From Sphingomicrobium lutaoense (GTDB lineage Bacteria; Pseudomonadota; Alphaproteobacteria; Sphingomonadales; Sphingomonadaceae): DNA of 64,000 nucleotides. Positions 1-64,000 of this stretch are shown in pieces. A model generated the notes under the pieces. That model did not search any database. It was not told the DNA's origin and saw only the letters and a list, made by a program, of their open reading frames with translations. The translations under genes and the position numbers were made by a program. The stretch lies in assembly GCF_014195685.1 (NCBI RefSeq), contig NZ_JACICF010000001.1:218992-282991 (forward strand). The letters run 5' to 3'. The stretch's first letter is position 1. Each line of letters starts with the position of its first letter.

Positions 1-1727
1 TTGCGCCGCTCAACCCGCTCGGCAAAGGCCTGCTCGACCTGTGCGGCATCGAGCGCGAGGCCTGCGGTGATACGCGCTTCGCGTGCCCGGCCCGTCGCAT
101 CGGCGATGAGCAGCCATGACGCGGTGGCGAGCGGGGAGGCCGGATCGAGAAAGAAGCCGCGCCCGCCGGCCGAGACCCAGCGCTCGCCACTCCCATCGCG
201 GGGCCGCGCCAGATTGTCGGGCAAGGCGCGCGCCAGCGCGATCGCCGCATCGGGCCCTCGCTTCGGCTTCGCGTCGTGCAGCGCCATCGCTTTCTTCGCC
301 CAACTTGCCGCCAGCTTGCGCGCCGCGCTGGCCCGCTTTCCCCGGTCGGCGCGCCAGTTGGACAGTCGGATGGCAAGATCCTCGCTTGGCCCGCCCAGTC
401 CGCGTTCCTGCACCAGCATGACGAATTGCGCAGCCGTTTCGGCTTCGCCCATCGCCGCCCCATGCAGAAGCGCGGCGGCGTGCAGGGGCGTCATCGGCAT
501 TGCCGCCAGCTTGCGACCGAATGGCGTGATGCGCCCGTCCTCGCCCAGCGCCTCGATGGCTTTCAACTGCCGCTCGGCGATGGCCAGCGATGCCTCGGGC
601 GGCGGATCGATCCAGCGCAATGCGCCGGGCTCCGCGCCCCACAACTGCAAGGTGAGAAGCAGGGGGGAAAGGTCGGCCGCCAGCATCTCGGGCGGGTCAT
701 GGGGCGGAAGCGCCTGCGTCGCGGTTTCCTCCCACAGGCGGATTGCCACGCCCGGCGCCTGGCGCGCGGCGCGCCCCGCACGCTGGGTCGCCGCTGCCTG
801 GCTCGCTCGCTCGGTCACCAGCCTCGTGAAGCCCGCCACCGCGTCATGGCGAGGTCGCCGTGCCCGCCCGCTATCAACCACGATGCGTACATCCTCGAGC
901 GTGAGGCTGGTCTCGGCAATCGAACTGGCGAGCACCAGCTTGCGCGTGCCCGGCGCGGGCTTGGCCAGCGCCGCCCGCTGCGCCGCGGGGTCGATGCGGC
1001 CATGCAGGCGATGCAGTTCGACATCGGCAGGCAGGCTCCCCAATGCCTCCGCAGTGCGCTCGATTTCGCCGACACCCGGAAGGAATGCGAGCAATGACCC
1101 CTCATGTTCGTCCAGCGCGCGCTTGCAGGCGGCCGCCATTTGCTTCTCGATGGGTCGCGCGGCGTCGCGTCCCACATGCCGGATGGTGAGCGAATAGGAT
1201 TTGCCCGCGCTCTCGATCAGCGGGGGATCGCCAAGCAGCCTCGCGAAGCCCTGGCTGTCGAGCGTCGCCGACATTGCGAGCAGCTTGAGGTCGGGGCGGA
1301 GGCTTTCGGCCACGTCGAGTGTGAGCGCGAGCGCGACATCGTTTCCAAGGCTGCGCTCATGCACTTCGTCGAAGATCACCGCGCTCACGCCGGTCAATTC
1401 GGGATCGGCCTCGATGCGGGTCTGGTAGACCCCGTGGGTCATCACCGTGATGCGCTTGCCCGGGCGGCTGTCGAGGCGGGTGGCATAGCCGATCGTCGCG
1501 CCGCTGCGCTCGTTCCGCTGCGCCGCCATATAATCGGCCGCCGCGCGCGCCGCGAGACGGCGCGGGACCAAAAGCAGGATTTCGCCCGTGCACCATTGCT
1601 CGTCCAGCAGGGCCGGGGCGATGGCCGTGGTCTTGCCCGCCCCCGGCGGCGCGATGAGCAGGGCACGGCCATGTTCGCGCAGCGCGTCGCGAAGCTCGGG
1701 AAGGATTTGCGTGACGGGAAGCGGCAC
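1..1727 (-). CDS. hrpB: ATP-dependent helicase HrpB (partial, C-terminus outside window)
   Basis: DEAH/DExH-box RNA helicase of the HrpB type, a probable ATP-driven RNA or RNP remodelling enzyme. Reading the minus strand shows a Walker A region (IAPPGAGKTT) about 25 residues from the start, the DExH box IFDEVHER near 1370, a SATLDSQGF motif III and the motif VI region QRAGRAAR near 780. I chose a GTG start at 1727: it has GAGG at 1733-1736 and lies 8 bases after the stop of the polyprenyl synthase gene, so the two may be translationally coupled. About 575 codons lie in the window; HrpB proteins are usually about 800-850 residues, so the C-terminal third lies before base 1. The long plus-strand open frame over this region is an antisense shadow. 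Confidence 0.88.
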   Translation of the reverse strand, partial: MPLPVTQILPELRDALREHGRALLIAPPGAGKTTAIAPALLDEQWCTGEILLLVPRRLAARAAADYMAAQRNERSGATIGYATRLDSRPGKRITVMTHGVYQTRIEADPELTGVSAVIFDEVHERSLGNDVALALTLDVAESLRPDLKLLAMSATLDSQGFARLLGDPPLIESAGKSYSLTIRHVGRDAARPIEKQMAAACKRALDEHEGSLLAFLPGVGEIERTAEALGSLPADVELHRLHGRIDPAAQRAALAKPAPGTRKLVLASSIAETSLTLEDVRIVVDSGRARRPRHDAVAGFTRLVTERASQAAATQRAGRAARQAPGVAIRLWEETATQALPPHDPPEMLAADLSPLLLTLQLWGAEPGALRWIDPPPEASLAIAERQLKAIEALGEDGRITPFGRKLAAMPMTPLHAAALLHGAAMGEAETAAQFVMLVQERGLGGPSEDLAIRLSNWRADRGKRASAARKLAASWAKKAMALHDAKPKRGPDAAIALARALPDNLARPRDGSGERWVSAGGRGFFLDPASPLATASWLLIADATGRAREARITAGLALDAAQVEQAFAERVERR

Positions 1728-1734
1728 CGCCGCC

Positions 1735-2742
1735 TCAATAAGCTCGAGCGACGGCGAACTGGGCGGCTTCGGCCATGGCCTTGCGCGCGGTGGAATCGGG
1801 GAAGATCGACAAGGCGTCGATGGCGCGCCGGGCATAGCTGCGCGCGGCTTCGAGCGTGTCGGCCAGGGCATCGGTCGAGCGCATCAGCGACACGGCATGG
1901 GCAAGGTCGTCATCGCTCACGCGCTTGCCCTGCATCGCGTCCTTCCAGAAGGTCCGGTCGCCGTCCGATCCGCGCGAATGGGCAAGGATGACGGGCAGGG
2001 TCATCTTGCCGTCGCGGAAATCGTCTCCCAGCCCCTTGCCCATCACATCCTCGTCCGAGGTATAGTCGATGGCATCGTCGACCAGCTGGAATGCCACCCC
2101 GAGGTTGCGTCCATAGGCCTCGAGCGCCAGTTCGGCTTCCTCGCTCGCCTCGGCGACGATCGGCGAAACGCGGCAGGCGGCGGCAAACAGGGCAGCGGTC
2201 TTGGCGCCGATGATCGCCAGATATTCCTCTTCGCTCGTCTCGATGCGGCGCTGGGCAGTCAACTGGTCGACTTCGCCCTCCGCGATCACCGCGCTGGCAT
2301 GGCTGAGAATCTTGAGAACCTTGAGGCTGCCGTCCTCGACCATCAGTTCGAAGGCGCGGCTGAAGAGGAAATCGCCGACCAGCACGGTCGCGGGATTGCC
2401 CCAGATCAGATTGGCGGCCTTCTTGCCGCGCCGCATCGCCGAACCATCGACTACATCGTCATGGAGAAGCGTTGCGGTATGGATGAACTCGACCGCGGCG
2501 GCGAGCTTGTGGTGGCGCGTGCCGGGATAGTCGAGCAATGCCGCACTCGCGAGCGTCAGCATCGGGCGAAGACGCTTGCCCCCGCCCGCGATCAGATGTC
2601 CTGCCAGTTCGGGAATGAGCGCGACCTTCGACTGCATCCGGTCGAGGATCACCGCATTCACGGCATTCATGTCCTCGGCCACGAGGCTCATCATGGGCTG
2701 CAGGGAAGGGGGCTGGCCTTCGCGGATCGGGGTGACACTCAT
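1735..2742 (-). CDS. ispB: Polyprenyl (octaprenyl-type) diphosphate synthase
   Basis: Trans-isoprenyl diphosphate synthase of 335 residues. It would condense farnesyl diphosphate with isopentenyl diphosphate to build the ubiquinone side chain. The first aspartate-rich motif is DDVVD (around residue 95) followed by MRRGKKAAN; the second is seen in FQLVDDAIDY with the following GDDFRDGKMTLP. These are the Mg2+-diphosphate binding sites of the family, and the length is normal. The chain length of the product cannot be read from sequence; sphingomonads usually make Q-10, so decaprenyl is possible. The stop (1735-1737) lies just before the hrpB start. The two-component genes upstream are on the same strand. 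Confidence 0.93.
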   Translation of the reverse strand: MSVTPIREGQPPSLQPMMSLVAEDMNAVNAVILDRMQSKVALIPELAGHLIAGGGKRLRPMLTLASAALLDYPGTRHHKLAAAVEFIHTATLLHDDVVDGSAMRRGKKAANLIWGNPATVLVGDFLFSRAFELMVEDGSLKVLKILSHASAVIAEGEVDQLTAQRRIETSEEEYLAIIGAKTAALFAAACRVSPIVAEASEEAELALEAYGRNLGVAFQLVDDAIDYTSDEDVMGKGLGDDFRDGKMTLPVILAHSRGSDGDRTFWKDAMQGKRVSDDDLAHAVSLMRSTDALADTLEAARSYARRAIDALSIFPDSTARKAMAEAAQFAVARAY

Positions 2743-2755
2743 CGCGCTTGCCCCC

Positions 2756-4135
2756 TTAGTCAGTTTCCTGGGTCGCGGGAAGGGACAGAGTGACCATCAG
2801 CCCACCCAGGTCCTCGCTGGTGCCCAGGCTGACCGTGCCGCCGTAGATTTCCGCCACATCCTTGACGATCGCAAGGCCCAGCCCGGTGCCCGGCTTGTCG
2901 GTGTCGAGCCGCGCTCCACGGCTGAACAGCAGGGCGCGCTGTTCCTCGGCGATGCCCTTGCCGTCATCCTCGATGATGATGTCGACCATCGGGGCCGACC
3001 GCTCGATCGTCACGAATACCCGCCCGCCGCCATATTTGGCGGCATTCTCGATGAGATTGCCGAGCATTTCGTCGAGATCCTGCCGCTCGACGCGGACGCA
3101 GGCGTCGCGGTCGCCGGTCATGTCGACCGTGCTGCCATCGTAAAGCCGGCTCACCGCCCGTTCGATCGTGGCGACGCTCTCGGCGACATTGGCGCGGGCA
3201 TGCGCCGAGGCGCGTCGCCCGATGGCACGGGCGCGGGCGAGGTGATGGTCGACCTGGCGGCGCATCACCGTGGCCTCGCGGCACACGATGTCGTTGAGAT
3301 TGGCGTCATTGGCGGTCGCGGCATTGGTGATGACTGTCAGCGGGGTCTTGAGCGCATGGGCCAGATTGCCCGCATGGCGGCGCGCCTCGTCGGCTCGTGC
3401 CTCATTATGCGCGAGAAGCTCGTTGATCTCGTCGGTCAGCGGGACGATTTCGCGCGGAAAATCGGGATCGATGCGCGTCTGCGCGCCCGACCGGATCGCC
3501 ACCACTTCGCGCCGCACTCGCCGAAGCGGCCATAGGCCGTAAAGCGTCTGCAGCGCTGCCATTGCAATCAGCCCGAGGCCGAGAACCGCAAAACTGTAGA
3601 AAAGTGTCCGCCGCAACTCGCGGATCTGCTCGTCGAGCGATTCGCGGCTTTCGGCCACCTGGAAACGCCAGCGAATGTCGCTGTCGGGCAGGATCACATC
3701 GCGTTCGAGGATGCGCAGCGGCTCGCCCTCGAATTCGTCGGTATTGCGGGTGTGAAGCTCGGTATCGTGATGATCGGCCGAGGCATCGAGCCGCCGGTCC
3801 CACAACGAGCGGGAAGGGAAAGTCTCCGCGCCTTCGCCGGTGACCTGGAAATACAGCCCCGAATAGGGTTCGAGGAAGCGCTGGTCGGCGGGCGGGCGCG
3901 TGAAGCGCACTTCGCCATCGGGGCCGATTTCCGAGGCTGCGATCATCGCGTTGAGGACGAATTCGAGCTGGCTGTCGAAATTCTCGATCACCGTGCGCGT
4001 CAGCACCCGGTCGAGCGCGAACCCGCCCAGGAGAAGCAGGATCGCGATCCACAGCGCGGCGATGCCGATCATTCGCCGGGTCAGCGATTCCCGGCGGGCC
4101 AGGGAAGCGTGAGGGTCCTCAGCCGTGACGGTCAT
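2756..4135 (-). CDS. Sensor histidine kinase (PhoQ-like, HAMP-HisKA-HATPase)
   Basis: Inner-membrane sensor kinase of 459 residues. A hydrophobic segment at about residues 22-44 and a second at about 185-207 bracket a periplasmic sensor domain of about 140 residues that includes EPYSGLYFQV. A HAMP-like linker follows, then the H-box HALKTPLTVI (phospho-acceptor His), the N-box NLIENAAKYGGG, and G-boxes DDGKGI and GTGLGLAIV. All catalytic motifs appear intact. The gene starts 5 bases after the stop of the OmpR-type regulator at 4141-4815, so the two are almost surely one transcript and a cognate pair. The presence of a PepSY protein gene just upstream suggests envelope sensing. The ligand is unknown. 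Confidence 0.9.
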   Translation of the reverse strand: MTVTAEDPHASLARRESLTRRMIGIAALWIAILLLLGGFALDRVLTRTVIENFDSQLEFVLNAMIAASEIGPDGEVRFTRPPADQRFLEPYSGLYFQVTGEGAETFPSRSLWDRRLDASADHHDTELHTRNTDEFEGEPLRILERDVILPDSDIRWRFQVAESRESLDEQIRELRRTLFYSFAVLGLGLIAMAALQTLYGLWPLRRVRREVVAIRSGAQTRIDPDFPREIVPLTDEINELLAHNEARADEARRHAGNLAHALKTPLTVITNAATANDANLNDIVCREATVMRRQVDHHLARARAIGRRASAHARANVAESVATIERAVSRLYDGSTVDMTGDRDACVRVERQDLDEMLGNLIENAAKYGGGRVFVTIERSAPMVDIIIEDDGKGIAEEQRALLFSRGARLDTDKPGTGLGLAIVKDVAEIYGGTVSLGTSEDLGGLMVTLSLPATQETD

Positions 4136-4140
4136 GGCCT

Positions 4141-4815
4141 TCAGGCATCACGGTCCTCGGGATCCTCGAGGCTGTAGCCGAGGCCACGGATGGTGGTGAT
4201 CGTGTCCGCGCCCAATTTCTTGCGGATGCGCGTGACGAAAACCTCAATCGTGTTCGAATCGCGATCGAAATCCTGGTCATAGATATGCTCGATCAGTTCG
4301 GTGCGGCTCACCACCTTGCCCTTGTGGTGCATCAGATAGCTGAGAAGCTTATATTCCTGCGCCGTGAGCTTCACCGGTTCGCCGGCCTTGGACACCTTGC
4401 CTGAACGGGTGTCGAGCCGGATGTCGCCCGCGGTAAGTTCGGAAGAAGCATTGCCCGACGCGCGGCGGATCAGCGCGCGCAGCCTCGCGATCAGTTCCTC
4501 GGTCTGGAAGGGCTTGGCGAGATAATCGTCTGCGCCCGCGTCGAGCCCGGCCACCTTGTCGGACCAGCTGTCGCGCGCGGTGAGCACGAGGACGGGCATG
4601 TCATGACCTTCCTTGCGCCAGCGGTCGAGCACGGTCAGCCCGTCGATCTCGGGCAGGCCGAGATCGAGGACGATCGCGTCATAGCTTTCGGTCGCGCCGA
4701 GAAAATGGCCATCCTCGCCATCGGTCGCCAGGTCGACTGCATAGCCCGCCCCCTCGAGGGTCGAACGCAACTGGCGCCCGAGATTGGGTTCGTCTTCAAC
4801 AATCAGGACGCGCAT
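4141..4815 (-). CDS. OmpR/PhoB-family response regulator
   Basis: Response regulator of 224 residues: receiver domain at about 1-115 with acidic pocket (EDE, residues 7-9), phospho-acceptor Asp in VLDLGLPEIDG (about residue 51), the conserved Thr in VLTARD and Lys in YLAKPF. A winged-helix DNA-binding domain follows (about 128-220), with the typical LTAQEYKLLSYL and VSRTELIEHIY segments. It probably controls transcription in response to the sensor kinase whose gene follows at 5 bases. The targets are unknown; autoregulation of the PepSY-regulator-kinase unit is common in such arrangements but no operator was identified. Confidence 0.93.
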   Translation of the reverse strand: MRVLIVEDEPNLGRQLRSTLEGAGYAVDLATDGEDGHFLGATESYDAIVLDLGLPEIDGLTVLDRWRKEGHDMPVLVLTARDSWSDKVAGLDAGADDYLAKPFQTEELIARLRALIRRASGNASSELTAGDIRLDTRSGKVSKAGEPVKLTAQEYKLLSYLMHHKGKVVSRTELIEHIYDQDFDRDSNTIEVFVTRIRKKLGADTITTIRGLGYSLEDPEDRDA

Positions 4816-4914
4816 CAGGCCTCTCCGCTATTCGATGTTGGCCGGGCAACGCACGAGGCGGCCCGGCGGTTGCCGAAGCTTAACGAAGGCGGCGGTTCGC
4901 GCAAATGGGGAAAA

Positions 4915-5220
4915 TCAGCGGCCCGAACGGCCTATAATCCGGCCCGAGCGGGCATCGACATCGATCCACACCACCCGGCCTTCCTTCATGAACTTCAGCC
5001 GGTAGGAGGAGCCACGGAAGTCGGGACCCAGATATTGATAGCCGCGCATGCGCGGAATGATGCGGCGCTCGATCTCGGGCAGGGGCATGGAACGGCCTTC
5101 CTGCAACGAGGAATAGGCACGGTCCTGGTCGGTCTGCGGCGGCGCCTGCAGGGCAGGCGCGGGCGCAGCCAGCAACATGGCGGCCCCGAGGGCCATCGAG
5201 AGAGTTTTCATCATACGCAT
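4915..5220 (-). CDS. Small secreted PepSY-domain protein
   Basis: Small protein of about 101 residues with a Sec signal peptide (MRMMKTLSMALGAAMLLAAP, cleavage probably near PALQA) and a C-terminal PepSY-like segment: an EIERRIIPRMRGYQYLG helix/loop, then YRLKFMKEGRVVWIDVDA and SGRIIGR, the pattern of PepSY domains that bind or inhibit partners in the periplasm. The start is uncertain: ATG codons at 5220, 5214 and 5211 are all possible and none has a strong Shine-Dalgarno. It lies about 100 bases upstream of the response regulator on the same strand, the usual place for a PepSY accessory protein of a PhoP/PhoQ-like pair. Its exact role is unknown. Confidence 0.8.
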   Translation of the reverse strand: MRMMKTLSMALGAAMLLAAPAPALQAPPQTDQDRAYSSLQEGRSMPLPEIERRIIPRMRGYQYLGPDFRGSSYRLKFMKEGRVVWIDVDARSGRIIGRSGR

Positions 5221-5339
5221 CGGTTCAACTTTCAAACCATGCCCTAGGCCTCCGGCATTGAACAGGCCGTGAATGACCATGTCGCCGCTTGTTCAGCAAG
5301 GCGTGACGAATGGGCAACGATTGGCTAGGGGCCAGCCCC

Positions 5340-7121
5340 ATGGCACCACCCATTCTCTCCCTGGAGGACGTCAGCCTCCATCATGGCGACGGCTGGCTCT
5401 TCGAGGGCCTCGACCTTCATATCGGCCCGCGCGACCGTCTCGCGCTCATCGGCCGCAACGGCGCGGGAAAAACCACGCTCTTTCGCATGCTCCAGGGTGA
5501 ACTGGAGCTGGACAAGGGCCGGCGCACCGTGATGCCCGGCATCAATATCGTCACGCTCGAGCAGGATCCCGACATGAAGGGTTTTGCGACGCTCGGGCAG
5601 TGGGCGGCGCATGGGGAAAAGGCCCCACCGCTCCATGCGATCGAGGCGATCGCCGACCAGATGGGCATCGACCTTGAAACCTGCACCGCTACCGCCAGCG
5701 GGGGGGAGCGTCGCCGCGCCGCGCTCGCCAGGGCGCTGGCCAGCGATGCCGATCTGCTGCTTCTCGACGAACCCACCAACCATCTCGATCTCGCGGCGAT
5801 CGACTGGCTCGAGGAATGGCTGGGCCGCTACAAGGGCGCCTTCATCACCATCAGCCACGACCGGACCTTCCTCAAGCGACTGACCCGAAGCTGCCTGTGG
5901 ATCGACCGCAAGACGCTGCGCCGCGCCGAAATCGGCTTCGGCGGCTTCGACAAATGGACCGAGGACGTGCTCGCCGAAGAAGAGCGCGCCGCCGAAAAGC
6001 TCGATGCAAAGCTCAAGCAGGAACTGCACTGGCTCCACCGCGGCGTGACCGCGCGGCGCAAGCGCAACCAGGGCCGCCTGCGCAAGCTCGAGGAATTGCG
6101 CCAACAGCGCGCCGCGATGATCGGCGCGGTGGGAAAGGCCTCACTCGGTCTCGCCAAGGACGATGTGAAGACCAAGACGGTGATCGACGCCGAAGGAGTA
6201 GGCAAATCCTATGGCGACCGCACGATCATCAGAGATTTTACCCTGCGCGTGCAGCGCGGCGACCGCATCGGCATCGTCGGGGCCAATGGTGCGGGCAAGA
6301 CCACTTTGCTTCGATTGCTGACGGGCGAACTCGAACCCGATGAAGGCACGATCATCCGTGCGAAAACGCTCTCGGGCATCGTCATCGACCAGCAGCGAAA
6401 GCTGCTCGATCCGAAGAAGAAGGTCCGCGACGTCCTCGCCGAAGGCGGCGAATGGATCGAGGTCCGCGGCGCGAAGAAGCATATCAAGGGCTATCTCAAG
6501 GAATTCCTGTTCGATCCGGGCCTGTCGGACGCGCTGATTGGCACCTTGTCGGGCGGCGAACGGCACCGCCTGCTGCTGGCCCGCGAATTCGCGCGCGAAA
6601 GCAATCTACTCGTTCTAGACGAGCCCACCAATGATCTCGACATGGAGACGCTCGATCTCCTCCAGGAAGTCATCGCCGACTATGAAGGCACGGTGCTGCT
6701 CGTCAGCCACGACCGCGATTTTCTCGACCGCACGGTGACGGTGACGCTCGGCCTCGACGGGTCGGGAACGGTCGATATCGTGGCCGGCGGCTATGAGGAT
6801 TGGGCGAGCCGCCGCAAGGACCGCTCGGCCACGGCCAAGAAGGCCAGGCCGCAAACGAAAAAGGAAGAAGCGCCCAGCACCGCGCCCCGCAAGCTCAGCT
6901 ACAAGGACCAGCGCGATCTGGATCGCCTCCCCGCCGAGATCGCACGGCTCGAAGAGGAGATCGCCAGCGCCGAGACCGAACTGGCCGATCCCGACCTCTT
7001 CACCAGCGACCCCGACCGCTTCGCTGCGCTCACCAAGGCGCTCGAAGACAAGCGGGCCGAAAAGGAAGCCGCAGAGGAACGCTGGCTCGAAGTCGCAGAA
7101 ATGGCTGAAGCGCTGGGCTGA
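5340..7121 (+). CDS. ABC-F family ATPase (Uup-like)
   Basis: Soluble tandem ATPase of about 593 residues without membrane segments, typical of ABC-F proteins acting on ribosomes or nucleic acid. Domain 1: Walker A RNGAGKTT (about 39-46), signature SGGERRR (about 120) and DEPTNHLD (about 143). A charged linker with many K/R (about 220-265) is followed by domain 2: ANGAGKTT (about 315), SGGERHR (about 403) and DEPTNDLD. The C-terminus (about 515-590) is a predicted coiled coil rich in E, K and R, as in Uup. I chose ATG 5340 because MAPPILSLEDVSL matches the family's beginning and AGGGG lies 8 bases upstream; ATG 5310 is an alternative. It is convergent with prsR, with no gap. Confidence 0.9.
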   Translation: MAPPILSLEDVSLHHGDGWLFEGLDLHIGPRDRLALIGRNGAGKTTLFRMLQGELELDKGRRTVMPGINIVTLEQDPDMKGFATLGQWAAHGEKAPPLHAIEAIADQMGIDLETCTATASGGERRRAALARALASDADLLLLDEPTNHLDLAAIDWLEEWLGRYKGAFITISHDRTFLKRLTRSCLWIDRKTLRRAEIGFGGFDKWTEDVLAEEERAAEKLDAKLKQELHWLHRGVTARRKRNQGRLRKLEELRQQRAAMIGAVGKASLGLAKDDVKTKTVIDAEGVGKSYGDRTIIRDFTLRVQRGDRIGIVGANGAGKTTLLRLLTGELEPDEGTIIRAKTLSGIVIDQQRKLLDPKKKVRDVLAEGGEWIEVRGAKKHIKGYLKEFLFDPGLSDALIGTLSGGERHRLLLAREFARESNLLVLDEPTNDLDMETLDLLQEVIADYEGTVLLVSHDRDFLDRTVTVTLGLDGSGTVDIVAGGYEDWASRRKDRSATAKKARPQTKKEEAPSTAPRKLSYKDQRDLDRLPAEIARLEEEIASAETELADPDLFTSDPDRFAALTKALEDKRAEKEAAEERWLEVAEMAEALG

Positions 7122-8492
7122 TCAGGCGCTCAGCTTATACTGCTTCAACAGGTCGTAGAGCGTCGGACGCGAGATGCCGAGCAGCTTGGCCGCGCCCGAG
7201 ATATTGTTCTCGGTGCGGCTCAACGCCTGGCGGATTGCCTTGCGGTCGGCGATTTCGCGCGCGGCGCGCAGGTTGATCGGTGACGCACCCTCGCTGTCGG
7301 CCCCCGCCTGGAGGTCGAGGTCGGCGGCGGTGACCAGCTTGCGATCGGCCATGATGACTGCGCGCTTCACCCGGTTTTCGAGTTCGCGCACATTGCCGGG
7401 CCAGCCATATTCGTCGATTGCCTCGACCGCGTCGGGGGCGAGCCCGCTTACGCTGCGTCCGAGGTCCTTGGCATATTTGGTCACGAAATAGCGTGCGAGC
7501 AGCACCGCATCGCCGGTCCGCTGCGCCAGGGGCGGAATGGGAACGACGATCTCGGCAAGGCGGTAGTAGAGATCTTCGCGGAACGAGCCGTCGGCAGTCA
7601 TGCTGTCGAGGTCCTGGTGAGTCGCGCAGACGATCCGCGTATCGACGTTGATCGGCTTTCTTCCCCCGATCCGCTCGATCACCCGCTCCTGGAGAAAACG
7701 CAACAGCTTGACCTGCAAGGGCAGGGGAATGTCGCCCACTTCATCGAGGAACAGCGTCCCGCCCTGCGCCATCTCGATCTTGCCTTCGGTGGTCTTGACC
7801 GCGCCGGTAAAGGCACCCCGCTCGTAACCGAATAGTTCGGCCTCGAGCAGGTTCTCGGGAATGGCGGCGCAGTTGATCGCGACGAATGCCCCGTCCTTGC
7901 GCGGGCTCTGGCCGTGCACCGCGCGTGCCAGCAATTCCTTGCCGGTTCCGCTGGCCCCCAGCAGCATCACCGAGACATCGGCCGAGGCCACCCGCTCGAT
8001 CGTATGCGCGACCTTCATCATCTCGGGGCTGGCCGACACGATCGAGCCCAGCACCGTCTGGCTGTCGCCCGCTTCCTGTTCGAGGCGGCGGTTCTCGGCT
8101 TCGATGTCATGAAGGTGGAAGGCGCGGTCGACGATCAGGCCGAGATCGTCGATATCGACGGGCTTGCGATAGAAGTCATAGGCACCCAACGCGATCGCCT
8201 TGAGCGCGCTTTCCCGGGCGCCATGGCCCGAAGCGACGATCACCTTGGTATCGGGCTTGAGGGCGAGGATTTCCTGCAGGGTGGCAAAACCCTCGCTGGT
8301 CCCGTCGGGATCGGGCGGCAGGCCGAGGTCGAGCGTCACCACCGCGGGCTCGTGCAGGCGCAACAGGTCGATGGCCTCCTTGCGCGTCCCGGCGACCACC
8401 ACCTCATAGCCTTCATAGGCCCATTTGAGCTGGCGCTGCAGGCCTTCGTCATCCTCGACGACGAGCAGGGGGCGCAGGTCGTTCTTGCTCAT
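7122..8492 (-). CDS. prsR: PEP-CTERM-type response regulator PrsR (sigma-54-dependent activator)
   Basis: NtrC-like activator of 456 residues. Receiver domain at about 1-125 with LLVVEDDEG and phospho-acceptor Asp in VTLDLGLPP; AAA+ domain at about 150-390 with Walker A GASGTGKE, the sigma-54 contact loop GAFTGA and FLDEVGDIPL; C-terminal Fis-type helix-turn-helix (ISGAAKLLGISRPTLYDLLK). The receiver with LGLPPDPDGTSEGF and the coupling to a PrsK-type kinase match PrsR of exosortase (PEP-CTERM) systems. In that family it switches on sigma-54 promoters of sorted surface proteins and exopolysaccharide genes. The start at 8492 overlaps the prsK stop by 4 bases, so both come from one message. No exosortase or EPS gene is in this window. 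Confidence 0.9.
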   Translation of the reverse strand: MSKNDLRPLLVVEDDEGLQRQLKWAYEGYEVVVAGTRKEAIDLLRLHEPAVVTLDLGLPPDPDGTSEGFATLQEILALKPDTKVIVASGHGARESALKAIALGAYDFYRKPVDIDDLGLIVDRAFHLHDIEAENRRLEQEAGDSQTVLGSIVSASPEMMKVAHTIERVASADVSVMLLGASGTGKELLARAVHGQSPRKDGAFVAINCAAIPENLLEAELFGYERGAFTGAVKTTEGKIEMAQGGTLFLDEVGDIPLPLQVKLLRFLQERVIERIGGRKPINVDTRIVCATHQDLDSMTADGSFREDLYYRLAEIVVPIPPLAQRTGDAVLLARYFVTKYAKDLGRSVSGLAPDAVEAIDEYGWPGNVRELENRVKRAVIMADRKLVTAADLDLQAGADSEGASPINLRAAREIADRKAIRQALSRTENNISGAAKLLGISRPTLYDLLKQYKLSA

Positions 8493-10567
8493 GCGATCTT
8501 CCTTTTTTCCGCCGTATCGGCGCCAGCGAGATGGATGGTGAAACGGGTGCCGCAGCCAGGCGCGCTGTCGACCGACAGCCTTCCGCCCATCGCGGCGATC
8601 AGCGAACGGGCCTCGAAGGCCCCGATGCCGAACCCGCCGTCCTTGGTGGAGGCGAAAGGCTCGAACAGGCGCGACCGCACGAAATCGGCGTCCATGCCAT
8701 GGCCTTCGTCGGCAATGACGATGCGCACGCCCCGACCGTCCTGTCCGACATGCACCGAAACGGGCTTGTCGGCGGGGCTGGCATCGATGGCGTTCTGGAG
8801 CAGATGGCCCACTGCCTGCTCGAGCCCTGCGGGATCGGCGATTGCCCACAGGCTCGCATCGCCCACGAGCCGCACGTCATGGTCGCGCCGCTTCGAAGCG
8901 ATCGCGAAGGCGATGATGTCCCGCAGCGGCGTCGCCTCGGCCCGGCCTTCGCGCGACGCGGTCTGCGGGCTGAGACGGGAAAGAAGGTCGTTCATCTTGC
9001 CCACCGAGCTTTTCAGCGTCGCCACCATGTCGGCGCGGAAATCCGGATTGTCGGCATGTTTCTCGGCATTGCGCGAGAGAAGCGACAATTGGCTCACCAG
9101 ATTCTTGATGTCGTGCATGATGAAGGCGAAGCGGCGGTTGAACTCCTCGAACCGCTGCGCCTTGGCGAGCGCTTCCTGCCCCAGCGCCTCGGCAAGGTTC
9201 GACGCCGCCTGCCGACCGGCGGTCTTCATCAGGTCGAAATCCTCCCAGTCGAGCGCGCGCCGGTAATCTGGCGCGGCAAGGATGACGAGGCCGACGAGCA
9301 GTCCGTTATGCTGCAAGGGAATGCCGATCCATGCCTCGTCCTGTCGGAGCAGCCAATGCGGAACCGGCAGGGCAAGGTCGGCCGGTTGTCCCCAGCCGCG
9401 CCGCAGGCCGTCGAGTTCGAGAATGCGCCCCTCGACCGCGATGGAATTCCAGAAATCGCTTCCCGTCTTGCTTTCGGCTTCGGCGGGCGGGAGCAGGGCG
9501 CCCGGCCAGTTCCACGCCGAGACGCGCGACAATTGGTCCTGCTCGTCGAGCGCCAGCAACAAGCCGCCGGGGCTGTCGGTCATGTCGGCAAAGGCCTTGA
9601 TGACCCGCTCGCCCATGGGCGATGCGCCCTCGGCGCCCAGCGTCGCGGTGAAACGCAGCCATTCGGAACGATAGTCGTAGCGATGCTCGAAGAAATGCTT
9701 GGCGATCTTGACCTTGGCCCAGGCTCGGAAGCGCGGCGTGGCGAGCATGAAGACCGCGATCATGGTCAGCGCTGCAAGCAAGGCAACCGACACCTTGCCG
9801 AGCCAGTCCGACTGGGCATTTTCGCGAAGCGCGGTGGCAAGGATCGCCATCGAGGCCAGATAGGCGCTGATGCCGATAAGCGAGAGCGACTGGAAGGTCG
9901 CCGCGCGCGACAGGCGGATCCGCCATTGGTCGCCGGGCCGCGCGCTCGACGCGAACAGCGGAACCGTCAGCGAAATGGCAACCCCGCGCCAATCCGAGAG
10001 GCCCGCCGCGATCTCGCGCTCGAAATAGGCCATGGTGTAGAGGTTGAGGTCATAGGCCCATACCGCCGCCAACGCCGCGACCAGATATCGGATCGCGGGA
10101 CGGCTGGCAGGGGCGGCCTGTCCATAGACATTGTGCACGAGGATGAGCGCGCCCGCCGCCGCGGTCATGTGCAGCAGTGTCCCGGTCAGCGTGACCGTCA
10201 CGGCTTCGCCGCCATTTCCGGTGACCAGCGGCAGGATGTTGACGACCATCTGGAGCCCCAGCACCGCTGCGACCGACGCAAAGACGAGGCGCACCCCATG
10301 CTGCCGCTCCCGCTCGTCCGCACCCAATGCGAGATTGTAGAGCAGCATCACCCAGACGAGGTTGCGCGCAGTTTCGGCGGTCGCGGTCAGATGCGCCATC
10401 GGCAACACCGCCTCGAGCCATGCCCAAAGCGCGGTCATCGCGAAGGCGGCGAGAAGCAGCTGTTGTCCGCGGCTGCGAACTCCGCGCGTCAGCTGCCAGC
10501 CCGCCAGCCCCACGAACAGGGTGGCGGCCAACGCATGGCTCCAGAAAGCGATGGCGAAATCGCCCAT
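8489..10567 (-). CDS. prsK: PEP-CTERM system histidine kinase PrsK
   Basis: Membrane histidine kinase of 692 residues. The N-terminal half (to about 285) holds eight or so hydrophobic helices; a GAF-like region follows (about 310-450, with WIGIPLQHNGLLVGLVIL); then a coiled segment FEEFNRRFAF leads into the H-box IMHDIKNLVSQLSLL and a HATPase domain with LLQNAIDAS, DEGHGM and GGFGIGAF. This is the layout of PrsK. It overlaps prsR by 4 bases (8489-8492). An inverted TTTAC/GTAAA pair sits directly upstream of the start (see 10571-10626). Which signal the membrane part senses is unknown. Confidence 0.9.
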   Translation of the reverse strand: MGDFAIAFWSHALAATLFVGLAGWQLTRGVRSRGQQLLLAAFAMTALWAWLEAVLPMAHLTATAETARNLVWVMLLYNLALGADERERQHGVRLVFASVAAVLGLQMVVNILPLVTGNGGEAVTVTLTGTLLHMTAAAGALILVHNVYGQAAPASRPAIRYLVAALAAVWAYDLNLYTMAYFEREIAAGLSDWRGVAISLTVPLFASSARPGDQWRIRLSRAATFQSLSLIGISAYLASMAILATALRENAQSDWLGKVSVALLAALTMIAVFMLATPRFRAWAKVKIAKHFFEHRYDYRSEWLRFTATLGAEGASPMGERVIKAFADMTDSPGGLLLALDEQDQLSRVSAWNWPGALLPPAEAESKTGSDFWNSIAVEGRILELDGLRRGWGQPADLALPVPHWLLRQDEAWIGIPLQHNGLLVGLVILAAPDYRRALDWEDFDLMKTAGRQAASNLAEALGQEALAKAQRFEEFNRRFAFIMHDIKNLVSQLSLLSRNAEKHADNPDFRADMVATLKSSVGKMNDLLSRLSPQTASREGRAEATPLRDIIAFAIASKRRDHDVRLVGDASLWAIADPAGLEQAVGHLLQNAIDASPADKPVSVHVGQDGRGVRIVIADEGHGMDADFVRSRLFEPFASTKDGGFGIGAFEARSLIAAMGGRLSVDSAPGCGTRFTIHLAGADTAEKRKIA

Positions 10568-10570
10568 GGC

Positions 10571-10626
10571 TTTACGGCCTCACTGTAAAATCGTCCGACA
10601 TGGGCCTCGTGTCGCAAAACTTTACA
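10571..10626. promoter_or_regulatory. Candidate operator upstream of prsK (TTTAC/GTAAA half-sites)
   Basis: Directly upstream of the prsK start there is an inverted pair TTTAC (10571-10575) and GTAAA (10584-10588), and a third half-site TTTACA at 10621-10626. Such clustering just before a two-component operon suggests autoregulation by PrsR or another regulator. This is inference only; no start site or sigma-54 promoter could be placed with confidence. Confidence 0.3.
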
Positions 10627-10792
10627 AAGGAAAAGTGAACGCCGCGCTAGGACAGCCCATTAATTTGGTGGCGCGCTATCATGGTTAACGGCCGGGTTAC
10701 GGCCAAGCGGGCAGTGGCCGCGTCCTGCCGATATTCCGCTTGGGGGGCAGGGGCGGCTAGACTGGCTTCCTATCGAGGGCGGGAGTTTGGCC

Positions 10793-11059
10793 ATGGGTTG
10801 GTTATTGGGCAGGGCGTCGATCATGAACGACCCCGAAGGCGCGAGGCAAAAGGTGCTTGAGCGCCTGCAGGGGCTCGCGGAGATCGAGGATGCCGAGGAT
10901 TATGTCGTCCCGATCCTGATCGAGGCGATCCTGATGGTCGAATCCTATCGCGGCGCGCGCCACCAGATTTCCTTCCTCCCCGAACTGGGCGAGCAAGTGG
11001 ATGCGATGCTGCGCGAACTTTCGCTGACGCAGCGCGCCGCCGAACTGGCGCGCAGATAG
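10793..11059 (+). CDS. Small protein of unknown function
   Basis: Protein of 88 residues from ATG 10793, which has GGGAG at 10781-10785; a TTG at 10787 is an alternative start. It begins MGWLLGRASIMNDPEG and is largely helical, acidic and leucine-rich (VVPILIEAILMVESYRG, then LGEQVDAMLRELSLTQRA). There is no signal peptide, membrane segment or recognisable motif. It stands alone on the plus strand between the divergent prsK operon and a convergent M20 peptidase gene, with about 225 bases of non-coding DNA upstream. It might be a small regulatory or adaptor protein, but nothing in the sequence shows that. The codon pattern looks like a true GC-rich gene. Confidence 0.6.
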   Translation: MGWLLGRASIMNDPEGARQKVLERLQGLAEIEDAEDYVVPILIEAILMVESYRGARHQISFLPELGEQVDAMLRELSLTQRAAELARR

Positions 11060-11065
11060 CCGCCC

Positions 11066-12382
11066 CTATTTCCTGTCCAAAATGTCGAGCGCCAGCAGCG
11101 TCATCGCCTCGGTCGCGGTGCCGATCACCGCATTGGCGTCGGGCGCCCAGAAGGGACTGTGCAGCGACGGCAGCTTGCTCGCATCGCCATTGGCCTCGGC
11201 CCATTTGTCGAGCGGCTGGCCGCCGACCCAGAAGATGAGGCTCTCGATGTCCTTGTCGGCCAGCCAGTAGCGCGAGAAATCCTCGCCTCCCATGACCGGA
11301 CGCGCCTCGCGCACCCGGTCCTCGCCGAACCGTTCGCGGAACAGCGTCAATGCGCGGTTCGACAGGGCAGGGGTGTTGTAGGTCGAGGGCGTGAATTCAT
11401 CGTCGCGGATGATGATTTCGGGCATCCGGTCCTCGGGAACCCCCGCGGCCATCGCCTCGGCATTGGTGATGCGGCGGATGGCGGCGAGAAGATGCTGGCG
11501 AACCTCGGGCGTATAGCTGCGCACCGTTAGGAGAAGCTGTGCTTCGTCGGGAACGATATTATGCTTCGCGCCCGCATGAAAGCTGCCGACGGTGATCACC
11601 GCGGGCGATTGCGGGTCGATTTCGCGCGCCACCACGGTCTGCAGGGTGGTGACGATCCGGCTTGCGATGACGATCGGGTCCTTGGTGGTGTGCGGATAGG
11701 CGCCATGCCCGCCCAGCCCCTTCACGATGATGTCGACGCTATCGACATTGGCCAGCGCATAGCCGGGCGAAATGCCGATCATCCCCGCCGGACCCGTCGC
11801 GGCATCATGAAAGGCGATCGCATGGGTGGGCTTGGGAAAGCGCTCGTACAGCCCGTCGTCGAGCATCGCCTTGGCGCCTTCTCCGGTTTCCTCGGCGGGC
11901 TGGAGGATCATCACCAGCGTGCCCGACCAGTCGTTCCTGCGCTCGACCAGCTGCGTCGCGGTGCCGACCCAGCTCGTCATGTGGGTGTCGTGACCGCAGG
12001 CATGCATGACGCCCGTTTCGACCCCGGACGCAGGGGCCGTGGTGACCACCTTGGAGGCATATTCCAGCCCCGTCTGCTCGACCACCGGCAAGCCGTCCAT
12101 GTCGGCCCGGATCATCAGCACCGGACCCGGCCCGTTCTCGAGCACCGCGACCACGCCCGTCCCGCCGACACCCTCGGTCACCTCGAAGCCCAGCGCCCGC
12201 GCCCGGGCGGCCAGCTTCTTGGCGGTCTCATATTCCCGTCCCGAAAGCTCGGGATGCGCATGAAGGTCGCGATAAAGCTCGAGAAGCCCGGGCATGTCGC
12301 CCTGCACCGCTTCGCGGACGTCCTGCGCCTGGACCGGCGAGGCAAGAAGTGCGGCGGCCAGCGCCAGTGTCGCAATACGCAT
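11066..12382 (-). CDS. Secreted M20-family amidohydrolase
   Basis: Zinc-dependent hydrolase of about 438 residues in the M20D (IAA-amino acid hydrolase / HipO-like) group, which cleaves N-acyl amino acids. A Sec signal peptide (MRIATLALAAALLASPVQAQ) places it in the periplasm, which is less usual for the family. Motifs: LHAHPELSGREYET at the N-terminus, MRADMDGLPV, the metal site MHACGHDTHM, and PAEETGEGAKAML with the catalytic glutamate; MGGEDFSRY near the C-terminus supplies the final metal ligand region. The start at 12382 lies 4 bases after the stop of the DUF4893 lipoprotein gene, so they are cotranscribed. The substrate cannot be told from sequence. Confidence 0.88.
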   Translation of the reverse strand: MRIATLALAAALLASPVQAQDVREAVQGDMPGLLELYRDLHAHPELSGREYETAKKLAARARALGFEVTEGVGGTGVVAVLENGPGPVLMIRADMDGLPVVEQTGLEYASKVVTTAPASGVETGVMHACGHDTHMTSWVGTATQLVERRNDWSGTLVMILQPAEETGEGAKAMLDDGLYERFPKPTHAIAFHDAATGPAGMIGISPGYALANVDSVDIIVKGLGGHGAYPHTTKDPIVIASRIVTTLQTVVAREIDPQSPAVITVGSFHAGAKHNIVPDEAQLLLTVRSYTPEVRQHLLAAIRRITNAEAMAAGVPEDRMPEIIIRDDEFTPSTYNTPALSNRALTLFRERFGEDRVREARPVMGGEDFSRYWLADKDIESLIFWVGGQPLDKWAEANGDASKLPSLHSPFWAPDANAVIGTATEAMTLLALDILDRK

Positions 12383-12386
12383 CAGG

Positions 12387-13010
12387 TCAGTCTCCCACTG
12401 GGACGAGTTCGATAAGGTCGAGGGTGGATTCGAAATGGGGGCGCGGAAGAACCAGCCGCCAGCGTCCCGGCGCATGCTGCTGAAGGGCGCCGATCATGTC
12501 GCGCTGCGGATCGGCGCCATAACGCATCGCCCGGGTTTCATCGCCGAGCACCAGCGTGCCCAGGAAGACCTGGCGAAGATCGTCGTCGGGAAAGAGCAGC
12601 CCGATCGGACGCTGCGACCCGGTCAGCTTGGCCAGCCCCTGCAGGTCACGTTCGGCGCGAATGCGGCATTCGAAGGCCGGATAATCGACATAGGCAAGAC
12701 CGCCGCGCGGGCTTCCGAGTTTGACGATCCGGCAGCGGTAGCGCCCGTTGGGTGCTGCAGTGAAGGGGAGCGCCGCATCGGGATCGGCCAGCGCCCCCAA
12801 TGCCTGCAATTGCCCACCATGACCCGCCTCGCGCGCCTCGCGAAGCGCCTGTTCGAAGGTCGCCCGCCATCCGCGCAAGCGCTCGCGGTCGTCGGCGGTG
12901 GCGACCTGCCGCCAGTCGCGCGTTTCCAACGTGTCGACAAAGGTCTTGCCCGGCAGGCTGTTGCAGCCCGTGAGCAGGAGAAGGGCACAGAGCGGAAGCA
13001 GGATACGCAT
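12387..13010 (-). CDS. DUF4893-type lipoprotein
   Basis: Protein of about 207 residues. It begins MRILLPLCALLLLTGCNSLP, a signal peptide with a clear lipobox (LLTGC), so it is probably a lipid-anchored envelope protein. The rest matches the DUF4893 pattern: an early W-R-A segment, YRCRIVKLGS, the middle AFECRI and a C-terminal GRWRLVLPRPHFES followed by LDLIELVP. The function of the family is unknown. It is followed at 4 bases by the secreted M20 amidohydrolase gene, which suggests a shared envelope task. The long in-frame extension upstream of 13010 reads through another gene and is rejected. Confidence 0.78.
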   Translation of the reverse strand: MRILLPLCALLLLTGCNSLPGKTFVDTLETRDWRQVATADDRERLRGWRATFEQALREAREAGHGGQLQALGALADPDAALPFTAAPNGRYRCRIVKLGSPRGGLAYVDYPAFECRIRAERDLQGLAKLTGSQRPIGLLFPDDDLRQVFLGTLVLGDETRAMRYGADPQRDMIGALQQHAPGRWRLVLPRPHFESTLDLIELVPVGD

Positions 13011-13048
13011 AGCCCGCAGCTTAGGCGCATCGTTCGCGCCCGCAAGCC

Positions 13049-13834
13049 TCATTGCGCGGTCCAGCCGCCGTCCATGCTCAGATTGGCTCCGGTAATCGAC
13101 GCCGCTTCCTCGCCGGCAAGGAACAGCGCCAGCGCCGCGACTTCCTCGACGGTGACGAAGCGCTTGGTGGGCTGGGCCTTCAACAGCACCTCGTTCATTA
13201 CCTCTTCGCGGCTCATCCCGCGCGCCTTCATCGTGTCGGGAATCTGCTTCTCGACCAGCGGCGTCCAGACATAGCCGGGCGAAATGCAATTGACCGTGAT
13301 GCCCTTTTCGGCGGTTTCCAGCGCAACGGTCTTGGTGAAGCCTGCCACGCCATGCTTGGCCGCGACATAGGCCGATTTGTTGGGACTGGCGACGAGGCTG
13401 TGCGCCGAGGCGGTATTGATGATCCGCCCCCATCCGCGCTCCTTCATCGCGGGGATGACGAGGCGGCTGGTGTGGAAGACGGCGCTGAGGTTAATCGCCA
13501 TGATCGCATCCCATTTCTCGACCGGAAAATCGTCGACGGGCGCGACATGCTGGATGCCCGCATTGTTGACGAGAATGTCGGGCGCCCCCAGCGTTTCGCG
13601 GCACCGCTCGACCATCGCCTCGATCGCCTCGGGATCCGACAGGTCGGCACCGTCATGCACCGCTTGTGCTCCCGATGCCTCGGCAAGCGAGCGGCGGGTC
13701 TCCTCGATTTCGTCGGCATCGCCGAAACCGTTGATCATGATCGCGGCGCCCTCGGCGGCAAAGACGCGGGCGATCGCCAGCCCGATCCCCGATGTCGATC
13801 CGGTGACCAATGCGGTCTTGCCCTGCAATTTCAT
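13049..13834 (-). CDS. 3-hydroxybutyrate dehydrogenase (SDR family)
   Basis: Short-chain dehydrogenase of 261 residues. NAD-binding motif TGSTSGIG (about 12-19), NNAGIQ, the catalytic Ser region (NTASAHSLV), YVAAKHG (Tyr/Lys pair) and SPGYVWTPLVEKQI, all typical of (R)-3-hydroxybutyrate dehydrogenases that oxidise 3-hydroxybutyrate to acetoacetate. This fits a polyhydroxybutyrate or ketone-body catabolic role. I chose ATG 13834 because GGAGACAGGG lies just upstream and MKLQGKTALVTG is the family start. It is divergent from the metallopeptidase gene at 13933, with a 98-base shared promoter region. Confidence 0.9.
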   Translation of the reverse strand: MKLQGKTALVTGSTSGIGLAIARVFAAEGAAIMINGFGDADEIEETRRSLAEASGAQAVHDGADLSDPEAIEAMVERCRETLGAPDILVNNAGIQHVAPVDDFPVEKWDAIMAINLSAVFHTSRLVIPAMKERGWGRIINTASAHSLVASPNKSAYVAAKHGVAGFTKTVALETAEKGITVNCISPGYVWTPLVEKQIPDTMKARGMSREEVMNEVLLKAQPTKRFVTVEEVAALALFLAGEEAASITGANLSMDGGWTAQ

Positions 13835-13932
13835 CCCTGTCTCCTTTGCCCCGATCTGTTGCGCGGCCTTGGCCCGATTGCAACCGTTCGCCTCTCCGGT
13901 GCATTGTGGCGACAGCAACATTGGAGATCGGC

Positions 13933-14796
13933 ATGCGCCTCGGAGATCGGAACAGCGGCAATTTCATCGACCGGACGGGTCAGCGCGGCGGCGGTTTGGG
14001 CGGCGGCATGTCGGCGGGGCTCTTCGCGCTTCTCGCCCGCTTCATCTTCAACAAGTTCGGGATCGTCGGCGTCCTCATTCTCGGGCTCGGCTATTGCATG
14101 CTTTCGGGCGGCCTCGGCGGGCTGACGGGCGGCTCGACCAGCCAGTCGGCCTCGAGCGCCAGCGAATCCACCCTAAGCGCCGAGGAACTTGCCCTGCTGC
14201 GCGGTACGCTTGAATCCACCGACGACATCTGGGGCGATCTCTTCTCGCAGGCCGGCGCGCAATATCGCGAGCCCAAGCTCATCGCCTATACCAGCGGCAC
14301 TCAGACCGCCTGCGGCTATGGCCAGGCCGTGATGGGACCCTTCTACTGCCCGGGCGACCAGTCGATCTACATCGACCCCGAATTCTTCCAGCAGCTTTCG
14401 ACCCGCTTCGGCGCTCCCGGCGATTTTGCCGCGCGCTACGTGATCGCACATGAAGTCGGCCATCATGTCCAGAATCTCGAAGGCACGCTTGGCAACGTCC
14501 AGCGCCAGCAGCAGCGCGTCAGCCAGAGCCGTGGCAACCAGCTCCAGGTCGGCGTCGAACTGCAGGCCGATTGCTATGCGGGCGTCTGGGCCGCGCAGAC
14601 GGGCGCGATGGAACCCGGCGACCTCGAAGAAGGCATGCGCGCCGCCGAAGCGATCGGCGACGACACGCTCCAGCGCCAGTCGCAGGGCCGCGTGGTCCCC
14701 GAAAGCTTCACGCACGGTTCGGCCGCCCAGCGCATGGAAGCGCTTCGCCGCGGCCTGTCGACGGGTAATCCCGCCGCCTGCAACTATGCAGGCTGA
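13933..14796 (+). CDS. Neutral zinc metallopeptidase, YpfJ family
   Basis: Protein of 287 residues with the N-terminal MRLGDRNSGNFIDR typical of the KPN_02809/YpfJ family, a Gly-rich linker, one transmembrane segment (about 30-55) and a C-terminal peptidase domain. The zinc site is HEVGHHVQN (HExxH), with FYCPGDQSIY upstream and ELQADCYAGVWA downstream supplying the usual further ligand region. It is likely an inner-membrane-anchored protease facing the periplasm; natural substrates are unknown. GGAG at 13923-13926 supports ATG 13933. It converges on the reductase gene at 14806, with only 9 bases between. Confidence 0.9.
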   Translation: MRLGDRNSGNFIDRTGQRGGGLGGGMSAGLFALLARFIFNKFGIVGVLILGLGYCMLSGGLGGLTGGSTSQSASSASESTLSAEELALLRGTLESTDDIWGDLFSQAGAQYREPKLIAYTSGTQTACGYGQAVMGPFYCPGDQSIYIDPEFFQQLSTRFGAPGDFAARYVIAHEVGHHVQNLEGTLGNVQRQQQRVSQSRGNQLQVGVELQADCYAGVWAAQTGAMEPGDLEEGMRAAEAIGDDTLQRQSQGRVVPESFTHGSAAQRMEALRRGLSTGNPAACNYAG

Positions 14797-14805
14797 CAAG
14801 CAGGC

Positions 14806-15804
14806 CTAGAGCCGGACGAGCATCTTGCCCGTATTGGCGCCCGAAAAGAGGCCGAGGAATGCATCGAAGGCCTGGTCCAGCCCGTCCATCACTGTCTCGC
14901 GGCTCTTCACCTGGCCGGACTGGATGAGCGGCGCCATCGCGGCATAGAATTCGCCCATCCGCTCCTGGTAATCGGTGAAGATGAAGCCCTTGAGCCGGAG
15001 CCGCTTGCCGATGATGTACATGATGTAGCGATAGGCATAGGGATCTTCGTGGTTATAGCCGTCGATCATCCCGCATTCGGCAAATCGCGCTTCCTGCTTC
15101 GCGACCGCGAATGCCGCGTCGAGATGGTCGCGCCCGACATTGTCGAAATAGACATCGATGCCCTTCGTTCCGACCTCTTTCAGCGCCGACTTGAGCGAAT
15201 TGAGCACCGGGCCAGCCTTGTAATCGACGCAGGCATCGGCGTTGAGCGAGCGCACGAATTCGCATTTCTCGGGGCCGCCCGCCGATCCGATGACGGTCAT
15301 GCCCTTGGCCTTGGCGAGTTGCACTACCGCCGAACCCACCGCTCCCGCGGCGGCTGACACGAACACGACATCGCCTTCCTTTGCCGAGGCGACGTCCATC
15401 AGCCCGAAATAAGCGGTCCCGCCGGTCAGTCCGAGGTTGGCGAGGAAATGGAAGGGCTCGACGCCCAGTTCGGGCAATTTGTGCACGCCCTGCGCGGGGA
15501 TGATCGCCTCGTCGCGCCACCCTGCGAAATGCAGCACCATGTCGCCGGGAGCAAAGCCGTCGGCCTTCGATGCCACCACTTCGCCCACCGCGCCGCCATC
15601 CATCGGTCGGTCGAGCTGGAAGGATTCGAAATAGCTTTCGCTCTCGTCCATCCGGGCACGCATATAGGGATCGACCGACAGCCAGCGGTTGCGGACATGG
15701 ATCATCCCATCGGTGAGCTCGGGAAGCGCGACTTCCTTCAGCGCGACATCGTCATGGGTCGGAAGCCCCTTGGGGCGCTGCATCAGGTGCCATGCCTTGG
15801 CCAT
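14806..15804 (-). CDS. NADP-dependent oxidoreductase (zinc-independent MDR, CurA-like)
   Basis: Medium-chain reductase of 332 residues related to leukotriene B4 12-hydroxydehydrogenase/prostaglandin reductase and bacterial CurA. These reduce alpha,beta-unsaturated carbonyls with NADPH. Visible: VDPYMRARM near the N-terminus, the nucleotide motif AAAGAVGSAVVQLAKAKG, YFDNVGRDHLDA, and a C-terminal GANTGKMLV. Structural-zinc cysteines are absent, as expected. The start at 15804 is chosen over ATG 15810 because GGGAG lies 7 bases before 15804 but touches 15810. The physiological substrate is unknown. It is followed by a convergent metallopeptidase gene. Confidence 0.9.
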   Translation of the reverse strand: MAKAWHLMQRPKGLPTHDDVALKEVALPELTDGMIHVRNRWLSVDPYMRARMDESESYFESFQLDRPMDGGAVGEVVASKADGFAPGDMVLHFAGWRDEAIIPAQGVHKLPELGVEPFHFLANLGLTGGTAYFGLMDVASAKEGDVVFVSAAAGAVGSAVVQLAKAKGMTVIGSAGGPEKCEFVRSLNADACVDYKAGPVLNSLKSALKEVGTKGIDVYFDNVGRDHLDAAFAVAKQEARFAECGMIDGYNHEDPYAYRYIMYIIGKRLRLKGFIFTDYQERMGEFYAAMAPLIQSGQVKSRETVMDGLDQAFDAFLGLFSGANTGKMLVRL

Positions 15805-15861
15805 CGTCATTCTCCCGTTTTGATTTGCTACGGGCCTAGGGGTGCGGCCGACAAAAGGAAA

Positions 15862-15894
15862 GGCCCGGCCCGCCATGGTGCGGCGGGCCGGGCC
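15862..15894 (-). terminator. Strong hairpin terminator after the DUF2171 gene
   Basis: Perfect 13-bp stem (15862-15874 with 15882-15894), 7-base loop. Read on the minus strand it is followed by a T-rich run (TTTCCTTTTG), as expected for intrinsic termination of the gene ending at 15936. Confidence 0.75.
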
Positions 15895-15935
15895 CTCGTT
15901 GCTGCCGTCTTGCGGCAGCGGATCAGGTTTTCCGA

Positions 15936-16856
15936 TCAATAGGTGTTGGAAAAGCTGCGTTCGAGCATGTGGGGACCATCTTCGCCCTGGTCCGACCTTT
16001 CGCCCAGTGCCCGGTCGCGCTCTTCATCGCGCCACATCGACTTGGCTTCCTCGGCAGTGAGGTTGAGCTTCACCTTGCCATCCTCGATGCAGTCGAGCCG
16101 CGAACAGGTCAGCGAATGATGATGGCCATCTTCGCTATCGTCGCGGGTCATGATGATGCGGTCGCCGCGCACCTTGTCGACGGTGCCGACATGCTCGCCA
16201 TCGCTGCCCACCACTTCGGCATGGTCGGGAATCTCGCGGAGCATCTGCCGCTTGGTGCGACGCTCTTCGCGCCACGAGGTGAATTCATCGTCGAACCGCT
16301 TGCGGTTTTCACTGCGCCACTCGGCATAGTCGCGATCCAGCTCGTCGATCTGGCGGCGACGCCAGTTCGAATAGTCGCTGTCCTGATGCGTATATTCGCG
16401 CTCGGTCATCGGACGGCCGAAACGGTTCTGGGTGTAGCCGCGATCATAATCGTAGCGCTCGGCCCGATCGTCATCGCGTCCCCAGCGGCCATGCGGCGGC
16501 TGGACCTGGCGCCGGCCGGTGTAGGGGCGGCGATATCCTTCGTCCATGTCGCGTGCTCCGCGGTCGTAATCGCGACCCCAGCCATATTCGCCACGTTCGC
16601 GGTCCATGCGCTCGTCATATTCGCGGCGCTGCTGGGCGCGTTCGTCGCCGAACCAGCTGCGCACTTCGTCCGACGCGCGGTCGAAGAAGTCGCGCTCGTC
16701 GCGATCATAGCCGGAAGGACGCATCGAACCGCGATCGAAGTCGCGGTCGCGCCACTGGCCACGCTCATCTTCACGGCTCCACGCCGATTGCTCGCCGCGC
16801 CGGCCATAAACCTGCCCGCGCCTCGATCGATCCTGTTCGTAACGGTCATGTGCCAT
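15936..16856 (-). CDS. Highly charged DUF2171-domain protein with SWFGD motif
   Basis: Protein of 306 residues. The first two thirds are low-complexity and rich in R, D, E, Y and G (many RDY, DRG and ERD steps), without signal peptide or membrane segment. It contains the short motif VRSWFGDERAQQRR, seen in small alphaproteobacterial stress proteins, and at about 210-275 a DUF2171 (PRC-barrel-like) domain: EIPDHAEVVGSDGEHVGTVD, then RIIMTRDDSED and HHHSLTCSRLDCIE, then KVKLNLTAEEAKSMW. AAGGAGAG precedes the ATG at 16856. The last gene before tRNA-Ala. Probably a stress-associated cytoplasmic protein; mechanism unknown. Confidence 0.78.
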   Translation of the reverse strand: MAHDRYEQDRSRRGQVYGRRGEQSAWSREDERGQWRDRDFDRGSMRPSGYDRDERDFFDRASDEVRSWFGDERAQQRREYDERMDRERGEYGWGRDYDRGARDMDEGYRRPYTGRRQVQPPHGRWGRDDDRAERYDYDRGYTQNRFGRPMTEREYTHQDSDYSNWRRRQIDELDRDYAEWRSENRKRFDDEFTSWREERRTKRQMLREIPDHAEVVGSDGEHVGTVDKVRGDRIIMTRDDSEDGHHHSLTCSRLDCIEDGKVKLNLTAEEAKSMWRDEERDRALGERSDQGEDGPHMLERSFSNTY

Positions 16857-16999
16857 GATCTGTCTCTCCTTGTTACTCGCTCACTGAAAGCTTGCGGCCC
16901 CGTGCCTGCAAGCGTCGGAAATGAAACGATTTTCAGGAGAGTGTCGTTCCGCGAATCCCGGGCGGAAAAGCCCAGTCGGGGCTCAAATTCGCTAAGCCG

Positions 17000-17027
17000 T
17001 TGCAACCGGCCCGAAGGAGAGTTAAAG
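17000..17027 (+). promoter_or_regulatory. Probable promoter of tRNA-Ala
   Basis: A -35-like TTGCAA (17000-17005) and a -10-like TTAAAG (17022-17027), spaced 16 bases, end about 20 bases before the tRNA. Weak but well placed. Confidence 0.4.
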
Positions 17028-17048
17028 AGCCCGCTCACCGGCAGGCTC

Positions 17049-17124
17049 GGGGCTGTAGCTCAGTTGGGAGAGCGCTGCAATCGCACTGCAGAGGTCGGGG
17101 GTTCGAATCCCCCTAGCTCCACCA
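17049..17124 (+). tRNA. tRNA-Ala (anticodon CGC), integration target
   Basis: A 76-base cloverleaf with encoded CCA (17122-17124). Acceptor stem GGGGCTG pairs with TAGCTCC and includes the G3:U70 wobble that specifies alanine. Anticodon stem CTGCA/TGCAG encloses loop ATCGCAC with anticodon CGC (reads GCG). T-arm GGGGG-TTCGAAT-CCCCC is perfect. The last 15 bases of the gene plus 10 further bases are repeated at 28758-28782, marking the tRNA 3' end as an attachment site. The gene itself is complete at the left end of the island. Confidence 0.95.
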
Positions 17125-17134
17125 GCCTGCCGGT
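17110..17134. repeat. attL-like copy of the 25-bp direct repeat
   Basis: Starts within the T-arm of tRNA-Ala, runs through CCCCTAGCTCCACCA and ten further bases ending in CGGT. Identical to 28758-28782. Integration into the tRNA 3' end restores the gene, as is common for tyrosine recombinases. Confidence 0.85.
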
Positions 17135-17170
17135 ATTTTCGATGGAAATCCGCGATTAGTTTGGCTGGAT

Positions 17171-17200
17171 GTCTAACTCGCCCGGTAGTGGTTAGACAAT
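17171..17200. repeat. Left-end GTTAGAC repeats (possible arm-type sites)
   Basis: The heptamer GTTAGAC occurs inverted at 17171-17177 and direct at 17191-17197, the latter within GGTTAGACAAT (17190-17200). The same 11-mer occurs near the right end at 28661-28671, with a variant at 28714-28724. Position inside each att site is what integrase or excisionase arm sites would show; this is inference. The rest of 17135-17488 holds no recognisable gene. Confidence 0.35.
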
Positions 17201-17488
17201 CTTTCGCCCGATTGACTTCTTCAATCCCAAAGCGCCCGTCGCGCCCTGTTGTAAACTGGGCTGATAACTGGCCGTCCACTTGCAGCGCTGGGCATCAATG
17301 TCCATTCGGCCGGCGCTATCCCAAAATGTCCGCCAACGAGCCTATTGCGGACGTGGGTTGCAGGGTGGGAAAGAGCGAAATTAGCCTTTCGCCATCAACG
17401 TGGTCCTTAACGGCGTCATTAATTTCTGTTAACTAAGTGCCGCTCGATAAACATCTAAGGATGGAATGTGAAAACATAGGAGCAGGTC

Positions 17489-18475
17489 ATGATAAGCACT
17501 CCTAGGTATGCGTTCTCGCTTCTTGCAGCCAGCGTGTTGATTTCAACCGCAGTCGCGGCGGCGCCTCCCCCAGATCGTGGCGGTGGTGGAGGTAAAGGCA
17601 AAGGCGGTGATGATCCGGCTGAAGCATTTGAGCCTGCTTACGTCCACACACGTTCGGGAAGACCTCCGACCCTCGTTCTCGCCAATCGAGATTTTAGTGC
17701 CACAGGCACCATAAGTGTCGTGAGCGACGCTCGGTCCAGAGGGTTGGATCATGCACCAGACGAAGGTCGCACGCTTACCGAAGAGCACAGAGCTCTGTGG
17801 GAAACCCGATATACGATGGCCGAGGACGGTGCGATTACCGTTATTGACCGGACTTTGCTGCATGACGGGGAAAATAGTGCGGCCAGAGTCCATTGCATCG
17901 CGACAGCTGCTAACGGTGCTAGAGCATACTCGCTAAATTCTACGACAGGCGGGGAATTGAAGATCAAGACAGCTTCTGGCGAGAACCTCACTTATTATAA
18001 TGTCGGCGTAATAGACTCCTGCGACTATTTTGGTGATGGTTCGAGGCTCGCCGCTATCAAGAATCTTCCAGGCGCCGAGGGCTTTGAGCTGGTTACGATA
18101 GATGTGGCTACTGGCGCACAGACCTTGTTGCTTACGGTCAAGGATGAAGGGCTGGATCTGGACGAGGTGGAGGTCGCGCGTGATGGTCAGTCTTTTCTGC
18201 TAAGCTGGACTGACCGTCGAGACTCTACTGCGGTTCCATTAATCAGCGAGTGGAGAGCAGGCGAAACTCTATTGGAAGGCACCGTTATCGCCTACGAAGC
18301 CAGCCAAGGCAGCTACATATGCGATTTCAACTCAAATAATTTGCCAGATGACGGATACGTCTACCGAAGTAGTGCGGGGAGGCACCCTACTTGGATAGAA
18401 CAAGTAGACGGCGAACCCAAAGTGCTGATCGAAAAAATGAAAGGCGACGTTTATCGTCTCAAGCCCGCTTGCTAG
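17489..18475 (+). CDS. Secreted TolB/PD40-like protein of unknown function
   Basis: Protein of 328 residues with a Sec signal peptide (ending near STAVAAAPPP) followed by a Gly/Lys-rich spacer (RGGGGGKGKGGDD). The rest looks like repeated beta strands of a TolB/PD40-type propeller: YVHTRSGRPPTLVLANRDFS, then GTISVVS, later RDGQSFLLSWTDRRD. Four cysteines (in RVHCIA, DSCDYF, SYICDF and the C-terminal KPAC) could form disulfides in the periplasm. GGAG precedes ATG 17489. Its layout resembles that of the gene at 24782 at the other side of the island. Less GC-rich than the host genes. Function unknown. Confidence 0.7.
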   Translation: MISTPRYAFSLLAASVLISTAVAAAPPPDRGGGGGKGKGGDDPAEAFEPAYVHTRSGRPPTLVLANRDFSATGTISVVSDARSRGLDHAPDEGRTLTEEHRALWETRYTMAEDGAITVIDRTLLHDGENSAARVHCIATAANGARAYSLNSTTGGELKIKTASGENLTYYNVGVIDSCDYFGDGSRLAAIKNLPGAEGFELVTIDVATGAQTLLLTVKDEGLDLDEVEVARDGQSFLLSWTDRRDSTAVPLISEWRAGETLLEGTVIAYEASQGSYICDFNSNNLPDDGYVYRSSAGRHPTWIEQVDGEPKVLIEKMKGDVYRLKPAC

Positions 18476-18572
18476 AGTGTGAAAGCTCGGCCTCTCGCAC
18501 GCCCCTGGTGCAGGGCTTGCCTTGGATGCTGAGAACCGCGGCACCTCAAACGTCCGCTTTCCACGCTCGAAG

Positions 18573-18603
18573 TGGACGCCAGCAGGCTGAAGGCTGGCGT
18601 CCA
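18573..18603. terminator. 11-bp perfect hairpin (possible terminator)
   Basis: Stem 18573-18583 with 18593-18603, 9-base loop, about 100 bases after the stop of the gene ending at 18475. No T-run follows on either strand, so it may instead be a leftover repeat. It lies next to the remnant junction at 18620. Confidence 0.35.
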
Positions 18604-18619
18604 TATTCAGTTAAATCTC

Positions 18620-18664
18620 CATTGCCAACCCCAAGACAATGAACGCAAATTCGCCTGCCTGAGC
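18620..18664 (-). pseudogene. 45-bp Kef-antiporter gene fragment
   Basis: Read on the minus strand, this segment encodes AQAGEFAFIVLGLAM, nearly the same as AQAGEFAFIVVGLAM in the Kef-type gene at 23649-23693. The two 45-base stretches differ at only about four positions. It is fused, in a different frame, to the broken amidohydrolase. This shows that a second Kef-like gene once lay here or that a fragment was copied. Confidence 0.65.
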
Positions 18665-18978
18665 GCTGCTAGGATTTTCGCCTGTAGTTGCTTGAGGTCT
18701 GGCCAGACTTCGGCTTCAGGGAAGAAATGGAAGAGTGGCGCGGGAGCATTTTTTGGGCAAGGCCGCTTAACCCCCACCAGGATATTGTCTCCGATCTTGT
18801 CCCAAGTCCTGATCTCTTCAAAGGACGTCGCCGTGACCACAGCCGATTTCACGTTGTGCTCTGATATTTCCCCACGAGATCTCGAGCGCGCGCCTTCAGT
18901 ATCGCTCCAAGGCCAATTGCCGTGTTGATGAACATCGAAGACCGGAGAGGCCAAACTTAGACGAAGAGCACTGATCAC
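18665..18978 (-). pseudogene. Truncated amidohydrolase (N-terminal fragment only)
   Basis: About 105 codons that match the start of an amidohydrolase_2-type protein: the metal-binding VFDVHQHGNW, then HNVKSAVVTATSFEEIRTW, KIGDNILVGVKRPCP and VWPDLKQLQAKI. A complete enzyme of this family has about 300-400 residues; here the coding sequence stops making sense at about 18665 and the frame closes at 18607 in foreign sequence. The remaining two thirds, including other metal ligands, are absent. ATG 18978 may still be translated into a dead fragment. It lies in the otherwise gene-free stretch 18476-19163 of the island; no transposon is seen at the break. Confidence 0.65.
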
Positions 18979-19163
18979 ACCAGCACTCTACTTTGGGTAA
19001 GTGTTTAATCGAGGCGCGGGGGGGCGGGATTAAGATTCCAATATGACATATGCGTAGACGCGCCCACGTTTACGGTAGTCCGCAAATCAGAGGCTAGTTT
19101 GGCCTGTCCATTCTTCGAGTGCCTTTAACGATCCGGTAAAAAGTTGCTTACTAAGAGGTCGCC

Positions 19164-21218
19164 GTGAAGTTCCAGCGTACCCGCACCGGATTTTGGACGA
19201 AAAAGCTCTCTGACACTCCTACTCTGGAGGTCGAGCGGGCTCATCGACTGATGAGCTATGCCGAAGAATTTGAGGATCGGTGGTTCTGGGAAACAGACGC
19301 TGAAGGGCGCCTCACCTATCTCTCTAAGAATGTTGCTGAACAAATTGAGATGTTCGGCATCAAAACAATCGGAGAGCCACTAGCAAGCGTCTTTCGTCTC
19401 GACCAGGGCGACGCTCAACATTCTCGCTCCCTAAATTTCCACATCGTGTCGCGCACATCCTTCTCAAATTACCCCGTTCGTGGGGTTAGGGGACTGAGCG
19501 AAAGCTGGTGGTCAATGTCGGGGAGGCCGTGGTTCGACAACGACGGCGAGCTTAAAGGCTTTGTAGGTTCCGGCACGGACCTAACCAAAACGCGCAAACA
19601 AGAAGCGACCATCAGGCGTTTGGCGTTAACGGATAGCCTGACAGGGCTGGCGAACCGGCAGCAGATGCAAGACAACCTGTCAGGGTTGCTCAACGGGTCT
19701 CTACGCACGAAACCTCTATGCGCTCTGATGATGCTCGATCTCGACGGCTTCAAGGGAGTGAACGACACATTAGGTCATCCTGTGGGTGACTCACTTCTTA
19801 TCCAAGTGGCCGAAAGGCTATCTTCTGCAGTCGCGGAAGTGGGAATTGTCGGCCGCTTGGGGGGAGACGAATTTCAAATCCTTGTCCTGGAGGACCGCAG
19901 CAGAGAAAGTCTGTCGCGGCTTGGATTTAAGATAATCGATGAGATTTCAGCGCCCTACTCTGTGGACGGATATTCGATCACCATTAGCTGTTCCATCGGA
20001 ATCTCTCTCGCTGACGCGGATAGCAACCCTGAAACACTTGTGAGAAACGCAGATATTGCCCTTTACGCTGCCAAGGCTAGCGGAAGAGCAACCTGTTTCT
20101 TTTTCGAGGACGAAATGCTGGCTAACGCCCAGCGCCGAAAGAAGCTGGAAGACGACCTAAGAACCGCTCTCAGCTCGGATCAGTTCAAGCTGATGTATCA
20201 GCCCATAGTAGCAACGCAATCAGAAGAGCTGACTGGCTTTGAGGCTTTGTTGCGGTGGACGCACCCTACCGAGGGAGACATTGCCCCAAGCGAGTTCATA
20301 CCTGTTGCTGAAGACTGCGGCCTGATCCAGCAGATCGGTGATTGGGTCATTAGGAGCGCGACCCGCATTATCGCAGAGTTACCGGAAGACCTCCGCGTGG
20401 CCGTAAATGTCTCGGCAATTCAGTTCTCGAATCCAACATTGCTTTCTACGCTGGCTAACGCAATCGCCGAGAGTCAGATCGACCCTTCACGGCTTGAGCT
20501 GGAGATCACCGAAAGCGTCTTTGTCGACAACGAAGGCAGATCCGAAAAAACTTTCCGTGCGCTGAAAGATTTGGGTGTGAGGCTTGCTCTCGACGATTTT
20601 GGGACAGGTTATTCGAGTTTGTCCTATTTGCAGGATACCCCCTTCGACAAAATCAAGATCGACCAAAGCTTCGTTAGAGGTGCAGTGGATCCTAGGAGCA
20701 GGAACTCTGCGATCATTGAATCGATCGTCGCGCTATCGAAGGCACTGAATATGGAGACAACCGCTGAGGGCGTGGAACATCAGGATGAGATTGAACTGAT
20801 CCGAAAGCTCGGATGTAGCCACATCCAAGGATATGTTTATGGGCCCGCCATGGACATAACTGACATCATCCCGAAGTTAAGAACCGGCTCTAGGAAGATG
20901 CCCGCAATCGGTCCAAAACGAAGCCGCAGCCCTCGGATGAGCCTCGTTCGCAGCACAATGATGACCTTAAACCAAGACCGAAAGCCGGTAGTGGTTAGGA
21001 ATATTTCGGAAACCGGGGCGCTGCTCGATCAAGTTGGCGATACAACGGAGATGTTGGGCGTCACGGTCCTACTCGACCTGCTCCAACATAAGTTATCTGA
21101 AGCTAAAGTCCGGTGGGTGGGAGATGGACGCGCCGGGGTCGAGTTTCATGAACCGATCTCATTGAAAGACGTCGAGGCAAGAAAAGACGGCTTCTCCAGC
21201 ACGCGCCAAAGCGCTTGA
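19164..21218 (+). CDS. PAS-GGDEF-EAL-PilZ cyclic-di-GMP protein
   Basis: Soluble signalling protein of 684 residues. PAS-like sensor at about 30-150 (WFWETDAEGRLTYLS), GGDEF domain at about 150-315 with an intact GGDEF and DSLTGLANR, EAL domain at about 325-575 with GFEALLRW, NVSAIQF, ELEITES, DDFGTGYSSLSYL and AEGVEH, and a C-terminal PilZ domain at about 585-670 with RNISETG. Catalytic motifs for both synthesis and breakdown of c-di-GMP look intact, and PilZ would bind it, so output may be self-regulated. There are no membrane segments. It sits in the island upstream of a separate small PilZ gene on the same strand. The start has no strong Shine-Dalgarno. Confidence 0.92.
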   Translation: MKFQRTRTGFWTKKLSDTPTLEVERAHRLMSYAEEFEDRWFWETDAEGRLTYLSKNVAEQIEMFGIKTIGEPLASVFRLDQGDAQHSRSLNFHIVSRTSFSNYPVRGVRGLSESWWSMSGRPWFDNDGELKGFVGSGTDLTKTRKQEATIRRLALTDSLTGLANRQQMQDNLSGLLNGSLRTKPLCALMMLDLDGFKGVNDTLGHPVGDSLLIQVAERLSSAVAEVGIVGRLGGDEFQILVLEDRSRESLSRLGFKIIDEISAPYSVDGYSITISCSIGISLADADSNPETLVRNADIALYAAKASGRATCFFFEDEMLANAQRRKKLEDDLRTALSSDQFKLMYQPIVATQSEELTGFEALLRWTHPTEGDIAPSEFIPVAEDCGLIQQIGDWVIRSATRIIAELPEDLRVAVNVSAIQFSNPTLLSTLANAIAESQIDPSRLELEITESVFVDNEGRSEKTFRALKDLGVRLALDDFGTGYSSLSYLQDTPFDKIKIDQSFVRGAVDPRSRNSAIIESIVALSKALNMETTAEGVEHQDEIELIRKLGCSHIQGYVYGPAMDITDIIPKLRTGSRKMPAIGPKRSRSPRMSLVRSTMMTLNQDRKPVVVRNISETGALLDQVGDTTEMLGVTVLLDLLQHKLSEAKVRWVGDGRAGVEFHEPISLKDVEARKDGFSSTRQSA

Positions 21219-21454
21219 AAGATTTGATCATGAAGGGTGGCTCCGATTCACCGGATTGTTCGCATTAGACTGACGGTAGCCTTATCCACGAGCCTGAATA
21301 AATGAAGCGAGCCCACTTAGGAGGGCGGCTCGTTCCGTCGCTGTTGATGAACTTAGTGGGAATGAGCGGTCGACCAGATTTACCGAATTCCGAGGTTGGA
21401 AAACGCCATACTCCATCCGACATTCCCCCTGTCTGATCACGAAAACTGGGTTGC

Positions 21455-21727
21455 ATGAACCTCGATCGAAGAGTGCCAAGACGCCCATTTATGCCGACTG
21501 CAGAGGTTCGCGAACCCGGAGCGCGTCCTCAAAGCCTTAAAGTGTTGGATGTTAGCGAGTTTGGTTGCCGAGTCTCGCTCGTTAATCGCGTAAAACTCGA
21601 CACGAAGGTATTCGTCAGAATTCCAGGGATTGAAGCGATCCCCGTCTGGTCGGTCGCAGGGCGCCACCTCAATTCGGCTCGCCTATTACCAGCATGTCAA
21701 TGGGCAACGCTCGCAGCAAGGAGTTAG
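21455..21727 (+). CDS. Small PilZ-domain protein, possibly frameshifted at the 3' end
   Basis: Open frame of 90 residues with the c-di-GMP-binding signatures of PilZ: RRVPRR (arginine motif, residues 5-10) and LDVSEFG (DxSxxG). After VWSV (21644-21655) the usual PilZ ending is missing in this frame, but another frame reads RRAPPQFGSPI, which resembles the expected last strand, so a one-base shift is likely. The present end overlaps the convergent Usp gene by 59 bases. The start lacks a clear ribosome site. It may be an intact short protein, but a decaying gene is equally plausible. The 236 bases upstream (21219-21454) show nothing recognisable. Confidence 0.55.
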   Translation: MNLDRRVPRRPFMPTAEVREPGARPQSLKVLDVSEFGCRVSLVNRVKLDTKVFVRIPGIEAIPVWSVAGRHLNSARLLPACQWATLAARS

Positions 21728-22487
21728 CCGTGCTTCCGATTATAGCCCGCCGAAGTCGGGATTCTCCCTGGTTGCCAAGCACTAATAAGTCAGCCCCACT
21801 GTTCAGAATATCATTTTGTAGAACCGTCCCCGCGCCACCGTACACCAATTGTGTAGTTACACGCTTTCGCGCATCTGAGCTAAGCTCATTCAGAATTTTT
21901 TCGAACAATCCTTTGTAAAATTTTGCGGCGCCATGTCGTGCAGTTTCCCTGTTTTGCCATCGTTCGAACGGCACCTCGAAGGCGTGAATTAATTGAAAAT
22001 CCGCGTCGTCAAACAGACCCATGGCCTTTTTAAACGCTTCGAGCGAAGGAGGGTGAAAGTCCGTCGCGCACGCGACGTTCGCGTAACATCGTGTTGCCCT
22101 GTTTTTTGCCACAAGCACGGGGACGGGTGAGCGGCAGATGACATGCTCTACCACGGTTCCTAACAAGAACTCTTTCACCCCGCGAGACCGTGCCAAGCCC
22201 AAGACAATTAGACGGGCGTCTTCTTCCTGAGCAACGCTGATGACGCCATCGGCGGCACACTGACGTGGATATCTAAACCTAATACCATTATTTTGCTGGG
22301 GAAGCACCGAACGCATGCGCTCATCAAGAATATTTTGCGGAGGCGGCTCCGTGACCGCATGACCAAGGGCGTGCACAAGCACGACTTCTGCGTTCCACTT
22401 CTCGCCTAACTTCACTGCTCGATCGATTGCCCGATCAGCCTCCGCGCGAAAATCGGTACCAACGACAATCTTTCCGTTAGTGGCCAA
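21669..22487 (-). CDS. Tandem universal stress protein (UspA family)
   Basis: Cytoplasmic protein of 272 residues with two Usp domains. Domain 1 (about 5-125) begins KIVVGTDF and ends with GTVVEHVICRSPVPVLVAK, an ATP-binding-type G-2x-G-like loop variant. Domain 2 (about 135-272) begins ANVACATDFHPPS and ends LLVLGNQGESRLRRAIIGST, then a SLLRALPIDMLVIG tail with the typical G-rich loop. Divergent from the Kef-type antiporter at 22605, about 117 bases apart, which suggests shared control and a regulatory partnership. The 3' end overlaps the PilZ frame. A second, unrelated Usp lies at 31956-32801. Confidence 0.88.
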   Translation of the reverse strand: MATNGKIVVGTDFRAEADRAIDRAVKLGEKWNAEVVLVHALGHAVTEPPPQNILDERMRSVLPQQNNGIRFRYPRQCAADGVISVAQEEDARLIVLGLARSRGVKEFLLGTVVEHVICRSPVPVLVAKNRATRCYANVACATDFHPPSLEAFKKAMGLFDDADFQLIHAFEVPFERWQNRETARHGAAKFYKGLFEKILNELSSDARKRVTTQLVYGGAGTVLQNDILNSGADLLVLGNQGESRLRRAIIGSTANSLLRALPIDMLVIGEPN

Positions 22488-22604
22488 TTCTCGCTCCGCG
22501 TTCGCCAGCTACAATAACCAAACTTAACATCTGAGGTCTTGTCGCACAATTTTCCTCAGGCGCAGCTATCGACAAGCTACACGGTATCTCGGATGCTCAA
22601 GGCA

Positions 22605-24326
22605 ATGGAATCGCAATTGCATATCCCTTACCTCCGAGAGGTCATTGTCTTCCTGATAATTGCCGGGTTTGTTGTGCCTCTTCTCCAGAGGCGGTTTAGT
22701 GCGGTACTCGGCTATCTGCTCATCGGTGGATTGATCGGTCCGTTTGGACTAGGTTTGTTTGCCGACAAGTTTCCCCTCGTCTCCGTTGTGGTCATCGACG
22801 ACCCGGAGGGGGTTCGGGCGCTGGCCGAGATCGGCGTCGTCTTTCTGCTATTCGCAATTGGCCTTGAATTGTCGCTCGACCGGCTATGGTCCTTGCGAAG
22901 GCTCGTGTTCGGCCTTGGAAGCGCGCAAGTTATATCAACGAGTATACTTATCGCAGGCGTAGCCTACGCTTGGGGGAATTCCGGTTCAGCAGCACTCGTT
23001 TTGGGCTCCTGTCTTGCACTATCCTCGACTGCTATTGTCACACAGTTGCTGATCGAAAAGGGCAGGCTGACAACCCCCCTCGGACGGTCGGTTTTCTCAG
23101 TTCTACTACTGCAGGATCTAGCGGTTGTTCCAATCCTTTTTGTCGTCGGTGTCCTCGGCACTGTATCAGTGGGCCAAAGCGTCCTGGGAGGCTTGGTTGT
23201 AGCGTTATCGGAAGCCGCGTTGACGGTAGTGATAATCTATCTTGTAGGAAGGGTAATCCTTCGGCCCATTTATCGCACCGTCGCCCTGACTGGCAGCCGC
23301 GAGGCGTTCATGGCTATGATCCTCTTAACGGCATTAGGTACAGCGGCAACTACGGGCATGGTCGGCCTATCAATGGCGCTCGGAGCATTTTTAGCGGGTT
23401 TGCTAATCGCCGAGACCGAATATCGACACCAGGTCGAAGTCGACATTGAGCCATTTAAAGGACTGATGCTCGGACTTTTCTTCATGTCGGTCGGGATGGG
23501 CATCGACTGGCGAGTCCTAGGAGACTCCCCAGTCTTGATTGCCGCATCGGTCATTGGCTTGATAGCGATCAAGGCTGCAATAAACATTGGGCTATTCCTG
23601 CTTTGGCGTATACCCACAAACCGTGCAGTGGAGGGCGGACTGCTTCTCGCTCAAGCAGGCGAGTTCGCGTTCATTGTCGTGGGGTTGGCAATGACGCTCG
23701 CTCTGATCCCGGATTCAACCGGGCAATTTATGCTGATTGTCGCTAGCCTTTCCATGATCCTGACACCCAGCATAGCAGCTATAGCGCGTACACTGAGCCA
23801 GAGGATCAAGGGAAGCAGTTGGTCAAGCCAAGTAGACACGACTGATCACGCCGAGCACCTTGAAGATCACATCGTGATTGCAGGCTTTGGAAGAGTGGGG
23901 CAAATGATCGCGTCCATTCTCGCACGAGAAGGTCTCGCCTGCCTGGCTATTGACAAAGATCCTACCGTGGCGGCTGAGGGACGATCTGCTGGTCTGCCCG
24001 TGCGCTTTGGAGACGCATCTCGCCTAGAGGTATTGCACAGCGCACACATTAAGCGGGCAAGCGCACTGGTCATTACACTCGACCAGCAGGAACAAACCGA
24101 GACCCTAACTGCCCGAATGCGGGAAGTTGCGCCCCACGTTCCTCTGTTCGTACGCGCGCGTGACGAGGCTCAGGCGGAGGTGCTGATCCGTGCGGGGGCA
24201 ACGGCAGCCGTCCAAGAGACCGTCGAAGCAAGTCTCCAGCTCGCGGCTAAGGTATTGGAAGGCTTTGGCCTGGACCAAAACGCGATTAGGCAGCGCCTCC
24301 AAGGCGGTAAAAATGCCCGCGAGTAG
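22605..24326 (+). CDS. Kef-type K+/H+ (cation/proton) antiporter with RCK/TrkA-N domain
   Basis: Membrane transporter of about 573 residues in the CPA2 (KefB/KefC) family. About 12 hydrophobic helices fill residues 5-395, with motifs VLGYLLIGGLIGPFG, FLLFAIGLELS, ALSSTAIVTQLL, LLLQDLAVVPILF and ALGAFLAGLLIAETEYRHQ. The C-terminus is an RCK/TrkA-N domain (from HIVIAGFGRVGQMIA), which binds nucleotide. It probably exports K+ in exchange for H+ under electrophile or pH stress. Start codons at 22539 (TTG), 22593 and 22605 (ATG) are possible; I chose MESQLHIPYLREV as the usual family start. Divergent from a Usp gene. Part of its sequence recurs at 18620-18664. Confidence 0.9.
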   Translation: MESQLHIPYLREVIVFLIIAGFVVPLLQRRFSAVLGYLLIGGLIGPFGLGLFADKFPLVSVVVIDDPEGVRALAEIGVVFLLFAIGLELSLDRLWSLRRLVFGLGSAQVISTSILIAGVAYAWGNSGSAALVLGSCLALSSTAIVTQLLIEKGRLTTPLGRSVFSVLLLQDLAVVPILFVVGVLGTVSVGQSVLGGLVVALSEAALTVVIIYLVGRVILRPIYRTVALTGSREAFMAMILLTALGTAATTGMVGLSMALGAFLAGLLIAETEYRHQVEVDIEPFKGLMLGLFFMSVGMGIDWRVLGDSPVLIAASVIGLIAIKAAINIGLFLLWRIPTNRAVEGGLLLAQAGEFAFIVVGLAMTLALIPDSTGQFMLIVASLSMILTPSIAAIARTLSQRIKGSSWSSQVDTTDHAEHLEDHIVIAGFGRVGQMIASILAREGLACLAIDKDPTVAAEGRSAGLPVRFGDASRLEVLHSAHIKRASALVITLDQQEQTETLTARMREVAPHVPLFVRARDEAQAEVLIRAGATAAVQETVEASLQLAAKVLEGFGLDQNAIRQRLQGGKNARE

Positions 24327-24722
24327 GATTGGCAGAGCTTAGCAAACCGTTTGAGCGGCAGCGCGCAGGAGATACCCGCTTCTTGATTCTGCAGTTTCTG
24401 CGTACAAGACGATTCGAAAAGGCTCTAGGAAAGCAGGGGGCAGCCGATGAGCAACGGCAATTGGTGGAGCAACCGAAATTGTTGAAAGCTCGGATCTTTC
24501 GTAGCGCTATTCATTTGAGGCCAGTCATCTAGATTGCGTTGTCCGTAGAAAGTGCCTGACTAGGGCCAATGTCCCGATGTCATTGCGTGAATTGGGTGCC
24601 GTCTCGGTCCCGACGGACAGCTAAAGCTTGGCTATGATCACTACCAATCGAGCTCACACCTGCCCGCACGCGCAATTACGATTCTGCTATTTTGGTCAAC
24701 AATCTGGGTGTATAAACCTCAT
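24327..24722. other. Gene-free stretch in the island
   Basis: Between the antiporter stop and the hairpin at 24723 I see no credible gene; the short open frames on either strand have no motifs or ribosome sites. It might hold the promoter for the next gene or old remnants. Confidence 0.5.
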
Positions 24723-24740
24723 CGACTCCGCAAGGAGTCG
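24723..24740 (+). terminator. GNRA hairpin with downstream T-run
   Basis: Perfect 7-bp stem (24723-24729 with 24734-24740) closed by a GCAA tetraloop. A T-run (24752-24756) follows after 11 bases. It lies about 40 bases before the ATG of the gene at 24782, so it is either a terminator for upstream transcription or a 5' leader hairpin. Confidence 0.45.
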
Positions 24741-24781
24741 GGTTCTTCGGGTTTTTGAAACATCGTCCGTGGAGGCGTCAT

Positions 24782-25675
24782 ATGTTTCGGTTGCTCGGTT
24801 GCGCCGCTCTCGCGGCATTTCTCGTTAATCCTGCCAACGCACAATCGGGCGGACCTCCGATAGCTTACACCAAGGTAGATGGATCCTCGATGTCCATTTA
24901 CCTGACGAACCCCAACGGAAGCGGCACTGTCAGGCTGTACACCACCCCTCGAAAGGCCAGTATCGGAGCGCTGGATCTTAAGCCTGGGGGTGGAGAGGTC
25001 GCAATTGTCGAGAGAGCTGGGAGCGTTATCTCGCTTAAACTGCTCAGCTACAATGACAACGGATCGCTAATCGGATCGCCAAGAGTGATTCCGACATCCT
25101 GCGTAGCGACCAAGGTCGACTATCAGCCGATCAGCAGCGACCCACTCCTACTCGTTACGGAGAGCTGCGTTGATGGCTCGAAAATCAGCACCGTTCGGCG
25201 TGATGGGACCGGGTACCAGACGGTGATGGAAACCGTGTCCAATCCAATCCTTGATCATGCCCGGTGGCTCCACGACGGCAGCAACTTTATCTATGTGCTG
25301 TTTGAGGCCTCGCCTTCCTCGGTGCCGTACAAGTTGTGCCGCCTGGACTGTGTGGAGAGCGCAGGAAACCTTTTGTGGACGTCCAATACCGATCTCAGCT
25401 GGGTCGATGTTGCCCGGACATCGAACACGGTCCTCTTCACAGCGGGAGTGTCAACGACAGGCGTTTACATTCATAGGCTCAACATCGACACCGGTGAAAT
25501 ATTGAAGACCTTTATTCACGGAACCGACGGTCATTTTTCACCTGACGATCGCAAGGTGCTTTACGAGACGCCCTATGCGGCAAAGGGCACATACCTGGAC
25601 ATTCACGACACCATGGGTCCCAGTGCTCGGATTACGCCGAAGGGAGACTACGGACCGAAGGACTGGAGGCTTTAA
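24782..25675 (+). CDS. Secreted TolB/PD40-like protein of unknown function
   Basis: Protein of 297 residues with a clear Sec signal peptide (MFRLLGCAALAAFLVNPANA). The mature part looks like a beta-propeller of TolB/PD40 type: PPIAYTKVDG, IYLTNPNGSG, DHARWLHDGSNFIYV and DGHFSPDDRKVLYETPY near the end. ATG 24782 is chosen because GGAGG lies at 24771-24775 and the signal peptide starts there; an earlier in-frame start at 24755 would add a charged leader and is less likely. Five cysteines suggest a periplasmic or exported place. Resembles the gene at 17489 in plan, with weak sequence likeness at the first strands. Function unknown. Confidence 0.72.
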   Translation: MFRLLGCAALAAFLVNPANAQSGGPPIAYTKVDGSSMSIYLTNPNGSGTVRLYTTPRKASIGALDLKPGGGEVAIVERAGSVISLKLLSYNDNGSLIGSPRVIPTSCVATKVDYQPISSDPLLLVTESCVDGSKISTVRRDGTGYQTVMETVSNPILDHARWLHDGSNFIYVLFEASPSSVPYKLCRLDCVESAGNLLWTSNTDLSWVDVARTSNTVLFTAGVSTTGVYIHRLNIDTGEILKTFIHGTDGHFSPDDRKVLYETPYAAKGTYLDIHDTMGPSARITPKGDYGPKDWRL

Positions 25676-25693
25676 CCCGACCTATTCGCAGAA

Positions 25694-25763
25694 ACTGACG
25701 CGCAGCCAGTCAGCCCCCGACTGAATGCTGCCACCCCGCCAGCATCAAACGCTGCGCGTCAGT
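25694..25763. repeat. 13-bp inverted repeat after the PD40-like gene
   Basis: ACTGACGCGCAGC (25694-25706) is repeated in inverse at 25751-25763, spaced 44 bases, with CTTTTT a few bases later. It could act as a terminator for the gene ending at 25675. The rest of 25676-25974 shows nothing recognisable. Confidence 0.45.
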
Positions 25764-25766
25764 CTT
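25752..25766 (+). repeat. 15-bp direct repeat, copy 1 (before HWE kinase gene)
   Basis: CTGCGCGTCAGTCTT, identical to 27469-27483. The two copies bracket the HWE kinase gene. Copy 2 begins 4 bases after that gene's stop. Confidence 0.5.
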
Positions 25767-25974
25767 GCATCTTTTTCCGCGAACCGCCGGAGATTGGCAC
25801 GCTGAGCCGGCCCTCGTCTTTGCCAAGCATCGAGGGGCTTTGGCCAAATTCGCGCATCTGTCACGGTTTTAGTCGCGGCGGCAGCGGCCGGCTTTCGTTC
25901 TGCCATCCCAGCGTTTTCATTTGCTTTGCTTGTGGCCCGCGTTTTCCCTAAATCCGATCATGAAGGGTGATGAG

Positions 25975-27465
25975 ATGGACAAATCGCTGCTCGACCTACG
26001 CCACGGGCCAGTCTCAATGGACACGGCAATCGAGATGCTGGCTGCGAGCGCCGAGCTTTTGGGCGAGGCAGTTTTTCCAGCGTTAGTCGAAGGCATAGCG
26101 AAGTCGCTTGGAATGCAATGGGTCTTTCTTAGTCGGCCTTCAAACAACGCGCCGACCCAAGCACATACGATAGCTGTTTGGCACGACGGATCTGCACCAA
26201 ACCTTTCGTACGAGTTGCCCGGTTCTCCATGCGCTGTTGTCGTTGGGGATGGCGCTTGTTGCTATCCATCCGACGTACAATCGCTCTTTCCGGAAGACGA
26301 ACTGCTAAGCCAGATGGGTGCGGTGAGCTATGTGGGCATCCCCTTGCGGTCGTCGGAAGGCGAGGTCATCGGCCTCCTCGCAGCGCTGGGCGACGCGCCG
26401 ATTGAAAATGTCAAAATCGCTCAGGATATTCTGGCGTTGTTCGCAGGACGCGCGGCCTCGGAACTTGAACGCATTGACGCGTCATCCGCAAATGAGCGGC
26501 TGGGCAGGATAGTCGATGGATCTCTCAGTGAAGCGTACGTATTCGACGGCGATACCTACAGGTTTGAGCTAGTGAACCGTGGGGCGCGGGAGAATCTCGG
26601 CTACAGTCTGCCAGAATTGCACGCTCTCACACCGTGGGACATCAAACCGGAATATAGCGAGGCACAATTTCGTCAGTTCGTTGAGCCTCTCAAAAGCGGC
26701 GCGCTGCCGTACTTGCAGTTCGAAACAGTTCATAAACGGAAGGACGGCTCCCTTTACGACGTTCACGTCCGCCTTCAGTACTTCGGTGGCACTGACAACA
26801 TATTCTTTGCGTCAATTGACGACATTACCGAGCGCAAGATGGCTGAGGAGCGCGAGAGACTACTCATGCGCGAAGTGAACCACAGAGCCAAAAATCTACT
26901 CAGCATTATCCAGGTGCTTGCCAGACAAACCATCACACCTGGTTCAGAAGATGGCATTGGGCGATTTGAAGATCGCCTCGGAGCCTTGTCCGCCAGCTAT
27001 GACCTGCTCGTAGACAGCCCTCGCAAAGGCGTGAAGCTAAAAGACCTAGTTCATGCGCAACTTGGTCATTTCGACCACTTGTTTGACACCAGAATCAAGG
27101 TGCATGGCCCAGTTGTCTGTCTCAAACCGTCCGCAGCGCAGAGCATCGGAATGGCTTTGCACGAGCTGGCCACAAACGCTGCTAAGTATGGTTCACTTTC
27201 CAATGAAAGCGGCGAGGTGGATATACGTTGGAGCATTAAAAACGGCGCAGAGGGCGCTCCGACCTTGACCTTAAGATGGACGGAAAGCGGAGGACCATCA
27301 ACGACTCCCCCGTCGCGGACAGGATTTGGCTCCACACTTATCGAAAGCTCGCTTCGCGCGAGCACGCGAGGCCAAGTAGAGTTGCTCTTCGCAGAAAGTG
27401 GTGTGCGTTTTGCGTTGCGTGCAGACTTGTCGGCAGTATCGGACGGGCAGATAACCGAGGACTAG
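25975..27465 (+). CDS. GAF-PAS-HWE-family histidine kinase
   Basis: Soluble kinase of 496 residues. GAF-like domain at about 15-165, PAS domain at about 170-295 (LSEAYVFDGDTYRFELVN), then the HWE kinase core: the H-box REVNHRAKNLLSIIQVLARQ with phospho-acceptor His, HELATNAAKYG (N-box), the WxE motif in LTLRWTESGGP and GFGSTLIESS. HWE kinases often lack a linked response regulator, and some feed the PhyR general stress pathway; none is encoded nearby. ATG 25975 is chosen because AAGGG lies 7 bases upstream. The gene is bracketed by a 15-bp repeat. Confidence 0.9.
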   Translation: MDKSLLDLRHGPVSMDTAIEMLAASAELLGEAVFPALVEGIAKSLGMQWVFLSRPSNNAPTQAHTIAVWHDGSAPNLSYELPGSPCAVVVGDGACCYPSDVQSLFPEDELLSQMGAVSYVGIPLRSSEGEVIGLLAALGDAPIENVKIAQDILALFAGRAASELERIDASSANERLGRIVDGSLSEAYVFDGDTYRFELVNRGARENLGYSLPELHALTPWDIKPEYSEAQFRQFVEPLKSGALPYLQFETVHKRKDGSLYDVHVRLQYFGGTDNIFFASIDDITERKMAEERERLLMREVNHRAKNLLSIIQVLARQTITPGSEDGIGRFEDRLGALSASYDLLVDSPRKGVKLKDLVHAQLGHFDHLFDTRIKVHGPVVCLKPSAAQSIGMALHELATNAAKYGSLSNESGEVDIRWSIKNGAEGAPTLTLRWTESGGPSTTPPSRTGFGSTLIESSLRASTRGQVELLFAESGVRFALRADLSAVSDGQITED

Positions 27466-27468
27466 TTT

Positions 27469-27483
27469 CTGCGCGTCAGTCTT
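27469..27483 (+). repeat. 15-bp direct repeat, copy 2 (after HWE kinase gene)
   Basis: Same 15 bases as 25752-25766. It starts 4 bases past the kinase stop codon. The remainder of 27484-27676 is gene-free with no recognised site. Confidence 0.5.
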
Positions 27484-27676
27484 ACGATCGCTTTCAAAAT
27501 CCTCGCTGCACGCTCCGTTTCAGCAGATCGCCATCCGTGCAGGCTTTATTGGCTGCATGAGTTATCTGATCTGGGACACGAAAAGCTTGGAGCGGGAGCG
27601 AACTTCCCGGTGCCACAGATAGAACCCATTTTCCTGCGCCTAAGTGACTTTTCGCAGTGAACCGCAGGGCAAAGCG

Positions 27677-28510
27677 TCAGGTTGTCGCAGCCTGGGCTCC
27701 GCTGCTGACCTTCGCCACCGGCCGCTTGCCCGCAATCCAGCCGGCCCAGCTCGTTGCCACACCCAGCGCGAAGCCTGCGCCAACGATCAGCCAAGAAGGC
27801 ATCGCGTTTATCTCCAGCAACACGCCCTTCAACCACCCGACGTCTTTAGTCGTCCCCATAGTGACCATCTGCGCAATGATGAAGGCGCCCGCCACGAGGA
27901 ACGGCGTCGCTTTTTCGCGATAGCGCCACCAGATGGCGGCGATGAAGGCGAGTTCGATCGCCATGCCGGTGAGGATCGCGTCCATCACCAAGTGAAAATC
28001 GTCTGGTCCGCGGATCTGCAGCGGCGGGAAGAAGCCATTCAGGACGCGCCCGAACGGGCTTTCGAATAGGATGATCGGAGTCGTCAGCATGTAGCCCGAG
28101 TGTATCCACACCTTCCGGCGATATTTGAGCGCTCGAAAATAAACCGTGACGTATGCCGCGACCGCGACCACCAGACCGATGACGAAAGGCGCCGCGAACA
28201 TACTGCGCACATCAACCGCGCCCGGCACGTAATTCTTCCCCGAAAAATCGATGATCGCGAAAAGGCCCGCGATGAGGAAGGGGAACAGCAGCAGGCTTGC
28301 TCGCCCGGAAAGCCGGTGCACCGGCAACCGCTTATTGTGCGCGGTCCAACTTTGCGTGAAAACCAAGATCACCCAGATGCTCGCCGCCACACCATGCGCA
28401 TGGAACTGCCACGGCACCTCGGTGAATGGGCGCCAGTAACTCGGCCAGAAGCCGAGCAGAATTACGCCGATTACGAAAAGGACCCACCAGTGCGCGCGTG
28501 GATAAGGCAT
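27677..28510 (-). CDS. Multi-pass membrane protein of unknown function (DUF2306-like)
   Basis: Inner-membrane protein of 277 residues with about seven hydrophobic helices and no signal peptide beyond the first helix (WWVLFVIGVILLGFWPSYW). Conserved-looking histidines lie at helix ends: WQFHAHGVAASIW, PVHRLSGRAS and VWIHSGYML. This spacing resembles DUF2306-type membrane proteins and might bind a metal or haem, but that is inference. It is on the opposite strand to the HWE kinase and is the last gene in the island before the right att copy. It looks somewhat more GC-rich than the other cargo. Function unknown. Confidence 0.75.
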   Translation of the reverse strand: MPYPRAHWWVLFVIGVILLGFWPSYWRPFTEVPWQFHAHGVAASIWVILVFTQSWTAHNKRLPVHRLSGRASLLLFPFLIAGLFAIIDFSGKNYVPGAVDVRSMFAAPFVIGLVVAVAAYVTVYFRALKYRRKVWIHSGYMLTTPIILFESPFGRVLNGFFPPLQIRGPDDFHLVMDAILTGMAIELAFIAAIWWRYREKATPFLVAGAFIIAQMVTMGTTKDVGWLKGVLLEINAMPSWLIVGAGFALGVATSWAGWIAGKRPVAKVSSGAQAATT

Positions 28511-28660
28511 TGCAGTATCCCCCCCTGCTAATGATCAGCTCACTTAGCATGCATTAACAAAATTGCCTGCATGCGTCCAAGCCCGGAATGTGAGCAAGAG
28601 ATAGTTTATCGAACGTCTCGAATTGGCCAACAATGTCGAGGACGGCACGAGCTTCGAAAA

Positions 28661-28724
28661 GGTTAGACAATTTTTTCGGGTCGCGAGGGGGCCTTTTTGG
28701 GCAAAAGCGGGTAGGTTAGACCAT
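28661..28724. repeat. Right-end GTTAGAC repeats (possible arm-type sites)
   Basis: GGTTAGACAAT at 28661-28671 matches 17190-17200 exactly; a variant GGTTAGACCAT is at 28714-28724. Both lie just inside the right att copy. The whole stretch 28511-28757 holds no gene. Confidence 0.35.
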
Positions 28725-28757
28725 CTAAGTAATTGATCCTATTGGGTTAGGGATAGA

Positions 28758-28782
28758 CCCCTAGCTCCACCAGCCTGCCGGT
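28758..28782. repeat. attR-like copy of the 25-bp direct repeat
   Basis: Identical to 17110-17134, including the last 15 bases of tRNA-Ala, but no tRNA body precedes it. Marks the right border of the island. Confidence 0.85.
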
Positions 28783-28851
28783 CCTTTCCAAGAAAAATCC
28801 GACGAAGCCGCCATGCCACCGGCAGGCGCAGTTTTTGGCACGCCCCAATAG

Positions 28852-28879
28852 AAAAGGGGCGGCCACACGGGACCGCCCC
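28852..28879 (-). terminator. Terminator after the TonB-dependent receptor
   Basis: On the minus strand, GGGGCGG (28873-28879 complement) pairs with CCGCCCC (28856-28862 complement), 10-base loop, then TTTT. It lies 25 bases past the receptor stop. Confidence 0.75.
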
Positions 28880-28903
28880 TCGTCTCATTCGGATGGGTTC
28901 CGC

Positions 28904-31639
28904 TTACCACATGAAGCGGGCACGGATGTAATAGCTGCCACCGTTGAAGCCGTAAGGCGAAGTGACGGCATATTGCGCACCCGCGATCCCCGCCCAAGGG
29001 TTGCGCGTCGGATAGGTGTCGAACAGGTTCTGCGCCCCTGCCGCGATTTCCAGTCCGTCGATCACTTCATAGCCAAGTTCGGCATCGACGGTCACACGCG
29101 CTTTCGCATCGATCGGCAGCGTGCCATCGTCGAGATGGGCTTCGTAGAAGCTGCCGAAATAATTGGCGCGCAGCAGGCCGCGCATGCGTCCCTGTTCATG
29201 CGTCAGGTTTAGGAAGCCCTTCCAGTTGGGAAGATTTTCCTCGAGCTGGCGGATGCGCGTCGCCGAGATGGTGGCATCGGCATCCTTCACCTTGGTGTCG
29301 GTATAGTTGATCGCCAGCGTCGCCTGGGTGGTGGCGCCATCCACGAAGGGAAGGCGGGCATTGGCCACAAAGTCGATGCCCTGGGTCCGCGTGTCGAACG
29401 CATTGTTGAAGAAGGCGAACGAGGTGAGATCCTCGAAACCGGTGAAGTCACCCCGATTGATAACCCCTGCGGTCGACAGTTCGGCCAGCAGGCCCGCCGT
29501 CGTCGTGCTCGTCACAGGAACCCCTTCGCGTGCTGCTAGGTATAGCAGCGCATCGGTGAAGTTGATCGTCGACGAGCGCGAGATGCGGTCTTTTAGCGTG
29601 ATGTTGAAATAGTCGAGCGTGAAAGTGACATCACCAAAGTCGCCCGCGACACCCGCGGTGAAGCTGTCGGCTTCTTCGGGGCCGAGCGTGGGCCGGGCTA
29701 GACCGAGGCCACCATTGGCCGTCGAATCCGCGACATAGTCGGCCACGATCAGGCCCGCCGGGCTGAACAGCGGGAAGGTGCCTTCATCCTGCAACATGCC
29801 GTTGGAGAATTGCGTCGTCACGTTGATGACGTTCGCCTGTCCAGCCGTCGGCACATGGAAGCCGGTCGAATAGGTGCTCCGCACCCGGAAGCTGTCGGAA
29901 ATCTTGTAGAGACCGCCCAGTTTCCAGCTGAGATTGTCGCCGAAGGTCTTGGTGTCCTCGTAGCGAAGCGCGCCCTGCAGGGTCACCGTATCGGCAAGGT
30001 CGGCCTCCACATCGAGATAGGCCGCCTTGGTATCCTCGGTGGCCGAACCCGCCGCATTGTTCGAGAAGCCGCCAAAGCCGTTCGAACTGGTCGAGAAGCC
30101 CTGTCCGAAGGGGAAGGCTGCCGTCGGCTGGGCAAGCGGTCCCAGCGCGAAGGATTCCGGATCGCCAGCGATCGTCGTGAAGGTCTCGTCGCGATATTCG
30201 GCACCGGCGGCGACATACATGCTGCCCGTGCTGCCCAGCGAGACTTCATGACCAAGGTTGAGGTTCACGAGATTCTCGGCCTGGCGATAGCCGCCCGGAT
30301 TGAACGAGGTCGGCGTGTTGGGGCCAAGCGATGCGTTGATCGTATTGTTGATGAAGAAATCGACGCGGTTCTTGCCGTAGCGATAGCTCAGGTCGAAATC
30401 GAGCCCGCCAAGCACCTGCCCGCGCACCCCCGTCGCGACCGAGAAATCCCTGAGGTCGCCGCCGAAGCGCGGGGTAAAGCCGCCCGGGAATAGTTCGACG
30501 AAGGAGAAGCAGTTCGGATCGGCTGACACTGCTGCAAGGATCGTCGGATCGGGAATGAGTCCGTTGGTCCCTGTCAGCGGAATGCCTGCGGGGCAATCCC
30601 CGGCCGTGGTGTTCGACATATCGCCGACAAGGACCGAAGGGACGCCATTGGGATCGGCAAAGCCGGTCACCGGATCGACGAGCGGGCCCGCATAGACGCC
30701 GCCGCGATTGGTCGGATTACGGAAGAAGAAGCCGCCATCGACATTACGCTCGGCATAATTGCCGAAGGCGTAGAGCGTGAGGTTCGGGGTGAAATCGATC
30801 CCGAAATTGGCAAATGTCTTGAAGTCGTCATTGACGTTGGGTTGGCCCCAGATCTGCGCCGGGTCGGCCACCGCCGTATTGCCCGCCGCGATCAGCGCCG
30901 CTGCATCGTCGCGCTGGACCGATCGGCTGGTGGCATCGGACTCGCCATATTCTGCGCTGAGGTTGAGGAAGCCGTTGTCAGTGATCGGCAGGCCGACATT
31001 GGCCCCGATCTGGTAGAGATCGCCATCCCCTTCATAGGTCGAGCCCCATTTGGCGGTGAACATGCCCCCGTCGGAATCGTCCTTGATGATGAAGTTCATC
31101 ACGCCCGCGATGGCGTCCGAACCATATTGCGAGGAGGCGCCGTCGCGCAGCACTTCGAGCTGCTTGATCGCGATGGTCGGGATCGTCGACACGTCCGGGC
31201 CTTGCGAACCGTCCGAGATGCCGCCGCCAAGGAAGGCGATGACCGCGGCACGATGCATCCGCTTGCCGTTGACGAGAACCAGCGTGTTGTCGGGCGACAG
31301 GCCGCGAAGGTTGGCGGGCCGCACCAGCGTCGCCGCGTCCGAAATCGGCTGAGTGTTCACATTGAAGGAGGGAACCGCGATACGCAGCAGGTTGCTGACA
31401 TCGGTATCGGCCTGGTTGGTCAGCTCGTCCGAGGAAACGATATCGACGGGCGCCACCGTATCGGCGGCCGACCGGTTGGCCTGGCGTGTCCCAGTGATGA
31501 TGATCGCCTGGTTCTCTTCGATCTGGGCGGTGGTGCCGCTTTCCTGCGCGAGGGCTGGGGTGGCTGAGGCCATCCCGACGATCCCGCATAGCAATGCGGT
31601 GCGAATTTCCGTAGCGCGACGTGTGAAGCGAGTAGCCAT
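28904..31639 (-). CDS. TonB-dependent outer-membrane receptor
   Basis: Protein of about 911 residues with a signal peptide (RTALLCGIVGMASATPALAQ), a TonB box-like ENQAIIITGTRQ, a plug domain (about 45-175, with LRGLSPDNTLVLVNGKRM and GASSQYGSDAIAGVMNFI) and a large beta-barrel ending in the aromatic YYIRARFMW. It would import a bulky ligand using TonB energy; the substrate is unknown, with no neighbouring siderophore or sugar genes. ATG 31639 is chosen because the signal peptide starts there; it follows a G-rich site. The first gene beyond the right island border. The region 31640-31955 has no gene. Confidence 0.92.
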   Translation of the reverse strand: MATRFTRRATEIRTALLCGIVGMASATPALAQESGTTAQIEENQAIIITGTRQANRSAADTVAPVDIVSSDELTNQADTDVSNLLRIAVPSFNVNTQPISDAATLVRPANLRGLSPDNTLVLVNGKRMHRAAVIAFLGGGISDGSQGPDVSTIPTIAIKQLEVLRDGASSQYGSDAIAGVMNFIIKDDSDGGMFTAKWGSTYEGDGDLYQIGANVGLPITDNGFLNLSAEYGESDATSRSVQRDDAAALIAAGNTAVADPAQIWGQPNVNDDFKTFANFGIDFTPNLTLYAFGNYAERNVDGGFFFRNPTNRGGVYAGPLVDPVTGFADPNGVPSVLVGDMSNTTAGDCPAGIPLTGTNGLIPDPTILAAVSADPNCFSFVELFPGGFTPRFGGDLRDFSVATGVRGQVLGGLDFDLSYRYGKNRVDFFINNTINASLGPNTPTSFNPGGYRQAENLVNLNLGHEVSLGSTGSMYVAAGAEYRDETFTTIAGDPESFALGPLAQPTAAFPFGQGFSTSSNGFGGFSNNAAGSATEDTKAAYLDVEADLADTVTLQGALRYEDTKTFGDNLSWKLGGLYKISDSFRVRSTYSTGFHVPTAGQANVINVTTQFSNGMLQDEGTFPLFSPAGLIVADYVADSTANGGLGLARPTLGPEEADSFTAGVAGDFGDVTFTLDYFNITLKDRISRSSTINFTDALLYLAAREGVPVTSTTTAGLLAELSTAGVINRGDFTGFEDLTSFAFFNNAFDTRTQGIDFVANARLPFVDGATTQATLAINYTDTKVKDADATISATRIRQLEENLPNWKGFLNLTHEQGRMRGLLRANYFGSFYEAHLDDGTLPIDAKARVTVDAELGYEVIDGLEIAAGAQNLFDTYPTRNPWAGIAGAQYAVTSPYGFNGGSYYIRARFMW

Positions 31640-31955
31640 TTTTCCCCCCGAAATTATGTAAAACAGGGGGAGGTTGGCAGCAGTCCGGCAAGAGCGCCAG
31701 TGCGCCGGCCCGGTTTTCCGAAAACGGTTCGAGACTTGTTGCTGTTCTGCAACGAACATAGGTTAAGTAATGGCGCGGCTCCTCCCCAAGTTCGCATGAT
31801 TAAGCGCTTTTTCACTCGCTGATTGTGTCGAGCCCGATCCGTGTCCGATGAGCCACCATTGGCCCTCTTAGTAAGGCGGTAGCCGCTTTAGCCCGGCGAG
31901 CCCCAAGCTATTCTGGCAAGGCTATCGAACATGAACCCTATCGCGTGATCAGGTT
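31640..31955. other. Gene-free stretch upstream of the receptor
   Basis: About 316 bases between the receptor start and the Usp stop. No credible gene or RNA was seen. It must hold the receptor promoter, but no clear -35/-10 pair stood out. Confidence 0.5.
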
Positions 31956-32801
31956 TTAGCGGAACAGCAAAACGGGCTTGTGCAGCGCCCGCAACATCGC
32001 GGTCGTGGTCGACCCCACGAACATGCTGCGCAGCGGCGAATGGCCATAGGCTCCCATGACCAGAAGGTCCGCGCCGATCGCTTCCGCCTTGGCGCGGATG
32101 GCACCCTCGACATCGCCGCCGACCATTTCCGCCTTTTCGAGCCGTGCGCCCAGCGTCTCGCGCGCCCAGTCCATCGCTTCCTGTTGCCGGGCATCGCCCT
32201 TGGCGACCATGACAAGGTGCAGGGCAACGCCCTCGAACAAGGGCGATGAGGCGGCGAACTCGACCGCCTTGCGCGCGGTCGCACCGCCATCGAAGGCGAT
32301 CAGCGCGGTGCGGATCGGCGCGAAAGCCCGGCTCGCCACCAGCACGGGCCGGTCGCTCTGGCGCACCACCCGCTCGACCTTGCTGCCGAGATGGCCGCGC
32401 GCGAAATCGGCATGCGCGCCGCGCTTCCCCATCACGACCAGGGCGGCATCGGCTTCGCGTTCGATCACCGTGCCCACGATGTCGCCATGCCGAAGCAGCG
32501 CGGTCACCTGATCCACGCCCTGTTCCTCGAGCCGGCTCCGCACGGTGTCGATCAGCGCTTCGGCCTGCTCGCGCGCCAGCCGTGCCTCGGCTTCCTCGAT
32601 CGCCACCAGCTCTTCCATCAGGCTCGATCGTGCACCCAGGCCGAGCGCGCCCGACAAGTCCCCGCGCTTGGCGACCACGTCGCTGCGCTGGATGACATGG
32701 AGAAGCTCGACCTCGGCACCGAGGCCCTTGGCAAGCCAGGCGGCATGGTCGGTGACGCTCGTCGCGTAGGCCGACAGGTCGAGACAGGCGAGTAGTTTCA
32801 T
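31956..32801 (-). CDS. Tandem universal stress protein (UspA family)
   Basis: Protein of 281 residues with two Usp domains: MKLLACLDLSAYATSVTDHA to VGRSDRPVLV-type end (GHLGSKVERVVRQSDRPVLV, about 140-159), and a second from IRTALIAFDGGATARKA to LLVMGAYGHSPLRSMFVGST with the G-2x-G-9x-G/S/T ATP-binding pattern, then LLRALHKPVLLF. ATG 32801 is chosen because family proteins start MKxLxCxDxS and it lies 10 bases past the SulP stop, so SulP and Usp are cotranscribed. This suggests Usp regulation of anion uptake, as inferred for other Usp-transporter pairs. Confidence 0.9.
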   Translation of the reverse strand: MKLLACLDLSAYATSVTDHAAWLAKGLGAEVELLHVIQRSDVVAKRGDLSGALGLGARSSLMEELVAIEEAEARLAREQAEALIDTVRSRLEEQGVDQVTALLRHGDIVGTVIEREADAALVVMGKRGAHADFARGHLGSKVERVVRQSDRPVLVASRAFAPIRTALIAFDGGATARKAVEFAASSPLFEGVALHLVMVAKGDARQQEAMDWARETLGARLEKAEMVGGDVEGAIRAKAEAIGADLLVMGAYGHSPLRSMFVGSTTTAMLRALHKPVLLFR

Positions 32802-32811
32802 GACGTTCACC

Positions 32812-34296
32812 CTAATGCGCCGATGCGGCGTCGTCCGCACCCGCTTTATCATGAAGCGCGAAATTTTCGACAAGCGTCGCGCTTGCCTCGTTCATTCCGA
32901 CCAGTTCGACGAGCGTGCCTTCGCGGCGGAACTTGATCACCACTTTGTCGAGCGCGCCCACCGCCGAAATGTCCCAGAAATGCGCGCGGCTGACATCGAT
33001 CACCACCTTCTCGATCACTTCGCGGAAATCGAAGGCCGCAAGGAAGCGCTCGGTCGAGGCGAAGAAGATTTCACCCCGCAGGCGATAGGTGCGCGTCCGT
33101 CCGCCCGCCGACAGAGCCGAATCGACCGACAGCAGCGCCTTCACCTTGCTGGCAAAGAAGATGCCCGAAAGCAGCACGCCCGCGAGCACACCCTTGGCGA
33201 GGTCATGTGTCGCCACCACGGTCACTACGGTCGCCAGCATGACGACCGAGCTGTGCCACGGGTGGCGCCGGATGTCGCGGATCGAAGACCAGGAGAAGGT
33301 GCCGATCGACACCATGATCATCACCGCGACCAGCGCGGGCATCGGGATCTGCGCGACCCAGGGGCCCAGCACGACGATGAGGAACAGAAGGAACAGGCCC
33401 GCCACCATGGTCGATAGCCGCGTATGGCCCCCCGACTTCACGTTGATCACCGACTGGCCGATCATCGCGCAGCCGCCCATGCCGCCGAAGAAACCGGTGA
33501 CGAAATTGGCGATGCCCTGGCCCCGCGTCTCGCGTGCCTTGTTGCTGTCGGTGTCGGTCAAATCATCGACGATCTGCGCCGTCAGCAGCGATTCCAAGAG
33601 GCCAACTGCCGCCATGGTGAGCGAATAGGGCAGGATGATCTCGAGCGTCTCCCAGGTGAAGGGCACGTCGGGAATGAGGAATTCGGGGAGCGAGGAAGGC
33701 AGCTCGCCCATGTCGCCGATCCGGTTGACCGGCAGGTTCAGCCACAGGGCAATGCCCGTGAGGATGATGATGGCGACCAGCGGGGAGGGGATCGCCCGCG
33801 TGACCAGCGGAAAAAGATAGATGATCGCCAGCCCCAGCGCGACCATCCAATAGGTATTGATATCGACCCCGATGAGCTGCGGCAGCTGCGCCATGAAGAT
33901 GAGGATGGCGAGCGCGTTGACGAAGCCCGTCACCACCGATTTCGAAACGAACTGCATCAGCCGGTCGAGCCGCAGCAGTCCGCCCGCAAATTGCAGGATG
34001 CCCATCAGAATGGTCGCGGCGAACAGATATTCGACGCCATGATCGCGCACTAATGGCACCACCAGCACCGCCACCGCTGCGGTCGCCGCCGAGATCATGC
34101 CCGGACGCCCGCCGACCAGCGCGATGATCACCGCGATCGAGAAGCTGGCGTAGAGCCCGATGCGCGGATCGACGCCCGCGATGATCGAGAAACCGATGGC
34201 TTCGGGGATGAGCGCCAGTGCGACGACGATGCCGGCAAGGATGTCGGCGCGGGGATTATCCAGCCATTCGCGGCGGATCGTGGCAGAATTGAACAT
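32812..34296 (-). CDS. SulP-family inorganic anion transporter
   Basis: Membrane protein of 494 residues: about 10-14 hydrophobic helices (about 20-390), with [39 protein letters not shown] and the [16 protein letters not shown] signature, and a C-terminal STAS domain (about 400-485, [20 protein letters not shown]). SulP proteins carry sulfate, bicarbonate or other anions; which one cannot be told here. A 6-bp hairpin (34318-34334) lies upstream of the start but no riboswitch was recognised. It is followed at 10 bases by a Usp gene. Confidence 0.92.
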
Positions 34297-34449
34297 CGGT
34301 TTCCGTTAATTGGCGACGCCCGCGCGAAGCGGGCAGCGGGTCGTATGAAATGCTGAAAAAGGTCCGGCTGAACGGACGGTTGCAGGCCCTATGACGGCCC
34401 AATGCGGCGAAAACAAGTCGCCGGGGGCCCATGCCTGGAGTGCAGGGCG

Positions 34450-35496
34450 TCAGGCGGGGCGAAACTGTAGCCTGGCGATCGTGCCGCCCTCGGCTTGCTC
34501 CTGCAGCGTGAATTCGGCGTTGACCTGCTGCGCCATCATCAGTGCGATGCGAAGGCCGAGACTTTCGGTCTGCTCGATATCGAAATCGTCCGGCAGGCCC
34601 ACCCCGTCGTCCTCGATCTCGATCACATTGCCTTCATCGCCGCGATAGAGGCGCACCTCGATCCGCCCGTGGCCACGGGCCCTGAAACCATGCTCCATCG
34701 AATTGGCGATCGATTCCGCCACGATGAGCGCGACGGGGATGGCCGCTTCGGAATCGATCTCGATGGCATGGTCGACCTCGACATTGAAATCGACCTCGAG
34801 ACCCCCGTTGGTCTCGATCACGTCCTCGACCAATGCCTCGACGAAGCTGCCCATGTCGCGGCCTTCGCCGTCGGGCCGGTACAATTGACGGCTCACTCTC
34901 CCGATCGTCGCGAGGCGATTGGCCGCTTCCTCCAACGAGGCCTGCGCGGCACTGTCGCGCACCTGCCGCCGCTGCAGGGTCAGCAGGGCCGCGATCATCT
35001 GGAGATTGTTCGAAACCCGATGCTGTAATTCGCGGAACAGGAGTTCGCGCGTCACCGCCAGTTGCTCGGATCGTGCGCGCTCCTCGCGCAACTGCCGGTT
35101 GAACTGCTGCATCCAGTGGATGAGAGCCACGTCGATGGTGACGATGGCAGTGTAGAAAAGCAGCGCGACCAGCCCTCCATGGCTGAATGCGAAACTGTTC
35201 TGGATCGGCACGAAACTGTACCAGGCTATGGCCCCGCACAGCAGTCCCGCCACCGCTCCGAAAGTCGCGCCGAACAGGAAGGACACGGCGATCACCACCG
35301 GGATGAAGGTGACCAGCTGGAAACCGGTCGGCAGGATCGGGTCGATCTCGAGGCGCAGCCACCAGGCAAACAGCGACAGGAGGATCGTCGCACCCAGCGC
35401 AATGGGCCAGCGGACCTTGGTCAAGGGGATATGTTCGGCAAGCGAGCGGCGCGCGCCCGTCTGATGTGCCGCAGCAATGGAGGCCGGATCGTTCAT
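34450..35496 (-). CDS. DUF4118 / HisKA_2 sensor histidine kinase
   Basis: Protein of 348 residues: three or four membrane helices (about 28-130) in a DUF4118-like sensor, then a coiled segment and the HisKA_2 H-box FRELQHRVSNNLQMIAALL, and a HATPase domain with ESIANSMEHGF, EDDGVGLP and SLGLRIALMM. All motifs look intact. No response regulator is adjacent; kinases of this kind often signal to PhyR or to single-domain regulators encoded elsewhere. It is on the minus strand, between sulP and pnp, with its own promoter likely before 35496. The 34297-34449 gap carries no gene. Confidence 0.9.
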   Translation of the reverse strand: MNDPASIAAAHQTGARRSLAEHIPLTKVRWPIALGATILLSLFAWWLRLEIDPILPTGFQLVTFIPVVIAVSFLFGATFGAVAGLLCGAIAWYSFVPIQNSFAFSHGGLVALLFYTAIVTIDVALIHWMQQFNRQLREERARSEQLAVTRELLFRELQHRVSNNLQMIAALLTLQRRQVRDSAAQASLEEAANRLATIGRVSRQLYRPDGEGRDMGSFVEALVEDVIETNGGLEVDFNVEVDHAIEIDSEAAIPVALIVAESIANSMEHGFRARGHGRIEVRLYRGDEGNVIEIEDDGVGLPDDFDIEQTESLGLRIALMMAQQVNAEFTLQEQAEGGTIARLQFRPA

Positions 35497-35530
35497 GCCA
35501 AAGCATTAGCTCCTGAAATTAAAAAGAAAA

Positions 35531-35555
35531 GCCTCCGGTCTCACCGACCGGAGGC
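35531..35555 (-). terminator. Terminator of pnp
   Basis: Perfect 10-bp stem (35531-35540 with 35546-35555), 5-base loop. On the minus strand it is followed by TTTTCTTTTT, a strong intrinsic terminator for pnp. Confidence 0.9.
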
Positions 35556-35582
35556 TTCGCTTGTTCAGGAATGACCCGACGA

Positions 35583-37928
35583 TCAGTCGTCGTCGCGGCC
35601 TTCGGTCAGGAAGGCGGGAGCGAATTCGGGATCGCCGCCCTTGCCGCCTTCGTCCGAACCCTTGTCACGGCGCGGACCGCGACCACGGCCACCGCCATCA
35701 CGACCACCGCCGTCACGACCGCCGCGGCCGCCACGGCCACGATCACCCCGTTCGCCACGGTCACCACGGTCACCACGGTCGCGGCGCGGGCCCTTCTCGC
35801 GGGGCGGGCGGGTGTCTTCCAGTTCCTCGCCGGTTTCCTGGTCGACCACGCGCATCGACAGGCGGACCTTGCCGCGCTGGTCGATCTCGAGCAGCTTGAC
35901 CTTCACTTCCTGGCCTTCTTCGAGAACGTCGCTGACCTTTTCGACCCGCTCGTTCTTGATTTCCGACACATGGACGAGGCCGTCCTTGCCCGGCATGAAG
36001 GTCACGAAGGCGCCGAAATCGACGATATTGGCGACCTTGCCGGTGTAGATCGTGCCGACTTCGGGTTCGACCACGATGCCTTCGATCCACTTGCGTGCGG
36101 CTTCGATCTGCGAAAGGTCGGACGAGGAAATCTTGATGATCCCTTCATCGTCGATGTCGACCTTGGCACCGGTTTCGGCGACGATCTCGCGGATCACCTT
36201 GCCGCCCGTGCCGATCACGTCGCGGATCTTGTCCTTGGCGATCTGCATCGTCTCGATACGCGGCGCATGCTGCGACACTTCGCTGCGGCTGTGGTCGAGA
36301 GCCTTGGTCATCTCGCCGAGGATGTGCGCGCGGCCCTTCTTGGCCTGCTCGAGAGCGGTGCGCATGATTTCCTCGGTGATGCCCGCCACCTTGATGTCCA
36401 TCTGGAGCGAGGTGATGCCCTCTTCGGTGCCGGCCACCTTGAAGTCCATGTCGCCGAGATGATCTTCATCACCTAGGATGTCGGACAGAACGGTGAAGTC
36501 CTTGCCTTCGAGGATGAGGCCCATGGCGATGCCCGAAACCGGACGCACGATGGGAACGCCGGCATCCATCATCGACAGACAGCCGCCGCACACGGTCGCC
36601 ATCGACGAGGAGCCATTGCTCTCGGTGATGTCGGACAGGATGCGGATGGTGTAGGGGAAGTCCTCATGGCTCGGCAGCACCGGGTGCAGCGCGCGCCATG
36701 CCAGCTTGCCATGCCCCGTCTCGCGACGGCTGGTGAAGCCGAAGCGACCCACTTCGCCGACCGAATAGGGCGGGAAGTTATAGTGCAGCATGAAGTGGTT
36801 GTAGGACAGGCCCTCGAGGCCGTCGATCATCTGCTCGGCGTCCTTGGTGCCCAGCGTGGTGGTGCAGATCGCCTGCGTCTCGCCGCGGGTGAACAGCGCC
36901 GAACCATGGGTGCGGGGCAGAAGGCCGACCATCGCTTCGATCGGACGCACTTCGTCGGTCTTGCGGCCGTCGATGCGCTTGCCGTCCTTGAGGATTGCCT
37001 TGCGGACGATGTCGCTTTCCAGCTTCTTCACCAGCTTGAGCTTGCCGAGATATTCGGCGGGATCGGCATCCTCGATCGATTCGAAATGGTCGCGCGCCTT
37101 TTCGCGGGCCGCATTGATCGCGGCCTGGCGCTCGCCCTTGTCGGTGATCTGGTAGGCCTTGGCGAGATCATCGCCGATGAGGCCGCGCAGTTCCTCGAGC
37201 GTGCCCGACTTGTCTTCGACGACATCGAGTTCCCACGGATCCTTGGCGGCCTGTTCGGCCAGCTCGATGATCGCGTCGACGACCTTGCGGCTTGCTTCGT
37301 GCGCAAAATTCACCGCGCCGAGCATTTCTTCCTCGGTCAGTTCCTTGGCCTCGGATTCGACCATCATCACCGCATCGCGGGTGGCGGCGACCACGAGGTC
37401 GAGACGGCCTTCGTCGAAGATCGTCGAAAGGCTGGGATTGAGGACATATTCGCCATCGACATAACCGACGCGCGCGGCGCCGATCGGGCCCATGAAGGGA
37501 ACGCCCGAGATGGTCAGCGCCGCCGAGGCCGCGATCATCGCGAGGATGTCGGGTTCGTTCTCGCCGTCATAGGACAGCACCTGGGCGATGACGTTGATTT
37601 CGTTGTAGAAACCTTCGGGGAACAGCGGACGGACCGGACGGTCGATCAGGCGGCTGACGAGGGTTTCCTTTTCGGTCGCGCGGCCTTCGCGCTTGAAAAA
37701 GCCGCCCGGAATGCGTCCGGCCGACGAGAATTTTTCCTGGTAGTGGACGGTGAGCGGGAAGAAGTCCTGCCCTTCCTTCACACTCTTCGCGGCGGTGACG
37801 GCGCACAGAACCACGGTTTCACCGAGGGTCGCGAGAACCGCGCCGTCGGCCTGGCGGGCAATACGCCCGGTTTCGAGCTTGAGCGTCTTGCCGCCCAGAT
37901 CGATTTCTACAGTCTTGATATCAAACAT
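35583..37928 (-). CDS. pnp: Polyribonucleotide nucleotidyltransferase (PNPase)
   Basis: Phosphorolytic 3'-5' exoribonuclease of 781 residues, part of the RNA degradosome. Two RNase PH-like domains (about 10-145 and 315-550, with [17 protein letters not shown] and [16 protein letters not shown] carrying the active-site Asp), KH domain (about 555-612, [11 protein letters not shown]) and S1 domain (about 622-690). The last 80 residues form an unusual R/G/D-rich tail with tandem RGDRGDRG steps and RGG-like blocks, coded by highly repetitive DNA (about 35640-35800). Such tails may bind RNA or RNase E. It follows rpsO, as in most bacteria. Confidence 0.97.
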
Positions 37929-38060
37929 ATATTTTCCACCCGGGGGCCGGATGCCGCCGGGGCCTCTTTCGTTTGCGGGCTAGCCGGCCCGCGCGGTTCG
38001 GGGCGATTTCCTGCCCCCTTCTTTCCTTCGCGCCGGATTGCGCGAGGTCGGATAAGCAAA

Positions 38061-38080
38061 GGGCGCCCGGTAAGGCGCCC
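38061..38080 (-). terminator. Hairpin between rpsO and pnp
   Basis: Stem 38061-38067 with 38074-38080, loop of six; T-rich runs follow on both strands. On the minus strand it lies just past the rpsO stop and may partly terminate or process the rpsO-pnp message. Confidence 0.75.
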
Positions 38081-38093
38081 TTTTTGAATTCGG

Positions 38094-38363
38094 TTACTTG
38101 CGCAGACCCAGCTTCGCGATCAGGTCGCTATAGCGTTGGTGGTCCTTGCGCTTCAGATAATCGAGAAGGCTGCGGCGCTTGTTGACCATCATCAGGAGGC
38201 CGCGGCGCGAATGATTGTCCTTCGCATGGCCCTTGAAATGCTCGGTCAGCGTGTTGATGCGGTCGGTGAGGATCGCGATCTGGACTTCGGGCGAACCCGT
38301 GTCACCTTCACCGCGACCATGTTCCTTGACGATCTCGGCCTTGCGTTCAGTCGTAATCGACAT
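38094..38363 (-). CDS. rpsO: 30S ribosomal protein S15
   Basis: Ribosomal protein of 89 residues and normal length, with [17 protein letters not shown], the conserved HxKDxHSRRGL ([12 protein letters not shown]) and [12 protein letters not shown]. It binds 16S rRNA in the platform of the 30S subunit. It lies between truB and pnp in the usual order. In other bacteria S15 represses its own translation through the leader; no such structure was identified here. Confidence 0.98.
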
Positions 38364-38381
38364 CGTGTCATTCCTTTCAAA

Positions 38382-39284
38382 TCAGATGTTGAACCCGCGC
38401 AAGACGGCAACTTCGCCATCTTCCACCGAAACCAGCGCGACCGGGCGTTGCCCTTCGATCGCGAGATGCTGGCCCGGCGGTGCGGGGTGCCCGGTCAGCC
38501 GCTGTCCATGACGGAGCAGGCTGGCTTCCTCGGGCGTGACGATGAGGGCCGGGATGTCGTCCAGCCCCGCTTCAAGCGGGAGTACCTCATCAATCAGTGC
38601 GCGCGACTTAGCGGCTTCTTCCAGAAAGTCCAGTGAAATCGCCTGTTTGAGCGAAAAGGGACCGGCGCGCGTCCGCCTCAACATGGTGACATGGCCGACG
38701 CTTCCAAGGGCGCGTGCGATGTCCCGTGCGAGAGAGCGGATATAGGTCCCTTTGGAGACCGTCGCAGACAAGGTGACTTCCTCCTCGCCCGCATCGCCGA
38801 TGGTCAGCGAATGGATGATCACCGTCCGGCTGGCCAGATCGACCTGCTTGCCTTCGCGCGCCAGCGCATAGGCGCGCTTCCCCTCGACCTTGAGCGCGGA
38901 GAAAGCGGGCGGCACCTGCTCGATCGTCCCGGTGAAGCCCGGCAGCACGTCCTCGATCTCCTGCCGCGAAGGGCGCACGTCGCTGGTCGCCACCACTTCG
39001 CCCTCGGCATCGAGCGTATCGGTCTCGCTCCCGAAGCGGATAGTGAAATCATATTCCTTGGTGGCATCGAGCATCCGCCCCGCGAGCTTGGTCGCTTCGC
39101 CGAGCGCGATCGGCAGCACTCCGGACGCCAGCGGGTCGAGCGTCCCGCCATGCCCCACCTTGGGCTTGCGCGCGCCCATCTGGCGCGCGGCCCATTTGAC
39201 CTTGCCGACACAGGCAGTCGAGCCGATCCCTACCGGCTTGTCGAGAATGATCCAGCCGTTGATCGGCGGCGCGGGCTCGCTCAC
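38382..39284 (-). CDS. truB: tRNA pseudouridine(55) synthase
   Basis: Enzyme of about 300 residues that makes pseudouridine 55 in the T-loop of tRNAs. [11 protein letters not shown] at the N-terminus, the catalytic Asp in [15 protein letters not shown] (about residue 50), [19 protein letters not shown] and the later [13 protein letters not shown]. The start is GTG 39284, whose GTGA overlaps the tdk stop by 4 bases, giving translational coupling; a longer in-frame extension reads through tdk. It is part of the rbfA-tdk-truB-rpsO-pnp order. Confidence 0.95.
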
Positions 39285-39904
39285 GATGCGAGGGCGTCGG
39301 CCATGGGTTGGGCAAGCCGCGCCTCGGCATCGGCCAGCCGCTCGCGGAAATGGCGACGGCAAAGCGCGATATAGCGGTCATTGCCCCCGATTTCGGTCTG
39401 TTCGCCCGCCGCGACGGCGTGCCCATCCCCATCGACGCGCAGGTTCATCGTCGCCTTGCGCCCGCATTCGCACACGGCCTTCAGCTCGATAAGCGAATCC
39501 GCCAGCGCCAGCAGCGCCGCCGAACCCGGGAACAATTTGCCCTGGAAATCGGTGCGCAGCCCGTAGCACAGCACCGGGATATGCGCCTTGTCGGCAATGT
39601 CGGCGAGCTGGAGCACCTGCGCTTCGGAAAGGAATTGCGCTTCGTCGACCAGCACGCAATCGAGCGCCCGCTTGTCGCGCTCGGCAAGGATTGCGGCCTC
39701 GAGGTCGCATTGGTCATGATAGCGATGCGCCTCGGCTTCCAGCCCGATGCGCGACCCGATGCGTCCGGCCCCGACACGATCGTCGAGCGCGGCGGTCCAG
39801 AGCATGGTCTCCATTCCGCGCTCGCGATAGTTGAACGCCGCCTGCAACAGCGTGGTCGATTTGCCGGCATTCATCGCCGCATAATAGAAATAGAGCTTGG
39901 CCAT
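39281..39904 (-). CDS. tdk: Thymidine kinase
   Basis: Type II thymidine kinase of 207 residues, phosphorylating thymidine with ATP in the salvage pathway. P-loop [11 protein letters not shown] (about 11-21), the Walker B-like [11 protein letters not shown] with the catalytic Glu, and [12 protein letters not shown] where zinc-binding Cys residues normally lie. The lasso segment [14 protein letters not shown] is present. Located between rbfA and truB and overlapping truB by 4 bases, which is an unusual place for a nucleotide salvage gene, though it may be common in this lineage. Confidence 0.95.
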
Positions 39905-39935
39905 CCCGCCACCCTAGCGGCGGGGGCGCGGGAGT

Positions 39936-40334
39936 CTATTCCTCTTCGTCCCGCTCCAAATCCTGCGCGACATGGGCCGAGCGCAAGAGCTGGTCGATAT
40001 GGCTGCCTTCGTCGAAGCTCTCGTCGATGCGGAACTTCAGATCAGCGGCATATTTAGTGTTCACCCGCCGCGACACTTCGCCGCGCAGGTAACGCACATT
40101 GCGCTTGAGCGCGCTCAGCACCTCTTCCTCGTCCCCGCCGAGCAGCGGCTTGACGAAGACAGTGGCATGGCGAAGATCCGGCGACATCCGGACCTCGGTC
40201 ACAGACACCATGTGCGAAGCGAGCGTCTCGTCATGCACGTCCCCGCGCGACAGGATCTCGCTCAGCGCGTGCCGCACTTGCTCGCCCACGCGCAAGACGC
40301 GCACCGAGGGGCCGTCCTGTTGCTTGCTGCGCAT
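39936..40334 (-). CDS. rbfA: 30S ribosome-binding factor A
   Basis: Cold-shock-type ribosome maturation factor of 132 residues that binds the 30S subunit during 16S processing. [18 protein letters not shown] at the N-terminus, [19 protein letters not shown] in the KH-like core and [14 protein letters not shown] at the C-terminus are typical. It follows infB by 3 bases and precedes tdk by 31. Confidence 0.95.
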
Positions 40335-40337
40335 CGT

Positions 40338-42851
40338 CTATTCGATCGTCCGGGCTTTTTCTTCGACTTCGAAGACCTCGAGCATGTCGCCAGGCTTGAT
40401 GTCGTTGGTGTCCTGAAGGACGACACCGCATTCGGTCCCGGCCTCGACTTCCTTCACATCGTCCTTGAAGCGGCGAAGCGAGTCGATCACCGTCTTGGAG
40501 ACGATGACATCGTCGCGCGTGAGACGCGCATGGAAGCCCTTCTGGATGACGCCCTCGACGACGAGGAGACCCGCGGCCTTGTCCTTCTTGCCCGCCGGGA
40601 AGACCTGCTTCACTTCGGCGCGGCCACGGACATTCTCGATGATCTCCGGACCCAGTTCGCCCGCCATCGCTTCCTTCACCCAGTCGGTGAGGTGGTAGAT
40701 GACGTCGTAATAGCGGAACTCGACCTGCTCGCGATTGGCGACTTCGCGCGCCTTGGCATTGGGACGCACGTTGAAGCCGATGATCGGCGCGCCGGTCGAA
40801 GCCGCCAGCGTCACGTCGCTCTCGGTGATCGCACCGACACCCGAATGGAGCACGCGAACCTCGATTTCCTCGGTGGAAATCTTGTTCACCGCGGCATTGA
40901 TCGCCTCGGCGGTGCCTTGCACGTCGGCCTTGATGATCATCGGGAACTGGATCGTCTGCGCGCCCTTCTTGGCGAACATGTTCTCGAGGCTCATCGGAGC
41001 GGCCGTGGTGCGCTGCTCGTCGAGCTTGCGCTGGCGATAGTCGGCGACTTCGCGGGCGCGGGCCTCGTTCTCGACCACGGTGAAGGGGTCGCCCGCGCTC
41101 GGCAGGGCGGAAAGGCCCAGCACTTCGACGGGGAAGGAGGGGCCGGCTTCCTTGACGCGGCGGCCATGGTCGTCGACCAGCGCGCGCACCTTGCCTGCCG
41201 CCGGACCGGCCACGAAGGTGTCCCCGACCTTGAGCGTGCCGCGCTGGATCAGCACGGTCGCCACCGGGCCACGGCCCTTGTCGAGCTTCGCCTCGACCAC
41301 GGTCGCATCGGCGGCGCGGTCGGGATTGGCCTTCAGTTCGAGCAATTCGGCCTGGAGGTTGATCGCCTCGAGCAGCTTGTCGATGTTGGTCTTCTTCTTG
41401 GCCGACACCTCGACGTCCTGCACGTCGCCGCTCATCGCTTCGACGATGACTTCATGCTGCAAAAGCTCCTCGCGGACCTTCTGCGGATTGGCGCCGTCCT
41501 TGTCGATCTTGTTGATCGCCACGATCATCGGGACATTGGCCGCCTTGGTGTGGTTGATCGCCTCGATCGTCTGCGGCTTGAGGCCGTCATCGGCCGCCAC
41601 CACCAGGATGACGATGTCGGTGACATTGGCACCGCGCGCACGCATCTCGGTGAAGGCCTCATGGCCCGGCGTGTCGAGGAAGGTGATCGGATCGCCGCCC
41701 TTGGGGGTAACCTGGTAGGCGCCGATATGCTGGGTGATGCCGCCCGCTTCGCCCGCGGCGACATCGGCCCCGCGAATGGCGTCGAGCAGGCTGGTCTTGC
41801 CATGATCGACATGGCCCATGATGGTCACCACCGGCGGACGCGACTTCAGCGTGTCCTCGGGATCGACATCCTCGGAGGTGTCGATATCGACGTCGCTTTC
41901 CGAAACGCGCTGCACCTTGTGGCCGAATTCGTTGACGAGCAGTTCGGCGGTGTCCTGGTCGACGGTCTGGTTGACCGTCACCATCATGCCCATGTTGAAC
42001 AGGCTCTTGACGAGATCGGCGGCCTTTTCGCCCATGCGCTTGGCCAGTTCGGCAACGGTGATGCTGTCGGGCACCACCACGTCGCGAACGGTCTTCTCGC
42101 GCGGGCCGCTATGCTGCTGCGAACGCTTTTCCTTCTCGCGCTTGCGCTTGAGGGCGGCGAGGCTGCGCGCACGGCCACCTTCGTCGCCGCGCAGCGCGCG
42201 ATTGACGGTGAGCTTGCCCGAACGGCGGTCGGGGGCCGGACGGCCCTTGGTGCGGTCAGGCTTCTTGGGCGCGGCGGGCTTGGGCGCGCGCCGGTCGTCG
42301 GCAGTGCGCGGAGCGGCAGGCGAGGGGGCCGCAGCCGCCTTCTTCTGCTCTTCGGCCTCGCGGCGCGCTTCCTCGGCGGCGCGCTCGGCATCTTCCTTGG
42401 CCTTGCGCTCGGCTTCTTCCTCGGCGCGGCGATTGGCTTCGGCGCGCTCGGCTTCCTCGCGGCTCGCGCTGGCTTTCTTCTGTTCCTCGCGGCGGCGCGC
42501 TTCCTCGGCAAGGCGCAGGCGCTCTTCCTCGGCTTCGCGCTGCATCCGCTCGGTCTCGGCCTTGCGGCGCGCGATTTCCTCGGCTTCGGACAGCTTGCGC
42601 GCGGGCGCCTTCTTCTCGGGCGCGGGCTTCTTGGCGGGCGCGGCCTTTTCCTCGGGCGCAGCCTTGGCTTCTTCCTGCTTCTCGGCCTCGGGCTTGGCAT
42701 CGCCGGGCTTCAGGATGCGCCGCTTCTTGACCTCGACCACGACGGTGTTCGAGCGCCCATGGCTGAAGCTTTGCTTCACCTTGCCGGTTTCGACCGTCCG
42801 CTTGATACCCAGCGGCGGACGCGTGCCCAGCTTCTTCTTATCGTCGCTCAT
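40338..42851 (-). CDS. infB: Translation initiation factor IF-2
   Basis: GTPase of about 837 residues that brings initiator tRNA to the ribosome. A basic N-terminal IF2_N-like piece, then a long K/E/A/R-rich coiled region (about 55-230), a second IF2_N (about 255-310), then the G domain with GHVDHGKTSLLDAI (about 345), DTPGHEAF (about 389) and NKID (about 447), followed by domains II to IV. ATG 42851 gives MSDDKKKLGTRPPLG, the usual start. It follows the ylxR gene by 1 base. Confidence 0.97.
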   Translation of the reverse strand: MSDDKKKLGTRPPLGIKRTVETGKVKQSFSHGRSNTVVVEVKKRRILKPGDAKPEAEKQEEAKAAPEEKAAPAKKPAPEKKAPARKLSEAEEIARRKAETERMQREAEEERLRLAEEARRREEQKKASASREEAERAEANRRAEEEAERKAKEDAERAAEEARREAEEQKKAAAAPSPAAPRTADDRRAPKPAAPKKPDRTKGRPAPDRRSGKLTVNRALRGDEGGRARSLAALKRKREKEKRSQQHSGPREKTVRDVVVPDSITVAELAKRMGEKAADLVKSLFNMGMMVTVNQTVDQDTAELLVNEFGHKVQRVSESDVDIDTSEDVDPEDTLKSRPPVVTIMGHVDHGKTSLLDAIRGADVAAGEAGGITQHIGAYQVTPKGGDPITFLDTPGHEAFTEMRARGANVTDIVILVVAADDGLKPQTIEAINHTKAANVPMIVAINKIDKDGANPQKVREELLQHEVIVEAMSGDVQDVEVSAKKKTNIDKLLEAINLQAELLELKANPDRAADATVVEAKLDKGRGPVATVLIQRGTLKVGDTFVAGPAAGKVRALVDDHGRRVKEAGPSFPVEVLGLSALPSAGDPFTVVENEARAREVADYRQRKLDEQRTTAAPMSLENMFAKKGAQTIQFPMIIKADVQGTAEAINAAVNKISTEEIEVRVLHSGVGAITESDVTLAASTGAPIIGFNVRPNAKAREVANREQVEFRYYDVIYHLTDWVKEAMAGELGPEIIENVRGRAEVKQVFPAGKKDKAAGLLVVEGVIQKGFHARLTRDDVIVSKTVIDSLRRFKDDVKEVEAGTECGVVLQDTNDIKPGDMLEVFEVEEKARTIE

Positions 42852-42852
42852 A

Positions 42853-43560
42853 CTATCCTTCGTTCCTACCATCGTGCATCGACGCATCGGGCGCGGCGGC
42901 ACTGCCGCCGTCTAGCCCAGCATCGGGTTCAAGAAAAGATTGCCAGCGTTCGAGCGCCAGACGCACCCGTTCCGCTGCCTCGGCGTCAAGGAGCGCCACA
43001 TGGACGACATTCTCCCGCCCCAATGCCCCTGACAAGGTGGTGCGATTTTCGGGAAAAACAAGCCCGCGATCCATGCCATGCGCCTCGCCGCCGCCGACCC
43101 GCCACGCGGCGTCGAGCTTCTTGCGGCCATCCTCGGCGGCATCGGCGGCATGGAGAAGAAGATGCGCCTTGCCGCTCCGGCAGGCGGTCTCGACCTTCTC
43201 GCCGCCATTGACCAGCGTGCCGCCCCGCGCCTCGAGGCCGAGCCGGTCGAGGGCGTTGCGCCGCAGCGCCGCCACGATCCGCTCGCCCAGATCCTCGGGG
43301 ATCAGGACCTGCCCGGTCTTGTAGGCCCGCGACAATGCCGCCTTCAGCTTGCCGTCGGCGATCGCCGCCTCGAGCGCGGCCTTGCCGACGCCGACATAGG
43401 CACCCCGGCCCGGCGCCTTGGCGCGCACGTCGGGGGCCACTTGCCCATCGGGACCAAGCGCAAGCCTGACGAGCCGCTCCTTGGGAGCGACTTGCCGGGT
43501 CAGGACGCAGGTCCGGGTCGGACCTTCGCTATTCCCTAGTTGATGCTCATTGGTCCCCAT
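42853..43560 (-). CDS. YlxR-domain (DUF448) RNA-binding protein with C-terminal L7Ae-like part
   Basis: Protein of about 235 residues. The N-terminal 90 residues are a YlxR/DUF448 RNA-binding domain: RTCVLTRQVAPKERLVRL and GRGAYVGVGKAALEAAI. The next part, LGLEARGGTLVNGGEKVETA to HLLLHAADAAEDGRKK, resembles an L7Ae/L30e-type RNA-binding fold, a known fusion in alphaproteobacteria; a C-terminal extension includes LSGALGRENVVHVALL. The ATG at 43560 lies inside the nusA end (14-base overlap), so translation is coupled. Probably works with NusA in transcription or rRNA processing. Confidence 0.9.
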   Translation of the reverse strand: MGTNEHQLGNSEGPTRTCVLTRQVAPKERLVRLALGPDGQVAPDVRAKAPGRGAYVGVGKAALEAAIADGKLKAALSRAYKTGQVLIPEDLGERIVAALRRNALDRLGLEARGGTLVNGGEKVETACRSGKAHLLLHAADAAEDGRKKLDAAWRVGGGEAHGMDRGLVFPENRTTLSGALGRENVVHVALLDAEAAERVRLALERWQSFLEPDAGLDGGSAAAPDASMHDGRNEG

Positions 43561-45181
43561 CCGCGCCAGCGTCCTCCTCGGATGCGGCCGGGGCGGGAGC
43601 CTCGTCCTCGTCTTCGAACCAATGGGCACGAGCCGCCATGATGATCTCGTTGCCCTGCTCTTCGGTCAGGCCATATTCGCCCAGGACGCCGCCCTTTTCC
43701 TCGGCGCGGCCCTTGTCGGAGCGGCGGCGCGGTTCGACGCGCTTCTTCTGGATGAGTTCGTCGGTGGCGAGGTCGGCGACATCGTCGAGCGTCTTGAGGC
43801 CCGCTTCGCCCAGCGTCACCGCCATGGCTTCGGTCATGTGCGGCAGTTCGGCGACCGCATCCTCGACGCCCAGCTCGCGGCGCTTCTCGCGCGCGGCTTC
43901 CTCGCGCCGCTCGAGCGCTTCCTTGGCGCGGCTCTGCAGTTCCTCGGCGATTTCCTCGTCGAGACCCTCGATGGTCGAGATTTCGTCCTGCTCGACATAA
44001 GCGACTTCCTCGAGGCTCGTGAAACCCTCGGCGACCAGCAGCTGCGACAGCGTCTCGTCGACGTCGAGTTCGCCCTGGAACATCTCGGTCCGCTCGGTGA
44101 ATTCCTTCTGCCGCTTTTCGCTGGCATCGGCTTCGGTGAGGATGTCGATCTGGCTGTCGGTCAGCTGGCTCGCGAGGCGCACGTTCTGGCCGCGACGGCC
44201 GATCGCCAGGCTCAGCTGGTCATCGGGAACCACGACCTCGATCCGGCCTTCTTCCTCGTCGATGAGCACGCGGCTCACCGTGGCGGGCTGCAGCGCGTTG
44301 ACGACGAAGGTCGCAAGGTCCTCGGACCAGGGAATGATGTCGATCTTCTCGCCTTGCAATTCCTGCACGACGGCCTGCACGCGGCTGCCCTTCATGCCCA
44401 CGCAGGCGCCGACCGGATCGATCGAGCTGTCGTAGGAGATGACGCCGATCTTGGCGCGGCTACCGGGATCGCGGGCAGCGGCCTTGATCTCGATGATGCC
44501 GTCGTAGATTTCGGGCACTTCCTGCGCGAACAGCTTGCGCATGAAATCGGGATGCGCGCGCGACAGGAAGATCTGCGGGCCGCGGGTTTCGCGGCTGACG
44601 CGCAGGATCAGCGAGCGAATGCGGTCGCCGACGCGCACCATTTCGCGGGGGATCTGCTGGTCGCGGCGGATGACGCCTTCGGCCCGGCCAAGGTCGACCA
44701 CGACATGGCCGAACTCGACGCGCTTGACGACGCCGGTGATGACTTCGCCCGCGCGGTCCTTGAATTCCTCATACTGGCGCTCGCGCTCGGCGTCGCGGAC
44801 CTTCTGGAAGATGACCTGCTTGGCGGCCTGCGCGGCGATGCGCCCGAATTCGATCGGGGGCAGGGGATCGACGATGAAGTCGCCGACCTTGGCGCCGTCC
44901 TGCAGCTTCTGCGCGCCCTTGACGTCGACCTGCTTGAAATGATCGTCGACCTGCTCGACCACTTCGAGGACCCGCCACAGGCGGAGATCGCCCGTTTCGG
45001 GGTCGAGCTTGGCGCGAATGTCGTTCTCGGCACCGTAACGGGCACGGGCGGCACGCTGGATCGCGTCTTCCATCGCCTCGATGACGATCGCCTTGTCGAT
45101 CAGCTTCTCACGCGCAACGGCGTCGGCAATCGCCAGCAGTTCGGCCTTGTTGGCGGTAACCGCCGAAGGAGTGGTGGCCAT
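43547..45181 (-). CDS. nusA: Transcription termination/antitermination factor NusA
   Basis: RNA polymerase-associated factor of 544 residues. N-terminal RNAP-binding domain (about 1-130), S1 domain (about 135-200, [20 protein letters not shown]), two KH domains (about 205-350, [15 protein letters not shown] and [12 protein letters not shown]) and two helix-hairpin-type acidic repeats at the C-terminus ([14 protein letters not shown] and [15 protein letters not shown]). Typical place, 4 bases after rimP and overlapping ylxR. Confidence 0.97.
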
Positions 45182-45185
45182 GGTC

Positions 45186-45728
45186 TTACCCTTCTTCCTT
45201 GATCGTATCGGCGCCCTCGGTGGAGAGCGGCTGCGTTTCCTGGATTAACCGGTCGGTGAGGAGCAGCTTGGCATCCTCGATTTGCGAAAATGGCAGGCGA
45301 TGGGACTTTTCCTGCTCGTCGGTAAGGAGCACGGTCTCGCCCTCCACCTCGTCGATCACGCCCTTGTACTTGCGCCGCCCGTCGAGCTTCTCGGTCAAGG
45401 TGATGCGCGCTTCATGCCCCGACCAATCGCTGAAATCGGCAAGCCGGGTGAGCGGGCGGTCGATGCCGGGCGACGAAACCTCGAGCCGGTAGGGCTCGGC
45501 AATCGGGTCGGCAGCTTCCAAAGGCTCATCGATCGCATGGCTGAGCGCGGTGCAATCCTCGATGGTGAGCTGCCGCGTGTCGGGCCGCTCGGCCATGATC
45601 TGCAAGGTCCGCTCTTCCGCGCCGCCGATCATCTTCACGCGCACCAGCTTGAACCCCATGTCCTCGACGATGGGGGCGATGATGGCAGTGATGGCGGCAA
45701 TGTCGGCCAGTTGAGCGTTCCTCTTCAT
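45186..45728 (-). CDS. rimP: Ribosome maturation factor RimP
   Basis: Protein of about 180 residues needed for 30S assembly. N-terminal segment IAPIVEDMGFKLVRVKMIGG, the conserved YRLEVSSPGIDRPLTRLADF at the domain joint and an Sm-like C-terminal domain (GVIDEVEGETVLL). ATG 45728 gives MKRNAQLADI. It is the first gene of the rimP-nusA-ylxR-infB-rbfA-tdk-truB run; a candidate promoter lies 80 bases upstream. Confidence 0.95.
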   Translation of the reverse strand: MKRNAQLADIAAITAIIAPIVEDMGFKLVRVKMIGGAEERTLQIMAERPDTRQLTIEDCTALSHAIDEPLEAADPIAEPYRLEVSSPGIDRPLTRLADFSDWSGHEARITLTEKLDGRRKYKGVIDEVEGETVLLTDEQEKSHRLPFSQIEDAKLLLTDRLIQETQPLSTEGADTIKEEG

Positions 45729-45805
45729 TATCCAAACCCCATCGGTGCCGGCCCCCGTCCCGGAACCGGCCTCAGCACCTTTACGATGTCGAGGAGTCGA
45801 GAGGG

Positions 45806-45834
45806 CATATAGTCCCGCACACCGATTGGCGCAA
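45806..45834 (-). promoter_or_regulatory. Candidate promoter of the rimP-nusA-infB operon
   Basis: On the minus strand, TTGCGC (45829-45834) and TATATG (45806-45811) are 17 bases apart, about 80 bases before the rimP start. A plausible sigma-70-type pair. Confidence 0.45.
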
Positions 45835-45897
45835 GGCGATATGACACTATCGCACCGCCGGTTCGTTGGGCCATGTGAATGACAGTGGAGGAAAGCG

Positions 45898-47073
45898 ATG
45901 CGAATGATGCTGATGACGTCCCTCTTGGCACTGGCCGCCTGCACCGCCAGCGGCCCCAAGGCAGCGGCCGACAATGAAGCGAGCGCCACCGACAGCGAAG
46001 CCGCAGGCAAGCCCTTCAGGGTCGAGGAAGTGACCGACTTCGACGAACCCTGGGCCGCCGAATTCATGCCGGGCACCAGCATGCTGTTCGTCACCGAAAA
46101 AGGCGGGGCGATCAAATGGATCGATGTCGCCACGGGCCGCACGGGAAGCGTCGAAAGCGGCATTCCCACGGTCGATTATGGCGGGCAGGGCGGCCTTGGC
46201 GACATCGCCTTCGCTCCCGACTGGCCGGACGGCGCGACCAGCGGCGGCACGCTTTACCTCAGCTTCGCCGAAGCAGGCGACGGCGACACGCGCGGCGCGG
46301 CGCTGGGGCGCGGCACGCTCGTCTGCGAACAGGCCGACAGCTGCCGCCTCGAAGGCTTCGAAGTCATCTGGCGGCAGGACAAGGTCACGGGCCGCGGCCA
46401 TTATTCGCACCGCATCGCTTTCTCGCCCGACGGCAATCATCTCTTCCTCACTTCGGGCGACCGGCAGAAATTGGATCCCGCGCAGGACATGTCGGTCAAT
46501 CTGGGCAAGGTGCTTCGCCTGACGCTCGACGGCCAGCCCGCTCCGGGCAATCCCTGGGCCGACCGCGGCGGGCGCGCCGCGGAGTTCTGGAGCATCGGCC
46601 ATCGCAACCTTCTCGGCCTCGATTTCGCGCCCGACGGCCGCCTCTGGCAGATCGAGATGGGCCCGCGCCACGGCGATGAACTCAACCTCATCGAACCTAG
46701 AAAGAACTATGGCTGGCCGATCGTGTCGGAAGGCGATCATTATGACGGCCGCTCGATCCCCGACCATGATACCCGTCCCGAATTCGAAGCGCCCAAACAA
46801 TATTGGGTGCCCGCGATCAGCCCGGCGAGCCTGCTCATCTATTCGGGCGATCTCTTCGCAGAGTGGAAAGCTGATGCGATCGTGCCCGGCCTGTCGGGCC
46901 AGTCGCTCAGTCATGTCGACATCGAAGGCGACCGTGTCGTCGGCCACACCGACTATGATATGGGCGCGCGCATCCGCGAGGTCGTCCAGGGCCCCGATGG
47001 CGCGATCTACCTCCTCGAGGACGAGCGCGGCGATTCCGACGGCACGCTCCTCAAGCTCACGCCCGCCCGCTGA
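45898..47073 (+). CDS. PQQ-dependent sugar dehydrogenase-like lipoprotein
   Basis: Protein of 391 residues of the soluble aldose/glucose dehydrogenase (YliI/Asd) beta-propeller family. Lipoprotein signal MRMMLMTSLLALAACTASG (lipobox LAAC). Motifs: WAAEFMPGTSMLFVTEKGG, GGQGGLGDIAFAPDW, the His in GRGHYSHRIAFSPDG (catalytic-type His region), SIGHRNLLGLDFAPDGRLW, and GPRHGDELNLIEPRKNYGWP, the usual metal/PQQ site. GGAGG lies upstream of ATG 45898. Oxidises sugars in the periplasm if PQQ is supplied; no PQQ synthesis genes are in the window. It is divergent from rimP. Confidence 0.9.
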   Translation: MRMMLMTSLLALAACTASGPKAAADNEASATDSEAAGKPFRVEEVTDFDEPWAAEFMPGTSMLFVTEKGGAIKWIDVATGRTGSVESGIPTVDYGGQGGLGDIAFAPDWPDGATSGGTLYLSFAEAGDGDTRGAALGRGTLVCEQADSCRLEGFEVIWRQDKVTGRGHYSHRIAFSPDGNHLFLTSGDRQKLDPAQDMSVNLGKVLRLTLDGQPAPGNPWADRGGRAAEFWSIGHRNLLGLDFAPDGRLWQIEMGPRHGDELNLIEPRKNYGWPIVSEGDHYDGRSIPDHDTRPEFEAPKQYWVPAISPASLLIYSGDLFAEWKADAIVPGLSGQSLSHVDIEGDRVVGHTDYDMGARIREVVQGPDGAIYLLEDERGDSDGTLLKLTPAR

Positions 47074-47080
47074 TACGAAA

Positions 47081-47111
47081 AAGGCGGCGCCGGACCTTCC
47101 GACGCCGCCTT
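47081..47111. terminator. Shared convergent terminator
   Basis: Perfect 9-bp stem (47081-47089 with 47103-47111), 13-base loop, between the sugar dehydrogenase stop and the peroxiredoxin stop, with short T-rich runs on either side. Probably bidirectional. Confidence 0.75.
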
Positions 47112-47135
47112 CAACTCTTTCCTCGAAAGCGAAAA

Positions 47136-47804
47136 TCAGTTCGCTGTCTCGGGCTGCGGAATGACCCGCAGATAGGGCTTCTTGGTGTCCCAGCCGCCCG
47201 GATATTTGGCCTTGGCTTCCTCGTCCGAAACGCTCGGCGGGATGATGCAGTCATCGCCCTGCTGCCAGTTGACCGGCGTCGCAACGCCCTGGTTCTCGGT
47301 CAGCTGGACGCTGTCGAGAAGGCGAAGCACCTCGTCGAAATTGCGCCCCGTGCTCATCGGGTAGAGCAGCATGGCGCGGATCTTCTTGTCGGGCCCGATG
47401 ATATAGACGGTGCGCACGGTGGCATTGTTCGCCGCGGTGCGGCCTTCCGCCGTTCCCGACTCGTCGGCGGGCAGCATGTTGTAGAGCTTGGCGACATTGA
47501 GGTCGCTGTCGCCGATCACCGGATAATCGACCTTGTTGCCCGACACTTCTTCGATATCGGGCAGCCAGTCGGCATTGTCCTTGGTGCTATCGACCGACAG
47601 GCCGATGATCTTGGTGTTGCGCTTGGCGAACTCGTCCTTCAGCCCCGCCATATAGCCAAGTTCGGTGGTGCACACCGGCGTAAAGGCCTTGGGGTGCGAG
47701 AAAAGGATGGCCCAGCCATCGCCGATCCACTCGTGGAAATTGATCTTTCCCTGCGTCGTGTCGGCGGTGAAATCAGGGGCGGTCGATCCGATCGATAAGG
47801 TCAT
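47136..47804 (-). CDS. 1-Cys peroxiredoxin (Prx6 type)
   Basis: Thiol peroxidase of 222 residues that reduces H2O2 and organic peroxides. The peroxidatic Cys45 is in FTPVCTTELG, and NWQQGDDCIIPPSVSDEEA with the C-terminal PYLRVIPQP is typical of the Prx6/1-Cys group. The start at 47804 (MTLSIGSTAPDFTA) lies 13 bases past the cysK stop, so they are cotranscribed; a longer in-frame extension reads through cysK. The link with cysteine synthesis suggests an oxidative stress role. Confidence 0.93.
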   Translation of the reverse strand: MTLSIGSTAPDFTADTTQGKINFHEWIGDGWAILFSHPKAFTPVCTTELGYMAGLKDEFAKRNTKIIGLSVDSTKDNADWLPDIEEVSGNKVDYPVIGDSDLNVAKLYNMLPADESGTAEGRTAANNATVRTVYIIGPDKKIRAMLLYPMSTGRNFDEVLRLLDSVQLTENQGVATPVNWQQGDDCIIPPSVSDEEAKAKYPGGWDTKKPYLRVIPQPETAN

Positions 47805-47817
47805 GTCTGTCCTCTTT

Positions 47818-48858
47818 TCATTCAGTGGGAAGATAGGGAATGGAAATCTCGCTTTCGCGCAGCAGGAAGTCGGGAACCTCCAGGCCTTTCTCGCGAAGGA
47901 ATTGGGGGTTGAAGAGCCGCGACTGGTAGCGCGTGCCGGGATCGCAGAGCATCGTGACGATGACATGGCCCGGACCCATCTCGCGCGCCATGCGGATCGC
48001 GCCCGCGACATTGATGCCCGAGGACAGGCCGAGGTTCAGCCCTTCTTCCTCGAGCAGCCGGAAATTGACGTCGAGCGCTTCCTGGTCGGGAATGCGATAG
48101 GCAAGGTCCACCTCGAGCCCTTCGAGATTGCCCGTGATGCGCCCCTGGCCGATGCCTTCGCTGATCGAATTGCCTTCGGAAGCGAGTTCGCCGCTCGTGT
48201 AATAGCTGTAGAGCGCCGCGCCATAGGGGTCGGCGATGCCGATCATCACCTTGTCGCTGCGCGATCGCAGCGCTTCGGCGGTCCCTGCCAGCGTGCCGCC
48301 GGTGCCGACCGCGCAGATGAAGCCGTCGACCTTGCCCCCGGTCTGCTCGAAAATCTCGGGACCGGTGGTTTCGACATGGGCGCGCCGGTTCGAACGATTG
48401 TCGAACTGGTCGGCGAACAGCGCGCCGCCCGGACGGGTCTGCGCCAGTTCCGCGGCGATCCGCCCCGCGATCTTCACATAATTGTTGGGATTCTTGAACG
48501 GCACCGCGGGCACTTCGACCAGCTGCGCGCCAAGGTTGCGGAGCGTGTCCTTCTTTTCCTGCGTCTGCGTCTCGGGAATGACGATCACCGTTTCCATCCC
48601 CAGGGCATTGCCCACCATCGTCAGGCCGATGCCGGTATTGCCCGCCGTGCCATCGACGATCGTGCCGCCACGCTCGAGCTTGCCTTCGGCGATCGCGTCC
48701 ATGACCAGATATTTGGCCGCCCGGTCCTTCACCGACTGGCCCGGGTTCATGAATTCGGCTTTGCCCAGGATGGTGCAGCCGGTTTCCTCCGAGGCCCGCT
48801 TGAGCTTGATGAGCGGCGTATTGCCGATCGCTTCGAGAACGTCGTCGCAAATGGTCAT
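47818..48858 (-). CDS. cysK: Cysteine synthase (O-acetylserine sulfhydrylase)
   Basis: PLP enzyme of 346 residues making cysteine from O-acetylserine and sulfide. PLP lysine K44 in NPGQSVKDRAAKYL, phosphate/substrate loop DGTAGNTGIGL, CAVGTGGTLAGTAEAL and MLCDPGTRYQSRLFN at the C-terminus. The length is slightly over the usual 310-330, with the extra at the C-terminus (LREKGLEVPDFLL). It may act on another O-acyl-serine. Followed by the peroxiredoxin gene. Confidence 0.92.
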   Translation of the reverse strand: MTICDDVLEAIGNTPLIKLKRASEETGCTILGKAEFMNPGQSVKDRAAKYLVMDAIAEGKLERGGTIVDGTAGNTGIGLTMVGNALGMETVIVIPETQTQEKKDTLRNLGAQLVEVPAVPFKNPNNYVKIAGRIAAELAQTRPGGALFADQFDNRSNRRAHVETTGPEIFEQTGGKVDGFICAVGTGGTLAGTAEALRSRSDKVMIGIADPYGAALYSYYTSGELASEGNSISEGIGQGRITGNLEGLEVDLAYRIPDQEALDVNFRLLEEEGLNLGLSSGINVAGAIRMAREMGPGHVIVTMLCDPGTRYQSRLFNPQFLREKGLEVPDFLLRESEISIPYLPTE

Positions 48859-48942
48859 GGGGGAGCAAATAGTGGCTGTCCGGCCCCTCCGGAAGGGGCG
48901 GCCGGCGATTAATTCGCACCTCTCGCCGCGCGGGCAGGGCCG

Positions 48943-49647
48943 CTAGCGCCGCCGATAGCGAAGATAATAGGGCCGCCGTCCCTCGCGCCGGGCCTTGGCG
49001 GCATAGCGCGTGTCGATCCACCCGCCGGGCTTTTCAAGGAAGCCATCGGGTCCCTCGATCAGCCATTCGAAATGGTCGCGATGGCGCTCGCGCTGCATCA
49101 CCATCAGCGCCCATTCGAGATAGACCGGATGATCAGTCGCCATGCGGAATTCGCCCCCGGGCTTGAGCTTGGCCGCGATCAGGTCGAGCGGCCCGTCATT
49201 CATCATCCGCCGCTTGGCATGGCGATTCTTGGGCCAGGGGTCGGGGTGGAGCAGATAGACGAAGCTCAAGGCACCGTCGGGCACCCGTTTGAGTACGCCC
49301 AGCGCATCGCCCATATGCAACCGCACATTGGCAAGCAGCCCCTTGCGGATATGGGTCAGCGCCTGCGCGGTGCCATTGAGGAAAGGTTCGCACCCGATAA
49401 AACCATGATCGGGAAGCAAGTCGGCGCGATAGGCGAGGTGCTCGCCCCCGCCGAAACCGATCTCGAAATGTAGCGGCCGATCCTCGCCGAACAGTCGCTC
49501 GGCGCTGATCTCGCCTTCCTCGGGAACGCTGATCTGGGGCAGCAGATGGTCGACCAGTTCCTGCTGGGCCTTGCGCAGCCGGTGTCCGCTCGAACGGCCA
49601 TAAAGGCGGTTCAAGGTCGTGGGGTCGCCCTGTTTCTGCTGGTTCAT
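48943..49647 (-). CDS. trmB: tRNA (guanosine(46)-N7)-methyltransferase
   Basis: SAM-dependent methyltransferase of 234 residues that makes m7G46 in the tRNA variable loop. SAM site EIGFGGGEHLAYRA, then GCEPFLNG and the hallmark LLHPDPWPKNRHAKRRMM, and GGEFRMATDHPVYLEW. ATG 49647 (MNQQKQGDPTTLNR) is chosen; the in-frame extension has no support. In related genomes it commonly follows metK; here two diguanylate cyclases lie between them. Confidence 0.95.
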   Translation of the reverse strand: MNQQKQGDPTTLNRLYGRSSGHRLRKAQQELVDHLLPQISVPEEGEISAERLFGEDRPLHFEIGFGGGEHLAYRADLLPDHGFIGCEPFLNGTAQALTHIRKGLLANVRLHMGDALGVLKRVPDGALSFVYLLHPDPWPKNRHAKRRMMNDGPLDLIAAKLKPGGEFRMATDHPVYLEWALMVMQRERHRDHFEWLIEGPDGFLEKPGGWIDTRYAAKARREGRRPYYLRYRRR

Positions 49648-49756
49648 GGCAGCGTCGCATAAAAGTCGCACTCGCACACTGCAAGCATCTCCTCATTGCT
49701 CGCCCCCCCAATTTGGCTATTAATATAGGTTAGGGGGTTCAGAGTTAATGTAGTCT

Positions 49757-50929
49757 ATGGAACAGGTTGCAGCCTTTTTCTTCCTGGTGCCGATGATGTT
49801 CGTCCTGTTCGGGGCGGCATTGGCAGCGGTTGCCATGGCGGACCGCGAACTGGTCGCGGCGCGCTGGGGCGCGGCGGCCTTCTTCGTGGCGGCGCTCGGG
49901 GTGACGGGCGATGCCCTGCGCTCGCCCGACGACACGCTTCTTCGCTACATCATCCTCGTTTCGCACTTCCTAGTGCTGGTGCTGATGCTCAAGGCCTTCG
50001 TCGAACGTCATGGCGCAGGGCTGCCCCGTCTTTCGATCGCGGTCGCCCTCGGTGGAGCGGTCATCTACGCGCCGTTCAGTCCGCTCGATCAATGGCCCGA
50101 ACTGCGCGTCGTGATGGTCCAGGTCATCGCGAGCGGCATCCTCCTGCCGTTCCTCGCGCAATCGGTACAATGGGCGCGCTCCTCGACCATCGACCGGATG
50201 ATCTATTTCGCGGTCGCCTTTTCCTTCCTTTCCTATCTCGTCCGCGCGGGCCTCTACGCGGGCGAACCTTCGGCAGCCGACGAATATACCCCGCTCTTCC
50301 AGAATATTTACGACATCATCTTCCACATCACGACCGCGGTGATCGGTTTTTCGGTGGGAATCGTGCTCCTCGTCGCGGTGGGCGTCGATGCACTGATGCG
50401 CGAAGCTCGCGAAAGCGAGACCGATGCGCTCACCGGCATCGGAAACCGCCGCGCGCTCACCAGCGCGATCGAAGCCGACGAACGGGGCGAATGGCGCTGC
50501 GGCGCGGTGATCGCGCTCGACCTCGACCGCTTCAAGGAAGTCAACGACCGTTTCGGCCATGCCGCGGGCGATACCTTACTGATCGAGGTCGCGCAGACCC
50601 TCGACAGCGTGCTCGGCCGCTTCGGTCGCCTGTGCCGCATCGGCGGCGAGGAATTCATCCTGCTCGTCGATGAAGCCCATGCCGACGCTACCGAGGCGCT
50701 CTCGACCACCGCGGGCAAGGCCATCGCCTCAATCAGCCTCGGTGGCCCGCTCGAAGGAACGGCGACGACGGCCTGCGTGGGTTTCCAGCGGCGCGACGAA
50801 GGCAACAGCATCGCCGAAACAATGAATGCCGCCGACCGGGCAGTCTATCGCGGCAAGTCCGACGGGCGGAACAAGGTCGTGGCGGCGGTCGGCAATGCCG
50901 CCACTCTCGAATTGAAAGCGGTACAGTAA
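49757..50929 (+). CDS. Membrane diguanylate cyclase (GGDEF)
   Basis: Protein of 390 residues: six or seven hydrophobic helices (about 5-215, no known sensor domain), then a GGDEF domain (about 220-380) with DALTGIGNRRAL, DLDRFKEVNDRFGHAAGD and active GGEEF. An inhibitory RxxD I-site is not at its usual place five residues before GGEEF, so product feedback may be lost. It would make c-di-GMP in response to a membrane signal. It is followed by a paralogue with the same plan. Confidence 0.92.
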   Translation: MEQVAAFFFLVPMMFVLFGAALAAVAMADRELVAARWGAAAFFVAALGVTGDALRSPDDTLLRYIILVSHFLVLVLMLKAFVERHGAGLPRLSIAVALGGAVIYAPFSPLDQWPELRVVMVQVIASGILLPFLAQSVQWARSSTIDRMIYFAVAFSFLSYLVRAGLYAGEPSAADEYTPLFQNIYDIIFHITTAVIGFSVGIVLLVAVGVDALMREARESETDALTGIGNRRALTSAIEADERGEWRCGAVIALDLDRFKEVNDRFGHAAGDTLLIEVAQTLDSVLGRFGRLCRIGGEEFILLVDEAHADATEALSTTAGKAIASISLGGPLEGTATTACVGFQRRDEGNSIAETMNAADRAVYRGKSDGRNKVVAAVGNAATLELKAVQ

Positions 50930-50948
50930 TGCCAAGTGATGCGTATCC

Positions 50949-50968
50949 GGGCGCCCCGTCGGGCGCCC
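50949..50968 (+). terminator. GC hairpin between the two GGDEF genes
   Basis: Perfect 8-bp stem (50949-50956 with 50961-50968), 4-base loop, no T-run. It might attenuate read-through into the second gene. Confidence 0.4.
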
Positions 50969-50987
50969 CCGTCAATATGATCGCGTC

Positions 50988-52133
50988 ATGACGACGATGG
51001 TCGTCTTCCTGACGATGCCGGCGACATTCCTCGCCTTCGCGATCGCACTCGCCATCGTCGCCTTCACCGAACGGTCGATCCGGGCAACGCGCTGGGCATC
51101 GGCAGGCTTTCTCTTCGCTTCGGTCGCGATGGTTTCCGACATGCTGCGCGCGGTGGACAATGTCCCGCTCGGCTATTTCGCCATCCTCTGCCATTTCACC
51201 AGCCTGTCCTGCATGCTGCAGGCCTTCGCGGTGCGTCACGGCCGCAACCTCTCGCTCGCCGTGCCCCTGGTCGCCGGAATGGCAGCGCTGATCCTGCTGC
51301 CCGGCTCGCCCTGGACGCCTTCCTTCTCCTATCGCCCGGTGGTGGTGCATCTCGCGGGCTTCACCATCATCTGGCTGGCGCTCCGCACGCTCTGGCCCAG
51401 CCGCGTGAAAAGCAGGATCGACCGCGCCATCTATTTCACCGTCTTCGCTTCGGCGGCGGTCTATTTTCTCCGCGCGATCCTGCCGATCGTCGATCCGATC
51501 ACGCTCGCCAGCCTCAGCAACCGCCTGATCGACGACGAATATGTCGTGCTCTCGCACGTCAGCAGCGCGGTACTTGGCCTCGCCGCCGCAATCCTCCTCC
51601 TGCTCGCGGTCGGCAAGGATCTGATCAGCTCCAAGGCAATCGAATCGCGCACCGACCAACTGACGGGCGTGGGCAACCGGCGGGCGATGGAACTGGCGAT
51701 GGAATTTTCGGCGCGCGGCAAGAAACCGGTAGGCGGAGTGATCGCCATCGACCTCGACCATTTCAAACAGGTCAACGACCGCTACGGCCATGCCTGCGGA
51801 GACCTTCTGCTCAGCGCGGTGGGCAAGTGCCTCTCGCGCGAATTTCGCGATCATGCCACCGTGTGCCGAGTGGGCGGGGAGGAATTCCTGCTGCTGGTCG
51901 ACCGGGAACATGCGGGCAATCTCGCGCTGATGAGCGAGCGCGCACGCCTCGCGATCCGCTCGATCCGCCTGCCTGCTCCGCTCGACGACTATCAGCCCAC
52001 CGCGAGTGTGGGCTTCCGCGAGCATGATCCCGATGACGATCTGGAAATCACCATGCGCGCCGCCGACCGCGCGGTCTATCGCGCCAAGGCGGCCGGTCGC
52101 GACCGGGTGCTTGCTGCACCCGCCGACGCCTGA
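50988..52133 (+). CDS. Membrane diguanylate cyclase (GGDEF), paralogue of the preceding gene
   Basis: Protein of 381 residues with the same architecture: hydrophobic helices at about 3-205 and a GGDEF domain at about 215-375 with DQLTGVGNRRAM, DLDHFKQVNDRYGHACGD and GGEEF. As in the first copy, no RxxD I-site is at the normal place. Shared details (VCRVGGEEF against LCRIGGEEF; AADRAVYR) point to a tandem duplication. The ribosome site is weak. Convergent with metK, 12 bases apart. Confidence 0.92.
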   Translation: MTTMVVFLTMPATFLAFAIALAIVAFTERSIRATRWASAGFLFASVAMVSDMLRAVDNVPLGYFAILCHFTSLSCMLQAFAVRHGRNLSLAVPLVAGMAALILLPGSPWTPSFSYRPVVVHLAGFTIIWLALRTLWPSRVKSRIDRAIYFTVFASAAVYFLRAILPIVDPITLASLSNRLIDDEYVVLSHVSSAVLGLAAAILLLLAVGKDLISSKAIESRTDQLTGVGNRRAMELAMEFSARGKKPVGGVIAIDLDHFKQVNDRYGHACGDLLLSAVGKCLSREFRDHATVCRVGGEEFLLLVDREHAGNLALMSERARLAIRSIRLPAPLDDYQPTASVGFREHDPDDDLEITMRAADRAVYRAKAAGRDRVLAAPADA

Positions 52134-52145
52134 CCGCAAAAGCCC

Positions 52146-53360
52146 TTAGCCTTCGAGCGCTTCGCGCAGATCCTCGACAAGGTCGGTCTTTTCCCAGGGG
52201 AAATGATCGCCTTCGGCTTCGCGCCCGAAATGGCCATAGGCCGCGCTTTTCTCGTAGATCGGGCGATTGAGGTTGAGCACGGTGCGGATCGCGCGCGGCG
52301 TCAGCCCGCCCAGCCGCTCGATCGAGAAGATCGCGGCCTCGATGGCATCGTCGGGCACCGTCCCGCTGCCATGCGTATCCACATAGAGCGAGAGGGGCTG
52401 CGATACGCCGATGGCGTAGGCCAACTGGATGGTGCAGCGCTTGGCCAGCCCCGCCGCGACGATATTCTTGGCAAGATAGCGCGCGATATAGGCCGCCGAA
52501 CGGTCGACCTTGGTCGGGTCCTTGCCCGAAAAGGCCCCGCCACCATGGGGCGCCGCGCCGCCATAGGTGTCGACGATGATCTTGCGTCCGGTGATGCCGG
52601 CATCGCCGTCCGGCCCGCCGATCACGAAGGTGCCGGTGGGATTGATGTGGAACACGGTCTTTTCGGTCAGCATCCCCTCGGGCAGCACCTTGGCGACCAC
52701 CGACTTCACATAGCTATGCAGTTCGTCGCGCTTCTCGCCTTCGTCATAGCCAGGCGCATGCTGGGTGGAGACCACCACCGCGGTCGCTTCCACGGGGCGT
52801 CCGTCCTCGAAGCGCAGGGTCACCTGGCTCTTGGCATCGGGCTCGAGGAAAGGCGCGTTACCGTCATGGCGGTCATCGGCCATCGCCTGGAGGATCTTGT
52901 GGCTGTAATCGATCGCCGCGGGCATGAGGTCTGGCGTCTCGTCGCAGGCAAATCCGAACATGATGCCCTGGTCGCCCGCGCCTTCGTCCTTGTTGCCGCT
53001 CGCATCGACGCCCTGCGCGATATGCGCCGACTGGGGATGGAGATGGTTGGCGAAATCGAGCGTCTGCCAGTGAAAGCCATCCTGCTCGTAGCCGATCCGC
53101 TTGACGGTGGCACGCACCGCCGCCTCGATTTCCTCGCGCACCCCCTCGGCCCAATTGCCGTCGCGGTCCATGATGCCATTGCCGCGGATTTCCCCGGCCA
53201 GCACGACTTTTTGCGTGGTCACCAGCGTTTCACAGGCAACGCGCGCTTCGGGATCCTTGGACAGGAAGAGGTCGACGATCGCGTCGCTGATCTGGTCGGC
53301 AACCTTGTCGGGATGGCCCTCGGAAACGCTTTCCGAAGTGAAAAGATAGGATTTGCGCAT
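52146..53360 (-). CDS. metK: S-adenosylmethionine synthetase
   Basis: Enzyme of about 404 residues forming SAM from methionine and [22 protein letters not shown] at the N-terminus, [16 protein letters not shown], the P-loop-like [16 protein letters not shown] and [12 protein letters not shown] are hallmarks. ATG 53360 gives [12 protein letters not shown] 60-base gap to lnt holds a small hairpin that could regulate it. Confidence 0.97.
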
Positions 53361-53392
53361 GGCGTTGGATCGAACCTTTGCGGATGTCGGAT

Positions 53393-53406
53393 GCCCCGAC
53401 CGGGGC
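53393..53406 (-). promoter_or_regulatory. metK leader hairpin
   Basis: Minus-strand GCCCC/GGGGC hairpin (53393-53397 with 53402-53406) 33 bases before metK. The loop-side GTCGG can instead pair with a CCGAC further downstream, so two structures are mutually exclusive. It does not match a SAM riboswitch I can recognise. Confidence 0.3.
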
Positions 53407-53421
53407 GTTCGGAAAAAGGGT

Positions 53422-54954
53422 CTAACGGGGCCGCCGCCCGAGGGCAACGCCTAGACCGCACAGAATGAGCGCGAGGGCAAGCGAGAGAAGGTTGCCGAAC
53501 CGCGAAAAGAGCGTCGGCGCCCGCATCGCGGGCAGGTTGGCGTCGATCACGCCTTGCTCGCGCCATCCGAGGCTGTCGAGCAGCCGGCCATCGGCATCGA
53601 TCACCGCGCTGATGCCGGTCGGCGTCGCGCGCACCAGCGGCAGGCCTTCCTCGGCGGCACGAAGCCGCGCCTGCGCGAGATGCTGCGGCGGGCCGAAGCG
53701 GCCGAACCAGGCATCGTTCGACGGGTTGAAGATGAAGCGCGGCCGCTCACCGGGATCGACCACGGCGCCCGGAAAGATGATCTCGTAGCAGACCTGCATC
53801 CCGACCGGCCCCACGCCCTTGACCTCGAGATTGCGCGGCCCCGGCCCCGCCGAGAAATCGAACGCTCCGGGCGCGAGCCGCGACAGCCCCAGCGGCTCGA
53901 GAATCGACCGCATCGGCAGATATTCGCCATAGGGAACGAGATGCGCCTTGTCATAGCGCCCGCTCACCTTCCCGCCGGGTTCGATCACGAACACGCTGTT
54001 GGTCGCTCCGCCCACGCTTATCCCGTCGGGCGACTGCACCGCCAGCCCACCGGTGATGAGGATATCGTCCTCGTCGAGCGCCCGCGCGGCCCGCGACCGT
54101 TCATAGGCCGTCGCTCCCGCCGCGAAACGCCGCTCGTCGGTCAAGGGATCGACCACCGCCGCTTCGGGCCAGAGAATGAGGCGCGGCCCCTCGTCGCGGC
54201 CCGCATTGGACAAGGCCAGCAGCCGTTCCGCCGCCACCGCATCGAAGCCGGGACGCCATTTGTCGGCCTGGTCGATATTGGGCTGCACCACCGTCATCGG
54301 CACGGTGGGCGAGGGGAGGGCCTTACTCGGCGGCAACAGGAGCAGCACGCCCGCGAGAGCCACGCCCAGGAAGGCCGGCAGAAATTCCCGCTTGATCGAG
54401 AGATAGACGATCCCGCCCAGCACTACCGCGAGCGCGCTCAGGCCATAGGTCCCGATCCAGGCGCTCGCCATCCGCCAGGGCGTCTCGACCAGCGCCACCC
54501 CCATCGGGTTCCAGGCAAAACCGGTGAACATGAAGCCGCGCAGCATCTCGCCGATCGCCCAGCTTCCCGCCAGCGCCGCCACCAGCGCGAAGGGCCGTTC
54601 GCGCCCGATCGAGCGCGCCGCCAGCGCCGCCAGCGCCGGATAGACCGCAAGGTAGAGCGAGAGGAGCAGCACCCCGACCCAGCCCAGCCCGGCCGGCATC
54701 GCATCCTGATAGGTAAAGGCTGTCGCGATCCAGTTGAGGCCGAGCAGGAACTGTCCCAGCCCGAACCACCAGCCAAGGATCATCGCGCGCTTCCACCCCG
54801 AAGCCCGCTCGATCCCGAGCAAGAGGATCACGAAGGCCAGCGGCCCCAGCGGCCACAGGCCGATGGGAGCGAAGGCAGTGGCCGAAACGATCCCGGCAAC
54901 GAATGCCGTCAGCCAGCCCTTCCTGCCGTCAAGCCACGCGTCCAACCGGTTCAA
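53422..54954 (-). CDS. lnt: Apolipoprotein N-acyltransferase
   Basis: Inner-membrane enzyme of about 510 residues that adds the third acyl chain to lipoproteins. About seven helices (first 200 residues plus the C-terminal anchor) and a nitrilase domain with catalytic Glu in LILWPEAAV, Lys in [15 protein letters not shown] and Cys in [11 protein letters not shown]. The likely start is TTG 54954, which overlaps the corC stop (54951-54953) by 2 bases; an extension to 55032 would overlap corC by 82 bases. Confidence 0.92.
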
Positions 54955-55829
54955 TCCGCGTCGCTTTCCATCACGACTTCGGGGGCGTGGAGCCGCAGGC
55001 GGGTCATCCGCTTGGGCTCGGCTTCGAGGCATTCGAGCGTCCAGCCCGACGGGTGGCAGACGCTTTCGCCCGGCGCGAGGATTCGCTCGGCAAGCAGGAA
55101 GGCCAGTCCGCCGATGGTATCGACATCATCCTCTTCCCAGGCCAGCTCGGGGCTGACCTTGGCGATGATCTCGTCCATCTCGATCCGCGCATCGGCATCC
55201 CACATGCCGTCGGTAAGCATGATCAGCTGCGGCTCGTCGCTTTCGTCATGCTCGTCCTCGATTTCGCCGACGATTTCCTCGACCACGTCCTCGATGGTGA
55301 CCACGCCCTCGGTGCCGCCGAATTCATCGACCACGATGGCAAGATGAACCCGCTCCGAGCGCATCCGCCCCAGAATGTCGATCACCCCCATCGATTCGGG
55401 AATGAAGAGCGGCGAGCGCATCAGCGCGCCGATGTCATGGGGAAGGTCGTTCACCTTGGCGTGAAACAGGTCTTTGATATGGATCATGCCCACGATATCG
55501 TCGAGGCCCTCGCCGGTCACCGGAAGGCGGCTGTGCTCGGCCTCGGCAAAGGCCTCGACCAGCGCGTCGAAATCCATGTCGCGCGACACCGCGATGATCT
55601 CGCCGCGCGGGACGCAGATATCGCCCGCGGTGCGGTCCCCGAAATGGAGAAGGTTGCGCAGCATCTGCCGCTCGTGCGGGCTGAGGTCGCCCACGCGCGC
55701 GGGCTCGGCATCGGCCTCGTCGATCGCTTCCTCGATCTGATCACGCAGCGAGGGCTCGGCATCGTCGCCGAAGAAAAGGGCGCGCATCCCGCGCCACAAT
55801 CGCGATCCTTCCTCGGGGCGGCTGGCCAT
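54951..55829 (-). CDS. CBS-domain transporter-associated protein (CorC/HlyC)
   Basis: Protein of 292 residues with a short N-terminal leader, two CBS domains (about 70-190: GDICVPRGEIIAVSRDMDFD and SMGVIDILGRMRSERVHLAIVVDEFGG) and a C-terminal transporter-associated HlyC/CorC domain. No DUF21 membrane domain is present. Likely affects Mg2+/Co2+ export or lipid homeostasis. Its ATG shares one base with the ybeY stop. Confidence 0.93.
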   Translation of the reverse strand: MASRPEEGSRLWRGMRALFFGDDAEPSLRDQIEEAIDEADAEPARVGDLSPHERQMLRNLLHFGDRTAGDICVPRGEIIAVSRDMDFDALVEAFAEAEHSRLPVTGEGLDDIVGMIHIKDLFHAKVNDLPHDIGALMRSPLFIPESMGVIDILGRMRSERVHLAIVVDEFGGTEGVVTIEDVVEEIVGEIEDEHDESDEPQLIMLTDGMWDADARIEMDEIIAKVSPELAWEEDDVDTIGGLAFLLAERILAPGESVCHPSGWTLECLEAEPKRMTRLRLHAPEVVMESDAD

Positions 55830-56347
55830 CAGTGCGCCTCCGCCGTCAGCGTATAGGGATTGGCAATATCGAGCCGCTCGAGCGCCTTCACTTCACGCGC
55901 TTCCATGTCGGCGGCCTCCTCCTCGTCCATATGGTCATGGCCCATGAGGTGCAGCATTCCATGGACCATCAAATGGGTCGCATGCTCGGTAAAGGTCACG
56001 CCCTTCTCGGCGGCCTCGCGTTTGCAGGTCTCGAAAGCCAGGATCATGTCTCCAAGGAGCAGCATCGGCCCTTCGTCTGCCGCGTCGGCCAATTGCTCGC
56101 GGTCGATCATCGGAAAGCTCAATACGTTGGTGGGGCGGTCCTTGTTCCGCCATTGCGCGTTCAAGGCGCGCACTTCCTCGTCGCTCGACAGGCGGATCGA
56201 CAATTCGACTTCGCGCGGGGAAGTGATGATCGCTTCATATTCGCTCTCGCGAAGCGCGGCGACGACCGCGCGTCGGGCGATATCGGCCCAGGGGCCGCCG
56301 CTAGAGTCCCATTCCGGGTCGGTGTCGAGCGCCAGTTCGATGGTCAT
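55829..56347 (-). CDS. ybeY: rRNA maturation endoribonuclease YbeY
   Basis: Metal-dependent RNase of 172 residues used in 16S 3'-end maturation and ribosome quality control. The zinc motif HGMLHLMGHDH (H-x3-H-x5-H) is intact, with TNVLSFPM and LLLGDMILAFET upstream. Overlaps phoH by 4 bases and touches corC, a fixed gene order. Confidence 0.96.
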   Translation of the reverse strand: MTIELALDTDPEWDSSGGPWADIARRAVVAALRESEYEAIITSPREVELSIRLSSDEEVRALNAQWRNKDRPTNVLSFPMIDREQLADAADEGPMLLLGDMILAFETCKREAAEKGVTFTEHATHLMVHGMLHLMGHDHMDEEEAADMEAREVKALERLDIANPYTLTAEAH

Positions 56348-57330
56348 GGCTTGCCTTCATAGGCTTCGACGATGCGTCCGACCAGCGGGTGCCGCACGAC
56401 ATCGGCGGCGGTGAAGCGCACCGTGGCGATGCCATCGACATTCTCCAGCTTGCCGACCGCATCGGCCAGTCCCGACATGCCGGGCTCGGGAAGGTCGACC
56501 TGCTTGGGGTCGCCGCAGATGACCATGCGGCTGCGCATCCCGAAACGGGTGAGGAACATCTTCATCTGCGCGGGCGTGGTGTTCTGCGCTTCGTCGAGGA
56601 TGATGAAGGCATCATTGAGGGTGCGTCCGCGCATGAAGGCGATGGGCGCGATCTCGATTTCGCCGCTGGCAATGCGCCGCTCGACCTGTTCGGCGGGCAG
56701 CATGTCGTAGAGCGCGTCGTAAAGCGGCCTGAGATAGGGATCGACCTTTTCCTTCATGTCGCCCGGCAGGAAGCCCAGCCGCTCGCCCGCCTCGACCGCG
56801 GGACGCGACAGGATGAGCCGCTCGACGCTTCCGGTGATCAGCTGGCTCACCGCCTGCGCGACCGCCAGATAGGTCTTGCCCGTCCCGGCCGGACCCAATG
56901 CGAAGATCATGTCCTTCTTCGCCAGCGCCTTCATATAGGTCGTCTGGGTCGCCGAACGGGGGACGATCGTCTTCTTGCGGGTGCGGATCATCACCTTGGG
57001 CGGATCGGCGACTTCCTCGCCGACGATGCCGTCCAGTTGCGGCTGGTTGGCCATGCCGATCACCGCCTCGACGGTCTCGGCATCGACATCCTGTCCCTGG
57101 TCGAGCCGCTTGTAGAGGCCGATGAGCACTTCGCGCGCCCGCGCGGTGTCATCGGGATCGCCCTGGATGAGAACGCGGTTGCCCCGCGCCGATACCTTCA
57201 CGCGAAGACGGTCCTCGATGATCACGAGGTGGCGGTCGAATTCGCCGAACAAAGGTCCAAGAAGATAGGGCTGGTCGAATTCCAGCTCCAGCCGGGCGCG
57301 ATCCTCGATCGTCGCTTCGCGTTTTGCCAT
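56344..57330 (-). CDS. phoH: PhoH-family ATPase
   Basis: Protein of 328 residues with an N-terminal KH-like region and a PhoH P-loop domain: FALGPAGTGKTYLAVAQAV (Walker A), DEAQNTTPAQMKMFLTR (Walker B) and GDPKQVDLP. Probably a helicase-like partner of YbeY in RNA metabolism. It overlaps ybeY by 4 bases and miaB by 1. Confidence 0.95.
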   Translation of the reverse strand: MAKREATIEDRARLELEFDQPYLLGPLFGEFDRHLVIIEDRLRVKVSARGNRVLIQGDPDDTARAREVLIGLYKRLDQGQDVDAETVEAVIGMANQPQLDGIVGEEVADPPKVMIRTRKKTIVPRSATQTTYMKALAKKDMIFALGPAGTGKTYLAVAQAVSQLITGSVERLILSRPAVEAGERLGFLPGDMKEKVDPYLRPLYDALYDMLPAEQVERRIASGEIEIAPIAFMRGRTLNDAFIILDEAQNTTPAQMKMFLTRFGMRSRMVICGDPKQVDLPEPGMSGLADAVGKLENVDGIATVRFTAADVVRHPLVGRIVEAYEGKP

Positions 57331-58655
57331 CAGGCGTCCACCATCTCTCTCAAGCGGCCGCCCAGGCTGTTGGGAAGGGCCTGTTCGATCGTCACCTCGA
57401 CCATGTCCCCGATCGCGGCATCGCTTTCGACGAAGACCGACTGGAGCCAGGGCGACTTGCCGATCATCTGGCCGGGCTTCTTGCCCCGCCGATCGATGAG
57501 GATGGGGAATATCTGGCCGATCTTTGACCGGTTGAAGGCGAGGCTATGTTCGGCAAGACGCGCCTGCAGGCGCTGGAGCCGTTCATCCATGACGTGGGTC
57601 GAGACCTGGTCCTCCATTTCAGCCGCCGGAGTGCCCGGGCGCGGCGAATATTTGAACGAATAGGCCGAAGCGTAACCGACCGCATCGACGATGGCGAGCG
57701 TTTCTTCGAACTCGGCATCGGTTTCGCCGGGAAAGCCGACGATGAAATCGCCCGAAATGGCAAGGTCGGGACGCGCCGCGCGGAACCGCTCGATGAGCTT
57801 CAGATAGCTTTCGGCGGTGTGATGGCGGTTCATCGCCTTGAGGATGCGGTCGCTGCCTGCCTGCACCGGAAGATGCAGATAGGGCATCAATTTCTCGACC
57901 TCGCCATGCGCGGCAATGAGACCCTCGTCCATGTCGGCGGGATGCGAGGTGGTGTAGCGGATCCGCTCGAGACCATCGATCCTGGCAAGACGGCGGATCA
58001 GCAGTTCGAGGCCGCCCTCGCGGCCCTTCTCGTCCTCGCCGCGCCATGCCGAGACATTCTGCCCCAGAAGCGTGATTTCGCGTGCGCCCCGCTCGGTCAG
58101 CGACTGGGCCTCGGCGACGATATCGCTCCAGGGGCGGCTGATCTCGGCGCCCCGCGTATAGGGAACGACGCAATAGGTGCAGAATTTGTCGCAGCCCTCG
58201 GCGACCGTGAGGAAAGCCGACGGCCCCACGCGGGTGCGCGCGGGCATGGCATCGAACTTGGAAATGGCGGGCATGTCGGTATCGACCGGGCGCTTGCCCG
58301 AGGCGGCTTCGCCGACCAGTTCGGGCAGGCGATGATAGGCCTGCGGCCCGACCACGATGTCGATTGCCTTGCTGCGCTGCTGGGCGACCTCGCCCTCGGC
58401 CTGCGCCACGCATCCGGCCAGCGCGACCATCGGCCGGCTGCCATCCTCGCGCTTGAGGCGGCCGATATCCGAATAGGCCTTTTCGGCGGCCTTTTCGCGG
58501 ATATGGCAGGTGTTGAGGACGACAAGGTCCGCATCCTCGCCATCGGCGGCCTGCTTCATGCCCTTGGCAGCCAGGAGCTCGGCCATCCGCTCGCCGTCAT
58601 AGACGTTCATCTGGCAGCCGAAGCTCTTGATTCGAAAGTTCTTGGGGTCGGTCAT
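57330..58655 (-). CDS. miaB: tRNA-2-methylthio-N6-dimethylallyladenosine synthase MiaB
   Basis: Radical SAM methylthiotransferase of 441 residues that modifies A37 of tRNAs. N-terminal UPF0004 domain (FGCQMNVYDGERMAELL), radical-SAM cluster motif GCDKFCTYCVVPYTRG (C-x3-C-x2-C) and a C-terminal TRAM domain. All cluster cysteines are visible (C14, about C50, about C84 and the three radical SAM ones). Confidence 0.96.
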   Translation of the reverse strand: MTDPKNFRIKSFGCQMNVYDGERMAELLAAKGMKQAADGEDADLVVLNTCHIREKAAEKAYSDIGRLKREDGSRPMVALAGCVAQAEGEVAQQRSKAIDIVVGPQAYHRLPELVGEAASGKRPVDTDMPAISKFDAMPARTRVGPSAFLTVAEGCDKFCTYCVVPYTRGAEISRPWSDIVAEAQSLTERGAREITLLGQNVSAWRGEDEKGREGGLELLIRRLARIDGLERIRYTTSHPADMDEGLIAAHGEVEKLMPYLHLPVQAGSDRILKAMNRHHTAESYLKLIERFRAARPDLAISGDFIVGFPGETDAEFEETLAIVDAVGYASAYSFKYSPRPGTPAAEMEDQVSTHVMDERLQRLQARLAEHSLAFNRSKIGQIFPILIDRRGKKPGQMIGKSPWLQSVFVESDAAIGDMVEVTIEQALPNSLGGRLREMVDA

Positions 58656-58662
58656 GGGGCGC

Positions 58663-59394
58663 CTATAGGCTGCTTTGCCGCTCGGATGAAGCGCCCAGCG
58701 CCACGACGATCCGTTGCCGCCCTTCGCCGGCCATGGTCTTGCGGTCAGCGGCAGGAAGCGGCGGCAGCATGATCACGTCGACATGGATGGGGCGCCAGCG
58801 CGACAGGATGCGAACCGCATTGTCGATCCCCCGCTCGGGCGCGGTCCATCCCACGAACGCCCGGTCCTCGCGATAATCGAGCGCGACGGGCATCACCACC
58901 GCATCGGCGGGCAAGGGCGTGGCGGCGGCAAGCAGCGAGGGGCGAAAGGGCAGGACGTGAAGCCCGTCATTGGTGGTTCCCTCGGGAAAGATGGCGAGCG
59001 GAAGGTCATGGTCGAACCGCTCGGCGATGGCATGGACCTGCCGCGCCACTCCGCGCCGGTCGTCGCGCTCGATGTAAAGCGTGTCGCGCTGGTCGGCGAG
59101 CCAGCCGGTGAGCCAATGGTCCTTCACTTCGGCCTTGGACACGAAAGCGCATCCCGTCGCGCTGCCCAGCACCAATATGTCGAGCCAGGACTGGTGATTG
59201 GCGAGCAACAGGCTCCGGCGCGGCGGAAGCGGCCCCACGCGCCGCACGCGAAGCCCCATGATCCACCCCGCGACATGGAGAAAGAGGCGCGCCACCGCGC
59301 CGCTCCCGAACAGCGTGCGAACAATCAGGTGGGGAAGGGCAAGAAGCGCCAGCGCGAGGGCCAGAAGGATGACCCGAAGGACAAGGAGCGGCAA
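58663..59394 (-). CDS. 1-acyl-sn-glycerol-3-phosphate acyltransferase-like protein
   Basis: Membrane-bound PlsC-type acyltransferase of about 243 residues: an N-terminal helix, the catalytic NHQSWLDI (H-x4-D), AIFPEGTT (substrate motif) and a C-terminal VMPVALDY block. It would acylate lysophosphatidic acid or another lyso-lipid. A TTG start at 59394 fits, 1 base past the fur stop; in-frame extension upstream reads over fur. Confidence 0.85.
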   Translation of the reverse strand: MPLLVLRVILLALALALLALPHLIVRTLFGSGAVARLFLHVAGWIMGLRVRRVGPLPPRRSLLLANHQSWLDILVLGSATGCAFVSKAEVKDHWLTGWLADQRDTLYIERDDRRGVARQVHAIAERFDHDLPLAIFPEGTTNDGLHVLPFRPSLLAAATPLPADAVVMPVALDYREDRAFVGWTAPERGIDNAVRILSRWRPIHVDVIMLPPLPAADRKTMAGEGRQRIVVALGASSERQSSL

Positions 59395-59395
59395 G

Positions 59396-59818
59396 CTAGC
59401 TGTCGCGTTCCACCGCGACGCCATACAATTCCATGCGGTGGTCCACGAGGCGATAGCCCAGCCGTTCGGCGATCCTGCGCTGCAATTCCTCCAGCTCCTC
59501 GTCGACGAATTCGACGACTTCGCCGGTTTCGACATTGATGAGATGGTCATGGTGCGCATCGGACGCCGCTTCGTAGCGCGAACGCCCGTCGCCGAATTCA
59601 TGCCGCTCGAGAATCCCCGCTTCCTCGAACAGGCGCACCGTCCGGTAGACGGTGGCGATCGAGATATTGGGGTCGACCCGCGAGGCGCGGCGATGCAGCG
59701 CCTCCACGTCGGGATGGTCCTCGCTCTCGCCCAGCACCTTGGCAATGATGCGGCGCTGCTCGGTTATTCGCAGGCCCTTCTCGGCGCACAGGGCTTCGAC
59801 ATCGATGGTACGGCTCAT
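59396..59818 (-). CDS. fur: Fur-family metal-responsive regulator
   Basis: Regulator of 140 residues: winged-helix N-terminus (EKGLRITEQRRIIAKVL, ISIATVYRTVRLFEEAG) and a dimerisation/metal domain with AHHDHLINVETGEVVEF. It lacks the C-terminal CxxC pairs of some Fur proteins, like other alphaproteobacterial Fur/Mur. Iron or manganese could be the corepressor. ATG 59818 gives MSRTIDVEALC. Confidence 0.9.
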   Translation of the reverse strand: MSRTIDVEALCAEKGLRITEQRRIIAKVLGESEDHPDVEALHRRASRVDPNISIATVYRTVRLFEEAGILERHEFGDGRSRYEAASDAHHDHLINVETGEVVEFVDEELEELQRRIAERLGYRLVDHRMELYGVAVERDS

Positions 59819-59908
59819 GGGCAATGAGATATCGACGCATCGGCAAGTTGAAAAGGGGCGCGCCGCGCTTTTCCGCCGCACGCCGCCATTTTCGTAAAAA
59901 GCACGGCG

Positions 59909-60334
59909 CTATTTCTTGCGCTTGCCACGCTTGGCCTTGGTGCCCAGCCCGATCTTCTTGGCCAATTGCCGGCGCTGTTCGGCATAATTGGGAGCGACCA
60001 TCGGATAATCGGGGGAAAGCCCCCATTTCTGCCGATATTCGTCGGGCGTCATATTGTAATGGGTCATGAGGTGGCGCTTGAGCATCTTGAGCTTTTTGCC
60101 GTCCTCGAGACAGACGATATAGTCGGGCTTGATCGACGCGCGCACCGACACCGCGGGCTCGAGCTTTTCTTCGGCCTTCTGCGAGCTCTCATAATGTTTC
60201 GACAATGAGGAATGCACATTGTCGATAAGCTGCGGCAAGTCATTCACCGCGACCATATTGTTGCTGACATGCGCGGCAACGATGTCCGCAGTTAAAGTGA
60301 TGAGCGTGTCATCAATGACTTGTTCGTCCGACAT
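59909..60334 (-). CDS. mucR: MucR/Ros-family transcriptional regulator
   Basis: DNA-binding protein of 141 residues with a Ros-type zinc finger: YIVCLEDGKKLKMLKRHLMTHYNMTPDEYR and a basic tail (GTKAKRGKRKK); quoted pieces are separate parts of residues 70-141. The single Cys and two His of the alphaproteobacterial finger are visible. MucR proteins act as global repressors of exopolysaccharide, motility and cell-cycle genes, in concert with CtrA in other taxa. Promoter and targets unknown. Confidence 0.92.
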   Translation of the reverse strand: MSDEQVIDDTLITLTADIVAAHVSNNMVAVNDLPQLIDNVHSSLSKHYESSQKAEEKLEPAVSVRASIKPDYIVCLEDGKKLKMLKRHLMTHYNMTPDEYRQKWGLSPDYPMVAPNYAEQRRQLAKKIGLGTKAKRGKRKK

Positions 60335-60436
60335 TTTTGATCTTTCCGAGCATTGGAGTGAACGCGTCTACACTGGCGGCGCATTACTGCCCCCATCCGA
60401 ATAGCACAAGTGAAACGGCTTGATGAGTCCGAAAGT

Positions 60437-60916
60437 CTAGATCGTTTTTACATACGTAAGGGCGTCGATCCGCTCGCCTTCATTGCCGCGATAGTAACGG
60501 CGCCTGCGCCCCGCCAGCTTGAACCCCGCGGCTTCGTAGAAGGCGGTCGCCCGGTTGCCGTCGCGCACCTCGAGGTGAAGGCGCGACGCACCCTGCTCGC
60601 CAGAGGAATCCTCGAACTGGTCGAGCAGCATCTTCCCCACGCCCTTGCCCTGCGCCTCGGGATCGACCGCGAGCAGAAGCAGTTCGGCTTCGTCGCTGAT
60701 GGTGCGATGCAGGCTGAAGCCGAGCGTCCGTCCGCCCGTCTTGGCAAGCACCAGCGACACCCCGCTCATCGGCAGGATGCCCGCGCATTGCGAGCGCGAC
60801 CAGGCCTCGCCATGGTGCGGATCGAAGGCGCGGTCCATCACCGCCATGACATCGTCGAGATCGTCGAATTCGCCGCGCAGCAGCATGACATGGTCCTGGG
60901 GCCGCGCCGTCGCCAT
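60437..60916 (-). CDS. rimI: Ribosomal-protein-alanine N-acetyltransferase-like GNAT protein
   Basis: GNAT acetyltransferase of 159 residues: acetyl-CoA motif VDPEAQGKGVGKMLL and ATAFYEAAGFKLAGRRRRYY at the end. ATG 60916 overlaps the tsaB stop (TGATG), and tsaB-rimI pairing is common, which supports the RimI call. A GTG at 60919 is an unlikely alternative. Confidence 0.9.
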   Translation of the reverse strand: MATARPQDHVMLLRGEFDDLDDVMAVMDRAFDPHHGEAWSRSQCAGILPMSGVSLVLAKTGGRTLGFSLHRTISDEAELLLLAVDPEAQGKGVGKMLLDQFEDSSGEQGASRLHLEVRDGNRATAFYEAAGFKLAGRRRRYYRGNEGERIDALTYVKTI

Positions 60917-61530
60917 CACACCGCTGCCTTGGGCTTGGCGTCGGGCGGGCGCCCGTAAAGCGGCTTGGGCGCCAGCTTGCGCAGGTCCTCGGGCAGGTCG
61001 AGCGCGCAGCCCGCATCGGGCCAGCCCTCGCGCGCTTCGCCGCTCCCCCGCGCCGCGATCAGCGTCGCCGCCCCCGGGCCGAGCAGCAGCGGCGCGCCGA
61101 TTTCTTCCGCCGCCGCCTCGGGCGCAAGGCTCCGGTGCGGGCCGAGCTGAGTAAGGTCGGGGCCATCGAATTCCTGCACGAACAATTCGCCATGCCCGCC
61201 GGGCACCACTGCGGCGCGTGCGCCGGGCTCCTCGCCCGCACTCGCGGCAATCAGCGCCAGCGACGACATGCCGTCCAGGGGGATGTTCCAGCCGATCGCA
61301 AGGCCCTGCGCTGCGGCAATGCCGACGCGGATGCCGGTGAAGCTCCCGGGCCCCACGCCGACCAGGATGGCGTCAGGCTGCCTCCCGTCGAGCAATTTCT
61401 CGATCATCGGCACCAGCCGCTCGGCATGGCCCCGCCCGATCACTTCCTGCTCGCGCGCCATCAGCCGCTCGTTCGCACCGAAAAGCGCGACGCTGCAGGC
61501 GGCGGTGGACGTGTCGATCGCCAGGATCAT
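60916..61530 (-). CDS. tsaB: tRNA threonylcarbamoyladenosine biosynthesis protein TsaB
   Basis: Protein of 204 residues of the inactive-kinase-like TsaB family, partner of TsaD in t6A37 synthesis. MILAIDTSTAACSVALFG at the N-terminus and VGVGPGSFTGIRVGIAAAQG in the middle are diagnostic. Overlaps rimI by one base. Confidence 0.93.
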   Translation of the reverse strand: MILAIDTSTAACSVALFGANERLMAREQEVIGRGHAERLVPMIEKLLDGRQPDAILVGVGPGSFTGIRVGIAAAQGLAIGWNIPLDGMSSLALIAASAGEEPGARAAVVPGGHGELFVQEFDGPDLTQLGPHRSLAPEAAAEEIGAPLLLGPGAATLIAARGSGEAREGWPDAGCALDLPEDLRKLAPKPLYGRPPDAKPKAAV

Positions 61531-61612
61531 CGACGAGACTCCCTAAAGGCCCTCCGAAGGCCGTACGACAATGGGACATAAATGGCGGAAAAGCGCAAGC
61601 CTCGGGCGGCTG

Positions 61613-62191
61613 TCAGATCGCTTCGACGCTCGTCACCTCGGGGACATAATGTTTCACCAGCCCCTCGATCCCGCGCTTGAGCGTGATGGTCGAGGAAGGG
61701 CAGCCCGAACAGGCCCCCTGCATGGCAAGATAAAGCACGCCGTCCTTGTAGCCGCGATAGACGATGTCGCCGCCATCCTGCGCCACTGCGGGCCGGACGC
61801 GCGTCTCGATGAGGTCCTTGATCTGGTCGATGATGTCGGCATCGGCAGGATCGTCCTCGAAGGCCATTTCCTCGCTCGGCGCGACATGGATATCGGCGGC
61901 GCTGCCCGGCTTGAACAGCGGCGCCTCGGTGACGAAATGGTCAAGCAGGATCTGGAGCACTTCAGGCTCGAGCTGCGTCCATTCGACCGTCGGCGCGGCG
62001 CTGACCGACACGAAATCGCGCCCGAAATAGACGCCATCGACCATGCCCGTCGCGAACAGCGCTTCGGCAAGTGGGCTGGCCTCGGCGCTTTCGGGGGTCG
62101 GAAAATCGCGTCCGCCGGCCTCCATCACCGTGCGTCCGGGAAGGAATTTGCGGGTCGCCGGATTGGGCGTGGCTTCGGTCTGGATCAGCAT
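61613..62191 (-). CDS. NifU-like iron-sulfur scaffold protein
   Basis: Protein of 192 residues: N-terminal Nfu_N domain (MLIQTEATPNPATRKFLPG) and C-terminal NifU domain with the cluster-binding CSGC in QGACSGCPSSTITLKRGIE. It would deliver Fe-S clusters to target enzymes such as MiaB or dehydratases. Confidence 0.93.
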   Translation of the reverse strand: MLIQTEATPNPATRKFLPGRTVMEAGGRDFPTPESAEASPLAEALFATGMVDGVYFGRDFVSVSAAPTVEWTQLEPEVLQILLDHFVTEAPLFKPGSAADIHVAPSEEMAFEDDPADADIIDQIKDLIETRVRPAVAQDGGDIVYRGYKDGVLYLAMQGACSGCPSSTITLKRGIEGLVKHYVPEVTSVEAI

Positions 62192-62221
62192 GGGCCTGAT
62201 GTGGGGTCGATGGCGGGGCGA

Positions 62222-63133
62222 TCAAGCCTCGCCATTCTCGCCCGGTGCCTTCCAGCTGTCGTCAAGCATCTTGATGATCGCCGAGAAATCCTTGCCCGCG
62301 CCGCCACGGTCGACGAAGCGGCTATAGAGTTCCTCCGCATGCGCCCCCATCGGGGTATAGGCCTCGTTATTGTCGGCGGCTTCCATCGCGAGCTTCAGGT
62401 CCTTGAGCATCAGCGCCGCGGCAAAGCCGCCTTCATAGTCGCGGTCGGCAGGCGTTTCGGGACCGACGCCCGGCACCGGGCAATAGCTGGTCATCGACCA
62501 GCTCTGCCCCGAGGCCTTGGAGGAAATGTCGTAGAAGGTCTGGAGGTCGAGCCCCAGTTTCTCGGCCAGCGCAAAGGCTTCGCAGGTCGCCACCATGGTC
62601 GCGCCGAGCAGCATGTTGTTGCAGATCTTGGCGGCCTGCCCCGCGCCGGGACCCCCGGCATGGATGACCGCCTTGCCCATCTTGTCGAGAATGGGCTGGG
62701 CGCGCCCGAAGCCGTCTTCGCTTCCGCCCACCATGAAGGTCAGCGTGCCCGCATCGGCGGCGGCGATCCCGCCCGAAACGGGCGCATCGACCATCGTCAG
62801 TCCCGCCTCGGCGGCCTTGGCCTCGACGTCGCGCGCGGTGGCGACGTCGATGGTCGAACAGTCAATGAGGATCGCCGACTTGTCGGCATGGGGAATGACG
62901 CTCTCGGCGTAGACGGCGGCGACATGCTTGCCCGCCGGCAGCATGGTCACCACGGCTTCGGCGCCCTTGACCGCGCTCGCGGCGTCGCTGGCAGGGGTGC
63001 AGCCCTTGTCGCGCGCCTTGGCCATCGCCTCTTCCGAAAGGTCGAAGGCCAGGACCTCATGTCCCGCCTTGGCGAGATTGGCGGCCATCCCGCCACCCAT
63101 GTTCCCAAGTCCGATGAAGGCGATCTTCGCCAT
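62222..63133 (-). CDS. mmsB: 3-hydroxyisobutyrate dehydrogenase
   Basis: Enzyme of 303 residues in the beta-hydroxyacid dehydrogenase family, oxidising 3-hydroxyisobutyrate in valine breakdown. NAD motif FIGLGNMGGGMAANLAKAGH, substrate motif VDAPVSGGIAAADAGTL and the catalytic Lys in GAGQAAKICNNMLL. Its ATG is 2 bases past the stop of an unknown gene that in turn overlaps an enoyl-CoA hydratase gene. Confidence 0.95.
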   Translation of the reverse strand: MAKIAFIGLGNMGGGMAANLAKAGHEVLAFDLSEEAMAKARDKGCTPASDAASAVKGAEAVVTMLPAGKHVAAVYAESVIPHADKSAILIDCSTIDVATARDVEAKAAEAGLTMVDAPVSGGIAAADAGTLTFMVGGSEDGFGRAQPILDKMGKAVIHAGGPGAGQAAKICNNMLLGATMVATCEAFALAEKLGLDLQTFYDISSKASGQSWSMTSYCPVPGVGPETPADRDYEGGFAAALMLKDLKLAMEAADNNEAYTPMGAHAEELYSRFVDRGGAGKDFSAIIKMLDDSWKAPGENGEA

Positions 63134-63135
63134 GC

Positions 63136-63612
63136 TTACTCTCCTGATGTTTCCTGGCCAGCGGGCTGACCGAGATAGGCTTCGATGTCCAGACCGTCGG
63201 CGCCCGTCGCGGCGACGAAGGCGTCGCGCTCGTCGATGATCACGTCCATGTCCCAGACGCAGATCGACTGCCGCTCGTTGGCAGGCGCGAACTTCGCGCT
63301 CCCTGCGGGCGCAACCCAGGTGACGAGCTTCAACTCGTTATGATTGTCCCACCGGCCGCACACCAGATAGTCGCCCACCGGGGCCTGGTGGAAAATGACG
63401 AAGCCGACGCCCGGGCGGCGCGCATCGCTCGGCGGCTGGGGCAGGGCAGGGGCGATGGCGTCCTGCCATCCCGCGAAGCGGCCGGGATCGAATGTCTCGC
63501 CCGGCGCCTCGATCGAATGGCATTTGAGCCGATAGCCATGCGCGCTCTCGACCCCCAGCCGCCGCGTCGGGCGCGGCGGAAGGTGCGGGTTACCGAGCGC
63601 GCGGAGGCTCAT
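63136..63612 (-). CDS. Conserved-looking protein of unknown function in a valine-type operon
   Basis: Protein of 158 residues without signal or membrane segments. Visible features are [46 protein letters not shown] and [19 protein letters not shown]; many W and acidic residues suggest a compact alpha/beta fold. It overlaps the enoyl-CoA hydratase stop by 4 bases and precedes mmsB by 2, so it must be made with these enzymes. It might be a hydrolase partner or binding protein in branched-chain amino acid breakdown. No family is recognised. Confidence 0.75.
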
Positions 63613-64000
63613 TTGCCCTTCCAGTTCCCCGGCCGCTTCTCGACAAAGGCCTTCATGCCCTCGGACTGGTCCTCGGTGCCGAACAGGCCGTGGAACAGCC
63701 GCCGCTCGAACTTGATGCCTTCGGCCAGCGTCATTTCATAGGCGGCATTGACCATTTCCTTGTTGGCCATCGCTGCCAGCGGCGCCATTCCCGCGATCGT
63801 CCGCGCGGTGGCCATCGCTTCGTCGAGCAGTTTGTCGGCAGGCACGACCTTGGCCACCAGCCCGCTCGACAGCGCTTCTTCGGCGCCCATCATCTCGCCG
63901 GTGAGGCACATGTGCATCGCCTTGGCCTTGCCGACCGCATGGGTGAGGCGCTGCGATCCGCCCATTCCGGGCGTCACGCCCAGCTTGATTTCGGGCTGGC
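63609..64000 (-). CDS. Enoyl-CoA hydratase/isomerase (partial, N-terminus outside window)
   Basis: C-terminal 130 or so residues of a crotonase-family enzyme: [20 protein letters not shown], then [18 protein letters not shown] and [21 protein letters not shown] with KRPGNWKGK at the end. The N-terminal half, including one catalytic glutamate, lies past base 64000. It hydrates enoyl-CoA thioesters in fatty-acid or branched-chain amino acid breakdown. Confidence 0.93.

Follow-up and report, generated by a model that had tools for sequence, protein, structure and literature searches.

Several described systems resemble the island presented here. CIMEs (cis-mobilizable elements), defined as att-flanked elements that have lost their recombinase (PMC7563491, PMC5704250), are reported to be very prevalent in streptococci (PMC7563491), and classical CIMEs of 1.2–13 kb are described from S. 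salivarius (PMC7563491). As they are presented there, CIMEs have kept their att sites and lack recombination and transfer genes, they carry cargo inside, and they insert at the 3' end of genes, tRNA genes included (PMC7563491); our island is like them in all of this. They are decayed derivatives of ICEs or IMEs; our island shows no sign of such an origin and no tandem partner at its site. The tDNA islands of Islander are, by its description, also alike, with an intact tRNA gene at one end and a displaced 3' fragment at the other, but Islander tests its candidates for an integrase gene (PMC4383910), so that our island would be filtered out; searches that demand an integrase miss islands of this kind. 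The ssrA islands of Dehalococcoides are bounded, in a similar way, by an RNA gene on one side and a 20-bp repeat of the 3' end of that gene on the other, and sixteen of them are described as holding an integration module (PMC3146451). They differ, according to the same description, by their serine recombinase, by the use of the tmRNA gene and by the presence of multiple islands in tandem (PMC3146451). Stranded islands without an integrase are already known from other bacteria, and the one described here is ordinary.

Target tRNA gene and boundaries of the island

The window, by which we mean the whole stretch of DNA that was analysed, is 64,000 nt long and comes from Sphingomicrobium lutaoense (GCF_014195685.1, NZ_JACICF010000001.1, positions 218,992–282,991 of the forward strand). 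The island and its borders are made up as follows:

17049..17124, + strand: tRNA-Ala(CGC), target of the integration and still intact (ARAGORN)
17110..17134, + strand: left repeat (attL core), tRNA nt 62–76 plus 10 nt of trailer (exact 25-bp repeat)
17135..28757, no strand: island interior, 11,623 bp (GC, third-position GC and comparison with relatives)
28758..28782, + strand: right repeat (attR core), displaced copy of the tRNA 3' end (exact 25-bp repeat)
28904..31759, − strand: TonB-dependent-receptor-type gene (name judged by eye), right chromosomal flank

The sequence-only reading had proposed perfect 25-bp att repeats around an island of about 11.6 kb, and both measures hold. The two copies are identical at 25 of 25 positions, lie on the + strand, are 11,648 bp apart from start to start, and are the only ones in the 2.08-Mb genome with up to three mismatches allowed. 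When the tRNA and 20 following bases were used as a blastn query against the window, the second copy of the 3' end was found at E = 1.6e-8 and is thus not due to chance. The layout is that of a tRNA island, an intact tRNA gene at one end and a displaced 3' fragment in the same orientation at the other. The tRNA gene itself is identical at 76 of 76 positions in G018, G002, G006, G013, G041, G047, G055 and G057. Pairing between the leader and the trailer of the tRNA was considered as a special feature and dismissed, its energy being within the range of random pairs from this GC-rich window.

The base composition also sets the island apart from its flanks, and the GC is not uniform across the region. 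The GC is 0.52–0.56 in the 2-kb windows between 18001 and 28000 and 0.62–0.70 in those outside about 15–31 kb, while third-position GC is 0.52–0.64 in six of the seven main island genes and 0.69–0.84 in 12 flanking genes. Six of the seven genes are foreign-looking by this measure. The seventh (27677–28510), beside the right repeat, has a host-like value of 0.77, so the block is a mosaic and not AT-rich throughout; the earlier description of the cargo as AT-richer is right for the six genes and for the 2-kb windows, but not for this gene.

It is likely that this is a decayed, CIME-like island, inserted at tRNA-Ala(CGC) by a tyrosine integrase that is now absent. A mobile element whose attP matched the 3' end of tRNA-Ala would have been inserted at the tRNA gene by such an enzyme, rebuilding the tRNA and displacing the 25-bp copy to the far side, and the genes for the integrase and for any transfer functions would later have been lost without a recognisable trace. 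What remains would be a cargo island stranded between attL and attR, whose movement would depend on the arrival in the cell of an integrase with the right specificity. The points against this reading are that no integrase remnant was found, that there is no ICE or IME sign or transfer gene, that one of the seven genes is host-like, and that the candidate arm sites are weak and, together with the core, recur in none of the 396 other genomes searched. The host-like gene, together with the fact that the junctions are known from the assembly alone, could also be taken to mean that the repeat and the island have another origin (homologous recombination, natural transformation or an assembly error). 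We give this very little probability, as the precise rebuilding of the target, empty sites of matching spacing and the hotspot pattern described below are the signature of site-specific integration.

Recombinases inside and outside the island

It had been claimed that no island gene is a recombinase, and none was found, whole or broken. The main island ORFs contained no recombinase in searches with Pfam, PHROGs and NCBIfam, nor did 71 stop-to-stop pieces, mainly from the non-genic parts of the island, in a search with Pfam. At E values up to 1 the pieces matched 11 Pfam families, none of them integrase families, with PilZ (0.0011) and Exosortase_EpsH (0.0019) as the best matches; a match to HTH_Tnp_IS630 (E 0.19) was taken for chance. 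Three integrases compared with the island by tblastn gave no match (best E 0.18). In a control locus the tRNA-Ser integrase described below was detected with two of these queries (7e-89 and 0.0), and the G038 query gave no match there (best 0.33). A hidden integrase inside the island was rejected on the basis of these searches. Conjugation and mobilization families were likewise absent from the island ORFs (Pfam, PHROGs, NCBIfam) and from the 71 pieces (Pfam). An integrase gene of its own, the mark of an autonomous integrative element, is missing from the island. As no integrase remnant was found, its loss is something we infer and do not see; a tyrosine integrase, perhaps a P4-type one, was probably once encoded by the element itself.

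The genome has three matches to PF00589, at C1:346890 and C1:1090345, both Xer-like, and at C2:458474, and no PF00239 serine recombinase. The third is a P4-type integrase that adjoins tRNA-Ser(GCT), with a core different from the 25-bp repeat. The search for an enzyme with a matching core thus came out empty among the PF00589 matches of the genome. The sequence-only reading had left it between a stranded island and one served by an integrase encoded elsewhere. The stranded option is favoured, because the sole non-Xer PF00589 match is a P4-type integrase at tRNA-Ser with another core and PF00239 is absent. It seems highly improbable that the tRNA-Ala island shares an integrase encoded elsewhere in the genome, such as the one beside tRNA-Ser. 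The latter enzyme is of the same subfamily as the integrase beside the tRNA-Ala gene of G025, 45–47% identical and with the same domains, but the 3' end of its tRNA-Ser is unlike the 25-bp core and its 18.6-kb locus does not contain the motif of the following candidate arm-type sites, all tentative:

17171..17200, + strand: left candidate sites, inverted GTTAGAC (17171) and GGTTAGACAAT (17190–17200)
28661..28721, + strand: right candidate sites, GGTTAGACAAT (28661–28671) and GGTTAGAC (28714–28721)

The recurrence of the arm 7-mer was reached in 55 of 2787 control pairs from the island and 760 of 2958 from the whole window, a shared 11-mer occurred in 3.5% of the island and 8.6% of the window pairs, and an 8-mer was present three times in 98/2761 and 828/2950, respectively. 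The candidate arm sites are weak, their recurrence not being unusual against the whole window.

The tRNA-Ala site in relatives

An empty tRNA-Ala site was looked for in relatives and is present in G001 and G034, where the TonB-type gene, with 91% and 89% amino acid identity to that of the window, directly follows the tRNA. The distance from the CCA end to the stop codon of this gene is 131 bp in G034 and 126 bp in G001, as compared to 131 bp past the right repeat in the window. Relatives that lack the TonB-type gene have the next flanking gene (Usp) after the tRNA, at a distance, taken from coordinates, of 53–96 bp in G006, G041 and G055 and 0.8–1.0 kb in G018 and G002. Among the matches listed for 70 genus relatives, with positions compared by eye and at most four candidates per genome scored, no island DNA lay at the tRNA-Ala site where this was placed, and no cargo occupied the same place without the repeat. 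Besides the known flanking Usp genes, the single island-like match at the site loci was a GGDEF/EAL protein in G040, 33% identical and encoded downstream of the tRNA at a distance of about 10 kb, which was taken for a distant paralogue.

The tRNA-Ala site is a hotspot, a downstream copy of the tRNA being present at 6 of 20 sites (not randomly chosen), and three of the six repeat-bounded islands at such sites have no match to PF00589 or PF00239. In G025 a P4-type integrase (Arm-DNA-bind_3, Phage_int_M, Phage_integrase) lies beside the same tRNA gene, and the repeat comes from the same tRNA end as in the window, starting at nt 63 (window: 62). That island differs in that it has an integrase gene of its own next to attL, that a serine recombinase is encoded close to the right repeat, and that the repeat is 18 bp long (nt 63–80). 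The missing enzyme had been regarded as the unusual part of our island, a view that finds no support, CIMEs being reported as so prevalent in streptococci and the repeat-bounded tRNA-Ala islands of G023 and G028 being likewise devoid of a match to either family. As this case shows, it is normal for a busy tRNA site to hold an att-bounded island without an integrase.

The same two islands, and one flanked by tRNA-Gly in G047, also without a PF00589 or PF00239 match, would fit a non-autonomous satellite, one that never had an integrase, keeps its att sites and is moved in trans by the integrases of passing elements; so would the lack of any integrase trace and the still perfect 25-bp repeat. Such a satellite is conceivable but unlikely, since no integrase with the 25-bp core was found in the genome, the island DNA had no match in phage and plasmid collections (megablast), no IMG/VR contig had 22 of the 25 core bases, and a history in which an integrase was lost is simpler. 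Three IMG/VR matches to the core with a longer arm were set aside, their surroundings not being tRNA ends by eye. The core with the candidate arm pattern occurred only in the window itself among 397 family genomes (0 of the 396 others). No related complete element or ICE/IME remnant was found among the relatives, the 397 family genomes, the island pieces or the phage and plasmid collections.

Cargo genes

The decayed island, as we read it, carries the following:

17489..18475, + strand: 328-aa uncharacterised protein, apparent signal peptide (by eye)
18476..19163, no strand: gene-poor stretch with a 46-bp inverted fragment of the Kef-type gene
19164..21218, + strand: PAS-GGDEF-EAL protein (c-di-GMP signalling), sub-threshold PilZ match at its end (Pfam)
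21455..21727, + strand: short PilZ-like ORF (Pfam E 8.8e-4; 20 bits, below the curated cut-off of 22.5)
21669..22487, − strand: universal stress protein, two Usp stretches (Pfam PF00582)
22539..24326, + strand: KefB/KefC-like cation/proton antiporter with TrkA-N domain (Pfam; NCBIfam matches under curated cut-offs)
24755..25675, + strand: 306-aa uncharacterised protein, mostly strands in a low-confidence model
25921..27465, + strand: GAF-PAS-HWE histidine kinase (Pfam)
27677..28510, − strand: 277-aa protein, membrane protein by appearance, host-like composition

The c-di-GMP enzyme, the stress protein, the Kef-type antiporter and the HWE sensor kinase suggest that the cargo is a stress and signalling module. 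The 328-aa protein had no match in Pfam, PHROGs, NCBIfam or PADLOC at the limits used, and partial-length matches in 3 of 297 other genomes. Single-sequence structure models of this and the 306-aa protein had a mean pLDDT of 33 and 41, respectively, that of the 328-aa protein being uninformative. A first scan of genome contigs confirmed no relative of the 277-aa protein; DNA similar to its gene occurs elsewhere in several relatives, among the matches listed.

Homologues of the HWE kinase (61–67% amino acid identity) are found at other loci of G001, G034, G047 and G057. A link of these kinases to tRNA-Met was rejected, the one in G034 lying about 7 kb past the last tRNA-Met fragment and the one in G001 about 6 kb from such a fragment and hence not bounded. 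From the window island at tRNA-Ala and that of G047, which is flanked by tRNA-Gly and has an HWE kinase of 65% identity, it could be imagined that integrase-less, tRNA-flanked islands of about 10–12 kb with HWE-kinase and c-di-GMP genes are a recurring non-autonomous class in the genus, moving between tRNA genes via borrowed integrases. We regard such a class as improbable. The cargo and the parallel in G047 give a modest clue, open to testing, to the way in which signalling genes spread within the group. The small Kef fragment in the gene-poor stretch (18620–18665) is 91% identical to 23648–23693.

Boundaries of the island and the empty site

The sequence-only reading had proposed an island behind a tRNA gene, and its parts are placed as follows.

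17049-17124, tRNA-Ala(CGC)
17110-17134, left 25-bp repeat
17135-28757, island (11,623 bp)
28758-28782, right 25-bp repeat
28904-31759, minus strand, TonB-dependent-receptor-type gene (right-flank gene)

The repeat is perfect, as had been claimed; it consists of the last 15 bases of the tRNA-Ala and 10 further bases, and its exact second copy lies on the same strand. No third copy was found in the 2.08-Mb, two-contig genome with up to three mismatches tolerated. The block between the repeats is indeed AT-richer, the GC content going from about 0.64 to 0.52-0.56, and the third-position GC is 0.52-0.64 in six island genes and 0.69-0.84 in the flanking genes (n=12). The seventh and right-most island gene, 27677-28510, looks native-like because its third-position GC is 0.77, and the island is therefore mosaic.

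The proteins of the window were compared with 18 loci fetched from 16 relatives, and the anticipated empty tRNA-Ala site was seen in G001 and G034, where the right-flank gene follows directly after the tRNA (91% and 89% amino acid identity). This gene's stop codon lies 126 bp from the CCA end in G001 and 131 bp from it in G034, and in the window it is 131 bp from the right repeat. In relatives that do not have the right-flank gene at the site, the next flanking gene is a universal stress protein, by coordinates 53-96 bp from the tRNA-Ala in G006, G041 and G055, and 0.8-1.0 kb from it in G018 and G002, which may have other DNA in between.

The search for an integrase

Domain matches of the island ORFs (EAL/GGDEF/PAS, Usp, Na_H_Exchanger/TrkA_N and HWE_HK/GAF/PAS, besides three unknown proteins) include no recombinase, and this part of the earlier reading held. 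No integrase family was found in 71 stop-to-stop pieces (at least 25 aa, at least half within the seven non-genic island stretches), and tblastn of three integrases against the island gave chance-level matches only. Genome-wide, the tyrosine-recombinase family PF00589 was matched at three places. Frame length (293 and 310 aa), score and presence in relatives suggest that C1:346890 is XerD and C1:1090345 XerC. The third, C2:458474, is an integrase of 396 aa with Arm-DNA-bind_3, Phage_int_M and Phage_integrase domains, of the P4 type, which starts 96 bp past a tRNA-Ser(GCT). The serine-recombinase family PF00239 had zero matches genome-wide, and the assembly thus yielded no enzyme for a tRNA-Ala core. 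In the locus fetched around the third place (L071, G000:C2:448000-466635), the tRNA-Ser(GCT) and the P4-type integrase immediately behind it span 9611-10990; a 12-base exact search of this locus did not locate the other end of the element.

The motif GGTTAGAC occurs in the window only at 17190, 28661 and 28714, and its core, GTTAGAC, is found inverted at 17171 and also at the distant 53420. The four copies near the repeats (17171, 17190, 28661 and 28714) are placed like arm-type integrase sites and are candidates for these, with mixed controls: a 7-mer with four copies turned up in 55 of 2787 pairs from the island as compared to 760 of 2958 from the whole window. The core-plus-arm pattern was absent from the other 396 of the 397 genomes searched. 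The 10 bases past CCA are common to both repeats and absent from the 23 relatives compared, from which we infer that the donor of the element would have had the same trailer, and was perhaps of the same species.

On either side of the tRNA-Ala, 17037-17046 (ACCGGCAGGC) is complementary to 17125-17134 (GCCTGCCGGT) over 10 bp, and similar pairing with other bases surrounds the tRNA-Ala in several relatives. The pairing energy of these flanks was not beyond chance in the GC-rich window.

The tRNA-Ala site across the genus

Exact downstream copies (seed 13) of the tRNA-Ala 3' region were sought in the window's own genome (G000) and 19 relatives, over 15.7-38 kb per site. Such a copy was present at 6 of the 20 sites (G000, G013, G023, G025, G028 and G038), a count from a non-random sample, the latter five having been picked because a further fragment of the tRNA, or an integrase beside it, had shown up there, and one that leaves out more distant tRNA fragments (e.g. 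G029, G040) and misses larger islands. PF00589 matches lie right beside the tRNA in the G025 and G038 islands and some 16 kb inside that of G013, and the G025 island also has a PF00239 match. Neither PF00589, with all matches listed, nor PF00239 was found in the islands of G023 and G028, and three of the six islands, the window's among them, are thus without a match to either family. The repeat-bounded tRNA-Ala islands of G028 (L038) and G023 (L040 and L041) are 12 and 37 kb.

The repeats in G013, G023, G028 and G038 start at tRNA nt 26-30. Those of G025 (nt 63-80, 18 bp) and the window (nt 62 to 10 bases beyond CCA) are limited to the 3' end, and since the integrase in G025 is P4-type by domain search, the enzyme of the window island may, by analogy, have been P4-type as well. 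In G025 (L075, G025:C42), a 623-aa serine recombinase ORF lies by the right repeat at 17290-19161, and the P4-type tyrosine integrase is at the left end of the island.

A search of 71 genomes of the genus, including the window's own, matched parts of the island DNA in 61 of 70 relatives, often at the GGDEF stretch, with up to four candidates scored per genome. Among the matches listed, none was at the tRNA-Ala site in relatives where that site was placed, as compared by eye. G040 has a GGDEF/EAL protein about 10 kb downstream of the tRNA-Ala, 33% identical to that of the island, which we take for a distant paralogue.

Cargo, likeness to CIMEs and other tRNA-flanked islands

Judged from its domains, this is most likely a passive cargo island, with genes for turning over c-di-GMP, for an ion/proton antiporter accompanied by a stress protein, and for a sensor kinase of the HWE type. 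A Kef-type gene fragment at 18620-18665, inside the gene-poor 18476-19163, is a 46-bp inverted copy (91%) of 23648-23693 and shows internal rearrangement or decay.

Cis-mobilizable elements (CIMEs) have lost their integration and transfer genes and kept both attachment repeats, attL and attR, according to PMC5704250. A very high prevalence is suggested in PMC7563491, with reference to 303 genomes of Streptococcus agalactiae in which tRNA-Lys carried 215 CIMEs. The island of the window has the anatomical features of a CIME, its ICE/IME descent and cis-mobilization being putative, and we therefore call it CIME-like; it adds a further case to an already known sort of element.

Homologues of the island HWE kinase (61-67% amino acid identity) were found at other loci of G001, G034, G047 and G057, and G024 has a match that is weaker and split. 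In G047 the kinase belongs to a block of low GC, about 10 kb long (L135, G047:C1:1711000-1730900, 6608-16785), with tRNA-Gly(CCC) at one boundary and an exact 40-bp repeat of that tRNA's 5' half at the other. The block also encodes MASE1-PAS-GGDEF and CHASE2-EAL proteins and has no match to PF00589 or PF00239. No tRNA bounds were seen around the kinase at the other four loci (38-100 kb fetched), and bounded islands at two of six loci, the window counted, are too few for a class. Fragments of tRNA-Met occur at 6-7 kb from the HWE kinase in G001 and G034. G034:C1:1152001-1251900 (L137, L138, L133, L139 and L140 joined) has, within 11218-43353, a tRNA-Met and behind it three partial but exact repeats of the tRNA's 3' half, 51 bp at 37520, 35 bp at 38715 and 46 bp at 43308, and this series is a tandem island array.
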